The translations under genes were made by a program, and so were the position numbers. Positions 1 to 64,000 of a DNA stretch of 64,000 bases are shown in pieces. Under the pieces are notes generated by a model that worked only from the letters and a program-made list of their open reading frames with translations, ran no database searches and had not been told where the DNA came from. Origin of the DNA: a virus; IMG/VR virus record IMGVR_UViG_3300046008_000291, positions 62,001-126,000 of that record; one strand, given 5' to 3'. Each line of letters opens with the position of its first letter. Position 1 is the first letter of the stretch.

Positions 1-368
1 TAGATAATACAACTCAACGTAGTGGTTTTGTTAATAATATAAATGCCACATATAGTGGCGGACTTGGTTGGGACGCAATTCGTGTTGCTACCTCTTACAC
101 TCCGGCGGGCAACGCAAAAACATTATCATTTAATATGTCAACTAAGACAGTTGTAACAAAAATTGCGTATGTTAGCACACATGGCGTAAAAACTACATTA
201 AATGGCACACATATTACCAATACTGTAGCAAATACTGCTGGAAATGTGTCATTTACCATCACAAATACACTATCTAGTAACGATATGCTAGAATACACAG
301 TTTACAGTAAAGTAACACCGGAACGTCAGGGTTTATCTGACATACTTTCACCTTTGGCGGATAACTAA
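1..368 (+). CDS. C-terminal end of a virion structural protein (partial)
   Basis: The reading frame is open from the left edge of the window (first full codon at position 3) to a TAA at 366-368, so this is the last 121 residues or so of a longer protein. The visible part is rich in Thr, Asn, Ser and Val with alternating polar and hydrophobic residues, as in beta-rich phage structural proteins. Its stop overlaps the ATG of the gp15-like gene by one base (TAATG), so the two are probably translationally coupled and belong to the same tail module. An internal ATG at 135 is not the likely start because coding-like sequence continues upstream. I do not recognise the family; the structural role is inferred from context and composition. 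Confidence 0.6.
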   Translation, partial: DNTTQRSGFVNNINATYSGGLGWDAIRVATSYTPAGNAKTLSFNMSTKTVVTKIAYVSTHGVKTTLNGTHITNTVANTAGNVSFTITNTLSSNDMLEYTVYSKVTPERQGLSDILSPLADN

Positions 369-1768
369 TGAGCAGTCAATATTTTTATGATGGTCAAATT
401 GAACGCTTTGTAGTACAATTCATTAGAATAATGAGCGGCTACGAAGTTGAGTTTGGACAGGATCGCACTGGTAGCAAAACTCTACAACGTGTACCAGTTT
501 ATTATGCAGATGGTAGCAGACAAGTTGCGGCAATTTTAGCAAACAATAGTGAAAACACTATGCAGACTGTGCCAGCAATGGCTACATATATCAGCGGATT
601 AACCTACGATAGAGATCGTGTACAGAGCCCAACTTACGTTAATAATATGAGTATACGTCAACGTAAATATGATTCAGATACAGATACCTACGAACAAACA
701 CAAGGTAACGCATTTACTATCGAACGCATAATGCCTGTGCCATATACATTAGAATTAAAATTAGATATATGGACTAGTAATACTAAACAAAAATTACAAT
801 TGATTGAACAAATATTACCGTTATTTAATCCAGGTTTAGAAATACAAAGTACAGACAATTATATCGACTGGACAAGTTTAAGTGTTATATATTTAGATAG
901 CCCTAATTGGTCAAGCCGGGCAATACCTGTGGGCACTGAAAATCAAATTGATGTTGCTACACTGACATTTAAATTGCCTATTTGGATTAGCCCGCCCGCC
1001 AAAGTTAAAAAGCTGGGTGTTATACAAAAAATTATTGCAAATATACATGATGCACAGGGTGATTTAAACTCTGCTGCTTACACCGAAGATAATCTAATGG
1101 GTACTCGTATGTATTATACTCCCTTGGACTACGGAGTTTTATTAATTGGCAACACGCTTACCTTGCTTAAAATACAAGACGTAGAAACCTTAAGAGAACC
1201 CACGTTAACTACTCCAACTAAAATCGGCACACGAGATAATTGGCACAATTTAGTTAATGTCTACGGTTCATTGGTCGAAGGCATTAGTCAAATTAGATTA
1301 CTAGCGAATGACGGAGTATCGGAGATTATCGGTACAGTTAGCTATCACCCAACCGATGATAGTCTATTAATTTTCAATGCGGATATCGATACCTATCCAG
1401 CAAATACACTAGATGCAATCGATGCTATTGTCGATCCTCGAAAGAATACTGCGGTTGCACTGGCACAAAGCGCCGTAACAGGTACTCGTTATTTAATATT
1501 AAATGCAATCGGTAGTACTGCAAATGGTGCGTTTGATGGCCCAAGTGCGTGGCGTGGTACAGATGATTTAGATTTAATAGCAGGTGCCAACGATATTATT
1601 GAATTTAATGGTACACACTGGACTGTGGTGTTTGACAGCGCGGCCGAAACTGTGTTACAATATGTGTCAAATTTGAATACTGGAACGCAGTATAAATGGA
1701 ATCTCAATCAGTGGGTTAAATCGTTTGAAGGGGAATATCGTAACGGAAATTGGACATTAGTTCTTTAG
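368..1768 (+). CDS. 15: Tail sheath stabiliser and completion protein, gp15-like
   Basis: A 466-residue protein. Residues 1-225 match the pattern of the T4 gp15 tail sheath stabiliser family as found in marine T4-like phages: an N-terminal FYDGQIERF segment, the stretch SENTMQTVPAM, the stretch LDIWTSNTKQKLQLIEQI, then QSTDNYIDWTSL and PIWISPPAKVKKLG. In T4, gp15 forms a hexameric ring that caps the top of the sheath and tube and joins tail to head. T4 gp15 is about 270 residues, so this protein has a C-terminal extension of roughly 200 residues that looks beta-rich and ends in a Trp-containing segment. It begins with ATG overlapping the previous stop. Family confidence is good; the function of the extension is unknown. 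Confidence 0.78.
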   Translation: MSSQYFYDGQIERFVVQFIRIMSGYEVEFGQDRTGSKTLQRVPVYYADGSRQVAAILANNSENTMQTVPAMATYISGLTYDRDRVQSPTYVNNMSIRQRKYDSDTDTYEQTQGNAFTIERIMPVPYTLELKLDIWTSNTKQKLQLIEQILPLFNPGLEIQSTDNYIDWTSLSVIYLDSPNWSSRAIPVGTENQIDVATLTFKLPIWISPPAKVKKLGVIQKIIANIHDAQGDLNSAAYTEDNLMGTRMYYTPLDYGVLLIGNTLTLLKIQDVETLREPTLTTPTKIGTRDNWHNLVNVYGSLVEGISQIRLLANDGVSEIIGTVSYHPTDDSLLIFNADIDTYPANTLDAIDAIVDPRKNTAVALAQSAVTGTRYLILNAIGSTANGAFDGPSAWRGTDDLDLIAGANDIIEFNGTHWTVVFDSAAETVLQYVSNLNTGTQYKWNLNQWVKSFEGEYRNGNWTLVL

Positions 1769-1797
1769 TTGACATTTATCAGTTAGTGTAGTATAAT
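1769..1797 (+). promoter_or_regulatory. Perfect sigma70-type promoter for the Nudix gene
   Basis: TTGACA at 1769-1774, a 17-base spacer, and TATAAT at 1792-1797: both hexamers match the bacterial housekeeping consensus exactly and the spacing is optimal. The promoter starts on the base after the stop codon of the gp15-like gene. Transcription should begin about seven bases after the -10 box, around 1804, and the ATG is at 1805, so the transcript would be leaderless or nearly so. This suggests early expression by host RNA polymerase, independent of the late genes around it. Confidence 0.85.
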
Positions 1798-1804
1798 AGT
1801 TAAT

Positions 1805-2257
1805 ATGTTAACTAAAATAAAAGAATCAGTATCAAATAAATCAATTGAAGGTGTCGGCACGTTCATTTATTGTGTAACTACACATCGATATCTTTTTCTA
1901 TTACGTAATTCAAGTAGATACGCAGGTACATGGGGATTAGCAGGTGGTAAGATCGATAGTGGCGAGCAGTTACTCGAATCCCTACATCGTGAACTTACAG
2001 AAGAATTAGGTGTAGATTTTTCCTCTGCCAGAGTAATACCTATCGAAAAATTCACCAGTGATAAAAACAATTTCTCATATCATACGTTTTTACTACCCGT
2101 CAATGAAGAATTTGTACCTGAATTAAATCACGAGCACAGAGGGTATTGTTGGGTTAATTTGGATGATCATCCTAAACCCTTGCATCCAGGTGTATGGCGT
2201 ACTGTTAATTTTAAAGAAGTTGTTGCTAAGATTAAAACTTTAGAATCTATATTATAG
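1805..2257 (+). CDS. Nudix hydrolase
   Basis: A 150-residue protein with a complete Nudix box at residues 48-70 (G-x5-E-x7-R-E-x2-E-E-x-G-V, with E54, R62, E63, E66 and E67), the Mg-binding catalytic helix of enzymes that cleave nucleoside diphosphate-X compounds. The box follows a beta-rich N-terminus (GVGTFIYCVTTHRYLFLLRN), the normal Nudix fold order, and the length is usual for a single-domain enzyme. T4 has its own Nudix enzyme, NudE, which shows such genes occur in the group, but the substrate here cannot be told. The gene has its own consensus promoter with almost no leader and no Shine-Dalgarno site. It converges on the next gene with a 6-base overlap and no terminator between. It behaves like an independently expressed insertion in a late region. 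Confidence 0.9.
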   Translation: MLTKIKESVSNKSIEGVGTFIYCVTTHRYLFLLRNSSRYAGTWGLAGGKIDSGEQLLESLHRELTEELGVDFSSARVIPIEKFTSDKNNFSYHTFLLPVNEEFVPELNHEHRGYCWVNLDDHPKPLHPGVWRTVNFKEVVAKIKTLESIL

Positions 2258-2989
2258 ATCCACTTCTAACGCAAATGTGCGTAATGATGCTTGTCTAAAA
2301 TTTAAACAGCCTGCCCATGTGTCCGACACAGTCATTCTTCCTGTACGCGATACTAGAATAAATTCAACATCATTATAAACATCAAACAACATCTTACGTG
2401 CTTCTATCCAGCGAGTATCTAACACATCACTTCTAACCGGTTGATAACAGGCAGTGCCAGCATATACGTTATTATTAAATCCACGACCCGATTGGTGATC
2501 AAAGCCCAACATATATATTCGTTTATGTCCATCAAATGCTGCAATATATGCTGCTGTGGTTCCTGCATCCATATATGAATTGTACGGAATCATATAAAAT
2601 TTATTAGGATATTGTAAGGTATGTTCGGCGTTAGTGTATACAATATGATCATTGATATAAGCACTCTCCGCTAGTTCTTTAATCATTTCATTACCAGTTG
2701 CTATTAGAAAATCAGGAGCAAAATCTCTATACAAGGCATTGCAACCATAACTTTGTAGAGTTTTTGCGCCAAGTAAACCACCGTGGTGATTTTTAATCAC
2801 GGATAGATTTAAATCTAGTCTGCTTAATCCATTACCCAATACAATTGCTTGATTAGATATTTGTATATTAGTAATAGCGTTTGGCACATTTTCTGTTGTA
2901 TCGTGCCAAACTCCGTTATTATAATTACGCTCAACTACAATTGATTCTGTAGTATAATCCTTACGATATCGTTTAACTAAAGGAAGCAT
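2252..2989 (-). CDS. Glycosyltransferase-like Rossmann protein (DUF115/sialyltransferase-like)
   Basis: A 245-residue protein. Residues 48-60 (AIVLGNGLSRLDL) form a beta strand followed by a GNGxS turn, typical of the nucleotide-sugar-binding start of DUF115/MptE-like and GT42-type sialyltransferase-like proteins. Further on are GCNALYRDFAPDFLIATG, HIVYTN and YMLGFDHQSG, which fit the same alpha/beta fold. It is the last gene of the long leftward fiber block, seven bases downstream of the giant fiber gene, so it may act on the fiber, for example by adding sugar, or on a host surface glycan; that is inference. The fold call rests on motif shape only, and the substrate is unknown. Its end overlaps the convergent Nudix gene by six bases. 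Confidence 0.5.
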   Translation of the reverse strand: MLPLVKRYRKDYTTESIVVERNYNNGVWHDTTENVPNAITNIQISNQAIVLGNGLSRLDLNLSVIKNHHGGLLGAKTLQSYGCNALYRDFAPDFLIATGNEMIKELAESAYINDHIVYTNAEHTLQYPNKFYMIPYNSYMDAGTTAAYIAAFDGHKRIYMLGFDHQSGRGFNNNVYAGTACYQPVRSDVLDTRWIEARKMLFDVYNDVEFILVSRTGRMTVSDTWAGCLNFRQASLRTFALEVDL

Positions 2990-2995
2990 TAATTT

Positions 2996-5900
2996 TTATA
3001 CCTTAATATATGTTGTTTGTATTTTTACTGCATTACCAGCATTTGCACCTTGGTATGATAACTCAACTGTCCCGCTAGTATACGTCGCTGATATAGTACC
3101 TAAACTTGCTGTACCTGTATACATAGTAGCATATTGGTTTTTGTATGCAGTGGTGCCATTGTGTACTACTAATACTTCAGCAGTTTCATACTCGCCTAGT
3201 GACGAATTTGAAATTGACAATACATATTTTGCACTTCTGTATACTGTTGCATCAAATGTATCAATCACCACATCCGAAGTACCCACCGATACTGCAGCTG
3301 GATCTGCTACAATAATTCTAGCAACAAGAGCATCGGTATAAGTATTCGCCCAACGTTTGTCGGTGGCGCCCAGATTATGAACTTCGTTACCATTTGGAAT
3401 AACATTACTATTAATGTCTGCAAAGAATATAACATTATCTGTGTTAGAATCACCAAGATTAATATTACCTGCTGTATCACCCTTGACTGTTAAGTTACCG
3501 TTAATAACAACATCATTCATGAATGTTGCTGTACCAGTAGCTGCCGAAATACTCATTCTAGTTTCAACTGTGCTTGTACCGGCTATTACGTTAGCAAAGG
3601 TATCATTAACTTTAAATTGTACATAGCCATTACCGTTGGATAATGCTGATACTGTTGTGGATGTACTTAATGCTCTAGCATCAATGATATCACCAACAGC
3701 CGGAGCTTCGGTGAATGTTAATACATCACTGTTTATTCCACCTACACTATATGATAGTGTTGGATATTGCACAACTCCGTTAATTGCAACAATAAGAGCT
3801 GATGTTGTTGATGGCGCCGATAATGTAAAGTTAGTTGCAACTCCGTTACCTGTAAATGCATTTGTTGTAACTAATGTAAATGAGCTACCTGCTACTTGCC
3901 ATGATGTACCATCAAAGAATTCAATATTGTTGGATGATGTACTATATCGTGCCATACCTATAACATCAGTGGCACCGGAATTACTTGGACGTTGACTAAC
4001 ATCACCAACTGGTAATATAATTGCACTTGAACCGGTAAATGTTGCTATAGATCCGGCAACAGCCGATGTTAAGTTGCCGCCAAACACCACAGCATTATTA
4101 GTACTATCTGCTAAGAATAAACTAGATGAATTTGTACCTTTAACAACAAAGTTTTCATTCGATTGCGTATCGTTTATTACTGCGCCATTACCCACAAACA
4201 AGCTATCACTAATACCAACACCGCCAACTACAACTAATGCACCTGTCGATATACTTGTACTTACTGTTCCACTTTGAGCAATCAAATTACCGTTTTGTGT
4301 AATTTGTACGCCAATATTACCAAGAGTTGTTGGATAGAGGCTAGTTCTTAATGTAGTTCCTGTAGCAAACTGCATTCCGGTAGCCGAGTATACATAAGTT
4401 CCATTGCTATCACCTGATGCAATGCCACCACCATAGGTATTATCATTAGCTTTTATTTGGATAGATCTTCTGCCAGAACCTTGTTCGTGGTAGATACCCT
4501 GATTGTTTATTGTAGTATATGATGAGTAAAATACAGTATTATCACCAAATGTTACATTAGCACCATCGACAGTTAAGTTGCCGCCTGCTGTAATTGATTT
4601 AGCAGCACTAATACCGCCGTCTACACTTAATGCACCGCCGCCAGAAAAGTCACTTTCAGTAGTATCACTAAACGTAACTTGTCCAGCAACAGATAATTCA
4701 CCTGATACTGTTGCATTACCTGAAATATACGCTAATCCATCAATTGTAACATTGCTAGTAGTGTCAGTGAATGTTACAAATCCATTGTAGAAATTAGCGG
4801 ATGAATTAGATATTGTAAACACATTAACAGCATCAACATTAGCTGTAATTGTACCATTGCCCGAATCAGATACAGTAACGTCTGTATTATTTTGTAAAAT
4901 AGAGGTAGCACTAGCTGAAGCCAGTGTAGTAGTTAAATAATCTAATGTTACTGCATCTTGTGCGCTGACCGGATTAGCAATATTAGATATCAACGAGCCT
5001 GTTGCATCAATTACACCACCTGCATCTGGATTCAATGTAACATTACCACTGCCGCCAATTACAGAAATTTCTGCGGTATCACCATTAATACTAAAGTTTT
5101 TAACTGTTAAAATGTTTGATGCAAAGGTAAAGTCAGATGAGTCAGATAATAAGCCACCTGTGCCAGCATAGGTAATTCTTGTTGCAGTTAAGCCTGTGTC
5201 TGTTACAGTTGTAAATGTACCAGCTGCGGCAGATACGTTACCAATTACAGTACTGTTAATATCACGTGCTGTTACTGTTAATGCAACATCTAAATCGTTA
5301 TTGACCGTTGTAGTACCTGTGGCTGCACCAACACTTAATGTTGTTGCTGCACCTGCAAAGTTTACTGTAGTGGCTGTTGTGTTAACTAGATCAAAGCTAC
5401 TAGTACCTGCTACCAATGATGTTTCTAATGTAGGGCTTGTACTGAATACTAAATTACCAGTGCCTGTTTCGTCGGTAACAGCATCTAGTAAATTACTACT
5501 TGATGGTGTTGCTAAGAATGTAGCTACATTTGCTCCAAAGCCAGTAACACCTGTTAACGGTAAGCCGGTTGCATTAGATAAGTTAGCAAAACTAGGTGTG
5601 CCGATGTTTGGCGTTGTTAGTACTGGACTTGTACTGAATACCAAATTACCAGTGCCAGTTTCATCTGTTACTACTGTGATTAAATTACTACTTGAAGGGG
5701 TGGCTAAGAATGTAGCTACTCCTGTAGCAAGTCCACTAACCCCTGTACTTATAGGCAAGTCTGTTGCATTAGATAAGTTAGCAAAGCCAGGTGTGCCAAT
5801 GTTTGGTGTTGTTAGTACTGGGCTATTACTGAATACTATATTACCTGTACCAGTAGCGCCAGATGATGTAACTCCTTCTAATGTTACATGGCCAGTTACA

Positions 5901-8900
5901 CCAAGTGTGCCACCAACTGTAGCATTACCAATAATGTTTGTTGTTTCGTTACGTATGTTTGCTATACCGGTGGTAGCACCAACTATAAGTGTTGTTGCTG
6001 CACCAAATGCATTTACAGTTGTAGCATTAGTATTGAATACATCTTGTGTTGCTTGTGTGCCAACTACTGCCGGGTTATTGATAGTCAACGTACCACTTGT
6101 GGCACCAAATTCTAAATCAGTTGCAGCTTTAAACGCATCAACTGTTGTAGCATTTGCATTTACTAAGTTAAATGTACTAGCAGTGGTTGTAATGTCTCCA
6201 CCATTAACTGCTAAGTTAGCAGTTAACGTAGTTTCACCAGTGACTGATAATGTACTACCTACTGTAGCGGCGCCAATAATATTTGTAGTTGCATTACGTA
6301 TATTTGCAATACCTGTTGTGCTACCTAATATAAGTGCAGTTGCTCCACCTGCAAAGTTTATCGTGGTAGCAGTGGTATTAAATAGGTTTGCTGTTGTTGC
6401 ACTTGTGGTGATGTCGTTACCACTTAATGTTGTTACAGAGTTGCCATCAAACGACGTTACTGTAAATCTCGGAGCTACTGTAACAGTGCCTGTGAAATTG
6501 GCACCCGGTGTAACTATATTTTTATTAAAATTAACTGATTGGGTTGCATTAGTCCATAAAATAGTTGCATTGGCGCCATCTATGGTTAGACCTGCACCGT
6601 TAGCGGCTGCTGGATTTGCAGCGCCTTTAGCCACTGTGATGTTTAAATCTTCAACATCTAATGTTGCTGTGTTAACTGATGTTACAGACCCATCAACCTG
6701 CAAGTTACCTGTGATAACTACATCACCACCTACGTTTAAGTTTTGAGCAATACCAACACCACCAAGTGTAGTAATTGCACCAGTTGAACTGTTAATACTT
6801 TGTGTAGTATCAGTTGCGTTAATGTTACCACTAATATCTACATTAGCATCAAATGTTACTGTTTTTGCAAACTGTGCTGTACTGTTGCTAACGTGGAATC
6901 CACGTCCTACACTAGCATCAACTGTAACATTTCCAATAAACTGACTGGTAGTTTGAACAAACAATGAACCACCAACGGATACATTAGAAGTAGCGTCATC
7001 TATTACTAATAAATCTGTAAAGTATGCCGCTGAATTTGTTGTAATGGTCGAAACTAATACACCGTCTACATTAGTTGTGATAACACCTGCCACGTTACCA
7101 TTGTCTGTTATAGTGATATCGGAATTATCTGTTTGTAAGTTTGTAACACCACTGTTAATTTGTGTGTTTAAATAACTTAATGTAACTGCATCTTGCAGAT
7201 CTGTAGGGTCAGCAATATTTGCCACAGTCGCACCGTTGCCATCAATTACATTGGTGCTAGCTGATAAGTTAAGATTGCCACCAACTGCAGCGATAGTATT
7301 AGTTTCACCGTTAATCGATACATTTCTAATAGATAGTGTGTCTGTAACAAACGTCAAGTTTGCGCTATCGTCTAAATCTCCACCAGTACCGGCAAATGTT
7401 ACTCTAGTTGCTGTTAATGATTCGTCGGTTACTGATGTAAATTTACCAGAGGCTGCAGTTACTGACCCAATTGGTGTTGCTTGTATACTATTTGCTGAAA
7501 GTGTAGCACCAACTACTGCATTACCTTCAATGTTTGTAGTTGCATTGCGGATGTTTGCTGTACCCGAAGTATCACCAAGTATTAGTGTAGTGGCGGCACC
7601 AAATGCATTTACTGTAGTAGCAGTTGTATTAAATACATCTTGTGTTGTTTGTGAGCCAACTACAGTTGGGTTATTAATTGTTAATGTACCAGTTGTAGCA
7701 CCTAGATCAATGGTAGTCGCTGCACCAGCAAAGTTTACAGTAGTAGCATTGGCATCAACTAAATTAAATGTGCTGGCACTTGTAGTTAAATCACCACCAT
7801 TAACAGCTAAATCATCAGTTAGTGTTACCGCACCAGTTACACCCATTGTACCAGCAACTACTAAATTACCAAGTACATTCGTAGTTGCATTACGTATGTT
7901 TGCAATGCCTGTAGTTGCGCCTACTATTAATGTAGTGGCAGCACCAAATGCATTTACTGTAGTTGCTGTTGTGTTGTATAAATCTTGTGTTGTTTGTGAG
8001 CCAACTACAGTTGGGTTATTAATTGTTAATGTACCAGTTGTAGCACCAAATTCTAAATCAGTAGCAGCTTTAAATGCATCTACAGTAGTAGCATTTGAGT
8101 TTAATAAATTAAATGCGCTAGCGGTAGTTGTTAAGTCACCACCATTAACTGCTAAGTCACCTGTTAAGGTAATATTAGCCAATGTTAAGTCTAAGCTGTA
8201 TGTAACTTCTTTAGTAACACTATTGTATTGTAATGTACCTACGTTGCCAGTGGCATTTCTAATTGGGTTTACATAGAAGCTGTCTGTTTGTGCCGCTACG
8301 CCGTTAGTTTGATCTCCGCTAGCATTAAGAACAATAGTTCTAGCAGGTTGAGCAAGATATCCAGCTTTGTATCCTATAGAAATTGCATAATCACCGTTTT
8401 CACTGTGAGCAGCTTCATAGCCTATTGCTATCGATCCTATACTTTGGTTGTATTGACCTGCCCAAGCGCCAACTGCTACGGCGTATTGTTCTTGTTGCAG
8501 AGTTCCAGAATATATACCAACCGCAACAGTTTCTGTAGCTTGAGTAGTTAAACCAGCACTACGTCCTATGGCTACAGCATAATCTGATTGTGTATTCTCT
8601 CCTGCAAACGCACCAATAGCTACCGAGCTAGGTCCTTGACTAGTTAAACCAGCACTGTGTCCAAATGCTACTGCATTGCCAGACGTGTCTTTAATTACCG
8701 CACCATTAGCTAGGGTAATAATATTACCCATTGTAAGTTTACCGCCTACAGTAGCATTACCAATAATATTGGTAGTTGCATTACGTATGTTTGCTATGCC
8801 AGTAGTTGCACCCACTATTAATGTGGTAGCTGCTCCAGCAAAGTTTAGTGTTGTAGCAACTGTATTATATAAGTCCTGCGTTGTTTGTGAGCCAACTACA

Positions 8901-10000
8901 GTCGGGTTGTTAATCGTTAGTGTGCCAGTTGTAGCACCAATATCAATAGTTGTTGCCGCACCAGCAAAGTTTACTGTGGTAGCATCTGTATCAATTAAAT
9001 TAAATGTAGCCGCTGTGGTAGTTAAATCACCACCGTTAACAGCAACATCTCCTACAGTTGTAAAGTTACCAGTACCTGATAAGTTTGCTACTAGTGTTGT
9101 AGCACCATACCATTTAAAGTTAAATGAGTCACCATATTCCGGAACGCTCGTCCATAATGTTGCAGAATCGATACCAATAGCGTAATCAACTGTGCTACCA
9201 CTTAGTGCAGGATAAAGAACTACTTTAGTACCATCGGTTCTTGTAGTAAATGCCGGAGCACCTGTGCCGTTTGTGTTCCAATCTATACGATTGCTGGTGC
9301 TACCGTTTAGGTAAATTTGGCCATCACCTGTTGTAGCACTACCAGCACGTGTAGTAACTATTTGCCCAGGTGTTGTTACAGTAGCATTGTTTAAGGTTAG
9401 TGTACCAGTTGATGCACCAATACCCAAGGTAGTTGCAGCACCAAATGCGCTGATTGTAGTAGCATCAGTGTTTAATAGATTAAATGTAGTGGCAGTTGTG
9501 GTTATATCGCCGCCATTAACTGCTAGATCGCCAGTTAATGTAAGATTGCCGGCGCCAATATCATCTATTGTTGTAATGCCAGCGACTGTAAGATTACCAA
9601 CTTTTAAGTTAGCAAATCCGCTGTTGTCAATAGTGGCGTAGCTTGTGCCAGTTTCAGTTGTATAAGTGAGTTCAAATTGGTTATCATTTTCGTTCCAAAT
9701 CAACGCTGTGCTGGTTTGATTACCACGATTGAATATTAGACCAACATCGTAACTGTTTGTTCCAGTAAACGCATTGTTTAGGACAATTAATGGATCGTTA
9801 ACATAAGTGTTGGTACTTGCTACAGTAAGGTAACTACTAGCACCTTGAACTGTTAGATTACCAGTAATGGTAACATCACTGGCTACTGTTAGATTAGCAT
9901 TAAATAAGCTACCTACAATAGATCCTGGAACAATCTTGGTGTTAGCAAGGATCGTTGAATCCGTAATCTGATTATTCTTAATTCTGGTTAGAACTGCCAT
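2996..10000 (-). CDS. Giant repetitive tail fiber-like protein (2334 aa)
   Basis: A single uninterrupted frame of 2334 residues made almost wholly of Thr/Asn/Ala/Gly/Val-rich beta repeats. The N-terminus (MAVLTRIKNNQITDSTI, then GNLTVQG) is typical of aquatic T4-like fiber proteins. Recurring elements include LAVNGGDLTTTAS (several copies), TINNPTVVGSQTTQD (four close copies) and NIRNATTNIIGNA (five close copies). Residues about 440-560 carry a run of AIGxxAG units resembling the head repeats of YadA-type trimeric adhesins. Near residues 2010-2100 is a module also found in the 1642-aa fiber and the 138-aa protein (PVGDVSQRPSN, a short Trp-containing strand, then an INGVVQ strand). The C-terminus ends in a compact beta domain (YQGANAGNAVKI). 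It probably forms a long trimeric fiber. It lies downstream of shorter fiber genes and upstream of a glycosyltransferase-like gene. Confidence 0.8.
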   Translation of the reverse strand: MAVLTRIKNNQITDSTILANTKIVPGSIVGSLFNANLTVASDVTITGNLTVQGASSYLTVASTNTYVNDPLIVLNNAFTGTNSYDVGLIFNRGNQTSTALIWNENDNQFELTYTTETGTSYATIDNSGFANLKVGNLTVAGITTIDDIGAGNLTLTGDLAVNGGDITTTATTFNLLNTDATTISAFGAATTLGIGASTGTLTLNNATVTTPGQIVTTRAGSATTGDGQIYLNGSTSNRIDWNTNGTGAPAFTTRTDGTKVVLYPALSGSTVDYAIGIDSATLWTSVPEYGDSFNFKWYGATTLVANLSGTGNFTTVGDVAVNGGDLTTTAATFNLIDTDATTVNFAGAATTIDIGATTGTLTINNPTVVGSQTTQDLYNTVATTLNFAGAATTLIVGATTGIANIRNATTNIIGNATVGGKLTMGNIITLANGAVIKDTSGNAVAFGHSAGLTSQGPSSVAIGAFAGENTQSDYAVAIGRSAGLTTQATETVAVGIYSGTLQQEQYAVAVGAWAGQYNQSIGSIAIGYEAAHSENGDYAISIGYKAGYLAQPARTIVLNASGDQTNGVAAQTDSFYVNPIRNATGNVGTLQYNSVTKEVTYSLDLTLANITLTGDLAVNGGDLTTTASAFNLLNSNATTVDAFKAATDLEFGATTGTLTINNPTVVGSQTTQDLYNTTATTVNAFGAATTLIVGATTGIANIRNATTNVLGNLVVAGTMGVTGAVTLTDDLAVNGGDLTTSASTFNLVDANATTVNFAGAATTIDLGATTGTLTINNPTVVGSQTTQDVFNTTATTVNAFGAATTLILGDTSGTANIRNATTNIEGNAVVGATLSANSIQATPIGSVTAASGKFTSVTDESLTATRVTFAGTGGDLDDSANLTFVTDTLSIRNVSINGETNTIAAVGGNLNLSASTNVIDGNGATVANIADPTDLQDAVTLSYLNTQINSGVTNLQTDNSDITITDNGNVAGVITTNVDGVLVSTITTNSAAYFTDLLVIDDATSNVSVGGSLFVQTTSQFIGNVTVDASVGRGFHVSNSTAQFAKTVTFDANVDISGNINATDTTQSINSSTGAITTLGGVGIAQNLNVGGDVVITGNLQVDGSVTSVNTATLDVEDLNITVAKGAANPAAANGAGLTIDGANATILWTNATQSVNFNKNIVTPGANFTGTVTVAPRFTVTSFDGNSVTTLSGNDITTSATTANLFNTTATTINFAGGATALILGSTTGIANIRNATTNIIGAATVGSTLSVTGETTLTANLAVNGGDITTTASTFNLVNANATTVDAFKAATDLEFGATSGTLTINNPAVVGTQATQDVFNTNATTVNAFGAATTLIVGATTGIANIRNETTNIIGNATVGGTLGVTGHVTLEGVTSSGATGTGNIVFSNSPVLTTPNIGTPGFANLSNATDLPISTGVSGLATGVATFLATPSSSNLITVVTDETGTGNLVFSTSPVLTTPNIGTPSFANLSNATGLPLTGVTGFGANVATFLATPSSSNLLDAVTDETGTGNLVFSTSPTLETSLVAGTSSFDLVNTTATTVNFAGAATTLSVGAATGTTTVNNDLDVALTVTARDINSTVIGNVSAAAGTFTTVTDTGLTATRITYAGTGGLLSDSSDFTFASNILTVKNFSINGDTAEISVIGGSGNVTLNPDAGGVIDATGSLISNIANPVSAQDAVTLDYLTTTLASASATSILQNNTDVTVSDSGNGTITANVDAVNVFTISNSSANFYNGFVTFTDTTSNVTIDGLAYISGNATVSGELSVAGQVTFSDTTESDFSGGGALSVDGGISAAKSITAGGNLTVDGANVTFGDNTVFYSSYTTINNQGIYHEQGSGRRSIQIKANDNTYGGGIASGDSNGTYVYSATGMQFATGTTLRTSLYPTTLGNIGVQITQNGNLIAQSGTVSTSISTGALVVVGGVGISDSLFVGNGAVINDTQSNENFVVKGTNSSSLFLADSTNNAVVFGGNLTSAVAGSIATFTGSSAIILPVGDVSQRPSNSGATDVIGMARYSTSSNNIEFFDGTSWQVAGSSFTLVTTNAFTGNGVATNFTLSAPSTTSALIVAINGVVQYPTLSYSVGGINSDVLTFTEAPAVGDIIDARALSTSTTVSALSNGNGYVQFKVNDTFANVIAGTSTVETRMSISAATGTATFMNDVVINGNLTVKGDTAGNINLGDSNTDNVIFFADINSNVIPNGNEVHNLGATDKRWANTYTDALVARIIVADPAAVSVGTSDVVIDTFDATVYRSAKYVLSISNSSLGEYETAEVLVVHNGTTAYKNQYATMYTGTASLGTISATYTSGTVELSYQGANAGNAVKIQTTYIKV
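5870..9560 (-). repeat. Degenerate long repeats within the giant fiber gene
   Basis: Units of about 100 codons recur several times. Each contains a TTATTVNAFGAATTL-like stretch, a NIRNATTN-like stretch, an LAVNGGD-like stretch and a TINNPTVVG-like stretch. Some copies are nearly identical in DNA over tens of bases, for example around 7630-7690, 7980-8040 and 8880-8930. The copies stay in frame and encode a beta-rich shaft. They could recombine with each other and change fiber length. Confidence 0.75.
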
Positions 10001-10093
10001 AGGTTAAAACTCCGCTTATAATTATTAGTATATAGTAAACTGAATGGTAGCGGCGGTTCCATATTCCCCTGAGCTGGCACAGTTTGTTATATG

Positions 10094-10101
10094 TATTTAG
10101 T
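10094..10101 (-). promoter_or_regulatory. Possible late promoter for the giant fiber gene
   Basis: On the minus strand this reads ACTAAATA, and continues as CATATAACA, a variant of the box seen before several other late genes in this window. It lies about 95 bases upstream of the giant fiber start. The first base of the T4 consensus TATAAATA is not conserved and the spacing to TATAACA is one base shorter than elsewhere, so support is moderate. Confidence 0.4.
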
Positions 10102-10144
10102 TGAGATTTGAGATTTTAAGTTTGGTGATTTATATAGTTTTATA

Positions 10145-10261
10145 TTAGCGCAACTCATACCAAAATAACTGGGTGGCTGATGTACCAGTTGAAGTAACTA
10201 TGTAAGTTGACCCTGTTTGTATATTATGTAGTACGTCTGGTGTTACCTGTGTTAATGCCAT
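10145..10261 (-). CDS. 38-residue mini-protein copying a fiber N-terminus
   Basis: The frame runs from ATG at 10261 to TAA at 10145. The first 15 residues (MALTQVTPDVLHNIQ) are identical to the start of the 250-residue fiber protein encoded at 12027-12779, after which the sequence differs (TGSTYIVTSTGTSATQLFWYELR). The upstream DNA is duplicated too: about 72 bases, with two differences, are shared between 10216-10287 and 12734-12805, including the late-promoter-like box. It may be a cut-down fiber gene left by duplication, or a small tail protein using the same N-terminal anchor. A similar short protein as a real virion component cannot be excluded. Confidence 0.55.
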   Translation of the reverse strand: MALTQVTPDVLHNIQTGSTYIVTSTGTSATQLFWYELR

Positions 10262-10281
10262 AGTTATTCTCTGTTATAGTG

Positions 10282-10289
10282 TATTTACT
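10282..10289 (-). promoter_or_regulatory. Late promoter-like box before the mini-protein
   Basis: The minus strand reads AGTAAATA followed by CACTATAACAGAG, the same extended element found before the genes at 40571 and 12779. It lies 21 bases upstream of the ATG at 10261. Confidence 0.5.
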
Positions 10290-10346
10290 ACTTTTGCTGG
10301 GTTAATATTGATCATTTTCCCTGTGAATATTATTTATAGTACATTT

Positions 10347-10451
10347 TTACATGTGGCCTTCTGCAAATATGTTTACAAATACTGTATCATCTTCTAGTGC
10401 TTCAATTTCGTGCCATTCCTTATTATACTGCGGCAAGTTTTGCCTCTTCAG
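10347..10451 (-). pseudogene. Start-less remnant, possibly the end of a cupin-like gene
   Basis: A 34-codon open frame ends at a TAA at 10347-10349 and overlaps the last bases of the 131-residue gene in another frame. Its product ends with EWHEIEALEDDTVFVNIFAEGHM, which looks like the closing strands of a small cupin protein. There is no ATG in frame and a stop closes the frame just upstream, so it is at most the 3' end of a lost gene. The cupin idea rests only on this short tail. Confidence 0.3.
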
Positions 10452-10818
10452 TTATTTTCTTTTCAGCAATTACAGTAGGATAGTCTAGTTCACCAGCAAT
10501 AATTTGTGCCTTTAATGCTTCTAATACTAGGCGTGCTTTATTTTGCTCTACTCTTTCAGAACGCAACAATGAACGCAATTTATCACGGTATTGGTATTGA
10601 GCTATTGTCTGAACATCTTCATCACTCATATCCCAGGGTAAATTTTGCGTGTCTGTATTAATATGTTGTGCTAGATTATCAGGAATAGCGTCGGTTGGTA
10701 AACCAGTAAGCATCACAGTATAGTTGTCTACATTTATTTGGTATTGATAGACTTCCTTTTCTCTGTGGTATGCGTTTGTTACTAAAGTATCTAAATGTTC
10801 ATCTTGTGTTACTATCAT
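10423..10818 (-). CDS. Conserved hypothetical protein next to a tail adhesin (131 aa)
   Basis: A 131-residue charged, mainly helical protein that I do not recognise. The N-terminal half is mixed (VYQYQINVDNYTVMLTGLP). The C-terminal half is helical and basic, then acidic (RDKLRSLLRSERVEQNKARL through AEKKITEEAKLAAV). It starts 21 bases after the beta-propeller adhesin gene, with a Shine-Dalgarno GGAG before the ATG. A second, truncated copy of its last 47 codons lies at 12876-13019 downstream of the other adhesin, so an adhesin plus this gene appears to be a repeated unit. Size, helical character and position would fit a tail fiber assembly factor, but this is inference. Confidence 0.65.
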   Translation of the reverse strand: MIVTQDEHLDTLVTNAYHREKEVYQYQINVDNYTVMLTGLPTDAIPDNLAQHINTDTQNLPWDMSDEDVQTIAQYQYRDKLRSLLRSERVEQNKARLVLEALKAQIIAGELDYPTVIAEKKITEEAKLAAV

Positions 10819-10839
10819 GGTTATTTCTCCTATTAAAAT

Positions 10840-12027
10840 TTAAATGTAGTTAACAGCTAGTCGGGAGCTATTAGTAGGTGCATTTGCTGGGTCGGCATAT
10901 TTAGCTCCGAATCCATTGGACCAAACGTATGCCTGCATAATACCGCCAGTGCCTTGGTATTGATACGCACAAAGCACTATTACGGTTTCTGAAATATTAA
11001 ATCCGACGGAGCTAACTTGGTCCATCCCGTAATTGAGGTTTATTGGCGTCACTGGGTCGGCATATTTACTGCCAAATCCGTTGGACCAAGCGTATACAGT
11101 TACAAAAGGGAAGTGATTGTGACCAACAGCTATAGCATTTCCTGAAGGGCTAAATGTAGCGTTCCATGCACTGCCTTGGGGTGACCATAATGGGTTTGAG
11201 CCTATTGGCGTCGCTGGGGCGGCATATTTACTGCCGAATCCATTGGACCACGCCCATACATGTATATATGGTGCTATGTTAGCTACGGGAACGGCCAGAG
11301 CAGTCCCTTGCGGATTAAAGGTAATTGCTGATAGGTTATTGCCTGATCCTAGCTGAGTTGGACTGGTATATTTACTGCCAAATCCACTAGAAAAAGACCA
11401 TGCTTCGACGTAACTCCGCTGGACCATTGCTAGCACAGTTCCTTGCGGATTAAAGCACACACCTTGCCCACGGGCACCAAGTGGCAGCGATGCCGGATCG
11501 GCATATTTAATTCCAACTCCAGTAGTATTAGACCAAGAGTATGCAGATATCCTTATACCTGTAGTGGAAGCAACAGCTATTGCATCATCCGAAGGAGTAA
11601 AGGCTATAGTAGTAACAATAGTCGGTGGTGGTGTTGCTGGGTCGGCATATTTACTTCCAAATCCGCTGGACCAAGAGTATGCAACTATTCCCGGAGTTCC
11701 AGATTGTACGACTGCTATTGCTGTGCTCGAATGAGTAAACTTTAACGATCCCGGAGAAGATAATGCTGCCGACGGGTCGGCATATTTAGCGCCGAATCCA
11801 TTGGACCACGGCCATGCATATACATACGGTGCCAAAGCCGACGACATAGCTATCACTGTTCGTAAGTTACTTTTACCAAATCCGTTGCTCAAAGTAATAC
11901 GGCCGCTGGCTATTTCAAATAAGGTTCGCACAGCACTATCACTTAATTTGCGACTAGTGTTAGCTGCAACACCAAGTTCTACGTTGATGTCACTGAATTT
12001 AATTACACCACTGGATGGTAACGGCAT
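10840..12027 (-). CDS. Seven-repeat beta-propeller adhesin on a shared tail anchor
   Basis: A 395-residue protein. Residues 1-55 (MPLPSSGVIKFSDINVELG, then DSAVRTLFEIASG and GFGKSN) form an anchor shared with the glycine-rich adhesin at 14498-15454. The rest consists of seven repeats of about 47 residues. Each has a strand like FNPQGTALAVA followed by a strand like PYVHVWAWSNGFGSKYADPATP, and the last copy is followed by a short closing strand (SRLAVNYI). This is the pattern of a seven-bladed WD40-like beta-propeller. It overlaps the fiber gene upstream by one base (TAATG). The likely role is receptor binding at a fiber tip; the receptor is unknown. The repeat count is read directly; the fold is inferred. 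Confidence 0.72.
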   Translation of the reverse strand: MPLPSSGVIKFSDINVELGVAANTSRKLSDSAVRTLFEIASGRITLSNGFGKSNLRTVIAMSSALAPYVYAWPWSNGFGAKYADPSAALSSPGSLKFTHSSTAIAVVQSGTPGIVAYSWSSGFGSKYADPATPPPTIVTTIAFTPSDDAIAVASTTGIRISAYSWSNTTGVGIKYADPASLPLGARGQGVCFNPQGTVLAMVQRSYVEAWSFSSGFGSKYTSPTQLGSGNNLSAITFNPQGTALAVPVANIAPYIHVWAWSNGFGSKYAAPATPIGSNPLWSPQGSAWNATFSPSGNAIAVGHNHFPFVTVYAWSNGFGSKYADPVTPINLNYGMDQVSSVGFNISETVIVLCAYQYQGTGGIMQAYVWSNGFGAKYADPANAPTNSSRLAVNYI

Positions 12028-12779
12028 TACGGGGTTCCAAAGCCTGCTATGTCGCCAGTGACAGTTACGGTACCTGAGGTGTTCAGGCTCATTTTAACTG
12101 CGCCATTGTAGGCAAAATATAAACTAGTACCAGTTTCGTAAATCTGCCAACCCGTGAATTTAACGTTGGCACTGGTTGTAACATTGCCAGTGAATGTGGC
12201 TCCACTTAAATCAGCCTTACTTGCAATTTGTCCAGACTGTGTTGCAGCATTGCTAGTTAGAGTAGCAATACTACCAGCTTGTACTCCAGCATTGGCTGTC
12301 CATGCAGTAGTAACTGCGTCAACATAACCTTTCATGTTGGTGTTGGCTGTGGTTATCGATGAACTAGTAGTTGATATTTGTCCATCAACATAACCTTTCA
12401 TGTTGGTATTGGCCGTAACTATTGCAGCATTAGCACCCGTAATTGAACTACTTACTGTAGTGATTTCATTTGATTGTATAGTATTGGCTGCATCAACATA
12501 ACCTTTCATGTTGGTGTTGGCTGTAACTATTGCTGCATTCGCTCCAGCAACTGAATTACTAACGGTTGTAACTGCTGATCCTAGCGCATAACTGGCGGCT
12601 GCTGTTCCGCCAAGGAAGCTGGCATTATTTGCTAGACTAGCAGTTCCTGTAAAATTAGTTGCAGTTACATTACCTGATGTGATATTACCAGTGACCGATA
12701 GGTTACTTAGAGTACCTACTTGGGTAACATTACTTTGTATATTATGTAGTACGTCCGGTGTTACCTGTGTTAATGCCAT
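12027..12779 (-). CDS. Short tail fiber protein with coiled MKGYVD repeats
   Basis: A 250-residue protein. It begins MALTQVTPDVLHNIQSNVTQVGTL and continues with LSVTGNITSGNVTATNFTG, the usual fiber N-terminus and beta shaft. The centre has four copies of NTNMKGYVD separated by SNxITxANAAI-like helical stretches, which should form a trimeric coiled coil. The C-terminus is a small beta domain (GWQIYETGTSLYFAYNGA). The same MKGYVD coil is found in the 1642-residue fiber, so this looks like a shortened relative of that gene. Its stop overlaps the start of the beta-propeller adhesin, so fiber and adhesin are probably co-translated and co-assembled. A late-promoter-like box lies 21-28 bases upstream. 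Confidence 0.72.
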   Translation of the reverse strand: MALTQVTPDVLHNIQSNVTQVGTLSNLSVTGNITSGNVTATNFTGTASLANNASFLGGTAAASYALGSAVTTVSNSVAGANAAIVTANTNMKGYVDAANTIQSNEITTVSSSITGANAAIVTANTNMKGYVDGQISTTSSSITTANTNMKGYVDAVTTAWTANAGVQAGSIATLTSNAATQSGQIASKADLSGATFTGNVTTSANVKFTGWQIYETGTSLYFAYNGAVKMSLNTSGTVTVTGDIAGFGTP

Positions 12780-12799
12780 AGTTATTCTCTGTTATATTG

Positions 12800-12807
12800 T
12801 ATTTAAC
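12800..12807 (-). promoter_or_regulatory. Late promoter-like box before the short fiber gene
   Basis: The minus strand reads GTTAAATA followed by CAATATAACAGAG, matching the extended late element in this phage. It lies 21 bases upstream of the ATG at 12779. Confidence 0.5.
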
Positions 12808-12875
12808 TAAAAGTTTTACATTACACCCGTTTAATATCAACTATAATATAGGAACACTTAAAGACAGTCTTTTAC

Positions 12876-13019
12876 CTAACTATTTGCAGCTACTTTAGCG
12901 TCTTCTACAATCTTCTTTTCAGCAATTGCGGTTGTGTAATCTAATCCACCAGCAATGATTTGTGCTTTTAATGCCTCTAATACAAGTCTAACTTTATTTT
13001 GTTCTACTCTTTCGGAACG
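12876..13019 (-). pseudogene. Truncated second copy of the 131-residue gene
   Basis: Read on the minus strand, this stretch encodes 47 residues from RSERVEQNKVRLVLEALKAQ to AKVAANS followed by TAG. It is clearly homologous to the C-terminal third of the protein at 10423-10818 (RSERVEQNKARLVLEALKAQ and onward). Homology stops abruptly at about 13020, and upstream there is only the end of the truncated adenylating enzyme gene. No start codon or ribosome site is left. It marks a recombination junction that removed the 5' two-thirds of this copy. Confidence 0.8.
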
Positions 13020-13038
13020 CGGGCAATGTCTTATCTTA

Positions 13039-13896
13039 TTATGTAGCAATTATATTATCATATTTCAATGGTATTCCATTTGCTTTATAAAACCCCAATG
13101 TTTCTGTGGAGCCTTCCCCATTAAGAAAGGCCGCACCTTTTAATTGATTAATCGGTGCAAAGCCAGCATTGACTGCCAACCTTACGCCTGTGAATTCCTC
13201 ATCTTTAATAAATTCAAAATGACGCGGAGTTCCAGCAAAAATACTTGGCTTATATGTGTTTATATAATGGCATAAATTTAATTTTGATGGACTAGCATCC
13301 AATAAAATTGCGGTTATATCATTTTTTAATGCAACACAAATTGATAATGCAAAACCGTATGCGTGTGTTATTTTTTCCGCACAAAATAAACTTCTATCAT
13401 TTGTATCCAAAAGCAAATCCCCCATATATTCGCCCACATTTAACAATGTTTTTGGCGTATGCGAAATGAATTTTGGGGCGCCTGTTCTGCCTGATGTATG
13501 AAAAACAATACATTCTAAATCTTGCTCAAAATCTAATTGAGTTTCAATTGGCTTGAAATTTGAATAATCTATTTCATTTGCAATGATTAAAGAATTTTCA
13601 AATTTTTTTTTGGCTTGATTTAAAGTATTAAAATTATGCTCAACGCCACATTTCCCCGAACCTACTAAAACTGGGATGGCACCAATCCACATTGAACCAA
13701 ATATAGCAATTGGTAAAAAAGCCGTATCAGGCAGTTTTATAATAATAAAATTGCCCTTTTGGATATTTAAAAATTTTAAATAATTAGCAAATTTTTTAAT
13801 TGATAAAAAAATTTCATCACTTGAATGTGCCCCATTTTTATCAATAAAACATGGGTTGTTTTTATTGGTTAAAAAAAATTGTGAAATGAAATTCAT
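13039..13896 (-). CDS. Truncated ANL-superfamily adenylating enzyme (AMP-binding domain)
   Basis: A 285-residue protein with the AMP-binding signature FHTSGRTGAPK at residues 132-142 (motif A3, normally YTSGTTGxPK) and GEGSTET at 260-266 (motif A5, normally YGxTE). These define the acyl-CoA synthetase / adenylation-domain / luciferase superfamily. Full enzymes are about 500 residues. Here the protein ends 19 residues after A5, so the aspartate that binds the ribose (A7) and the whole C-terminal lid with its catalytic lysine (A10) are missing. Its 3' end lies about 20 bases from a recombination scar. The gene has long A/T runs and a different codon bias from its neighbours. Its ATG overlaps the upstream gene as ATGA. 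It could bind an acyl or amino-acid substrate without catalysis, or be a decaying import. Confidence 0.75.
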   Translation of the reverse strand: MNFISQFFLTNKNNPCFIDKNGAHSSDEIFLSIKKFANYLKFLNIQKGNFIIIKLPDTAFLPIAIFGSMWIGAIPVLVGSGKCGVEHNFNTLNQAKKKFENSLIIANEIDYSNFKPIETQLDFEQDLECIVFHTSGRTGAPKFISHTPKTLLNVGEYMGDLLLDTNDRSLFCAEKITHAYGFALSICVALKNDITAILLDASPSKLNLCHYINTYKPSIFAGTPRHFEFIKDEEFTGVRLAVNAGFAPINQLKGAAFLNGEGSTETLGFYKANGIPLKYDNIIAT

Positions 13897-14501
13897 TGTA
13901 TCAATTTTACATTTGATGAAATTTGATTTTTATTTATAAAACAAGCAAAAATTGATGGCTTAAATATATTTTCATTAACTATGTTATTGATAATTTCAAT
14001 TGCTTCAATTTTTGAATTGGCTTGAATATGGGTGCCAGTCCATAAATTAAACACTTGAAAAATTCCATCATTTTCATACGTTTCTATTGAATCAACACCG
14101 CACCATTCAACATCATTATTTTCATGATATTTTACCAAAGCGACTGAAGTCATTTTTTTGTATTTTTCAAATATAGATTCATAAATGATTTTTTGATTTT
14201 TTTTTGCTTCATTTAAAGTATTAAATTTTTGTTCAATTTCCAATACTTGGTTGTAAATAAAATAATGACTTACAGCATAACTTTCATTCCAATAATCCCA
14301 AGCATTGGTTGAATTAAATAAACTTTCCCACCATTTCAACGCTTCTTGGTCCTCTGTTTCTAAAGCTATATTGAAAACCTCATTATCTGTTTTCCCAGTC
14401 AACGGCTCATTTAATGAATTTTTACCATTAAAAAAATCCAAACCTTCTTGGCAAATTTCAACATCAGCTAATTTAATTAGATCTAAATTTACAGTTCTCA
14501 T
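13893..14501 (-). CDS. Unknown protein between an adhesin and an adenylating enzyme (202 aa)
   Basis: A 202-residue protein that I do not recognise. The N-terminal half is acidic and rich in Trp and Asn (ALKWWESLFNSTNAWDYWNE), the centre is helical, and the C-terminal half is mixed alpha/beta. Residues 93-101 (FNTLNEAKK) closely match residues 89-97 of the adjacent adenylating enzyme (FNTLNQAKK), so the two share a short element. Both ends are ATGA overlaps: with the glycine-rich adhesin upstream and with the enzyme downstream, so all three are probably translationally coupled. The strongly AT-rich DNA with runs of A and T matches the downstream gene and differs from the fiber genes, suggesting a common foreign origin. 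Confidence 0.65.
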   Translation of the reverse strand: MRTVNLDLIKLADVEICQEGLDFFNGKNSLNEPLTGKTDNEVFNIALETEDQEALKWWESLFNSTNAWDYWNESYAVSHYFIYNQVLEIEQKFNTLNEAKKNQKIIYESIFEKYKKMTSVALVKYHENNDVEWCGVDSIETYENDGIFQVFNLWTGTHIQANSKIEAIEIINNIVNENIFKPSIFACFINKNQISSNVKLIQ

Positions 14502-15454
14502 GATACAGCCCCATAAACACGAGTTGTATTACCGCTTGTCCAAGTAACAGTGTATCCATTAAGCGCGACTGCTTTGCCACCTGCTCCACCAGCATATCCA
14601 CTCGCCGCTGCACCCCCTGCCGCCCCCCAGCCGCCACCACCGCCGCCGCTAACGGCTGCGCTGCTTATGCCCCCACCGGCATTTGCGCTACCGCCAGCAC
14701 CACCACCAGCAGTGCCACCAGCACCACCTGAGCCGGCAAATATACGGCCACCGCCACCGCCGGGATACCCTGTGGTAGATTTGCCTGAACCAGCTTGCCC
14801 ACCACCGCCACCGCCGGCGCCGCCACCTTTACCGCCTGAGGCGCCACCTGTTCCATTTGTACCGGCAGAGCCGACGCCGCCACCTACTCCGCCACCACTT
14901 TGCTGGCCAGCGTTACCGCCGCCAGCACCGCCACCACCTTGGAAAAAGCCCCCGCCACCACCGCCGCCGCCAATATAAGCAGAAGCATTCGTATTATTTA
15001 TTGTCACGATTGAACCAAGGCTTATGGCATTTCCACCGGCTAAACCTGTATATGGTGCTGTTGACGTGCCACCAGCACCACCCATTCCAGCAATAAATCC
15101 ATTGTTAATGATAGTTAAGCCGCCAGGAAAACTTCCGGTGGTTAATGCAGGAGTTCCCGTAGAAGTGGAATAAATCCAAACTCCCGAACCGATAGTGATT
15201 GTTGCGGCAGTAGAACCATCCCATCCATTCGCTAAAGCCCAAGTTCTTAAATTCAAATTGGTTTGATTTGATGAAATGGTTGCCAAGAACGCATTTGACT
15301 TACCATAGCCAACATTCATTGCTATAGCACCACTGCTTACTCCAAATAGTGTTCGTACCGCACTATCATTTAATGATATCTGTGCGGTGGCGGTTAAGCC
15401 AAGTTCTACGTTGATGTTGTTAAAGGATATCGCACCACTGGATGGTAAAGGCAT
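14498..15454 (-). CDS. Glycine-rich receptor-binding adhesin on a shared tail anchor
   Basis: A 318-residue protein. Residues 1-55 match the anchor of the beta-propeller adhesin at 10840-12027 (MPLPSSGAISFNNINVELG, then DSAVRTLFGVSSG and GYGKSN). The middle is a beta region. Roughly residues 155-295 are almost pure glycine with Ala and Ser, arranged in short poly-Gly runs, followed by a C-terminal strand (YTVTWTSGNTTRVYGAVS). Such glycine-rich runs are known from T-even gp38-type adhesins, where they pack as polyglycine-II helices and display receptor-binding loops; that structural analogy is inference. It lies one base downstream of the 1642-residue fiber and overlaps the next gene as ATGA. 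Confidence 0.75.
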   Translation of the reverse strand: MPLPSSGAISFNNINVELGLTATAQISLNDSAVRTLFGVSSGAIAMNVGYGKSNAFLATISSNQTNLNLRTWALANGWDGSTAATITIGSGVWIYSTSTGTPALTTGSFPGGLTIINNGFIAGMGGAGGTSTAPYTGLAGGNAISLGSIVTINNTNASAYIGGGGGGGGFFQGGGGAGGGNAGQQSGGGVGGGVGSAGTNGTGGASGGKGGGAGGGGGGQAGSGKSTTGYPGGGGGRIFAGSGGAGGTAGGGAGGSANAGGGISSAAVSGGGGGGWGAAGGAAASGYAGGAGGKAVALNGYTVTWTSGNTTRVYGAVS

Positions 15455-15455
15455 G

Positions 15456-18400
15456 TTACTTGTCCTTTATTTGTTGCTCTAGCAAGTGGACCTGTTGTTG
15501 TAGTTCTTTAATAGCCGCAAACGCTAGGGCACACATCTTTTCATAGTCAACAGCCAAGTAGCCATCTTCTCTAGTGCGCACTGCTTCGGGTAACACCTGC
15601 TCAACGTCTTGTGCTATAACACCAAAGTCAGCTTTACGCATAAAGTAGTCATCTAAGCCACCGTGATCGGCAATGTATTCATCAGTCCAATCGAATAGTT
15701 TACCACCAATAGCTGTAACTTTAGCTAGTGCGTCGGGTATGTCACGCACATTTTCTTTTAAGCGTGAGTCCGAACTGTAGTAAGCTGTGATGTTGTTAGT
15801 GGCACGTATTTCACCACTAGTTCCACTTGCGGCTGTACCTACACCAAGACTTGAAACTTGAGTGCTTGAGTTTGGCACTGCGCTGATATAACCATTTGGA
15901 TTGGTACTGTTGTACGGAGTGTAACCAAGTGCAGTAGTAACTTGACCTGACGTTATACCAGTTAAGTAGCCACTTGGGTTTGTGCTGTTATAAGGAGTAA
16001 ATCCTAGTGCAGTAGTAACTTGACTAGAAGTAATTGCACCAACTAAATTTGTAGCACTTACGTTGCCGGCTGTAATATTTCCGTAGAAGGTAGCAGTAGA
16101 GCCGACATGTGTATTTGCATAGAGTATGCTCCACCAAGCTGATGTGCTACCTAAGTTTACGCTTACGTTAGCATTAGGTACCGGAGCACCACTTACTGTT
16201 AAACCAGTTAATGTACCAACACTAGTAACATTGGTCTGGGCCGCAGTTGTTAATGTTCCGGTTAAGTTAGTAGCACTTAGGTTATCTGCACCGACATTAC
16301 CTGTAAATGTTCCGCCAATTGATGTTAGGTTGCCAATTCGTAAGTTACTATAAGTAGCGTTAGTAAAGTCAATTGTTGTAGTAGGTTCTGCTGCTACATT
16401 AGCAAATAGTTTCCAAACGCCGTCTGTGGCATCACGCACAAAGCCAGTGTGTTGATATCCAGGATTAGTAAACGAACTTACGATACCGATATCTAATACA
16501 TCACCGGAGTTGTCATCGGCTAGATATATCAGCGAGTCAGCAATACTTAGATTGTTGGCATTAAATATTGTTTCAGTTCCAGCAACTTGTAAGTTACCGC
16601 TGATGTAAACATTTCCACTAAAACTTGCACCACCACTGACTACTAGTGCGCCGGTTCCTTCTCCGGTACTTTGTGTTGTATCAGTAACACGCAGATTACC
16701 ACTGGTCGATACGTTGCCTGTGAATGCTGCTCCTGCCAGTGCAGCTTTTTCTGTGTCTAATTCTGCCAGGGCATCTTGAACTGTAGTTGAACTAATTGTT
16801 CCAACCGGACTACTGTAGGTTGCATTAGCATAGACATTATAATCTGTATATGCGTCAACTTCTGCTAATACTACAGTTCCGCTAGTAACTCCTGTAGATA
16901 GTGTAACTGCTGAACTATTTGTTTCAGTATAGGCACTGTCAAACTGTCTAACACCATTGATGTATATGCGTAACTGTCCTGCACCCGGAGTGTATGTGAT
17001 TCCAGTGTATACAGTTTGTCCTGAAGTAGCAGTAAAATAAGTTCTACTGGTGCTGATAGTTGTACCAACTACGCTGCCTCCACCTGTTTCTGCACTCCAA
17101 TAGTAACTGCCTTCACCTGCAGTTTTTAATACGTAGCCACTGACTTCACCACTGGGTAATAGATTGTTTAATGCAGAACTAGTACTTGTTCCACCTGTAC
17201 CACCAGATGATATAGCCAGTGCAGATGTTAACGATATATTTGGTGCGGCCAAGGCGCCAGTAAATGTTGCACCCGATAATTGTGCATAGTTGTTTTGTAT
17301 AGTTGCTAATGTGCCTGCTTGTGCTCCAGCATTGGCCGTTAGAGTTGAATTTATTGCATCAACATACCCTTTCATAGCTGTGTTAGCAGTTACAATTGCA
17401 GTATTAGCACCGGTTACACTATTACTAATGGCTGTAATTTCATTTGATTGTATAGTATTGGCTGCATCAACATAATCTTTCATTGCTGTGTTGGCTGTAA
17501 CTATTGCAGCATTAGCACCGGTGACTGAATTAGTAACAGTGGTAATCTGCTCATCAACATAGCCTTTCATTGCTGTGTTGGCTGTGGTTAATGAACTTAT
17601 GTTTCCTGTATAAGATGGTAAGTATGCCGCTACATTTGTGTCAGTATACCCTGCTGGCAAGCCGGTTAGTTGACTGCCATCACCTATGATGTAGTCTGCA
17701 CTAACATTTCCTGTGATCGTTAACCCATCACTGCCAAATTTACCTACATTGCCGCCGGCAATAGAAACATTTACAAAGTCATCAGTTGCTTTGACCTGCG
17801 TGGTATTTGCAATAAGTATAGTCGGATCAACATCTGATGTTAGATTAATCGGAGTAGGGCTACCCGCAGGAGTAAAACTCAATGCATTGTCGACTACTTT
17901 AAGCAGTGCACCACCAATATGAATAGTACTGCCACTCATGTACAGGTCGCGCCACCACATTGAATCAGAACCCAGATCATATGTGACATTTGCTGTTGGT
18001 ATTAAATTACCGGTAATATTGACATTACCAGTAGATAATTCTACTTTAGACGTAGGTCCGTAGGTCAGTGATCCTATAGAAACTGCGCCAGCAACAATAT
18101 GTCGAATTTCAATAATATCAGTATCTTGCGGAGTTTCTGTGAATGTTATTACATTACCAGACATATTATATGATGTAAATGGTTGTTGCATTGTACCGTT
18201 GATACTAACTAGCAACCCGTCTGGAGTAGCCGAGGTTGTTAAATTATAGCTTGCAGTTAGTCCATCAGGGTAGACAGTTTCTGATGTAATTGTAGCTGCG
18301 CCCGGGTATGTCCATTCTGCGCCAGTCCAGTATTCCACAGCATCATTGTCAGTGTTAAAACGTATGTACCCTATCTCAGGATTTAGAGGACGAGTAATTA

Positions 18401-20384
18401 CATTTCCAACAGGAATGCCCAGTGCATCGGATCCAACAATTTGTACAATGCCTGTATTCTGTGCATCGATGTATATATTTCCACTTGATGAAATTGTGTT
18501 ATCAACTATTGATATGTTACCAATATTAACAGTATTGTAAAATGTTGATGCATTAGCTGTTATATTTGCAATTAATTCTGAATCAAGGGTAATTTCTAAT
18601 CTACTATTATTAGTTTCATCTATTAGATTTACTAGACTATCACCAATGACTAGGCTATTTGCAGCACCACTTAATGTTGTTGTTAGATAGTTTAATGTAA
18701 CTACATCCTGTGCGCTAACTGGATCAGCAACGTCAGATATAACACTACTATTAGCAAAAATATAACCATTAGTTGGTGCTATTGTTAAGTTAGCCACTGT
18801 TGATATAGTTGTATCAGTAAAGGTTACATTACCGACTTGAGTAAGAGTAATGTTAGCAATATTTGTAATGCGGCCTTTGCTGTCTACAGTAATTTTAGGA
18901 ATTCTATCCCATGTTTCATCATCTGCAGCACCATATGTGCCTGCAGTAACACCAGTGTCTGCTAAAGTTAATGCAATATTTGAAACATTACCACTGCCAG
19001 TAGCATCACCAGTAACTGTAATTGTAGTTTCTTGAGTTACAACACGAATATTACTTTCATAGATCTCATCAGCATTGATAATACCGGCTGTTGTAGTTCC
19101 TGTGATACCTAAATTTCCACTAATAGAAATGCTATCAACTGAGATGTTGCTTAAATTTGTTATGTTAGGCTGATTGCCTGTAAGTAATGTGCCAGTGATT
19201 GTGTTGGCTGTTATGGTGTTAGCAGTAATGTCTGTTCCGTTAACATTACCAGTAATACTAATATTTCCACCAATGGAAATGCTATCAACTGTAATATTTC
19301 CTAAATTAGAAATATAAGGTTGATTAGTTGTAAGTATCGTGCCATTTAAATTAGTTGCATTAATTGTATTAGCGTATACTGCACTCCACCATGTATCGGC
19401 ATAACCAATATTACCAGCAATGTTACTTGTTGGTACAATAGAGCTTTGCGCAATGATATTTCCACTGACTGTTAATGCTGATAATGTGCCCAATGATGTA
19501 ACATTAGTTTGGCTGGCCGTCAATAGTGTGCCAGTTAGATATGTACCACTAACATTGCCTGCGCCAACATTACCTGTTACGTCTAGTGATATTAATGTAC
19601 CTAAAGATGTAACATTAGGTTGTGCATTAGTCGCTAGTGTGCCGGTTAATACTGTACTTCCACTTGCACCGATGCTAGTAACACCGGATAATGTTGTGAT
19701 GTTTGGTTGAGCACTTGTTAGCAATGTACCTGTTAAGTATGTACCACTGACATTGCCTGCACCAACATTACCTGTTACATCGAGAGCAGTTAATATACCT
19801 GTTGATGTTATGTATGGTTGTGCTTGAGTTAGTAATGTACCAGTTAAATATGTACCACTAACATTGCCTGCACCAACATTACCTGTTACATCGAGAGCAG
19901 TTAATATACCCAGTGATGTTATATTTGGCTGTGCTGATGCAGTTACCGTAGTTGCCGATCCAATTACATTGCCGGTGATATTACTTATTATATTGCCTGC
20001 ATCAATATTACCAGTGACTGATAGGTTGCCTAACGTACCTACTGTGGTTATATTAGTTTGTATAGCTGTGGTTAACGTACCAGTGATATTTGTACTGGTA
20101 ATATTGCTAGTATAAAGGTTTCCGCTATAGATATTGCGCCAATATTTATTAGTCGCACCAATATCGTATGTTAAATTAGCTGAGGTTAATATATTGCCGG
20201 TTGTTACAAGAATGTTCCCAGTAACTTCTAATGATTCTTGGGGAGATGCCGTGTTGATACCAAGACGAAAGTTAGTAAAATCTAACTGTAATAATGTGTC
20301 ACTGTTGGTAGTGAAGCCTAGATCAAGACCTTGTCTATCTAGATTTCCTAACAGTGCTGCCCCGGGTACACGACCTATTGCCAT
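15456..20384 (-). CDS. Long tail fiber with C-terminal S74 self-cleaving chaperone (1642 aa)
   Basis: A 1642-residue protein. It begins with a fiber-type N-terminus and several TGNVGAGNVSGTYLTGTLL repeats (residues about 150-300). A long beta shaft follows, then a coiled segment with three NTAMKxYVD units near residues 935-1030. The last 110 residues form an intramolecular chaperone of the Peptidase_S74 (endosialidase-type) family: SDSRLKENV with the catalytic serine and lysine, DFGVIAQDVEQVLPEAV, then DGYLAVDYEKM and a final amphipathic helix. In known cases this domain helps the trimer fold and then cuts itself off. Internal modules are shared with the giant fiber and with the 138-residue protein. 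It heads a tight series with the glycine-rich adhesin (one base gap). Confidence 0.85.
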   Translation of the reverse strand: MAIGRVPGAALLGNLDRQGLDLGFTTNSDTLLQLDFTNFRLGINTASPQESLEVTGNILVTTGNILTSANLTYDIGATNKYWRNIYSGNLYTSNITSTNITGTLTTAIQTNITTVGTLGNLSVTGNIDAGNIISNITGNVIGSATTVTASAQPNITSLGILTALDVTGNVGAGNVSGTYLTGTLLTQAQPYITSTGILTALDVTGNVGAGNVSGTYLTGTLLTSAQPNITTLSGVTSIGASGSTVLTGTLATNAQPNVTSLGTLISLDVTGNVGAGNVSGTYLTGTLLTASQTNVTSLGTLSALTVSGNIIAQSSIVPTSNIAGNIGYADTWWSAVYANTINATNLNGTILTTNQPYISNLGNITVDSISIGGNISITGNVNGTDITANTITANTITGTLLTGNQPNITNLSNISVDSISISGNLGITGTTTAGIINADEIYESNIRVVTQETTITVTGDATGSGNVSNIALTLADTGVTAGTYGAADDETWDRIPKITVDSKGRITNIANITLTQVGNVTFTDTTISTVANLTIAPTNGYIFANSSVISDVADPVSAQDVVTLNYLTTTLSGAANSLVIGDSLVNLIDETNNSRLEITLDSELIANITANASTFYNTVNIGNISIVDNTISSSGNIYIDAQNTGIVQIVGSDALGIPVGNVITRPLNPEIGYIRFNTDNDAVEYWTGAEWTYPGAATITSETVYPDGLTASYNLTTSATPDGLLVSINGTMQQPFTSYNMSGNVITFTETPQDTDIIEIRHIVAGAVSIGSLTYGPTSKVELSTGNVNITGNLIPTANVTYDLGSDSMWWRDLYMSGSTIHIGGALLKVVDNALSFTPAGSPTPINLTSDVDPTILIANTTQVKATDDFVNVSIAGGNVGKFGSDGLTITGNVSADYIIGDGSQLTGLPAGYTDTNVAAYLPSYTGNISSLTTANTAMKGYVDEQITTVTNSVTGANAAIVTANTAMKDYVDAANTIQSNEITAISNSVTGANTAIVTANTAMKGYVDAINSTLTANAGAQAGTLATIQNNYAQLSGATFTGALAAPNISLTSALAISSGGTGGTSTSSALNNLLPSGEVSGYVLKTAGEGSYYWSAETGGGSVVGTTISTSRTYFTATSGQTVYTGITYTPGAGQLRIYINGVRQFDSAYTETNSSAVTLSTGVTSGTVVLAEVDAYTDYNVYANATYSSPVGTISSTTVQDALAELDTEKAALAGAAFTGNVSTSGNLRVTDTTQSTGEGTGALVVSGGASFSGNVYISGNLQVAGTETIFNANNLSIADSLIYLADDNSGDVLDIGIVSSFTNPGYQHTGFVRDATDGVWKLFANVAAEPTTTIDFTNATYSNLRIGNLTSIGGTFTGNVGADNLSATNLTGTLTTAAQTNVTSVGTLTGLTVSGAPVPNANVSVNLGSTSAWWSILYANTHVGSTATFYGNITAGNVSATNLVGAITSSQVTTALGFTPYNSTNPSGYLTGITSGQVTTALGYTPYNSTNPNGYISAVPNSSTQVSSLGVGTAASGTSGEIRATNNITAYYSSDSRLKENVRDIPDALAKVTAIGGKLFDWTDEYIADHGGLDDYFMRKADFGVIAQDVEQVLPEAVRTREDGYLAVDYEKMCALAFAAIKELQQQVHLLEQQIKDK
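19540..19920 (-). repeat. Tandem near-identical repeats in the 1642-residue fiber gene
   Basis: At least three consecutive copies of a unit of about 120 bases encode DVTGNVGAGNVSGTYLTGTL plus a QPxIT-type spacer. The copies around 19740-19800 and 19855-19910 are almost identical in DNA. They are candidates for copy-number change by recombination. Confidence 0.75.
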
Positions 20385-20422
20385 TAACTAACTCCTATTT
20401 TAATATTTAGCTAAGGAACAGG

Positions 20423-20839
20423 CTATACTGTAGTGCTTGCAATATTGTGTAGTACTAATATAACTGCGCCACCAGTAGGCACACTTGTAAAATGTATATT
20501 TGTTGTTCCATTGAATGTGTAGTTAATGCCAGGATTTTGATATACAGTATTTAAAAATACCAATACCTGTGCCTCTTGTCCAGAATTATACGTTTTAGAC
20601 ATAGTAAAATCAGAAACTATATTATCACCAGCTAGGGTGTCTTTAGTAATAGTAACATCGCCTTCTTTAGCTACTGCGTTCCATACACTACTATTATAGA
20701 ATTCTAATTTGCCTGTTGAAGTATTATAACGAGTTTGCCCTACAACTGGCACATCTGGCCCAATTGAACTTGATCCAACTGGCACACCTAATGCATAGCT
20801 ACCTGTTTTAAATACTGTATTTTTAAGTAAGCGTCCCAT
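20423..20839 (-). CDS. Small fiber-related structural protein (138 aa)
   Basis: A 138-residue protein beginning MGRLLKNTVFKTGSYALGVP. It contains a module that recurs inside both long fibers: a PVG start, an RYNTSTGKLEFYNSSVW-like pair of strands, then VLVFLNTVYQNPGINYTFNG-like strands. This points to a virion protein, probably attached to the fibers or the baseplate periphery. It directly follows the 104-residue gene (stop and start adjoin) and lies 38 bases before the 1642-residue fiber. Function beyond a structural role is not visible. Confidence 0.62.
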   Translation of the reverse strand: MGRLLKNTVFKTGSYALGVPVGSSSIGPDVPVVGQTRYNTSTGKLEFYNSSVWNAVAKEGDVTITKDTLAGDNIVSDFTMSKTYNSGQEAQVLVFLNTVYQNPGINYTFNGTTNIHFTSVPTGGAVILVLHNIASTTV

Positions 20840-21151
20840 TTACATTCCTACGTAACTAACTGTTGCTGTTATTGCTGAATTTGCTGATGCTGCGGCTCGC
20901 AATGTATCACCGTTGGCTAATACAATTTTTTCCATATCAACAACAAAAGTATCATTACTTTGTATTTGAACACTTTTGTAAATTTGTACGTCACTGTTAA
21001 TTGTTGTTGTACCGCTAGGCACTGCATATAAATCAAATGTTTTAGCAGTAGCATCTGTGTTGCAAAAGTACATAACTGATACTACAGTATTGCCTGAACT
21101 GACATATACGTTTGATACCACTGTTGTTAATAAGGTGTTAGAAATTGCCAT
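20840..21151 (-). CDS. Small structural protein (about 103 aa)
   Basis: The best start is the ATG at 21151 (MAISNTLLTTVVSNVYVSSG): it has AGGA seven bases upstream and leaves a 10-base gap after the previous gene, whereas the upstream ATG at 21184 would overlap that gene. The product is beta-rich with the segments TVVSVMYFCNTDATAKTFDLYAV and MEKIVLANGDTLRAAAS, resembling small virion proteins that accompany fibers in T4-like phages of water habitats. It probably sits in the same transcription unit as the 193-residue protein before it and the 138-residue protein after it. The exact function is unknown. Confidence 0.6.
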   Translation of the reverse strand: MAISNTLLTTVVSNVYVSSGNTVVSVMYFCNTDATAKTFDLYAVPSGTTTINSDVQIYKSVQIQSNDTFVVDMEKIVLANGDTLRAAASANSAITATVSYVGM

Positions 21152-21161
21152 TGTGTTAATC

Positions 21162-21743
21162 CTATAATAGTATTGAAAAAGCAAATGCTCGCTTTTTCGT
21201 AATTAGTTCTTCGTTAACGGCTTCACCATTAACAACATATACTCCACTTGCACCAGCGCCAGGAGTTGCTGCATATACTACAGTAGCGCCAGCGACTGCT
21301 GTTGGTGCAACTGCGGTATTATTAATTTGTATATTACCACCAAATTTTACATTTCCTACGTTTGCTAAAATTGTATAGCCATTAGTATTTAAATTGCCAC
21401 CAAGTGCAGGAGCTAAATCATCTATTAATATTGTGCTACCACTGGTTGACGATGTTATAACTGAGTAAGTCGATCCATCATTGGTCAACTCCCATTTGTT
21501 AATTGACTCATTCCAGCGTAACGCAACGTTGGCTAATGAGCCACGAGCAACAGCAATACCAGCAGTACCTAATGTAACGCCAGCGCCTGTTTCACCATCA
21601 TTGAGAACAATAACATTATCTTTTAACGTAGTGTTAGTTGTTTCGATTGCAGTTTGTGAACCTTGTACTGTTAAATTGCCTGTGATGATAACATCTGTGG
21701 TGTCAATTGTGTACGAGGTGTTAAGTTTTTTAACAGCGGCCAT
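21162..21743 (-). CDS. Fiber-type structural protein (193 aa)
   Basis: A 193-residue protein with a typical fiber beginning: VIITGNLTVQGSQTAIETTN, then TLKDNVIVLNDGE, GTAGIAVARG and LRWNESINKWELTNDG. The same sequence types occur near the N-terminus of the giant fiber (GNLTVQG, LIWNENDNQFELT), so it looks like a short member of that family without a long shaft. A CATAAATA box lies 21 bases upstream. It is the first gene after a strong terminator and heads the rest of the fiber block. Confidence 0.65.
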   Translation of the reverse strand: MAAVKKLNTSYTIDTTDVIITGNLTVQGSQTAIETTNTTLKDNVIVLNDGETGAGVTLGTAGIAVARGSLANVALRWNESINKWELTNDGSTYSVITSSTSGSTILIDDLAPALGGNLNTNGYTILANVGNVKFGGNIQINNTAVAPTAVAGATVVYAATPGAGASGVYVVNGEAVNEELITKKRAFAFSILL

Positions 21744-21763
21744 TTAAATATCCTAGTTTCTAT

Positions 21764-21771
21764 TATTTATG
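21764..21771 (-). promoter_or_regulatory. Late promoter-like CATAAATA box
   Basis: The minus strand reads CATAAATA, seven of eight bases of the T4 late box TATAAATA, 21 bases before the ATG at 21743 and just after the terminator of the upstream unit. The position fits a promoter for the fiber block. Confidence 0.5.
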
Positions 21772-21794
21772 CTAATTGTAGATAGTATAGTCAA

Positions 21795-21822
21795 AAAAAT
21801 AACAGCCGAAGCTGTTATTTTT
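21795..21822 (-). terminator. Rho-independent terminator with UUCG tetraloop
   Basis: On the minus strand the transcript forms AAAAATAACAGC, loop TTCG, then GCTGTTATTTTT: a 12-base-pair stem closed by C(UUCG)G, an extra-stable tetraloop, with a 3' run of U. It follows the 315-residue gene and precedes the fiber block, so it separates the two units. Confidence 0.85.
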
Positions 21823-21835
21823 ACTTTGACTAAAA

Positions 21836-22783
21836 TTAGTCGTTTGATGAAATTTTAACTGTTGTGCCTGCTACTGCAGCACCGGTTGAAGTCCATCTAG
21901 CATGGCTGTTTGCAGTAAACTGTACACCTGCACTATATCCGTCAACTGCTGCTGGGAATAATAATGCAGTACGTGATTCAAGTTTACCAACCAAGTAAGC
22001 ACCGTTATCAGAATCAAATGCTGTAAGGGTCATTTCGCCTGCGGCTGTTGGGCCATTAGCGGCAACAACTTGCGCTACTGTTGGACTATTAACACCATTA
22101 ACCCCTGTTGGAACTAAACGAACTACCGCAGTACCGTCAGTATTAGTAACTCTGTAACGACGTGATGAACGTTGTGAAACGATATCAGCTAGTGAACCAA
22201 TTGTAGCACCAGTAATCCATGCATTAGCTTGGATTGTATTAGCTGTAACTGTAGTTGCAGCTAAAACTGCTGTTAATGAACCTGCAGATCCAATATCACC
22301 AAAGCTAATTAATGTTGTACTTGTTGCGCTAGTATTAGCGGCACTCATTGTAACATTACCTGTGCCGATAGCTGTGATTGTAGTAGTTGCTGCAAATGCT
22401 GTATTTGCGGCCATACCGACAAATAAACCTACAGTAGTTGAAACTGTTAGTACATTTGAACCAGTGATACCACCGCCAGTTACAACAACGTTAGCTGGTT
22501 TAACTAATGTAATTACCGGTGCAGTTGTGTAACCAGTACCTGCTGTTGTAACACTAGCTGTATCGATACGACCGTTAGCTGTACTAACTGCATCGACTGT
22601 CACTCTGGCAACTGTGCCACCGATTGGGCTAAGTGCCACTGTAGCTGTTAAACCTTGTGAGTAGTTTGTACCACGGTTTGTGTAAGTAATACTCGAAATA
22701 CCTTCACCACCTGCAGCACTGTATGTTAAACCATCATTAACATTATCTGAACCAAAAAACTTTTTCTTAATAGGACGTCCCAT
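21836..22783 (-). CDS. Structural protein beside the capsid gene, possible head decoration (315 aa)
   Basis: A 315-residue beta-rich protein beginning MGRPIKKKFFGSDNVNDG. It contains two related units, ITYTNRGTNYSQGLTATVAL and SVTTAGTGYTTAPVITLV, a GxGYxxxPxI pattern common in structural proteins of aquatic T4-like phages. A similar unit occurs near the end of the giant protein at the right edge. It has a strong Shine-Dalgarno site (AAGGAG), its own late-promoter-like box and its own terminator, and lies next to the major capsid gene, so it is probably an abundant virion protein. A capsid decoration role is suggested by position only. Confidence 0.6.
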   Translation of the reverse strand: MGRPIKKKFFGSDNVNDGLTYSAAGGEGISSITYTNRGTNYSQGLTATVALSPIGGTVARVTVDAVSTANGRIDTASVTTAGTGYTTAPVITLVKPANVVVTGGGITGSNVLTVSTTVGLFVGMAANTAFAATTTITAIGTGNVTMSAANTSATSTTLISFGDIGSAGSLTAVLAATTVTANTIQANAWITGATIGSLADIVSQRSSRRYRVTNTDGTAVVRLVPTGVNGVNSPTVAQVVAANGPTAAGEMTLTAFDSDNGAYLVGKLESRTALLFPAAVDGYSAGVQFTANSHARWTSTGAAVAGTTVKISSND

Positions 22784-22864
22784 TTGTTTCTCCTTGTATA
22801 GTTAGCGTTCTAACGCCTACGCAGTGGGTTACTGCATAAACTCTCATTCAAGAGCGAACAAATA

Positions 22865-22872
22865 TATTTATC
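22865..22872 (-). promoter_or_regulatory. Late promoter-like GATAAATA box
   Basis: The minus strand reads GATAAATA, one base from TATAAATA. It lies between the terminator of the capsid gene and the start of the 315-residue gene. The leader of about 80 bases contains two small hairpins (palindrome at 22805-22816 and stem 22821-22825 / 22831-22835) before the AAGGAG ribosome site. Confidence 0.5.
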
Positions 22873-22895
22873 GTTTTTAATTTTTATAGCCAACA

Positions 22896-22920
22896 AAAAA
22901 GCCCCTTACGGGGCTTTTTA
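22896..22920 (-). terminator. Rho-independent terminator after the capsid gene
   Basis: AAAAAGCCCC, loop TTAC, GGGGCTTTTT: a 10-base-pair stem with a GC core and a T run on both strands. It lies 27 bases after the stop of the capsid gene and could act in both directions. Confidence 0.92.
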
Positions 22921-22946
22921 TTTTCATATCCTACTAAGAATAAATC

Positions 22947-24125
22947 TTATTGGAATGATAAGTTTGCTACAGTGATTTTTTCTAAGTAGTCAGCTGCATT
23001 ACCAAGAGATGATGCAGTGTTACTTAATTCAACATAACCATAACGTGTCATAAAGCCCACTACTGGTTCAAAAGTAGCTGGATCTAACACAACGCCACTG
23101 CTCATTAATGGAACGTATGGGCAGTAGAACGCTGCTGCGTCTGATTCTGAAGAACCTTTGTAACCAACCAACACTGTGTCGTTTGAAGCGTATGTGTTAA
23201 CATAGATCTTCATAGCACTATTTAAAGTACCAACGAATTTTGTGTTTGTAGGAGCTTCAAATGTACCTTCTGTACTACGAGCAAAAGCTGAAGTAGTTGC
23301 AGATTGTAACACTGTTAAAGCTGATGGACTTACAACAGCCCAGTTACCAGCGCCACGACGTGTACGTTGTGCAATTTTGTTAGCACTACGGTTGATTAAA
23401 ACAGCTAAAGCAGCGTGTTCGTCACCAACGAATGTAGCAGTACCAGAAACAGTAGCTTGGTTGTAGTTGTCAGTTGCTGTAGAAGCTAATGCTGCCAATG
23501 AACCTAGAACTTCTTGGTCAATTTCAACAGTAATTTCTTGAGCCAAAGCTGCCATGATTTCTGCTTCAACATCTAAACCGTGCATAGATTGTGCATCTTG
23601 CGCAGCTTCAAATGTCCAACGAGCAGACAATTTACGTGTTTTAGCTTCAACAACTTGTTTCAAGATTTGAACGTTGATACGGTTACCTGGAACACCTTCT
23701 AGTGAGCTAGTTGAAGCTGCTGCACCTGTTGATGTTTTGCTTGAGTAAGCTGTAGCAATGTTGAATGGGCTTAATGCTTCTTGGCCTGGAGTTGCTGCGT
23801 CGCCGCCTAATGAACCAGCAGCTTGTGAATCTGCATAACGCACACGTAATGTGTGAATTTGTGCAACTGGACCAGTCATTGGTTGTACGCCAACGATTTC
23901 GTTAGCGATAACTGTTGGCATTACACGACGAATTACTGGAAGAATAACGCGGTTTAGTGTAGCAACATTACCTACTGCTGTTGCACCAGCTGAAGCGTTT
24001 TCAACTAAGTGTTTACGTGTGTTTTCTAAGATTACGGACATTGTAGAACGTTTTGAACCTTGTAGACCTTCTAACAGGGCATCCTTAGTTTCGTTCCAAC
24101 GGCCTTCTAATAGTTGGGTTGTCAT
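22947..24125 (-). CDS. 23: Major capsid protein gp23
   Basis: A 392-residue member of the T4 gp23 family. The N-terminal segment (LEGRWNETKDALLEGL, then MSVILENTRKHLVENASAG) is followed by LNRVILPVIRRVMPTVIANE and VQPMTGPVAQIHTLRVRYA, the family's conserved entry into the HK97-type fold. The C-terminal part has YCPYVPLMSSGVVLDPATFE and TRYGYVELS. T4 gp23 is cut by the prohead protease; a candidate cleavage site of the (L/I)xE type is LVE at residues 40-42, but the exact site is not proven. It has the Shine-Dalgarno AAAGGAAA and lies 30 bases after the scaffold gene, with a strong terminator behind. At 392 residues it is shorter than T4 gp23 (521), as in other aquatic T4-like phages. Confidence 0.95.
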   Translation of the reverse strand: MTTQLLEGRWNETKDALLEGLQGSKRSTMSVILENTRKHLVENASAGATAVGNVATLNRVILPVIRRVMPTVIANEIVGVQPMTGPVAQIHTLRVRYADSQAAGSLGGDAATPGQEALSPFNIATAYSSKTSTGAAASTSSLEGVPGNRINVQILKQVVEAKTRKLSARWTFEAAQDAQSMHGLDVEAEIMAALAQEITVEIDQEVLGSLAALASTATDNYNQATVSGTATFVGDEHAALAVLINRSANKIAQRTRRGAGNWAVVSPSALTVLQSATTSAFARSTEGTFEAPTNTKFVGTLNSAMKIYVNTYASNDTVLVGYKGSSESDAAAFYCPYVPLMSSGVVLDPATFEPVVGFMTRYGYVELSNTASSLGNAADYLEKITVANLSFQ

Positions 24126-24155
24126 TTCTTTATTTTCCTTTTATAAGTTTTTGTA

Positions 24156-25256
24156 TTACTTTAGCCCTGCTAAACGTTTTAGTTCAACAACGTTGTTGTT
24201 GGTTTCTAAATTTACTGTTTTAGCAGATTTATCACCAGTTACTTCTACACGACTCTCAGCTAGTACAGACTTTTCAGCCTTTACCGGTGCTTGTGAATTG
24301 TTTAAAACTGCTGGTAGATACTTGTCGTATGCAGATTGCAATTTTGCTGTTTGCACACCTTCGAGTAGGCTGGCCATTACGCCGGCTTTCTCTTTATTTA
24401 ATGTTTTTAGTAATCCATTAAGTGTGTCCTTACGGTTAACACTTTCAGTAATTACACGTACTTCACGGTTTTTTGACTCAACTAATGCTTGTTTTTCCGC
24501 AATTACTTTTTTGCTTTCAGCTAAATCAGCTTTAACAGCTTCAATAGTTTGATGCAATTTAGCAATTTCTTTGTTCTCATTTAAATGAGTTACTGAGAAT
24601 TCGCTAGCAAATGCTTCGAATAAGCGACGACCAAACATGTTCTCACGAGCACTTTGGATGTCTTCTTTTAATTGGGTCAGTTCTGTGCCTAGATTTTGTG
24701 CTACTGATTCTTTAACAAGTTTAGCTGAACGTGCAACAAAAGCTTCTTGTAGTTTTGCTAATTTTTCTTTAGCTTCTGCTACTAGTTTAACTTTAGTTTC
24801 AACAACTGCTTTCTTGTCAGCATCGAACTCTTTGATTTCTTCAGCTAACGCTTTGATAACAAATTTTTCTAACTTAGCAGTTGCTTCGTTTTGAACTTTG
24901 CGATCTGTGCGTAATTCTTTGATTTCTTCAGCTAATTTATTAACTAAAAAGTTGTTAAATTTGCTGGCGCTTTCAACCATGTGACGTTTAAATTTCACGC
25001 GGTCTTCTGCAAGAGCTTGTTTCTCATTGGCGAACTCATTAAGTTCGGCAGTAAGACTTTCAGTAACCATTTTGTCTAGAGCTTCAACCATTACTTGTTT
25101 GTCATGAGTGTAGCGACCTGCAAACTCTTCGCGCAATTCTGCACGAACTTGTTCACGAGCCTCATTAATTTGTGATTCCCAAGCTTCGGTAATAGCTGCT
25201 TGAGTATCTTCGTTAATGATGCCACTATCTAACAATGGCTTGATAGCTGTTAACAT
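24156..25256 (-). CDS. 22: Prohead core scaffold gp22
   Basis: A 366-residue, highly charged, almost entirely helical protein. It starts with MLTAIKPLLDSGIINEDTQ and an IxEAWE segment, typical of gp22 in aquatic T4-like phages. Long coiled coils full of Lys, Glu and Ala run through the centre (AEEIKELRTDRK, AEEIKEFDADKK), and the C-terminus ends NNVVELKRLAGLK. It forms the inner core on which the capsid shell assembles and is then degraded by the protease. It lies exactly between the protease gp21 and the capsid gp23, as in T4. Confidence 0.9.
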   Translation of the reverse strand: MLTAIKPLLDSGIINEDTQAAITEAWESQINEAREQVRAELREEFAGRYTHDKQVMVEALDKMVTESLTAELNEFANEKQALAEDRVKFKRHMVESASKFNNFLVNKLAEEIKELRTDRKVQNEATAKLEKFVIKALAEEIKEFDADKKAVVETKVKLVAEAKEKLAKLQEAFVARSAKLVKESVAQNLGTELTQLKEDIQSARENMFGRRLFEAFASEFSVTHLNENKEIAKLHQTIEAVKADLAESKKVIAEKQALVESKNREVRVITESVNRKDTLNGLLKTLNKEKAGVMASLLEGVQTAKLQSAYDKYLPAVLNNSQAPVKAEKSVLAESRVEVTGDKSAKTVNLETNNNVVELKRLAGLK

Positions 25257-25265
25257 ACTGATCTC

Positions 25266-25907
25266 CTATTTTAATTTTAAATCTTTAATCAAGCGTGTAA
25301 CCTGCTCTTTTAAATATTTTTGTACCTTTTGATCTGCGCTAGCTTCTTTTGCCATTTCGAATACCTTGTGTCCGCCACGCATATTCAACAGTCCTTCGTA
25401 AATCGCTGTTGGGTATGCATTAGGAGCACTAGGTTGCGCAACTACATCTACTGTGACTATTTCAAAGTCACTCACTTGGCCGTTACTTTCGCTAACGTTG
25501 CCGCTACCTCTAGAACTAACACCAAGTTTAACTCCACTTTCCAACATTGTTTCTACTAACTTACCCATTGGAGTAGGGAGAACCTTTAATTTACCAAAGC
25601 CGTTAGGACCGTCCATCCACATATCTGTAATCATGTGACTTACACGGTCCAAATTAATTTTCAAATCATCTGGGTGATCTACTTCGCCTAAGACGCTGTA
25701 GCCACCCTTGATTTGTTCATTAATGTTTGTTACGGCATTGCTAATTTCATTTACTGGATACACTCGTTCGTTGTGGTTTTTAACGCCACCTTGAATGAAT
25801 ATGCCTTTCATATAAAGATTCTTACCTTTACCGTCATGACTATCTTCTGTCAGAATTTCCATTCTAGCATTGTCAAAGGTTAAGTTTTCTTTTAAGTATG
25901 AAGCCAT
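25266..25907 (-). CDS. 21: Prohead core protein protease gp21
   Basis: A 213-residue serine protease of the T4 gp21 / S78-like prohead protease family. Visible landmarks are MKGIFIQGGVKNHNERVYP near residues 33-51, LGEVDHPDD with the probable catalytic His at 78, LGVSSRGSG with the probable catalytic Ser at 131 or 132, and DVVAQPSAPNA at 154-164. After shell assembly it cleaves the scaffold and the N-terminus of the capsid protein. It lies nine bases upstream of the scaffold gene and follows the acidic core protein, the T4 order. Confidence 0.92.
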   Translation of the reverse strand: MASYLKENLTFDNARMEILTEDSHDGKGKNLYMKGIFIQGGVKNHNERVYPVNEISNAVTNINEQIKGGYSVLGEVDHPDDLKINLDRVSHMITDMWMDGPNGFGKLKVLPTPMGKLVETMLESGVKLGVSSRGSGNVSESNGQVSDFEIVTVDVVAQPSAPNAYPTAIYEGLLNMRGGHKVFEMAKEASADQKVQKYLKEQVTRLIKDLKLK

Positions 25908-25921
25908 TGTAGTATCCTAAA

Positions 25922-33887: not shown

Positions 33888-35660
33888 TTAAATTACTTCT
33901 ACGTCAGTACTATATGATGTAAACCCATTTTCTTTGGTTACAGTCATAATGTTATTAACTCGCCCCGCAAGTTCATCTTTATGCGAAACAAGCCAAATAC
34001 TTTTCTCATGCTCTCTAGACATTTTTTTAAGTATACCCAATGAACTTTCAACTCCGCTACTGTCCATGCCGCTGTCAATAAGCTCATCAATGAATAATAA
34101 GTTAATAGGATTGTATAAACTTTCCCAGACATCACGGAATGCCCACGATAAACTTAATATCAAGCGATTGCGTTCACCACGTGATAAGTTATCAAAGTCT
34201 AGTTCACGGCCTAACTCTGTAATTTCTACACTTAAATCGTTTAAGAATGTTACTGTATGTGGCAATCCTATACGATCTAAGTATTGACTTAGGCGTGCGT
34301 TTAAATGCGACAAGTTTTGATCAATAATACGTTTACGAATAAAGCTATCTTTGTTAGTTAATAGTTTCAACAAGAAGTCTTGATGTTCTTTTAACTTAAC
34401 TAGCTCGTTCATAGTAGTATAATCAGTTTCTACTAATGCAGTCTGTGTCATCTCTTCGATTTGTTCATCATATGGATCAACTTCTGTAGCCTTAGCGGCC
34501 AACTGTGTTTCTAAACTAGTAATAGAACCCTTGTGATGAAACGCATCTGCTTCTTTATCGTAATATACTCGAGGTTGCGCACCAAGAGGACCAATTTCTG
34601 TTTTAGCACCTATCAGCGCCGTTAATTGTGTTTGATCAGTTTGGTACTGTGTAGTAGCAGTTTCGAGTGATGTACGTTTAGCCGCTAACACTTCTTCGTG
34701 TTTGCTATCGTGAAAATGTTGACCGCAAGCATAACAAGTATGTGCTTCGAGGTCGGCAATTTCTTTAGTAACTTTATCTATAGTCTTTTGTTCACGGGCA
34801 ATATCTGCTTCGCTACGCAAAATGGCCTTGGTCAAATCATCTAAGTCTTTACGCTGTTGGTTGTAAGCAGTAAGCGCAGTGTGTGCCGCTAGCTCTTGTT
34901 CAATATCAATTTTACGTAGTTCTGTAAGGGCATTTTGTAGTTTTACTGTGTCATCTGCATGCTTGGTAGTCCACATAGTTTGCCGGCGTTTTAAGCTGTC
35001 AATTTGCTCTTGAATACGACCATTTGCGTCGGTTATAGCCTTAATATTGAACTCTTCTTGCTGTATTGCATCCTTAGTAGCACGACCCAACTCTTTAAGT
35101 TTTTCTGCCTTTTCACTTAAGACAGTGATACCAAGTAGCTGTTCAATAATTTCACGTTGGTCGTTAGATTTAAGACTAAGGAATGGTTCGGTGTAGGTAT
35201 TAAGCGCAACAATGTGTTTGAACATATTGTGCGACATGCTTAACAAACGTTCAATTTCAGCCTGTGTTTCTCTACTATCGCCTTGACTTTCGTCGGTAAT
35301 TTCTTTTTCTTCATCACCTACATAAAACTTCATTATGTTTGGCTTACGACCACGTTCAATCTTATAGTCTTGCCCGTTATGTTCAAATTCAACAGTAACC
35401 AACATGTTCTTACCGTTAGTTTTGTTAATTAAATTATCACGTTTGATATTGGTTAATGCCTGCCCAAACAGACTGTAGCTTAAGGCATTGATAATAGTTG
35501 TTTTACCAGTGCCATTACGTGCGCCACTATCATCGCCGCCTAAGTCAACGTTAACACCTAATACTAATGTCAGGTCGTTGCGGTCAAAGTCCACAGCTTG
35601 TGTTGCATTACCAACACTCATGAAGTTCTTGACTGTAAGATTTTTTATTTTAAATGTCAT
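33888..35660 (-). CDS. 46: Recombination endonuclease subunit gp46 (SbcC/Rad50-like)
   Basis: A 590-residue SMC-type ATPase. The Walker A motif GARNGTGKTT is at residues 46-55; coiled coils surround a zinc hook CYAC near residue 308; the ABC signature NLSRGERNRL is near 490 and the Walker B motif LLFIDEL near 521. With gp47 it forms the Mre11/Rad50-like nuclease that resects DNA ends and drives recombination-dependent replication in T4. It has its own sigma70-type promoter (35698-35726) inside the upstream gene. In T4, genes 46 and 47 are close together; here two unrelated genes separate them. Confidence 0.95.
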   Translation of the reverse strand: MTFKIKNLTVKNFMSVGNATQAVDFDRNDLTLVLGVNVDLGGDDSGARNGTGKTTIINALSYSLFGQALTNIKRDNLINKTNGKNMLVTVEFEHNGQDYKIERGRKPNIMKFYVGDEEKEITDESQGDSRETQAEIERLLSMSHNMFKHIVALNTYTEPFLSLKSNDQREIIEQLLGITVLSEKAEKLKELGRATKDAIQQEEFNIKAITDANGRIQEQIDSLKRRQTMWTTKHADDTVKLQNALTELRKIDIEQELAAHTALTAYNQQRKDLDDLTKAILRSEADIAREQKTIDKVTKEIADLEAHTCYACGQHFHDSKHEEVLAAKRTSLETATTQYQTDQTQLTALIGAKTEIGPLGAQPRVYYDKEADAFHHKGSITSLETQLAAKATEVDPYDEQIEEMTQTALVETDYTTMNELVKLKEHQDFLLKLLTNKDSFIRKRIIDQNLSHLNARLSQYLDRIGLPHTVTFLNDLSVEITELGRELDFDNLSRGERNRLILSLSWAFRDVWESLYNPINLLFIDELIDSGMDSSGVESSLGILKKMSREHEKSIWLVSHKDELAGRVNNIMTVTKENGFTSYSTDVEVI

Positions 35661-35673
35661 AATTTCTCATCAT

Positions 35674-36375
35674 TTATTTTGTCAGGTGCTTTTGTATATT
35701 ATAATACCTTTTAGGATCATAGTCAATGAAATCACAGTTAGGTTTGACTATGGTATCTAACCATTCAAGTTGTACAGCAGAATGCGGCTGTGCCAATCCA
35801 GAGTCAAGGTCTTTGTACGTGCTAATTAATCTAAAGCTACTTAAATCTTGGTCTATCCAAGGTAAATTTTTAACAGCAATGGCCATCGGACCGTCGAAAT
35901 TAAAGTCATATGCTAGAGTAAACACAAAAGGTATATTTTTATTTTTTAATAGAGTTGATGCGGCTAACATATACGATTGACTGCGCTGAGTTGCTTGCCA
36001 TTCTTTAATATATCTATTATGATATTCTTTTATATATTGATTGTTGCTGGAACTAGTAACCCACCAATCTTGATTATTAGATTGCACAATATTAAAATGA
36101 TACACAGGATCGATCTTTGCCTGCTCTTGCCAAAATTCATCAGCTACTAAATCAATTCGTGCGGGTATAGTCCATTGAATAATTGCACAGTCGATATTTT
36201 CAGTTTCAATTGATTCTGCAACCTGCATTAATATCAACTCATTACTAGCACCGATTACAGATTTATTTTTAATCTGTAATGAATCCGACGTCATTAACTG
36301 TAATAACGTTGGCCATTTTTTAAAGTCGTTGTCGACTCCATTGCCGTCACTAATTGCTAATAAGGTTTTTTTCAT
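35674..36375 (-). CDS. Unknown protein, possibly SGNH-hydrolase-like (233 aa)
   Basis: A 233-residue protein. It starts KKTLLAISDGNGVDNDF, reminiscent of the GDSxS beginning of SGNH hydrolases but with the catalytic serine replaced or shifted. The centre has IDCAIIQWTIPARID (a strand followed by a turn), and the end has AQPHSAVQLEWLDTI, which resembles the D/HxxH block of SGNH enzymes in phages. It overlaps the upstream P-loop gene by 26 bases and lies 13 bases before gp46, so it is transcribed with gp47. Its function is unknown. The hydrolase link is tentative because the nucleophile motif is not intact. Confidence 0.45.
   Translation of the reverse strand: MKKTLLAISDGNGVDNDFKKWPTLLQLMTSDSLQIKNKSVIGASNELILMQVAESIETENIDCAIIQWTIPARIDLVADEFWQEQAKIDPVYHFNIVQSNNQDWWVTSSSNNQYIKEYHNRYIKEWQATQRSQSYMLAASTLLKNKNIPFVFTLAYDFNFDGPMAIAVKNLPWIDQDLSSFRLISTYKDLDSGLAQPHSAVQLEWLDTIVKPNCDFIDYDPKRYYNIQKHLTK
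35698..35726 (-). promoter_or_regulatory. Sigma70-type promoter for gp46
   Basis: On the minus strand: TTGACT (35726-35721), a 17-base spacer, then TATAAT (35703-35698). It matches 11 of 12 consensus bases at optimal spacing. It lies inside the end of the 233-residue gene and would start a transcript about 31 bases before the gp46 ATG. This fits early expression of recombination functions. Confidence 0.78.
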
Positions 36376-37243
36376 TTATTTTAATAATTGCTTGTTGTAT
36401 TTGTTCAGTAGACTGAAACCAATTGCGATAGTCATATACTGGAATTTCAATATTATATCGTTTTTCTATACAATAGTTAATATATCCCTGTTCGTGTAGA
36501 TCAACTATATGAGATATATCAATATTTTTGTTATTTTCCAATGCAGATAAAATTAAATTGGCATGAAAGTATACACTAAAATATTTTGAATTAGCTGTAA
36601 ACCAATCGGCTAACACTAATGTTAACCTATCTTCATTGATTAGTTTCATACCCAACTGGTTGATTAATTTTTTTATAGTATTAATTGGCGATATTAACAA
36701 CTGTTCAAAACTCAAATTGATCGTTGATTCAGTTGGCTCCCAACCATATGACCAGTTGTGATACATTAAAGTAAAATCTTCTCGCTGAGCATAATCTTCT
36801 GCGGCATCGGACCAATTGTTTTGTACATGTTCGCTGTGATTGGCATTAAGATCCTGACATACAGCTTTGATTATGCAGGTTTGATATATTATAGGTCTAA
36901 CAGCAGGGTCGATTACTATGCGTACAATCTTAGCATTTGGAAATGTTAAGTTTATTTTATCGTAACAGTCGTTATTGATCCCATTGTCGCACAGGACTAC
37001 TACTTTATTATTCTTTGGGTCAATGTCGCAGTGCAGTTGGTATTCAGTCGGATCCATAAAATACGTATTGGTATACATTACAATACTATGACTGTTTCCG
37101 TCTTGACTAAAAGTTAATTCGTTATTTGATAATTTAACTGTTTGGTCTGCAAATTCACTTAATATATAGTATAGAAAATTTCCAAACCCACCAGAAGGGT
37201 AACTTATACAAATAATGTCGTTACTATCGGTGCAGAACCTCAT
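36350..37243 (-). CDS. P-loop sulfotransferase-like protein (297 aa)
   Basis: A 297-residue protein. Near the N-terminus, IICISYPSGGFGNFLYYIL (P-loop at residues 15-22) resembles the 5'-phosphosulfate-binding loop of sulfotransferases. INLSFEQLLISPINTIKKLI near residues 175-195 resembles the sulfotransferase segment ending in a helix with a short loss of charge. The middle part has strands and conserved Trp/Tyr residues. It overlaps gp47 as ATGA and the next gene by 26 bases, so the three genes are tightly coupled. A role in modifying a host or phage glycan or small molecule is possible. The family call is tentative. Confidence 0.45.
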   Translation of the reverse strand: MRFCTDSNDIICISYPSGGFGNFLYYILSEFADQTVKLSNNELTFSQDGNSHSIVMYTNTYFMDPTEYQLHCDIDPKNNKVVVLCDNGINNDCYDKINLTFPNAKIVRIVIDPAVRPIIYQTCIIKAVCQDLNANHSEHVQNNWSDAAEDYAQREDFTLMYHNWSYGWEPTESTINLSFEQLLISPINTIKKLINQLGMKLINEDRLTLVLADWFTANSKYFSVYFHANLILSALENNKNIDISHIVDLHEQGYINYCIEKRYNIEIPVYDYRNWFQSTEQIQQAIIKINEKNLISN

Positions 37244-38256
37244 AGATTCCTGTAGATGTCTAACAATAAGTTAGGATTATAATGATCACTGTTAATAGCT
37301 GTTAGTTGACTAGTTACAATAGTATCGATACTTTCAAATTGAATATTACCTAACATAATATCTGTGCCAATGTCAGTATGCTTGACTGGGATTAATGTAA
37401 GTTCACGTAGATTATACGTACCTACGAATGTTTCTTTAATAAACGTTGCTTCTTCGTACGAAATATCCACGTCGATGTTTACACGACAGTGCATGCCTTT
37501 TTGTAGTAGTGTTTCTGGTGTTTTTAAAATATTACTTAGGCTATAAACACGATACTTGGGCTGATCCGGCCAAGCATGAAACGTTGGCTCATTGCCCCAC
37601 TCTAATATCATCATGCCACGTTCATCGTCACCTGCATCTGCATAGTTGTGCGGAAACGCATTGCCTACATAGGTAATATTCTTACCTGTTTGACGTTTAT
37701 GAAAATGCCCACTGTATACATGATCAATGTGCCCGAAGTCTTCACGTCTAATCTCACCGTGTTCTGGCATCTGTACCATAGCATTCATGTAATAGCCTGG
37801 TAATTCAAAATGCCCAAACATATACTTGGCATTGATCTTAGGAATCTTTTTATGATCGTCGCCTACTAACCAGGGCACAATACTAACATCGCCCTCTTGA
37901 TAGAAGTCGTTGATAATTTCAATGTTAGGAATATGTCTAGCCCATTCAGCTGACTGTATATCACGCTTGTCACGATAATATAAATCATGATTGCCCGGAA
38001 TGAATATAACACGCTCAAAGGCTCGGCCCAACAACTCAAGTGCTGTTAGGCTGTAGTTTAACGTAATGATATTAATTGCCGCGCGGTTATTGTGCCAATC
38101 ACCTAACATAAAGCAAACATCACAACCTTCTTCTTTAGCTTTGCTAATAAACCACTTAACAAAGTTTAAACAATCATCGTTGTGTGTTTGACTATTTGAC
38201 TTTAAGCCAAAATGTATGTCAGTCAGAATTGCTGCTTTTTTAAATAAATTTGTCAT
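37240..38256 (-). CDS. 47: Recombination endonuclease subunit gp47 (SbcD/Mre11-like)
   Basis: A 338-residue calcineurin-type phosphoesterase. The metal-binding motifs are in order: LTDIHFG (D13, H15), LGDWHNN near 50-57, IPGNHDLYY near 90-98, GHFELPGY, and YSGHFHKRQ. It is the nuclease partner of gp46. A sigma70-type promoter lies directly upstream, with the -10 box six bases from the ATG, so the mRNA would have almost no leader. Its stop overlaps the P-loop gene as ATGA. Unlike T4, it is separated from gp46 by two genes. Confidence 0.93.
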   Translation of the reverse strand: MTNLFKKAAILTDIHFGLKSNSQTHNDDCLNFVKWFISKAKEEGCDVCFMLGDWHNNRAAINIITLNYSLTALELLGRAFERVIFIPGNHDLYYRDKRDIQSAEWARHIPNIEIINDFYQEGDVSIVPWLVGDDHKKIPKINAKYMFGHFELPGYYMNAMVQMPEHGEIRREDFGHIDHVYSGHFHKRQTGKNITYVGNAFPHNYADAGDDERGMMILEWGNEPTFHAWPDQPKYRVYSLSNILKTPETLLQKGMHCRVNIDVDISYEEATFIKETFVGTYNLRELTLIPVKHTDIGTDIMLGNIQFESIDTIVTSQLTAINSDHYNPNLLLDIYRNL

Positions 38257-38262
38257 ATAATT

Positions 38263-38292
38263 AGTATACGTGAAATAACCTTAAGTTGTCTA
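38263..38292 (-). promoter_or_regulatory. Sigma70-type promoter for gp47, leaderless
   Basis: On the minus strand: TAGACA (38292-38287), an 18-base spacer, then TATACT (38268-38263) followed by AATTAT and the ATG at 38256. Five of six bases match in each box. Transcription would begin at or beside the start codon. The sequence TATACTAATTA recurs before gp55. Confidence 0.65.
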
Positions 38293-38308
38293 GTGAAAGT
38301 TAGCCAAA

Positions 38309-39559
38309 TTACCTGTTGGAATGAAAATTATCCTCGCTTAAATCTGTAATAGGATCCCAATAAGGTTGTATTAATTTAAAATATTCCGGAAATGCATCGG
38401 CGAACTTCTGCTCACGATATAAGTCCTGCCGTTTAGTCCATATTACAAATTGTTTCCATAACATAGGATTATGTTCTTGTAAAGTCAAATAACCGAGCAA
38501 CTCTGTATTATTTGTCTGTGCTATTAAAGCAGTCTTGACTGATTCGGGTGCAATGTGTACTGCTAACCAAGCCGGACTGTTAACCATGTTAATATAATAA
38601 GGTCCAATTTTATCTTCAACCCATGCAGTCAATCGATCAATGGATCCTGCATTTAATACACTAACAGTAAGTGAGCCCATGGTATAAATTTCGCAATCCA
38701 TGGTACCTTTAAGTCCCAGTATATGATCAGCAACTAGATTCATTTCGTCCCATTTACCTGGCCATCGCAGATACTCAAATTCTTGTTCAAGCCCGTCGAT
38801 ACTCATAGCAATTTCAATACGTTTGAAATTATTCCAAGCACGTTTTAATCGTTCAGTTGGATGATTGGTACAATTGGTACTATAATACAAAGTAATGTTC
38901 TTGCTTAATCCCTGCTGAACCAGGTACTCTAATAGATCTAACTGCGTGGTATTCAAGAACGGATCACCACCAAAGAAGTCAATTTTTTCTAAATTATGGG
39001 CAATACTATAGTACTGACTAAAATCCATGTGCTTAGGTGGCAGCTTAGGGATGAATTTATTCCATTGTTCAATTTTACCATTGGATCGCTCTTCAGTCTT
39101 ATATTTTTCAAGATAATATAATCCTTCGGGTGTATATGAATTAGTATCCCACCCTCCGCAACTTCTACAGGCTAAATTACATACATTACTACTTTTAAAT
39201 ACTGCTGTTTTAGGCCCTTGTTGCCATTTACCACTACGAATAAAGTCCTCATAATCGTTAGGGAAATATTCAATTTGTCGCTGACGTAGACTTTTCTTAC
39301 CAGAATCTTCTTCGGCCCAACAACGGTGACAGGCACTTGGACGATCACCGTTGATAAATTCTGCCCTAAGTTGATTTAGTTCTGCACTGTCCCATCGTTG
39401 TTCTGGAGTTAGGTCACCGTGATGCCATTCGCCAGCACCAAACGCACACGGGCTATTACGCCCGTATGGGTTCTGCCTAATACTTTGAAAGGGTGCAATA
39501 CAAAAATTTGCCGGAGGCGTTTCTGGTATTAGTTGATGCAACTCAATGATTTTACTCAT
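38309..39559 (-). CDS. Twitch-type radical SAM protein
   Basis: The start is placed at the ATG at 39559, giving 416 residues and an 8-base overlap with gp55. An upstream ATG at 39625 would overlap gp55 by 74 bases. The radical SAM cluster motif CNLACRSC (C-x3-C-x2-C) is at about residues 127-134. An N-terminal region with further cysteines (CIAPFQSIR, SPCAFGAG, ACHRC) resembles the twitch/SPASM-type auxiliary part placed before the core. FFGGDPFLN is the SAM-binding GGEP-like motif, and YYSTNCTN follows. Proteins of this kind are common in aquatic T4-like phages; their substrates are unknown. It is translationally coupled to the late sigma factor. Confidence 0.85.
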   Translation of the reverse strand: MSKIIELHQLIPETPPANFCIAPFQSIRQNPYGRNSPCAFGAGEWHHGDLTPEQRWDSAELNQLRAEFINGDRPSACHRCWAEEDSGKKSLRQRQIEYFPNDYEDFIRSGKWQQGPKTAVFKSSNVCNLACRSCGGWDTNSYTPEGLYYLEKYKTEERSNGKIEQWNKFIPKLPPKHMDFSQYYSIAHNLEKIDFFGGDPFLNTTQLDLLEYLVQQGLSKNITLYYSTNCTNHPTERLKRAWNNFKRIEIAMSIDGLEQEFEYLRWPGKWDEMNLVADHILGLKGTMDCEIYTMGSLTVSVLNAGSIDRLTAWVEDKIGPYYINMVNSPAWLAVHIAPESVKTALIAQTNNTELLGYLTLQEHNPMLWKQFVIWTKRQDLYREQKFADAFPEYFKLIQPYWDPITDLSEDNFHSNR

Positions 39560-40445
39560 CTGCTCCGTGTCCGCCACCACCCCACGAACCACCGCCTTGA
39601 TTCTGTCTAGTATAACTAGGTGCAAAGTTATTCATCTCTAAGATGTCATCACGAATGTTTTGATTACGCTTTTCGATGTTTAGCACACGGGTGAAGCTGT
39701 TAGTGATAGCTGCTGTGTAATAGGCAAACGGATTGTCTGATTTACTTTCGTCAAACTGTAGGCCAATTTGACTTAGTTGTAATAATGCCTGACTGCGCAT
39801 TTCGTCATTGTAGGTGTACCCACGCCAGTTACTACGAGTAGCATAACGTTCACATAGCTTAACAAACATATGAGCTAACTTAGCAGTCATCTGACCGTGA
39901 TCTCTACTGAATTTACCAGTTTCTAAATCGCCCTTCCAGTGACTCTTGCCTACTATAACAGGAGTTAATTCTTCAGTTACTGAATAATGAAAGAATGGGG
40001 GAAAGTTTAGTTTAACGTACTTAGTAGCACCTTTGACCTTAACTGCCGGTTCATCATATTCAGTTTCAAATAAATCCTCATCGTAAGCTTCTTGAGCTTT
40101 GGCATCGGATTTTTTCTGTTTAACTTCGTCGATAGGTATATGTTCCCATGTCATGACACGGAATACAATATCAGTTACTGGAATATTTTCCACAGGAATT
40201 GCAAATTCGTCTAATTTGCGTTTGTTACCTAATAAAAGCTCGGCTTCTTGTGCTTCTTTAGCTAACCTAGTTGCACGTGTTGCTCTTGCTTCTGCTACGG
40301 ATTTTTTGTTTATTGCACTAACATTTGATACAATAGCATCGTATACGGTTACTTCTTTATTAATGAAGCTACAATATGCTAATTTACTTTTTGCTATTTC
40401 TTTTAATATGTCTTTGTTGTTGAGATAATTAATTTTACGAGCCAC
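39552..40445 (-). CDS. 55: Late transcription sigma factor gp55
   Basis: A 297-residue protein. The C-terminal half carries the conserved gp55 core: FPPFFHY, then GKSHWKGDLETGKFS, MTAKLAHMFVKLCERYATRSNWRGYTY, MRSQALLQLSQIGLQFDES and NPFAYYTAAITNSFTRVLNIEKR, which correspond to sigma region 2. The first 130 residues are a charged extension and the C-terminus is Gly-rich. gp55 directs host RNA polymerase to TATAAATA late promoters, which are present in this window. The start is GTG at 40445 with AAGGAA upstream. It lies divergently from the late baseplate operon at 40571. Confidence 0.9.
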   Translation of the reverse strand: MARKINYLNNKDILKEIAKSKLAYCSFINKEVTVYDAIVSNVSAINKKSVAEARATRATRLAKEAQEAELLLGNKRKLDEFAIPVENIPVTDIVFRVMTWEHIPIDEVKQKKSDAKAQEAYDEDLFETEYDEPAVKVKGATKYVKLNFPPFFHYSVTEELTPVIVGKSHWKGDLETGKFSRDHGQMTAKLAHMFVKLCERYATRSNWRGYTYNDEMRSQALLQLSQIGLQFDESKSDNPFAYYTAAITNSFTRVLNIEKRNQNIRDDILEMNNFAPSYTRQNQGGGSWGGGGHGADE

Positions 40446-40466
40446 AGTGTTTGGTTCCTTTTAATT

Positions 40467-40472
40467 AGTATA
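40467..40472 (-). promoter_or_regulatory. -10-like box for gp55
   Basis: The minus strand reads TATACTAATTA, the same sequence as before gp47, about 22 bases upstream of the GTG start of gp55. A -35 element is weak (TTGTAT at an 18-base spacing), so this may be an extended -10 or factor-dependent promoter. Confidence 0.45.
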
Positions 40473-40539
40473 ACATAATAGCATTGCACTATACAACCTA
40501 TTTATGCGGACAATCTTTAACTGCTACTATTTCTCCGGT

Positions 40540-40557
40540 AATAAATACACTATAACA
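40540..40557 (+). promoter_or_regulatory. Late promoter for the baseplate operon
   Basis: AATAAATA followed by CACTATAACA. The box matches seven of eight bases of TATAAATA and carries the extended TATAACA element seen in this phage. It lies 23 bases before the ATG at 40571, with AGAGG as ribosome site. Confidence 0.7.
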
Positions 40558-40570
40558 CAGAGGTTTTATT

Positions 40571-41809
40571 ATGGCTCTAAATCCTACAGACGCACCCGTA
40601 TACGACAATAGAGGCGGATATGTACCAGGTCAAGTCGAATCCACTAATGGTGGATACGATCCTTATGCTCCACAAAACTACACTGGCGCTTATGCTCCAA
40701 GTTTTGCCGGTGGGTATAATGGCGAACAAGTATTAAGCAGTGGTGGCGGATATAATCCCAGTAACCCAAGCGCATACTTAACTGGTACAGATTCAATTGG
40801 CGGCCAAGCTGCAGTATCTGAGAATTACAATCAGGGCGCAGATTTTAGAGGCGGTTTCTACGGAGATCAAGTTGAGGAAAGCGGCGGCGGGCATGATCCA
40901 TCAAAAGATGTCAACTCCTATGAATCAGAAGCCGCAAGACGAAGCCTATTACCAGATAATGCCGCTGCGGCCGCAACAAAAAGTGATCCTTCAATAGCCA
41001 TACAAGATACAAATGCTAGTTCTAGCGGTGCCGCATCGGATGATGACTGGCGAGTACGCATAAGTTTAGCAGACAAAGCAACTATCTTTTACAAAGCAAG
41101 TGGCGCAAGTCCTAATAATCTTATGGCTCCGTTAAGAGAAACTAACGGAGTTATATTTCCGTATACACCGACTATAACAGTATCGCATGTAGCTAATTAC
41201 AGTCCAACTACTCCAGTACACAGTAATTATTCACAACAATTTTACACCAACAGTGAAGTAAGTGACATTACTATCGGTGGAGAATTTACTGTACAAGGCA
41301 TCGATGAAGGAAAATATTTACTAGCGGCTATCTACTTTTTTAGATCAGCTACTAAAATGTTCTTTGGTAGTGGAGCAAATGCAGGTAATCCACCGCCAAT
41401 TGTATTCTTGGATGGATACGGTAGTCACTATTTCCCACATGTGCCTTGTGTGATAACTAACTTTACACACACTATGCCAAACGAAGTTGATTATATACAA
41501 ATTCCAGTAACAACAACTACATTAACAGAGTCAACTGTTACTCCTTCGACTCCTATGAGTGTAGTGAATCAACTTGATAATCAAGGCATGCAATTTGCAC
41601 CACAGTGGGGTAGTAAAAAAGCCACTGCTGAATCGACTGTATCATCTTACAAGACAGTAACATCGTCGACAAGGGTGCCAGCAGTAAGTACGATATCAAT
41701 TACATTGAAACCAATATACAGTCGTAAAAATCTGCACGATAACTTTAATCTTGATGCATTTGCCGCAGGCAGACTAATACAAACTGCTACTACAGGAGGA
41801 TTCCTATAA
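40571..41809 (+). CDS. Baseplate-tail tube junction protein, gp48/gp54-like
   Basis: A 412-residue protein. Residues 1-150 are low-complexity and rich in Gly, Asn, Ser and Tyr with repeated GGxYxP-like units. From about residue 155 it has the tube-initiator pattern: WRVRISLADKATIFYK, then GVIFPYTPTITVSHVANYSP, EVSDITIGGEFTVQ, YLLAAIYFFRSATKMFFG and PPIVFLDGYGSHYF, ending VSTISITLKPIYSRKNLHDNFN. This matches gp48/gp54-type proteins that cap the baseplate and start tube growth; which of the two it replaces cannot be told. The long N-terminal low-complexity part is unusual. It heads the baseplate operon and its stop overlaps gp53 (TAATG). Confidence 0.72.
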   Translation: MALNPTDAPVYDNRGGYVPGQVESTNGGYDPYAPQNYTGAYAPSFAGGYNGEQVLSSGGGYNPSNPSAYLTGTDSIGGQAAVSENYNQGADFRGGFYGDQVEESGGGHDPSKDVNSYESEAARRSLLPDNAAAAATKSDPSIAIQDTNASSSGAASDDDWRVRISLADKATIFYKASGASPNNLMAPLRETNGVIFPYTPTITVSHVANYSPTTPVHSNYSQQFYTNSEVSDITIGGEFTVQGIDEGKYLLAAIYFFRSATKMFFGSGANAGNPPPIVFLDGYGSHYFPHVPCVITNFTHTMPNEVDYIQIPVTTTTLTESTVTPSTPMSVVNQLDNQGMQFAPQWGSKKATAESTVSSYKTVTSSTRVPAVSTISITLKPIYSRKNLHDNFNLDAFAAGRLIQTATTGGFL

Positions 41810-42114
41810 TGTCAGCGGTTACCTATAGTCAAACAAGTCCATATAGCAAAACAGACTCGTATGGATTCTTTTTAGATGTCACAACATTTAGAGATATACC
41901 GGCATTGGCTGCCGATGTAGTATATAGAATTGCTGCAACCTACAAATATCGTCCAGACTTGCTGGCATATGACCTGTATGGTGACAGTGCCTTGTGGTGG
42001 GTGTTTGCTATGCGCAATCCAAACACAATACAGGACCCGGTATTTGATTTCCTGCCAGGTACAACAATATTCATTCCTAAAAAAGAAACAATCATTGCGG
42101 CATTAGGATTATAG
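41809..42114 (+). CDS. 53: Baseplate wedge subunit gp53
   Basis: A 101-residue protein. YKYRPDLLAYDLYGDSALWWVFAMRNPN followed by PVFDFLPGTTIFIPKKETI is the gp53 family pattern, ending in a LysM-like segment (xxPGTTIFIP). gp53 joins the wedges to the central hub in T4. T4 gp53 is about 196 residues, so this is a short form as in other aquatic T4-like phages. The ATG overlaps the previous stop by one base, and the next gene starts three bases after its stop. Confidence 0.85.
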   Translation: MSAVTYSQTSPYSKTDSYGFFLDVTTFRDIPALAADVVYRIAATYKYRPDLLAYDLYGDSALWWVFAMRNPNTIQDPVFDFLPGTTIFIPKKETIIAALGL

Positions 42115-42117
42115 TAA

Positions 42118-45100
42118 ATGGCACTTACAAAAGCTGAAATAGCTCAGCAAGCTCAACTTAAATTAGTAAATGATTTGTCTGCTGGCACTATAACGCAAGC
42201 ACAATTTCAAGCCGGAATCGCAAAAATAAATGCACAATTGTTAAAAGAACAAGCTCCGACACAAGATACAGTAACAAATAAATTAGCATCTACACCACCT
42301 GCGCCTGCAGGATCAGCAGCGCAGATTAATCAGCAATACACACAATATCAAGTCAAACTAGCAAATGATCTAAAAAGCGGGAAGATAACGCAGACACAAT
42401 TTCAGAACGAATTCGAAAAACTAAGGGCACAACAAAATGCAGCACTATCAAGAGTGCCCGCAGTTTCAAAAACTGAAGATGCAAGAATAGCAAATACGTC
42501 ACCGGCAACCGTTGCTGATGCTACTACATCAACTGCATCAGAAGTTACAAGTGGTGAATCAACAAAAGCAACTACAGCAAATAATAAAAAGAAAAAAGCT
42601 CCTATACCTAATCCGTTACTAGCCTACCCGTCTTATACCTACGGAATAAGTTTAGCATTACTAACAGTTAAAGAATATAATGATATTGTTAGCGATGTTA
42701 AAAATTACCAATCAAATCGCGTTATCATAGCCAGTGCAGGCAGATATAACATCGACGAAGGTGCATCAATGTTTAAACGTGCACCATTCTTTGCTGAAGA
42801 TTTTTACTTTGACAATCTTAATATGACTACGGTAATTGGCCTTAACGATCGTTCACGTTCAACTAATGCAATTAATTTTACATTTACTATTATTGAACCA
42901 TACGGGGTTACCTTATTAAATCGAATTCTTGACCTTAGTGCTGATATTGGTTCGTTGAACTATATAGCACAGCCATATCTATTACAGATTGATTTCTTTG
43001 GCATGAACGACGCTGGTGAGATTGTTGGGATTATCCCCGATCAAACAAAACGTATACCTATTCGTATTTTAAAAATGGATATAAAAGCATCTGCAAAAGG
43101 TGCAGAATATCAAATGGAAGCATGCCCATATAGTCATTCAGCCTATGATCTATCAACAGTTACTACGCCAGCAAACTTTGAAATAACAGCTGGCACGCTT
43201 GAAAGTTTCTTACAAAGCACTGTCGAGGAAACAGCATTTGCTGACGCAAAAAAAGAACGCGAAGGATTAATTGGCAAAAACGGTCAATTTCAACAGGGTG
43301 CCAACGGACTTCTAACAGTCAGGGGAGGAACAGGCGAAGTTGTTCCGTTAACTGCTATAGGAAATGCAAGTGCAGAATCTACTAATTCTATTAGAGGCAA
43401 AGATGCATTCTATAAAGTAAAATCATATGGTGGCGCTATTAGTGCATATTATGCAGATCTCGCCGCTAGAGAAAAAACAACAGTTGCTGACAAATACTAC
43501 TTTAAAGTTCACCCAGACATTATTAAAGATGGTGGCACTCAATTTAATCTTAACATTGAAACATTAAGTACAGCACAAACACCCATGGCCAGCGAAGAAA
43601 ACGGAATGTCTATTAGGGGCACTCCTGGAAATTTGGATCATGGTATGCGGGTATTTGCAATTAATACAGGTACAAGTATAGATCAAGTTATTGCCTTTGC
43701 AATGCGTCATACCAAGTACTTACAAGGACAAGTACAACCAGTTTCAAAATTTAAAGACGATGCAGAATATAAAAAATATCTTGAATCACAGGCCGATGAG
43801 CCGCTGAAATGGTATAAGGTTGTGCCGACCATAAAGTTAGGTGAATATAATATAACACAAGAAACATGGGCTCGTGAAATTACCTATCATATACTTCCGT
43901 ATACAGTATACAATACAAAAACACGTGAAGGACCGCAGGGAACGTGGACTGAACCGTGTAAACTACATAACTATTGGTACACTGGAAAAAACAATGATGT
44001 ACTTGATTTTAATGTTGAATTTAATGCACTGTATTATACTGCCGTTACGGCATATAGAGAAAACTTATCTAAGACACAGAATCTATTAATAGATGAAACT
44101 ACTAATGCAAAAATTACGCCGGAGTCGAGAGATGCTAATGCAGTAATGCCTCAGGGCAAGAAAAAGATTGTACTAAATTCACAACAACAATCAACAGGCG
44201 GCGCTGTAACAGTTGAAGCAATTGCACTAGCTGATATAGAAGCATCATTGTATACAACAGCCGGTGGCGATATGCTTCAGGCAAAATTAAAAATAATTGG
44301 CGACCCACAGTATATTAAACAAGATGATGTTTTTTATCCACCAGAAATGACTGTATTGTCGGATCAAGTTGATGGAACAGGAATAGAACCTCGATTAATT
44401 GCCAATGGTAGTCTACGTATGGACCAAGGTGAAATCTATGTACAGATAACAGTTAAAAGTCCAAGCGATATAGATGAAGCAACCGGGTTGATGAAGTTTG
44501 ATTCTAAATATTCAACGAGTTTATTTTCAGGAATGTATCGCATATTAACTGTTGAAAGCACATTCACCGGCGGAAAATTTGAACAAACATTGGATGTGGT
44601 ACGCTTACCTCGACAAACATCACTTGAACCAAAATATCCCTCAAAAACTGCTAATAAAGAACGTGAAGTTGAAGCAGTAACTCCGGCACCAACCGATGTA
44701 GCCGCGGCTAATGTTGCATCTACTGCAACAACAACCGGTGATGATAAAGCACCGGGTAGTGCACCAGTCGAAGATACTACACCACCAGTGCAAACTGCTG
44801 AAGAAAAGGCGTTAGCCAAAGTTGACGCAACTGCACCAGAGACTGCAATAACTACACAAACAGAACCAGTAGCAATACCGAGCCCAGTTCCACCAAGTGC
44901 AGAGAAATTAGCATTAAAAGCTACATCAGATCAAGCCAGAGCCGCAAGAGATCAGGCACAATCTGCAGCAAATGCTGCGTTAGATGCAGTTGCGCAAATT
45001 GAATCTAGAATTGAGACTATACGTGCTAACCTTGATAGATATCCCGACAGAGTAGCACGGGGAGTATTAACACAAGCCGAAGCTGACCCATTAATTGCTA

Positions 45101-45237
45101 ATAATCAACAATCCTTGGCTCTAGCACAGAATCAGTTAGCAACTGCACAAGCTAAGTATGCACCTTTAGATGCAGCCAATAAAGCCGCACAAACTGCATA
45201 CGTTAACGCATTAGATGCATATACAAGAGCGGCTTAA
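42118..45237 (+). CDS. Large baseplate hub-like structural protein (1039 aa)
   Basis: A 1039-residue protein. The first 110 residues contain two SHOCT-like helical units (KLVNDLSAGTITQAQFQAGI and KLANDLKSGKITQTQFQNEF) and a disordered Thr/Ser linker. From about 175 the conserved part begins (PSYTYGISLALLTVKEYNDI, then NRVIIASAGRYN and MTTVIGLNDRSRSTNAINFTF), a pattern known from large virion proteins of aquatic T4-like phages located beside gp5. The C-terminal 140 residues form an Ala/Gln-rich coiled coil. Its place between gp53 and gp5 suggests a hub component comparable to T4 gp27, but I cannot show homology to gp27. Confidence 0.62.
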   Translation: MALTKAEIAQQAQLKLVNDLSAGTITQAQFQAGIAKINAQLLKEQAPTQDTVTNKLASTPPAPAGSAAQINQQYTQYQVKLANDLKSGKITQTQFQNEFEKLRAQQNAALSRVPAVSKTEDARIANTSPATVADATTSTASEVTSGESTKATTANNKKKKAPIPNPLLAYPSYTYGISLALLTVKEYNDIVSDVKNYQSNRVIIASAGRYNIDEGASMFKRAPFFAEDFYFDNLNMTTVIGLNDRSRSTNAINFTFTIIEPYGVTLLNRILDLSADIGSLNYIAQPYLLQIDFFGMNDAGEIVGIIPDQTKRIPIRILKMDIKASAKGAEYQMEACPYSHSAYDLSTVTTPANFEITAGTLESFLQSTVEETAFADAKKEREGLIGKNGQFQQGANGLLTVRGGTGEVVPLTAIGNASAESTNSIRGKDAFYKVKSYGGAISAYYADLAAREKTTVADKYYFKVHPDIIKDGGTQFNLNIETLSTAQTPMASEENGMSIRGTPGNLDHGMRVFAINTGTSIDQVIAFAMRHTKYLQGQVQPVSKFKDDAEYKKYLESQADEPLKWYKVVPTIKLGEYNITQETWAREITYHILPYTVYNTKTREGPQGTWTEPCKLHNYWYTGKNNDVLDFNVEFNALYYTAVTAYRENLSKTQNLLIDETTNAKITPESRDANAVMPQGKKKIVLNSQQQSTGGAVTVEAIALADIEASLYTTAGGDMLQAKLKIIGDPQYIKQDDVFYPPEMTVLSDQVDGTGIEPRLIANGSLRMDQGEIYVQITVKSPSDIDEATGLMKFDSKYSTSLFSGMYRILTVESTFTGGKFEQTLDVVRLPRQTSLEPKYPSKTANKEREVEAVTPAPTDVAAANVASTATTTGDDKAPGSAPVEDTTPPVQTAEEKALAKVDATAPETAITTQTEPVAIPSPVPPSAEKLALKATSDQARAARDQAQSAANAALDAVAQIESRIETIRANLDRYPDRVARGVLTQAEADPLIANNQQSLALAQNQLATAQAKYAPLDAANKAAQTAYVNALDAYTRAA

Positions 45238-45259
45238 TCAAAAATAAGGAAAGTAATAA

Positions 45260-47398
45260 ATGGCAATAGATCACAGAGTCGGTAGTAAAGTAGTTAAGCA
45301 TCTGCGCAGAGAAGATGCTGCCGCCACTAGAGTTGACCCGCACCCATACATTGGTATTGTTAAAAACAATCTTGACCCAACACGTGCCGGCCGACTACAA
45401 GTATGGGTTCCGGATTTAGGTGGCGACCCAGATGCACCATCAAATTGGCGCACAGTTAGCTATGCTAGTCCGTTTATGGGCACAACTGATATCGCATCAA
45501 AATATGCAAACAAACCCAATAGTGATAATAAATTTGTAAATGTTCCACATACCTACGGTATGTGGATGGTGCCACCTGACATCGGTGTTGAAGTAATCGT
45601 AATATTCATCGCAGGTGACCCGTTACGTGGATATTTTATTGCCTGTGTTAACTCGCATGTCAGTAGACACATGATGCCTGGTTTAGCCAGCAGTAATAAG
45701 ATTGATACATCGGGCGCATCGGCAGATACTAAAAAATCATATCAAAATGGGATTACTGCTCCAGTAGCAGAGTATAACGAAAATGATCTTACAGCTAGAT
45801 CAAATCCAAACTTTATTGACAATCCTAAACCAATACATGAACAACAATATAGTATATTAAAAACACAAGGGTTAGATAGAGATACTGCTCGCGGCACAAT
45901 TACCAGTAGTAGCCAACGTGAGAGCCCCAGTAATGTTTTTGGTATTAGCACACCTGGCCGACCGTATGCAGATGATCCGGCTAATAATCGCGAAGCATAT
46001 CTTGCCAAACAAAAAGCCGGAACCTTAACTGAAGACGATTATCGTTTTTCAACTCGTGTAGGCGGCCACACGTTTGTCATGGATGACGGTGCTGTAACGG
46101 GTGAAAATCAATTAGTAAGATTGCGTACTGCTGGTGGTCATCAGATAATGATGAATGACACTGCGACTGACAATACTTTGTATATCTCGCATAGTGATGG
46201 TACAAGCTGGGTCGAATTAACTAAAGACGGTGCGGTCAATATCTATACAAATAATGGGTTTAATGTAAGAAGTGAAGGGTCTATTAATTTACATTCAGAC
46301 AATAATATAAACCTTAATGCCGCTAATAAAATAAACATGAAATCAGGCAGTAAATTTCAAATTGACTGTGGTAGTTTTAACATGTTGTCTACTGGAGTAG
46401 TTACTGTTGGAGCGAACGGTACTATAGGACTACAAAGTGATTCACCTGTTAACATCGACGCCGCAAGTATATCAATGAAGGCAGCCGGAGATATTGCTCA
46501 CACTGGTGAATTGATAAAACAAAACAGCGGCGGCGCACAGTCAGTTAATAAGCCAAAAGAAATACAAATTAATAATTTGTCGGATGTGGTACTTAATTCA
46601 ACAGTTGGCTTATATACCAGCACCGGTAGTTTATCTTCGATAGTCACAGTTGCTCCTACGCACGAACCATATAGACGAAGTGCGCCATTGCCGTTTGCAG
46701 CGGCAGAATCAATTGGACAACAACCTGCTGAAACATATACAGGTAAGACTGATGCAACTAAAACAGCCGCCGGCATAGGAGTTAAAAATCCAGCCACCGA
46801 AGTTGATCTACGAAATCAACCTACCACTGACTGTTCAATTGGCGGTCTAACTTCTGCACAAATGACAGCGTACTATGCAGTTATAGGTAAAAGCGAAAGC
46901 GGATCTCCCGGACGTGGTGGACAAGCAAACGGTGAAAGCGGATATCGATGTATCAATAGTATCGGGTTCGTGGGGAAATATCAATTTGGATATCCTGCAT
47001 TACAGGATGCCAAACATGTTAAAATGTCCTGCGGTAGTAATGCACAGTTACGCAACCCAAATAACTGGATTGGCAAAGACGGCATTGATAGCTTAGAAAA
47101 ATTCCTAAACAGTCCAGCCATACAAGAAGCTGAGATGTGTGCTTATACCAAACGCAACTACAAAACATTATGTAATATTGGTACTGTGACTAAAGATACT
47201 CCTCTCGAAGATGTAGCGGGATTATTAGCAGTAAGTCACCTACTAGGCGCTGGCGGTGCTAAACAATGGCGCGGCGGTAGTGGTAAAACAGATGCTTTTG
47301 GTACTACCGGCGACAATTATTTTGCCAAAGGCAAATATGCTGTTGCAGTACTAGGACCAAAAATGGCCACACTAGATCAACCAATTAAATCCACATAA
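45260..47398 (+). CDS. 5: Baseplate hub spike with C-terminal cell-wall lytic domain, gp5-like
   Basis: A 712-residue protein. Residues about 25-145 form the gp5 OB-fold (YIGIVKNNLDPTRAGRLQVWVPDLGG, then MVPPDIGVEVIVIFIAGD). Around 320-410 is the triple-beta-helix spike, with VxxSxG/INL repeats (INLHSDNNINLNAANKINMK). After a linker, residues about 530-700 form a lysozyme/transglycosylase-like domain (YAVIGKSESGS with the probable catalytic Glu, GFVGKYQFGYPALQD, then NYKTLCNIG and HLLGAGGAKQW). In T4 gp5 the lysozyme domain sits between OB-fold and spike; here it is at the C-terminus, after the spike. AAGGAAAG precedes the ATG. It pierces the outer membrane and opens the peptidoglycan. Confidence 0.85.
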   Translation: MAIDHRVGSKVVKHLRREDAAATRVDPHPYIGIVKNNLDPTRAGRLQVWVPDLGGDPDAPSNWRTVSYASPFMGTTDIASKYANKPNSDNKFVNVPHTYGMWMVPPDIGVEVIVIFIAGDPLRGYFIACVNSHVSRHMMPGLASSNKIDTSGASADTKKSYQNGITAPVAEYNENDLTARSNPNFIDNPKPIHEQQYSILKTQGLDRDTARGTITSSSQRESPSNVFGISTPGRPYADDPANNREAYLAKQKAGTLTEDDYRFSTRVGGHTFVMDDGAVTGENQLVRLRTAGGHQIMMNDTATDNTLYISHSDGTSWVELTKDGAVNIYTNNGFNVRSEGSINLHSDNNINLNAANKINMKSGSKFQIDCGSFNMLSTGVVTVGANGTIGLQSDSPVNIDAASISMKAAGDIAHTGELIKQNSGGAQSVNKPKEIQINNLSDVVLNSTVGLYTSTGSLSSIVTVAPTHEPYRRSAPLPFAAAESIGQQPAETYTGKTDATKTAAGIGVKNPATEVDLRNQPTTDCSIGGLTSAQMTAYYAVIGKSESGSPGRGGQANGESGYRCINSIGFVGKYQFGYPALQDAKHVKMSCGSNAQLRNPNNWIGKDGIDSLEKFLNSPAIQEAEMCAYTKRNYKTLCNIGTVTKDTPLEDVAGLLAVSHLLGAGGAKQWRGGSGKTDAFGTTGDNYFAKGKYAVAVLGPKMATLDQPIKST

Positions 47399-47417
47399 CC
47401 CTAGGATAAATATTATT

Positions 47418-47795
47418 ATGGCTATTTTATATAAAGGTTTCTCAACAGTAGGCAGAAATAAAAAGTTTCGTCTAACTGACTTTGAGTTAATTAAACAAGA
47501 TTTAATCAATCACTTTCAAATCCGCAAAGGTGAGAAGCTGATGAATCCTAATTTTGGCACTATTATATGGAACGTCTTATATGATCCGTTTACTCCTGAA
47601 CTTAAAAGTGCTATCATAGCCGACATTAAAGCAATTGCTGCCTATGACCCACGTGTGTCGATCGATAATGTTATTGTTACTGAGTATGAAACAGGCATTC
47701 AAATCGAACTTGAACTACGCTATCTACAGACAAATCAAACAAATCTAATGAATCTAAGATTCAACAATCAAAGCAGAACACTTACCGCAAACTAA
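47418..47795 (+). CDS. 25: Baseplate wedge subunit gp25
   Basis: A 125-residue member of the gp25 / lysozyme-like baseplate family: DFELIKQDLINHFQIRKGEKLMNPNFGTIIWNVLYDPF, with the conserved R-GE-L-N-FG element, then VIVTEYETGIQIELELRYL. gp25 is the conserved sheath-contacting wedge protein of contractile tails. Its ribosome site TAGGAT lies just before the ATG. It stands between gp5 and gp6, as expected for T4-like operons. Confidence 0.93.
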   Translation: MAILYKGFSTVGRNKKFRLTDFELIKQDLINHFQIRKGEKLMNPNFGTIIWNVLYDPFTPELKSAIIADIKAIAAYDPRVSIDNVIVTEYETGIQIELELRYLQTNQTNLMNLRFNNQSRTLTAN

Positions 47796-47818
47796 TAAAC
47801 TACGTACTTTTTTCCTTA

Positions 47819-47836
47819 AATAAATACATTATAACA
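47819..47836 (+). promoter_or_regulatory. Late promoter before gp6
   Basis: AATAAATA at 47819-47826 followed by CATTATAACA, the same extended element as at 40540. It lies 20 bases before the gp6 ATG, with AGGAAA as ribosome site. Confidence 0.7.
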
Positions 47837-47846
47837 GGAAATTAGT

Positions 47847-50800
47847 ATGGCTATTACCACAAGACAAACCGGTTTATTAGTTGCTGAAGATTGGACTCGC
47901 GTCTATCAAACTTTCCGCAATGCAGACTTCCAAAGCTACGATTATGAAACACTTCGTAAGTCGATGATTGATTATTTGCGCTTATACTATCCGGAAGATT
48001 TCAATGACTTTATTGAATCAAGTGAGTTCATTGCTCTAATAGATTTAATTGCATTCTTAGGACAAAGTCTAGCATTCCGCGGCGATTTAAATGCTCGTGA
48101 AAACTTTATGGACACTGCACAACGTCGTGACAGTATTCTTAAACTTGCTAAACTAATTTCTTATAATCCTAAACGTAATATTCCTGCTAGCGGACTTTTA
48201 AAAGTTGACAGTGTAAGTACAACTGAAACTGTCTACGACAGTAACGGTATTAATTTATCCGGTTTAGTAATTTCGTGGGCAGACTCAGCCAATGACAATT
48301 GGTACGAGCAATTTACCGCGGTGATCAATGCAGGATTAATGTCAGCTCAATCTATAGGTAAACCTAGCAACAGTCAATTGATTAATGGTATAATCAATGA
48401 CGAATATCAGATAAATTTAGTATCAAGCATCATTGCAACCTACAGTTTTACAACTAAAATTGAAGGCACAACTACTAAGTTTGAAATGACTAGCCCAACA
48501 AGTGCCGGTAAAACTTATATATACGAAAGTGCACCTCGTCAAAATCAACCATTTAATTTACTTTACAAAAATGATAACTTGGGCAATACCAGTGCAAATA
48601 CTGGATTCTTTACCTACTTCAAACAGGGCGAATTAAAATCACTTGATTTTACATTCCAAGAAAGTACACCAAATCGTGTGTATAGTGTCAATGTTGACAA
48701 TATCAATAACACTGATATATGGTTATACAGTTTAAATGCACAGGGCTTGCCAAATGCCTTATGGACACAGGTTCCAGCAGTAAACAACACCAATGTTATC
48801 TATAATAAAAGTACTAATAAATCTATATTCCAAGTCAACACTAGAGCCAGTGATCAAATTGATCTAGTATTTGGTGATGGTGCCTTTGCTAACATTCCAC
48901 AGGGCAATTATAGACTGTACTACCGTGTGAGTAATGGTGCTGATTATAAAATCACCCCAGATGAAATGCAGGGAATAGTTGTACCAGTTAATTATACAAG
49001 CCGTAGTGGCAGAGTTGAAACCTTGACTATTCGTGCTAGCCTGCGCTACACTGTGGCTAATGCTAGCTCACGTGAATCGCTGGAAGAAATACGTCAGAAA
49101 GCACCTCAACAATACTATACACAAGATCGTATGGTAACAGGCGAAGATTACAACATCTTACCTTACACATTGTTCAGTAACATACTTAAAGTTAAAGCAG
49201 TTAACCGTACAAGTTCTGGTATTAGTCGTTACTTAGATGTTATTGATACAACTGGAAAATATTCAAGTACTAACATCTTTGCAGATGACGGTGTATTATA
49301 TCGTGATCCGTTTGTAGGTACGTTTTCCTTTGATTATAACACAAAGAATGATATTTACAAAGCAATCTATAACAAAGTGAAACCCGTGGCGTCAGCACAA
49401 GAAACACTACATTTTTTCTATAGTAAATATCCTACTATCGTTATCAGTGACACACAGTGGCATTATTCAACAACAGTGGCCAACGGATCGACTGGTTATC
49501 TAGTTAATGCATCAGACATCATATTACAAGTTGGTGATGTAGTTGCTAATAATAACAAATACATAAAACAAAGTTCTATAATTAAATTCTCAGCAGGCAC
49601 TGGCAACTATTTTGATTCACGAAATACTATTGTATATAATGATACTCCGAGCAAGCCAGGCGACAAATATTTTATATATGCATCAGTTCAACAGATTGTT
49701 GGTGATGGAACCAATGGGGGCCTGGGTAATTTAGCCAATGGCTCTGGTCCGATTATCCTGGGCGAACAAGTGCCCGATGGTGCTATAGCTGTTGCAGTAT
49801 ATGCGGTGTTAAATACTGAATTTTCAACTGCGCTAGTGGATAGCATAGTAGGTTATGTACAGTCATATCAAGATTTTGGTCTGCGTTATGATATTGACAC
49901 TACATCATGGAAATTAATATTACCTAGTAATTTAAACACAGGTGATTTTAGTCTAACTGATGCAGGAAATACCAGTGGCGCCGCTTTAGATGCTAGTTGG
50001 TTGATCCGTTTTAAAACAGTAGGACAAACTTACACTGTGCTATATCGTGGACTTAATTATGTATTTGAAAGTGTAAAAGAAACTAATTTCTACTTTGACA
50101 ATACAGTTAAAGTGTTTGACCCTAAAACAGGTCTTACTGTACATGATAACATTAAAGTATTAAAGGTAAACGCCAATCCCGATGATTCAAATCCTCTAGC
50201 ATTGGATTATACATGGTACATTTATAAAAATATTATTGAAGTTGATGGTTACGAAAATCCTAATAAAATATTAGTTACGTTTTCTGATATAGATACCAAT
50301 GGTATATTAGATAATCCAGAATTGTTTGAATTAATTGTTAGCCCGGATGTTGATAGCAATAGCAAATATGTATACTTTCAAGCAACCTATGGATATGATA
50401 ATTTTGTTACACAAACGCTTGTCAGCAACGATCTTATCAATTCCTCTTATGCAACCCTGATAGCAGCGCAGGCAGTTAGTCAAACTTGGCCTATTGGACA
50501 ATTATTTTATATTGCAGCTGAGAATAAATTTTATCAGTCTGATGCAACCTACGTATTATCTGAGGTAACCGGATATACTGCTAAAGTTGGTCGTCAAGAT
50601 ATATATTTCCAATATCGTCATAATAGCCCTAACTATCGTCGTATCGATCCAAGCCCAAATAATATTATTGACTTGTATCTATTAACAAAACAATACGCCA
50701 CTGATTATACTGCATGGATACAGGATACTACAGGTGTAGTCGCTGAGCCAACGGCTCCAACCGTTGATGCATTGAGTACAGAGTTTAGTAGTTTGGAAAA

Positions 50801-51224
50801 TTATAAAAATTTAACAGATACTATCATTTATAACCCTGCTAAATTTAAACCAATATTTGGCGCCAAAGCAGCAATTTCATTACAGGCAACATTTAAAGTG
50901 GTAAAAAATACAAGTATAGTGGTCAGTGATAATGATATTAAAACTAAAGTCATTGATGCAATTAACAGTTACTTTGATGTAGCTAACTGGGACTTTGGTG
51001 AAACATTCTACTTCAGTGAATTGAGTGCGTACCTGCATAGTGTGCTTGCACCTAATATTGCAAGTATCACTATTGTTCCATCGAGTGAAACTGGCACATT
51101 CGGTAGCCTACTACAAATCAATGCAAACTATAATGAAATTATTGTAAGTGCTGCAACTGTGGACAATGTACAGATTATTAGTGCAATCACCGCAGCGCAA
51201 ATCAACCAAACTGTATTGGCTTAA
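47847..51224 (+). CDS. 6: Baseplate wedge subunit gp6
   Basis: A 1125-residue protein. The N-terminal 120 residues carry the gp6 / baseplate J signature (YDYETLRKSMIDYLRLYYPEDFNDFIESSEFIALIDLIAFLGQ, then RRDSILKLAKLISYNPKRNIPASG). Further landmarks are VVPVNYTSRSGRVETLTI, ASSRESLEEIRQKAPQQYYTQDRMVTGEDYNILP and a C-terminal FSELSAYLHSVLAPNIASITIVP. Gp6 forms the iris ring that changes the baseplate from hexagon to star. At 1125 residues it is much longer than T4 gp6 (660), with an inserted beta-rich region in the middle. It has its own late promoter in the gap after gp25. Confidence 0.93.
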   Translation: MAITTRQTGLLVAEDWTRVYQTFRNADFQSYDYETLRKSMIDYLRLYYPEDFNDFIESSEFIALIDLIAFLGQSLAFRGDLNARENFMDTAQRRDSILKLAKLISYNPKRNIPASGLLKVDSVSTTETVYDSNGINLSGLVISWADSANDNWYEQFTAVINAGLMSAQSIGKPSNSQLINGIINDEYQINLVSSIIATYSFTTKIEGTTTKFEMTSPTSAGKTYIYESAPRQNQPFNLLYKNDNLGNTSANTGFFTYFKQGELKSLDFTFQESTPNRVYSVNVDNINNTDIWLYSLNAQGLPNALWTQVPAVNNTNVIYNKSTNKSIFQVNTRASDQIDLVFGDGAFANIPQGNYRLYYRVSNGADYKITPDEMQGIVVPVNYTSRSGRVETLTIRASLRYTVANASSRESLEEIRQKAPQQYYTQDRMVTGEDYNILPYTLFSNILKVKAVNRTSSGISRYLDVIDTTGKYSSTNIFADDGVLYRDPFVGTFSFDYNTKNDIYKAIYNKVKPVASAQETLHFFYSKYPTIVISDTQWHYSTTVANGSTGYLVNASDIILQVGDVVANNNKYIKQSSIIKFSAGTGNYFDSRNTIVYNDTPSKPGDKYFIYASVQQIVGDGTNGGLGNLANGSGPIILGEQVPDGAIAVAVYAVLNTEFSTALVDSIVGYVQSYQDFGLRYDIDTTSWKLILPSNLNTGDFSLTDAGNTSGAALDASWLIRFKTVGQTYTVLYRGLNYVFESVKETNFYFDNTVKVFDPKTGLTVHDNIKVLKVNANPDDSNPLALDYTWYIYKNIIEVDGYENPNKILVTFSDIDTNGILDNPELFELIVSPDVDSNSKYVYFQATYGYDNFVTQTLVSNDLINSSYATLIAAQAVSQTWPIGQLFYIAAENKFYQSDATYVLSEVTGYTAKVGRQDIYFQYRHNSPNYRRIDPSPNNIIDLYLLTKQYATDYTAWIQDTTGVVAEPTAPTVDALSTEFSSLENYKNLTDTIIYNPAKFKPIFGAKAAISLQATFKVVKNTSIVVSDNDIKTKVIDAINSYFDVANWDFGETFYFSELSAYLHSVLAPNIASITIVPSSETGTFGSLLQINANYNEIIVSAATVDNVQIISAITAAQINQTVLA

Positions 51225-51238
51225 ATACTATATAACAC
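51220..51238 (+). promoter_or_regulatory. Late promoter-like box overlapping the end of gp6
   Basis: CTTAAATA followed by CTATATAACA, a variant of the extended late element, overlaps the TAA stop of gp6 and lies 28 bases before the ATG at 51255. Confidence 0.5.
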
Positions 51239-51254
51239 TTGAGATTATAACGAC

Positions 51255-54200
51255 ATGGCGACAAAAAAGACTTCAAATTTTCTTCCTACCATATTTCAAA
51301 CCGATACTAACAATAAGTTTTTGTCGGCAACAATGGATCAGTTAGTAACTGAGCCAAATTTAAGAAATATACACGGCTATATCGGAAGAACATTTGCTCC
51401 AACTTATAAAAGTAAAGACAGCTATGTAATCGAAAATTCAGCTGAAAGACAAAAGTATCAACTTGAACCAGGTATTGTTGTTCGCAATGATCGACAAGAA
51501 ATTACATTTTTTGCCAGTTATACTGATCTGTTAAACAAAATTGAATATTATGGTGGGCTAACTGCAAACCATGATAGATTATTTGACGACGAATATTATA
51601 GCTTTGACCCACAAATATCATTTGATAAATTTATTAATTTTAGTCAATACTACTGGCTTGCAGATGGTCCAAACGCTGTTGATGTTAACACCAGCGGAGT
51701 TGATTTAGAAAAAACCTATAATGTTGTTCGTAATGTAAGTTCGTCTCGTTACGAGTTTACATCTACTAGCCCGACAAAAAATACTCTTACTCTAGCACGT
51801 GGTGGCCGATACACATTTGAAGTTGATCAATTGGGTAATCAATTCTGGATACAAACTGAATTAGGTGTAGATGGTCTAGTAAATGCAACTCCGACAGTTA
51901 GTACACGTGATGTATTCGGAGTTATTAACAACGGTGCAGACTCGGGTACAATTACATTTAATGTGCCGCAGGCAAGTGCCCAAGACAGATATGTGTTAAT
52001 GAATGTAGTGGCCAACGTAGAGTACGCAGTGCCTCTTGCCTATGCTGATATACAAAATCATACTGTTAGTCAATTCCTTGCTGCGTTTCCAGGCTATGCA
52101 GGTGTTGCTACTCAACTCAACGGTAAAACTGCAATATTCATTGATCAAAATTTATTAACAAACCGTGGTGAAGAAGCATGGACTGTACCTAATGTTTACG
52201 ATGGCAACGGTGATATTGTGTCTGGCTATAATGCCGGCGAGGTAATACCCGAGGCACAACGTTACGGAGTTTGGCGTGTACAATTTGCAGACAGTGGTGA
52301 TATCAACGATCCATTAATTCGATTGGCCTGTGTACAAGATGTACAAATCAACGAAAAGGTCTATATCAGATCTGGTGTAGTTAATGCCAATAAAGAATTC
52401 TTTAAAGATTATGATGGATTTTTTCATGTTGTTCCTGTGATATCAAGTATACAAGATACTTTGTACTTTCAAGATGGTAACAATCCGTCTATCTATGGTA
52501 CAATTAAACTAGTTGATATCGCTGGCTGGTCTATAGATGTTGAAAATGATATTTTAGGAAAAACTACATACACCAGTCCCAATGGAGTGGTATTTACTAG
52601 CGGATTGAAAATAAGATTTGGTACTGATGCTATCCCAGCAACATATCAGGATAAGGAATATTATGTAGAAGGAGTAGGGTCTGCTACAGGCATACAATTA
52701 GTTGATACAACATTATTAGTTACACCTGAACCCTACAATGATGAGATTATCACTAATTATCCATTGAATAGAATTAGTTTAAGTGCAGTTACTACAGATG
52801 TAATCCCTGCAGGTACTGTTATTAACATTGGCACTATTGAAGTTGAAGTATATTATGAAGTTACAGTTGGATCTTTGTACATTGTTACATTGAGCGATGT
52901 ATCTTCAATAGTAAATGGATCGGCTATAACTGGAACAGGCATTGCCAGCGGAACATCAGTAATCAATACACGTCGAGACACTGTGTATCCAGAATATATT
53001 ACCATTAACAGAGCTAGTGTAGATTTAAATGCATGGTCGAGAAATAATCGATGGTTCCATCGAGATATAATCACTGCCACTGCTACCTATAACAATGAAC
53101 AATATATATTTGACCAAGACCTTCGCGCACGTCGTCCAATTGTACAGTTTGAATCAGACCTGCAATTGTTCAATTACGGCAGGATTGGAAAAGCACCAGT
53201 TGATATATTAGATACTACAACACAAGATGCATTTAATAATTTGAATGGACAGGTATTTTCTGTAGCGTTTGGAGTCACATTATTTGATGGCATGCGAGTT
53301 ATATTTGCCAACGATGTTGATCCGTTGGTTCGTAATAAAATTTTTGTACTTAATTTAGTGCAAACTGCAATTGATGGTGAAGGATTATTAACTGGGCCCA
53401 AATATATAAATTTAAATCCAGCTGCCGATGGTGCAGTTGAAACTTACGATTCTGTAGTTATAACTGATGGTGTTTACAAAGGCACTCAGTGGTGGTACAA
53501 TGGTGATACTTGGATAGCTAGTCAGCAAAAAACTAGCCTACAACAAGATCCGTTATTTGACATGTACGATAGTGCTGAACAGAGTTTTTCGCTTTATCCG
53601 TTGAGTACGTTTACCGGCACACGATTATTTGGCTACAACAGATCAAGTACCGGCACTATTTCTGATTCAGTATTGGCCTTTCCGCTGACTTACACATCAT
53701 TCCAAACTCAGGGAAATATTGAATTCATCAATTACTTTGATACTGATACGTTTAGTTATGTAGCTAATCAAACTCAACTTACTGAACGAATTGCCACAGG
53801 GTTCCTACATCAAATAGTAGATAGATACACATCACTACCAAAAAATAATTGGAATACAGTTACTGAAAAAAATAATCAATATCAATTGATTACCTATGTA
53901 TACGATGGTATTAATAGTCCATTTAAAATTGATGTCACTGTACCAGATGCAGTTACGATACCATATGTTAAAGTTTATAAAAATAATGTATTCTTAAAAA
54001 CATCTCAATGGACTTTAACAAATGGAGCATTGACATTATCCACTGCACCTACTATAGGTGATAAGATCGACATTCTAGTCTATAGTAATGAAGTAAGTGC
54101 GCTTGGGCAATACCAGATACCAAAAAATCTAGAGCTCAATGCACAAAATACTGATTTATCAACATTGACATTGGGTCAAATCAGAAATCACCTAGTGGAA

Positions 54201-57200
54201 CTAAGTCAAAATAGTACAGAGTTAGTGGGTGATGTACTCAGTGATAGTAATCTTAGAGATATTGAGATTAAATCACAAGGCGGCACCATATTACAACACA
54301 GTGCACCTTTATCGAATGCAGCATTATTTTTAGTAAATGACAGCACAAACTTTATTGACGCCGTTCGTTACGCACAGCAAGAATATGCTAGATTTAAAAA
54401 TAAATTTTTAGAGTTAAGTGTAACTTTGTCTGGCATACAACCGACTGATCCTGTGGCCAGTGTTGATTTAATCATAACCGAAATTAATAAGATTAAAAAC
54501 AGTACGTTCCCTTGGTATTACAGTGACATGATACCGTATGGTACATTAAAAAATATTGTCAATGGCGTGGGCTATACAATATTTGACCCATTGGTTCGTT
54601 CATATGAAATTACTACAACATTCGATGCCCGTGCATTAAGTAATAAAGCAGTACTTGTTTATTTAAATGATGTACAGTTAATAATAGATATAGATTATAC
54701 ATTTGATACAGATCGTCCAGCAATAACGTTTACCGACACTGTTACTTTGGAAGTTGATGACAATGTTAAAATTGTAGAATATGCAGATACTAATGGATCT
54801 TATGTACCAGAAACTCCAACTAAGTTAGGGTTATATCCTAAATTTATTCCTGAGATCTTTTTAGACGATACCTATCGTACATCCATTAATGTTATTCGCG
54901 GCCACGACGGTAGCATAACACCAGCATTTGATGATTATAGAGATGAATTTTTATTAGAGTTAGAAAAACGTATATACAATAACATCACGCTGCGTGATAT
55001 CGGTAGCTATCAAGACATTTATAACGTAATGCCGGGTAAATTTAGAAATAATGATTATTCGATAAATGAAATAAATCAATTAACGTCTAAGAATTTCCTT
55101 ATATGGATAGGCAATAATAAAATTGATTTCACAGTCAACGACACATTTGACAGCAATGATCCCTTTACATGGAATTACAGCCGTTTTGTGGATCGAATTG
55201 ATAGTGAAGCATTACCAGGTAGTTGGAGAGCATGCTATCAATATTTCTATGATACATTACGTCCGCATTTAACTCCGTGGGAGATGTTGGGTTTCTCTAC
55301 CATGCCATCATGGTGGGTAGAAGAATACGGTCCTGCACCTTATACTGGCGGCAATAAATTACTATGGGACGACCTAGAAGCTGGATTGATTAAACAAGGT
55401 ACTCGCGCAGGTATAGATACAACCTTTGCACGCCCTGGATTGTCAGAAGTTATACCAGTTGATGCAAACGGATTTTTATTAAGTCCGGCAGCAATAATGA
55501 CTGCATCATTTAATGCTACTCATGCGGCAACTGCATGGGCAGTAGGACAACAGGGACCGGTCGAAACAGCGTGGCGCCACAGCAGTGACTTTGCGTTTGC
55601 TGTACAACAAGCACTGGCATTGGCTAAACCAGCCAAGTATTTTAGTCTATTAATGGATGTGTCACGTTATTCAAAAAATACTATGTTGGAGCAATATGTA
55701 ACTGATACCAATGATCACATTAAACAAACATCACTGACATTCAATGGTGACACATCAGCTGGCACTGTGGTTAGAACCGCCGGTTATATAAACTGGATTG
55801 CTGACTTTTTAATACATCAAGGTGTAGATCCTGCTACTGTTATTACTCCGCTGATATCACATTATCAAATTAATCTTGCATATAAACTGGCCGGATTTAG
55901 TGATCAAAAATATCTACAAATTTTAGCAGAACAAAGTTCACCGACCAGTACAAATGATAGTATTATTGTACCAAATGAAAATTATAATGTACATTTGTAT
56001 AAATCGACGCCTGTTGACAAACTAGTCTACAGTGGTGTGATTATTGAAAAGACCACAAATGGCTATAGTGTACGTGGGTATAATTTAGCTAACCCGTACT
56101 TTACTATTATTCCAAGTGTGATAAATTCAAATGCATACAAAATTACTGTATTAACTAATTCAGTAACAGTGTTTAAAGATTATCAAAACTTAAAATTAAC
56201 CGTACCTTATGGGTATGAGTTTAATAGCCAACAACAAATAGCTGATTTCTTAATTAGCTACGAAAGATATTTAATGGCGCAGGGTTTTACCTTCAATGAC
56301 ACAGATGAACAACTAGGCGAAACACGCAACTGGAAACTATCAACTAAAGAATTCTTATTCTGGGCACAGCAAGGTTGGGCACCGGGCAGTATCTTAGTAT
56401 TATCACCGGTGGCTAACACAATAAATGCAGTTACAGTTGGTGCAATCACTGATGCAATTACTGATAGTCAGCATGGTTCAAAAGTATTAGATCAAAATTT
56501 TGCCTTGGTTAAAACTACAAATTACAATGTGTTACGTAGCCCAACTGCATTTAAATTAACATTGACCAATGATGCAGTTATTGGCTATATTGAATTAAAT
56601 CTAGTACAATACGAGCATGTGTTAATTTTTGATAACACCACAGTGTTTAATGATATCATTTACAAACCTGAACTTGGTAATAGACAATACAGGTTAAAAT
56701 TGATTGGACAAAAAACCGCAGACTGGGATGGCAGTTTAAGTGCGCCAGGCTTCATCTACAATTCTGGCAACATAGATGCGTGGTCCAGTAATAAAGATTA
56801 TTTAAAAGGTGACCTAGTACAATATAAAAATCAATATTATGTTGCATTGAATAATGTTACTCAAACAACTAATGCTGAATTTGCCTTTGCTTATTGGAAA
56901 CAAATTGCCGCAAGTGAAATTAAAAAAGGGCTATTGCCAAACTTTGCCACCATTGCTGCTAAATCTCAGGTATATTATGATTCATATACAAATTTTAAAG
57001 ATGCGGATCAAATCAACTACAGCCATGGATTAATTGGATTTAAAACACGTCAATATCTGTCAGATCTTGGTTTAAGTGATACGACACAAATTGAATTATA
57101 CAAAGGATTCATTAAACAAAAAGGTTCTGCTAATGCAATTAATCAATTGACCAGTGCAGAATTTAATAATTTAAGCAGTGCCATAAATTTCTATGAAGAA

Positions 57201-60200
57201 TGGGCAATACGTGTGGGCGAATATGGTGCATTAGATACAAACCCATACGTGGAAATTGCACTCGATGAAAAAGCATTTTCAGTTAATCCTGCAACTGCTA
57301 CATTTGTAACTGATTCCAGCAGTGACGGTGTAACTACATTTAACAAATCACAATTATATAAATCAACCGAGCAGTATAACGGAATTATTGCATTAGATAG
57401 AGATGCACAAAGTGATTACAATAACGATATCACTACTGCTGGATATGTAAATATCGATGATGTTGATACTACTATATTTGATCTAGCCAACTTCACTGAT
57501 TTGAACAATCAATTATCTGCAATCGGTACTGGCTATACTATATGGTGTGCAAAAGACTTTTCGCAAAACTGGAATGTATATCGAGTAACAGAAACTGATA
57601 ATACAGTTACATCAGTGGCTAACTCGTTAGATGGATATGTAACATTTACCACCACTAATCCTCATGGATTGGTTGCTGGCGACATATTTTTAGTTCGTAG
57701 TTTTGCCACTGAGTTCGACGGCTTCTATCAAGTCGACAGTGTAATAGACCTTGATAACATATTAGTCAGATACGCAGGTGACACTTCACAACTAACTACC
57801 TTAGATGGCGACGGCATGTTGTTTATTCTAGACAGTGTACGTTTTAACTACATGGAAACTGCACGTTTATATACGCCGCCGCATCAATGGAAAGTCGGTG
57901 AAAAGATTTGGATCGATGAAGATGCGGAAACTAATGCTGTACAAGGCCAGCCATTTGGTACGCAACCAAGCGGTACATGGAAAGTATACGAAAAAACACA
58001 CCCATGGGAAATGGATCAACGTCTAGTTAAAACCAATGATATGTACATTACATTTAGTAATGTGGCACTGGCCAATGCAACTAGTACATTAACCATTGGC
58101 GGAAATGCTGTGACTAATATCACAACTATTACAGGTAATGCAGTGGGCATTATATCAAATTTCCTTACTAGTAGTAATGCATCTAATGTAAGCACAAGTC
58201 AGATAGTTAGTACTAATAATATATTTCCAGCAAACACTACAGTATCTTCATTAACAACTAATAATGAATATTCTGCAAACATAGGCTACGGTCAAGCATT
58301 AAAAATGATTGACAACATCGAGCAAACTATTTTTGTCGGTACCACTTTGTATGCAAACTTATCTGTTTCTACTAACACAGGTGCAGTAAATGTATTTGAT
58401 AAAAATACTTCAAATGTCTATACTGAATCGACAACTATAACACCTGATGGTGCAAATACATTTACTTACGGTTCGCACATTGATACAGCAGTTGATCCGT
58501 TCATTGATGATGGAGTTGCCGGAAGAGAAACGTTAGCAGTTAACGCACCAACAAGTTCTGGTGCCGGCGGCGCCGCTAATGTTGGTTTAATCTATACCTA
58601 TAATAAACTTGAAGGCGAAACTGTATGGAATAGAGGACAGGTTATTACAGGCAATGTTAGTGCTGTCGATGGACAGTTTGGCTATGGCTTTGCGTTTGAT
58701 GAGTTAGGCCACTGGTTGTATGTTGGCGCTCCGTACGAAGCAACTCCAAAAGTGTATGTATATGGCTTACAACGCTTTGTAACTAAAGCTACGGGAAATG
58801 TTACTACATCTGGTTCTGTATCTACAATAACAGTACCATTTACACCCGAAGTTACTAATGATGCAAATGCACTAGTTGTGACTAGCTCAACACGTACATA
58901 CATTCCAAATATTGATTACACATTATCTGGCACAACTATAACATTTATATCTGGAAATGTTAATGGTACACTAACAATTTCACAAGGTCCGTACTACACA
59001 TTAGTTAAAACTATTAACGGACCGGCGGGCAGTGAATTTGGTTTTTGTATTGATGCTAGTTTAAACGGTGCACAACTTGGTGTTGGCGCACCAGCTGACA
59101 GTGTAATTGGCTCTAGTGGCGACTTGCTCGATGAAGCCGGCGCAGTATACGCATACGATCGTGTTATCGAAGCATTTACCAGTACAACTGGTACAGTGTA
59201 TACCACAGTAGAAACAATTGCACCTGTGTATAAAGTAACTGTTGACGGAATTGAATTGCCTCGCAGCGAATATACTGCAACCCCGGGAACTAATACAGTT
59301 ACATTAAATGTTCCATTAGGTGTTGGTAAAGTTGTCAATGTTGAAACAAATGAATTTACTCTATTAGAAAGATTGATTGGCATTGACAGTTTAGATGGTA
59401 GTCTAAATGCTATTCAAGAAGGTGCACGATTTGGTACAGCCCTGACTATCTGTTCAAACAACTGCGCATTCTATATTGGTGCTCCTTATTATAATGCCGG
59501 TACAATTTACAATACTGGTGCAGTATGGAAATTCCATAACAGAGGAACCTTGTACGGTACTAACACAGGCTATACACAAAATCCAACGTTTACTCCAGGC
59601 AATACAATTCGACTAGATAACTTCCAAATTACTGTGACTGGTACAAGTTTAGATAGTTTAATCGAAGATATTAATGATGCTAACCTATTAGGTATCACCG
59701 CAGTTAATGAAAATGGATACTTAAGATTAGACAGTGATAAAACTGTAGCTAAAAATCGCTTACGTGTCTTATCAGGCAGTGGTACAGTGTATGAAGATGC
59801 AGGCTTGGCTATATTTGCGTTCATGCAGATTATTGTTAACCCATATCGTAGTAACAATGAATATTTTGGTACTAAAGTTATCTTGGCTCGCAATGCATAC
59901 ATGCTGGTTATTAGTAGTGAACGTGGAACAACAAAACATTATGCTACATTTGATGCGCATACAGACTTATTATATCCTAACGCACCTGAATATATTATTG
60001 ACACTGACCCAACCAGTCTAACCTATAACGAATTAATAGTAAATCCAGAACAATATCTATTAGATTCAACTAGCACACTGCACAATATTAACACAACACT
60101 CGATGATGATTCTACAGCACTATTAGACGAAGTTAAAGCAAGTGGTAGTGTTTACACATATGAATTATATGATGACCCACGTGACCATGTTGAGAATCCA

Positions 60201-63200
60201 GGACGTTATGCATTCTGTCAACAACTCGATCCAACAGATTTAAACTCAGGCGACGGATTTGGCGCGGCATTTGATGTAATCGGTGGACATATTGTAGTAA
60301 GTGCACCAACTGATGATACTACTATAGAAAATGGTGGCAGTATCTACTTGTTTAACAATCCGACTGGTCGTCGTGGTTGGAGTTTAATTAGATATCAAGA
60401 GCCACGTGTAGACATCGAATCAGTTACTAGAATGTATCTATACAGTAATTTAACAAATACTATTTTAACATCATTGGAATTCATTGATCCTGCCAAAGGC
60501 AAAATCCTCGGTCGTGCAGATCAGGAAATATCATACAAAACTGGCTATGATCCGGCAATATACAATCGCGGAACAAACACCGCAGTTAGCCTAAACGATA
60601 ATATATTCTGGAGTACTACTCAAGTTGGTGAAGTGTGGTGGAATCTAAGTCAACTTAGTTACATAGATTATGAGCAAGATACATTAACATATCGCAGTAT
60701 TAATTGGGGTAATTTATTCCCTGGATCAACTGTGGAAGTGTTAGAGTGGGTAGAAAGTATATATCTACCTAGTGCTTATGTTGCCAACGGTGGTGATGGC
60801 GTGCCTAAATATGCCGATGATAGTGCTTATGTTGAACTTGTTTATGTTGATCAAGTTACTAACATTATTAGTATTAAATATTTCTACTGGGTCAAAGATA
60901 AAACAACTGTTGATCCAACTAACGAAACTAGACAATTGACCACAACATCAATACAGGATATAATACAAAATCCAAAAAATCAAGGCATTCCGTATGCGGC
61001 AGTTATACAGAATAATTCAGTTGTTGTATATAATGTAGCTGATTATCTGTCTGCGCAAACTACTATATTGCACCTTGACTATAATACAGTTAAGAATACT
61101 AATATTATTCATAGTGAATATGAACTAGTACAAAAAGGAAATGCAGATAGTATAATATCTCCTAAGATTATTAATAAATTAATTGATAGTCTGGCTGGTA
61201 TCGATATACTGGGTGCAGAGGTGCCTGACCCAACACTAAGCGTTGCTGATAAATTTGGCTTAGGCACAAGACCACGTCAGGCTATATTTGCTGACAGAAT
61301 TGCTGCCTATGCTAACTTAGTAGAATATGCTAACAGTATTTTGATAACTAAACCGATTACAAGAAACTGTGACCTAACTACTATTAGTTCAGCTGAAGCA
61401 GAGCCTAGTTTTAAATTGGGAGAGTACGATTTAAAAATTGAAACAGAAATAGAATTAGATTATCTCGATGTGGCATTATTAACCGCAGGATACAAAGTTT
61501 TAGTAAATCAAGATACTACCCAGGATAATTTATGGGTATTATATGAATTGTCTGCGGATAAAACTTGGACCGCTATTAGAACACAAAGTTACAAAACCGA
61601 CTTGTATTGGGATTATGTTGATTGGTATGCGCCCGGTTATGGTACAGATACTCAACTTGAATATGTAGTTGACACATTAACTGATGCATTAAAATTACCA
61701 GTAGCAGTCGGCGATGATGTTTTAGTCAGAGTTGCCAACGGAGTCAATCGCGGATGGAATTTACTTGTTCTCAATGGCAATAATCAATTTGATGTAGTCG
61801 GTATACAAGACGGAACTATTCAATTAAAAACATCAAATGGTAATTTTGTTAACAATAAAACCCCAACTACTGAAATTCGTTATATAATTACTGCACTTAA
61901 AGATGATATTTTTGTTGGCGAGTTAGACACAGAATTTAATAAATTATTCTTTGTAATGATTAACTATCTATTCAATGAACAAAAATATGTTGACTGGATA
62001 TTTAAAACTAGTTTTATTAGTGTATCGCATAAATTGCGTTCACTATTACAATATCCTAATTATATTAAAGATAATCAAACGTATTATGAAAGTTATATTA
62101 CTGAGGTTAAACCGTATTCAACTAAAATACGTGAATACTCTATTAACTATGACAGTACTGATGAATTTGCAGGCAGTGTAACTGACTTCGATCTATCTCC
62201 ATATTACGATACGGATACTAAAATATTCCGTAGCCCTAGTGGTGAAGATGTAATCAAAGACGAGGCTCTATGGCAAACTGACACATACAATCAATGGTAT
62301 GCAAATAGAAATCATCGTGTTGAAAGTATCGTAGTAGAATACGGTGGAAGTGGCTACACATCAGAACCGATAGTTACTATTGTCGATGGTGGACTTGCAG
62401 CCACAGGCGCAACTGCCCGTGCAATTATTGATTTTGACTCAGGCGCAGTAACTAGCATTGAACTTTTAACATCTGGCAGTGGATATTATATAACACCGAC
62501 CGTGATTATTAATGGTGGATGCACTATACCTGCAACTGCGTATGCAATACTTAAAAACAAACAAGTTAGAAGTGTTAATACAACATTAAAATTTGATAGA
62601 GTTAGTTACACTAGTTCTGTGCAGGAATGGGCCGCTAACACTGCTTATACTGCTGGTGATATTGTAACTCATGTGGGTTCACTGGCCGGTGCTGTTCGTC
62701 ATGCATTTATAGTAAATGCAAACATAACATCGGGATCTACGTTTGTACACACTGAGGATTATACACGATACAGTTCGGCTAATTTTACCAATGCAAATGA
62801 TCGTATTGTAGGATACTACGAACCAACTGCTGCCATGCCTGCAATCGAAACGATTAATAAAGATATTACAATCGCGGCCTCTGTCACAAACTCCAATGTA
62901 TTATTTGTAACAGCCACTCCTGGATTGCATAAAAATATGACTATTAGCAGTAATTCTGCTAATGCAACAATAATCACTGAAGCAGTATCTGGAATATTAT
63001 TATTAAGTGGTAATATCTCTGCCAACGTCGGTGATTATTTAACTCAAACCAGGGTATCAAACATATATAATGTTACTAGCAATGTTGCTACATCATATTG
63101 GGCAAATGTATTTGTAACAGCTAATGTACAGATCCTCACAACTCTGCCTGCAATATTTGGAAATATAACCAATGCATATCGTGTAGGCGCATACTTAACT

Positions 63201-64000: not shown

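Follow-up and report, generated by a model that had tools for sequence, protein, structure and literature searches.

A shortened AMP-binding gene behind a glycine-rich tail adhesin in a phage with T4-type genes

Why does a tail-fibre block hold a gene for an AMP-binding protein of the ANL superfamily? The gene lies in a 64,000-nucleotide stretch of DNA (the window) from a virus record of 177,658 bp, which carries T4-type genes including those for gp23 and a prohead protease. We propose, with a probability of roughly 0.6, that this gene and its upstream neighbour form a cassette carried as cargo by an adhesin-linked exchange module, the ANL piece being a shortened passenger.

Gene layout and the two cassette proteins

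The tail-fibre block is encoded on the minus strand and runs from a 1642 amino acid fibre protein through a 318 amino acid glycine-rich adhesin to proteins of 202 and 285 amino acids; downstream follow a 250 amino acid fibre-like protein, a second adhesin of 395 amino acids and a 131 amino acid protein. The first adhesin (14498..15454; 31% Gly; phrog_10745, 26746 and 26817) is a receptor-binding protein, gp38-like by its make-up. The gene immediately 3' of it, for the 202 amino acid protein (13893..14501), overlaps it by ATGA, and the ANL gene (13039..13896) overlaps the 202 amino acid gene in the same way. A sequence-only reading made earlier had described this arrangement; both open reading frames were found exactly at the positions it gave, and both overlaps were borne out. 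The second adhesin (10840..12027) has weak similarity to beta-propeller-type proteins and an N-terminal domain in common with the first; its partner is the 131 amino acid protein (10423..10818, minus strand).

In a Pfam profile search the 285 amino acid protein matched PF00501 (E-value=3.3e-18, 66.1 bits against a cut-off of 29.9) in two stretches, the better of which spans positions 160–293 of the 384 in the profile; the same search found no PF13193 lid in it. Alignment with full-length relatives identified motifs A3 (TSGRTGAPK) and A5 (NGEGSTE) with their key residues, the A3 Lys and A5 Glu. Since the chain stops 21 residues from the A5 Glu (this residue included), against 185–237 in the relatives, A7, the hinge, A8–A10 and the lid are all absent. 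Alignment and profile search thus agree with the sequence-only reading, which had A3 and A5 kept and A7 and the lid lost. Internal shortening was overlooked there: G72 and A3 lie 63 residues apart, versus 87–111 in the aligned bacterial relatives, and two segments before A5 have 21 and 20 residues versus 25–30 (4–10 fewer each). The distance from G72 to A3 is 59 residues in a compact full-length viral ANL protein (L038). This complete protein of 454 amino acids, with core and lid, is encoded at 3278–4642 of a 110-kb viral contig, next to genes which by eye were named as SDR, Rieske-type and asparagine-synthase-like.

In ANL enzymes the A7 aspartate holds the ribose, and adenylation requires both this residue and the A10 lysine. 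The 285 amino acid protein has none of the features of an active ligase downstream of A5, that is, the A7 Asp, the GRxD hinge and the C-terminal lid with the A10 Lys; because these are missing it should neither adenylate nor transfer, and from its sequence ligase activity is very unlikely. Among solved structures the best matches are to benzoate- and anthranilate-CoA ligases (PDB accession numbers 2v7b, 4rlf and 5oe3), with which its N-terminal core, including A3 (TSGRTGAPKF) and A5, aligns best. The best NCBI family is TIGR02262, the benzoate-CoA ligases, but the score of 58.3 bits is far under the family cut-off of 375.25, identity is about 25%, and the phage protein is internally shortened and without A7–A10 and lid. 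It does not belong to this family.

The lid half might be encoded elsewhere in the phage, as in a split enzyme. The break does fall ahead of the hinge; it is, though, within the core domain rather than at the usual hinge, and neither a PF13193 lid nor a second PF00501 gene occurs in the 177.7-kb record, which is possibly incomplete. We regard a split enzyme as very improbable. The same record, with the same proviso, holds no acyl carrier domain, and the suggestion of the sequence-only reading that the ANL domain blocks a carrier protein finds no support in a record without a carrier domain, a second ANL gene or a lid. The missing lid and carrier domains are in keeping with a passenger.

The 202 amino acid protein had no match in Pfam, PHROGs or NCBIfam, and its best PDB hit had an E-value of 1.5; these searches linked it by sequence to no known family of tail-fibre chaperones. 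Residues 79–138 resemble proteins of 64–100 amino acids that lie behind glycine-rich adhesins elsewhere. Against one of these, a 71 amino acid protein following an adhesin in L096, the alignment is ungapped with a score of 58, reached by 1 of 20,000 shuffles. In a profile of the adhesin-following small proteins, a family defined here, the real sequences outranked all 500 shuffles, barely. The position is also that of this family, namely first gene behind a glycine-rich adhesin. Because of this similarity and position, an adhesin helper is the best guess, and the protein probably assists or helps to assemble the adhesin; the similarity is weak and to one family member, which counts against that part of our reading. 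Glycine-rich tail-fibre tips are known to come with dedicated chaperones (PMC9608196). In S16 (gp38) and Pam3 (gp24/gp25) a glycine-rich receptor-binding protein is likewise followed by a small partner gene (PMC9608196), but the 202 amino acid protein has no sequence match to chaperones in the PDB or to Pfam, PHROGs or NCBIfam families.

A repeat of about 42 bp occurs in both cassette genes on the minus strand, at 14196..14236 in the 202 amino acid gene (QKFNTLNEAKK) and at 13602..13643 in the ANL gene (HNFNTLNQAKK). It scored 26, and none of 300 codon shuffles scored above 18; both copies encode FNTLNxAKK, and the ANL copy sits in the segment where that protein is internally shortened. A direct duplication within the 202 amino acid protein, seen by eye, failed a shuffle test and was rejected.

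Boundaries and exchange of the adhesin unit

Downstream of the ANL stop codon lies the 3' end of a second copy of the 131 amino acid gene (12876..13022, minus strand), its frame still open and about 83% identical to the intact copy. It is followed by 38 bp (12842..12879, minus strand) that are the final codons of a JmjC-type gene (..GKRLSLSVPIL-stop) and match L006 and L020. In this phage group the 131 amino acid gene follows propeller-type adhesins, and other small genes follow glycine-rich ones.

A near relative, L073, is 99.7% identical to the window over 2.9 kb on the right side and 90–96% identical on the left. It has no glycine-rich adhesin, no 202 amino acid gene and no ANL gene, and the end of its fibre gene is joined straight to window position 12905. 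L004, 99.8% identical, has the cassette, but its second adhesin site (L004 9870–12645) is taken by another unit, made up of a glycine-rich adhesin, a 94 amino acid protein, a cupin-like protein, a sulfotransferase and a 50 amino acid fragment of a P-loop kinase. This fragment, with a weak APS-kinase match among others, is fused into the tail of another glycine-rich adhesin, and the last gene of the L004 unit is thus cut off in the manner of that of the window cassette. The unit of adhesin, 202 amino acid gene and ANL gene therefore varies among near-identical phages, and gene remnants delimit it. With the cassette in L001–L007, absent from L073, and a swap at the second site of L004, it behaves as cargo of a host recognition cluster.

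The sequence-only reading had described a truncated, adhesin-coupled domain and suggested its acquisition; relative to near kin such as L073, which is without the unit, the domain is indeed an import. The reading overlooked that the adhesin is the first gene of the transfer unit, that remnants of two genes lie at the right edge, and that other tailoring-type enzymes occupy the same slot elsewhere.

We envisage that the adhesin, its 202 amino acid partner and the front two-thirds of an ANL ligase gene moved together as one unit into a site of the kind that elsewhere holds a propeller-type adhesin with its 131 amino acid partner. The left crossover would have passed through the conserved adhesin start and the right one through the 3' end of the 131 amino acid gene. 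We infer passenger status for the ANL piece, which would persist in shortened form, translated from the adhesin mRNA. Its ancestor may have carried out a tailoring step on the adhesin or host surface, alongside the oxygenases, halogenases and sulfotransferases found in the same slot of other phages.

A 75-bp sequence is duplicated with 96% identity at window positions 10216–10290 and 12734–12809, one copy after each copy of the 131 amino acid gene. It contains the leader and start of a MALTQVTPDVLHNIQ gene and is likely a recombination handle.

Relatives, composition and substitution pattern

The homology search proposed by the sequence-only reading recovered phage relatives: the ANL gene is present in seven other IMG/VR contigs (L001–L007, of which L007 includes only part of it) and the 202 amino acid protein in six. 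In L001–L004 the pair lies behind the same adhesin at about 99.8–100% DNA identity to the window; so it does in L005, with protein identities of about 99% (ANL) and 95% (202 amino acids). From L001 to L005 all frames are open and the right junction is identical to that of the window. The contigs are metagenomic, and a joining of unrelated DNA during assembly might be suspected, but the same junctions recur across several independently assembled contigs, and the diverged L005 in practice refutes an artefact, the least probable of the explanations considered.

L006 is near-identical to about ANL codon 235 and from there on carries a divergent allele, in which DNA identity falls to about 75% while the protein sequence is conserved. 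Downstream of its ANL gene lie part of a 214 amino acid gene, the JmjC gene end and a PD-(D/E)XK gene. Since only 38 bp of this downstream DNA are also found in the window phage, the cassette has reached two lineages, and the occurrence of the pair in a second one favours a moving module. The divergent allele stops at nearly the same ANL codon as that of the window, where about 17 nt separate the stop from the start of the 131 amino acid gene remnant. This near-common end, and the stop ahead of the remnant, are more easily reconciled with prior shortening of the gene than with a recent truncation, and speak to that extent against our reading.

The two cassette genes look AT-rich, and the sequence-only reading had credited them with a different codon pattern and hence with an AT-rich donor. 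Total GC is 0.31 and 0.27, only slightly under expectation; neighbouring phage genes have a GC3 of 0.20–0.35, and the values for the two genes, 0.217 and 0.187, fall within this range or close to it. Their log-likelihood under phage codon usage is not lower than that of synonymous resamples, and the A/T runs, three per gene, agree with expectation from the amino-acid sequence (p = 0.12 and 0.17). The AT-rich appearance stems from amino-acid content and codon use is the phage's own; foreign codon use was rejected by the GC3 and resampling tests. With GC3, codon likelihood and A/T runs accounted for in this way, the argument for an AT-rich donor is weak.

No relative of either protein was found in a scan of 84,980 species for a bacterial source, and cellular relatives of the ANL protein from a family-level scan were about 20–35% identical among the matches listed. 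A search of 1,149 genomes from three classes returned nothing at E <= 1e-13, a weak result in that it had no positive control. A full-length bacterial operon identical to the cassette, which the sequence-only reading had named as a sign of recent accidental insertion, was not found in these scans. A scan for ANL motifs across all viral contigs returned the window group and five unrelated ANL proteins only; among INPHARED phage records, just four of Listeria matched the ANL protein (about 25% identity) and none the 202 amino acid protein. PADLOC gave no defence-system match.

The ANL gene might then be a fragment of a recently captured host gene that is merely decaying. Truncation at both the domain and the gene level would agree with this, as would its place beside the remnants of two other genes, but codon use is phage-like, all frames are open, a second lineage has been reached and the closest cellular relatives listed are distant. 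Neither stops nor frameshifts occur in the ANL gene of any contig compared, and since relatives do carry the cassette, none of the outcomes that the sequence-only reading had said would refute it was observed. We disfavour decay as unlikely.

Between the window and L005 there are 3 synonymous and 3 nonsynonymous changes in the ANL gene, and 6 and 11, respectively, in the 202 amino acid gene. Between the window and L006, ANL codons 1–235 have 4 synonymous changes and no nonsynonymous ones, and in codons 236–277 changes affect 17.2 of the 30.5 synonymous sites, as against 11.8 of the 95.5 nonsynonymous ones (Fisher p ~5e-6). This pattern of mostly synonymous changes shows constraint on the ANL sequence. 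Constraint on the truncated form in particular is only weakly shown, because the differences in the divergent part may have arisen while the gene was still longer.

Intact frames and mostly synonymous changes sit less easily with a passenger than with a maintained, lid-less fold which might bind a nucleotide, an acyl- or aryl-adenylate or a protein partner rather than act as a ligase, working together with the adhesin or the 202 amino acid protein. The purifying-type substitutions without decay in any copy, the internal shortening and near-identical end common to both alleles, the retained A3 Lys and A5 Glu and the translational coupling all favour it. On the other side, the divergent 3' alleles may date from a full-length stage, recent changes are few (the six that separate the window from L005), the A7 Asp is missing, and the gene is known from two phage lineages only. 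We consider such a maintained protein a real but minority prospect, and prefer the shortened passenger of an exchange module.

Cargo behind other adhesins

A scan with the adhesin start found 46 loci. The genes behind these adhesins include those for a small protein, 2OG-Fe(II) oxygenases, a tryptophan halogenase, TauD and, with a score below the Pfam cut-off, a cupin-like protein; at L020, found through the JmjC gene tail, the six genes behind the adhesin comprise three 2OG matches, one JmjC, one DUF6445 and one without a match. Because the cargo that follows this type of adhesin differs from phage to phage, we view the unit as an adhesin-linked exchange module in a known hypervariable host-recognition region.

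The L020 genes form a run of short genes (4949–8462) directly behind the adhesin, four having 2OG-Fe(II)/JmjC matches, and L021 has a similar run of five short genes (6924–9840). Possibly these runs are adhesin- or surface-tailoring sets. At L127 (4269–6833; also L128) genes for a tryptophan halogenase and a 2OG oxygenase follow a glycine-rich adhesin at a distance of a few genes.

In T4-like pelagimyophages and cyanomyophages the host recognition clusters are described as hypervariable and with extra genes (PMC7029224), and genes for Fe(II) oxygenases and gp38 adhesins are listed for metaviromic islands (PMC3909814). The locus is alike in being a hypervariable tail-fibre/adhesin region with extra non-structural genes. 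An ANL gene at this position was not reported in the sections covered of these two papers, nor in the part of the literature covered by full-text search ('AMP-binding' with tail fibre).

A cyanophage cluster with a halogenase, 2OG dioxygenases and cupins has been proposed to decorate the capsule or make a metabolite (PMC7824862). These kinds of enzyme match the cargo behind related adhesins here; the proposal there, in contrast, concerns a separate gene cluster, whereas the genes considered here come immediately after the adhesin, and the window phage has only a broken ligase. Perhaps aquatic phages keep exchangeable sets of tailoring enzymes (hydroxylases, a halogenase, a sulfotransferase and ligase-like proteins) behind glycine-rich adhesins, which modify the adhesin or the receptor, with the ANL protein as a working lid-less member; we think this wider reading doubtful, more so than maintenance of the short protein as such.

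The general pattern is one of receptor-binding adhesins that travel among phages with their own downstream cargo, rich in protein- or sugar-modifying enzymes. Should the adhesin be the target of its cargo, chemical decoration would be a requirement for receptor binding by the phage; otherwise the locus clearly documents how module exchange leaves truncated genes at the edges. Elsewhere in the window, positions 51255–63998 are occupied by a single open frame of at least 4248 amino acids, which continues past the window end.
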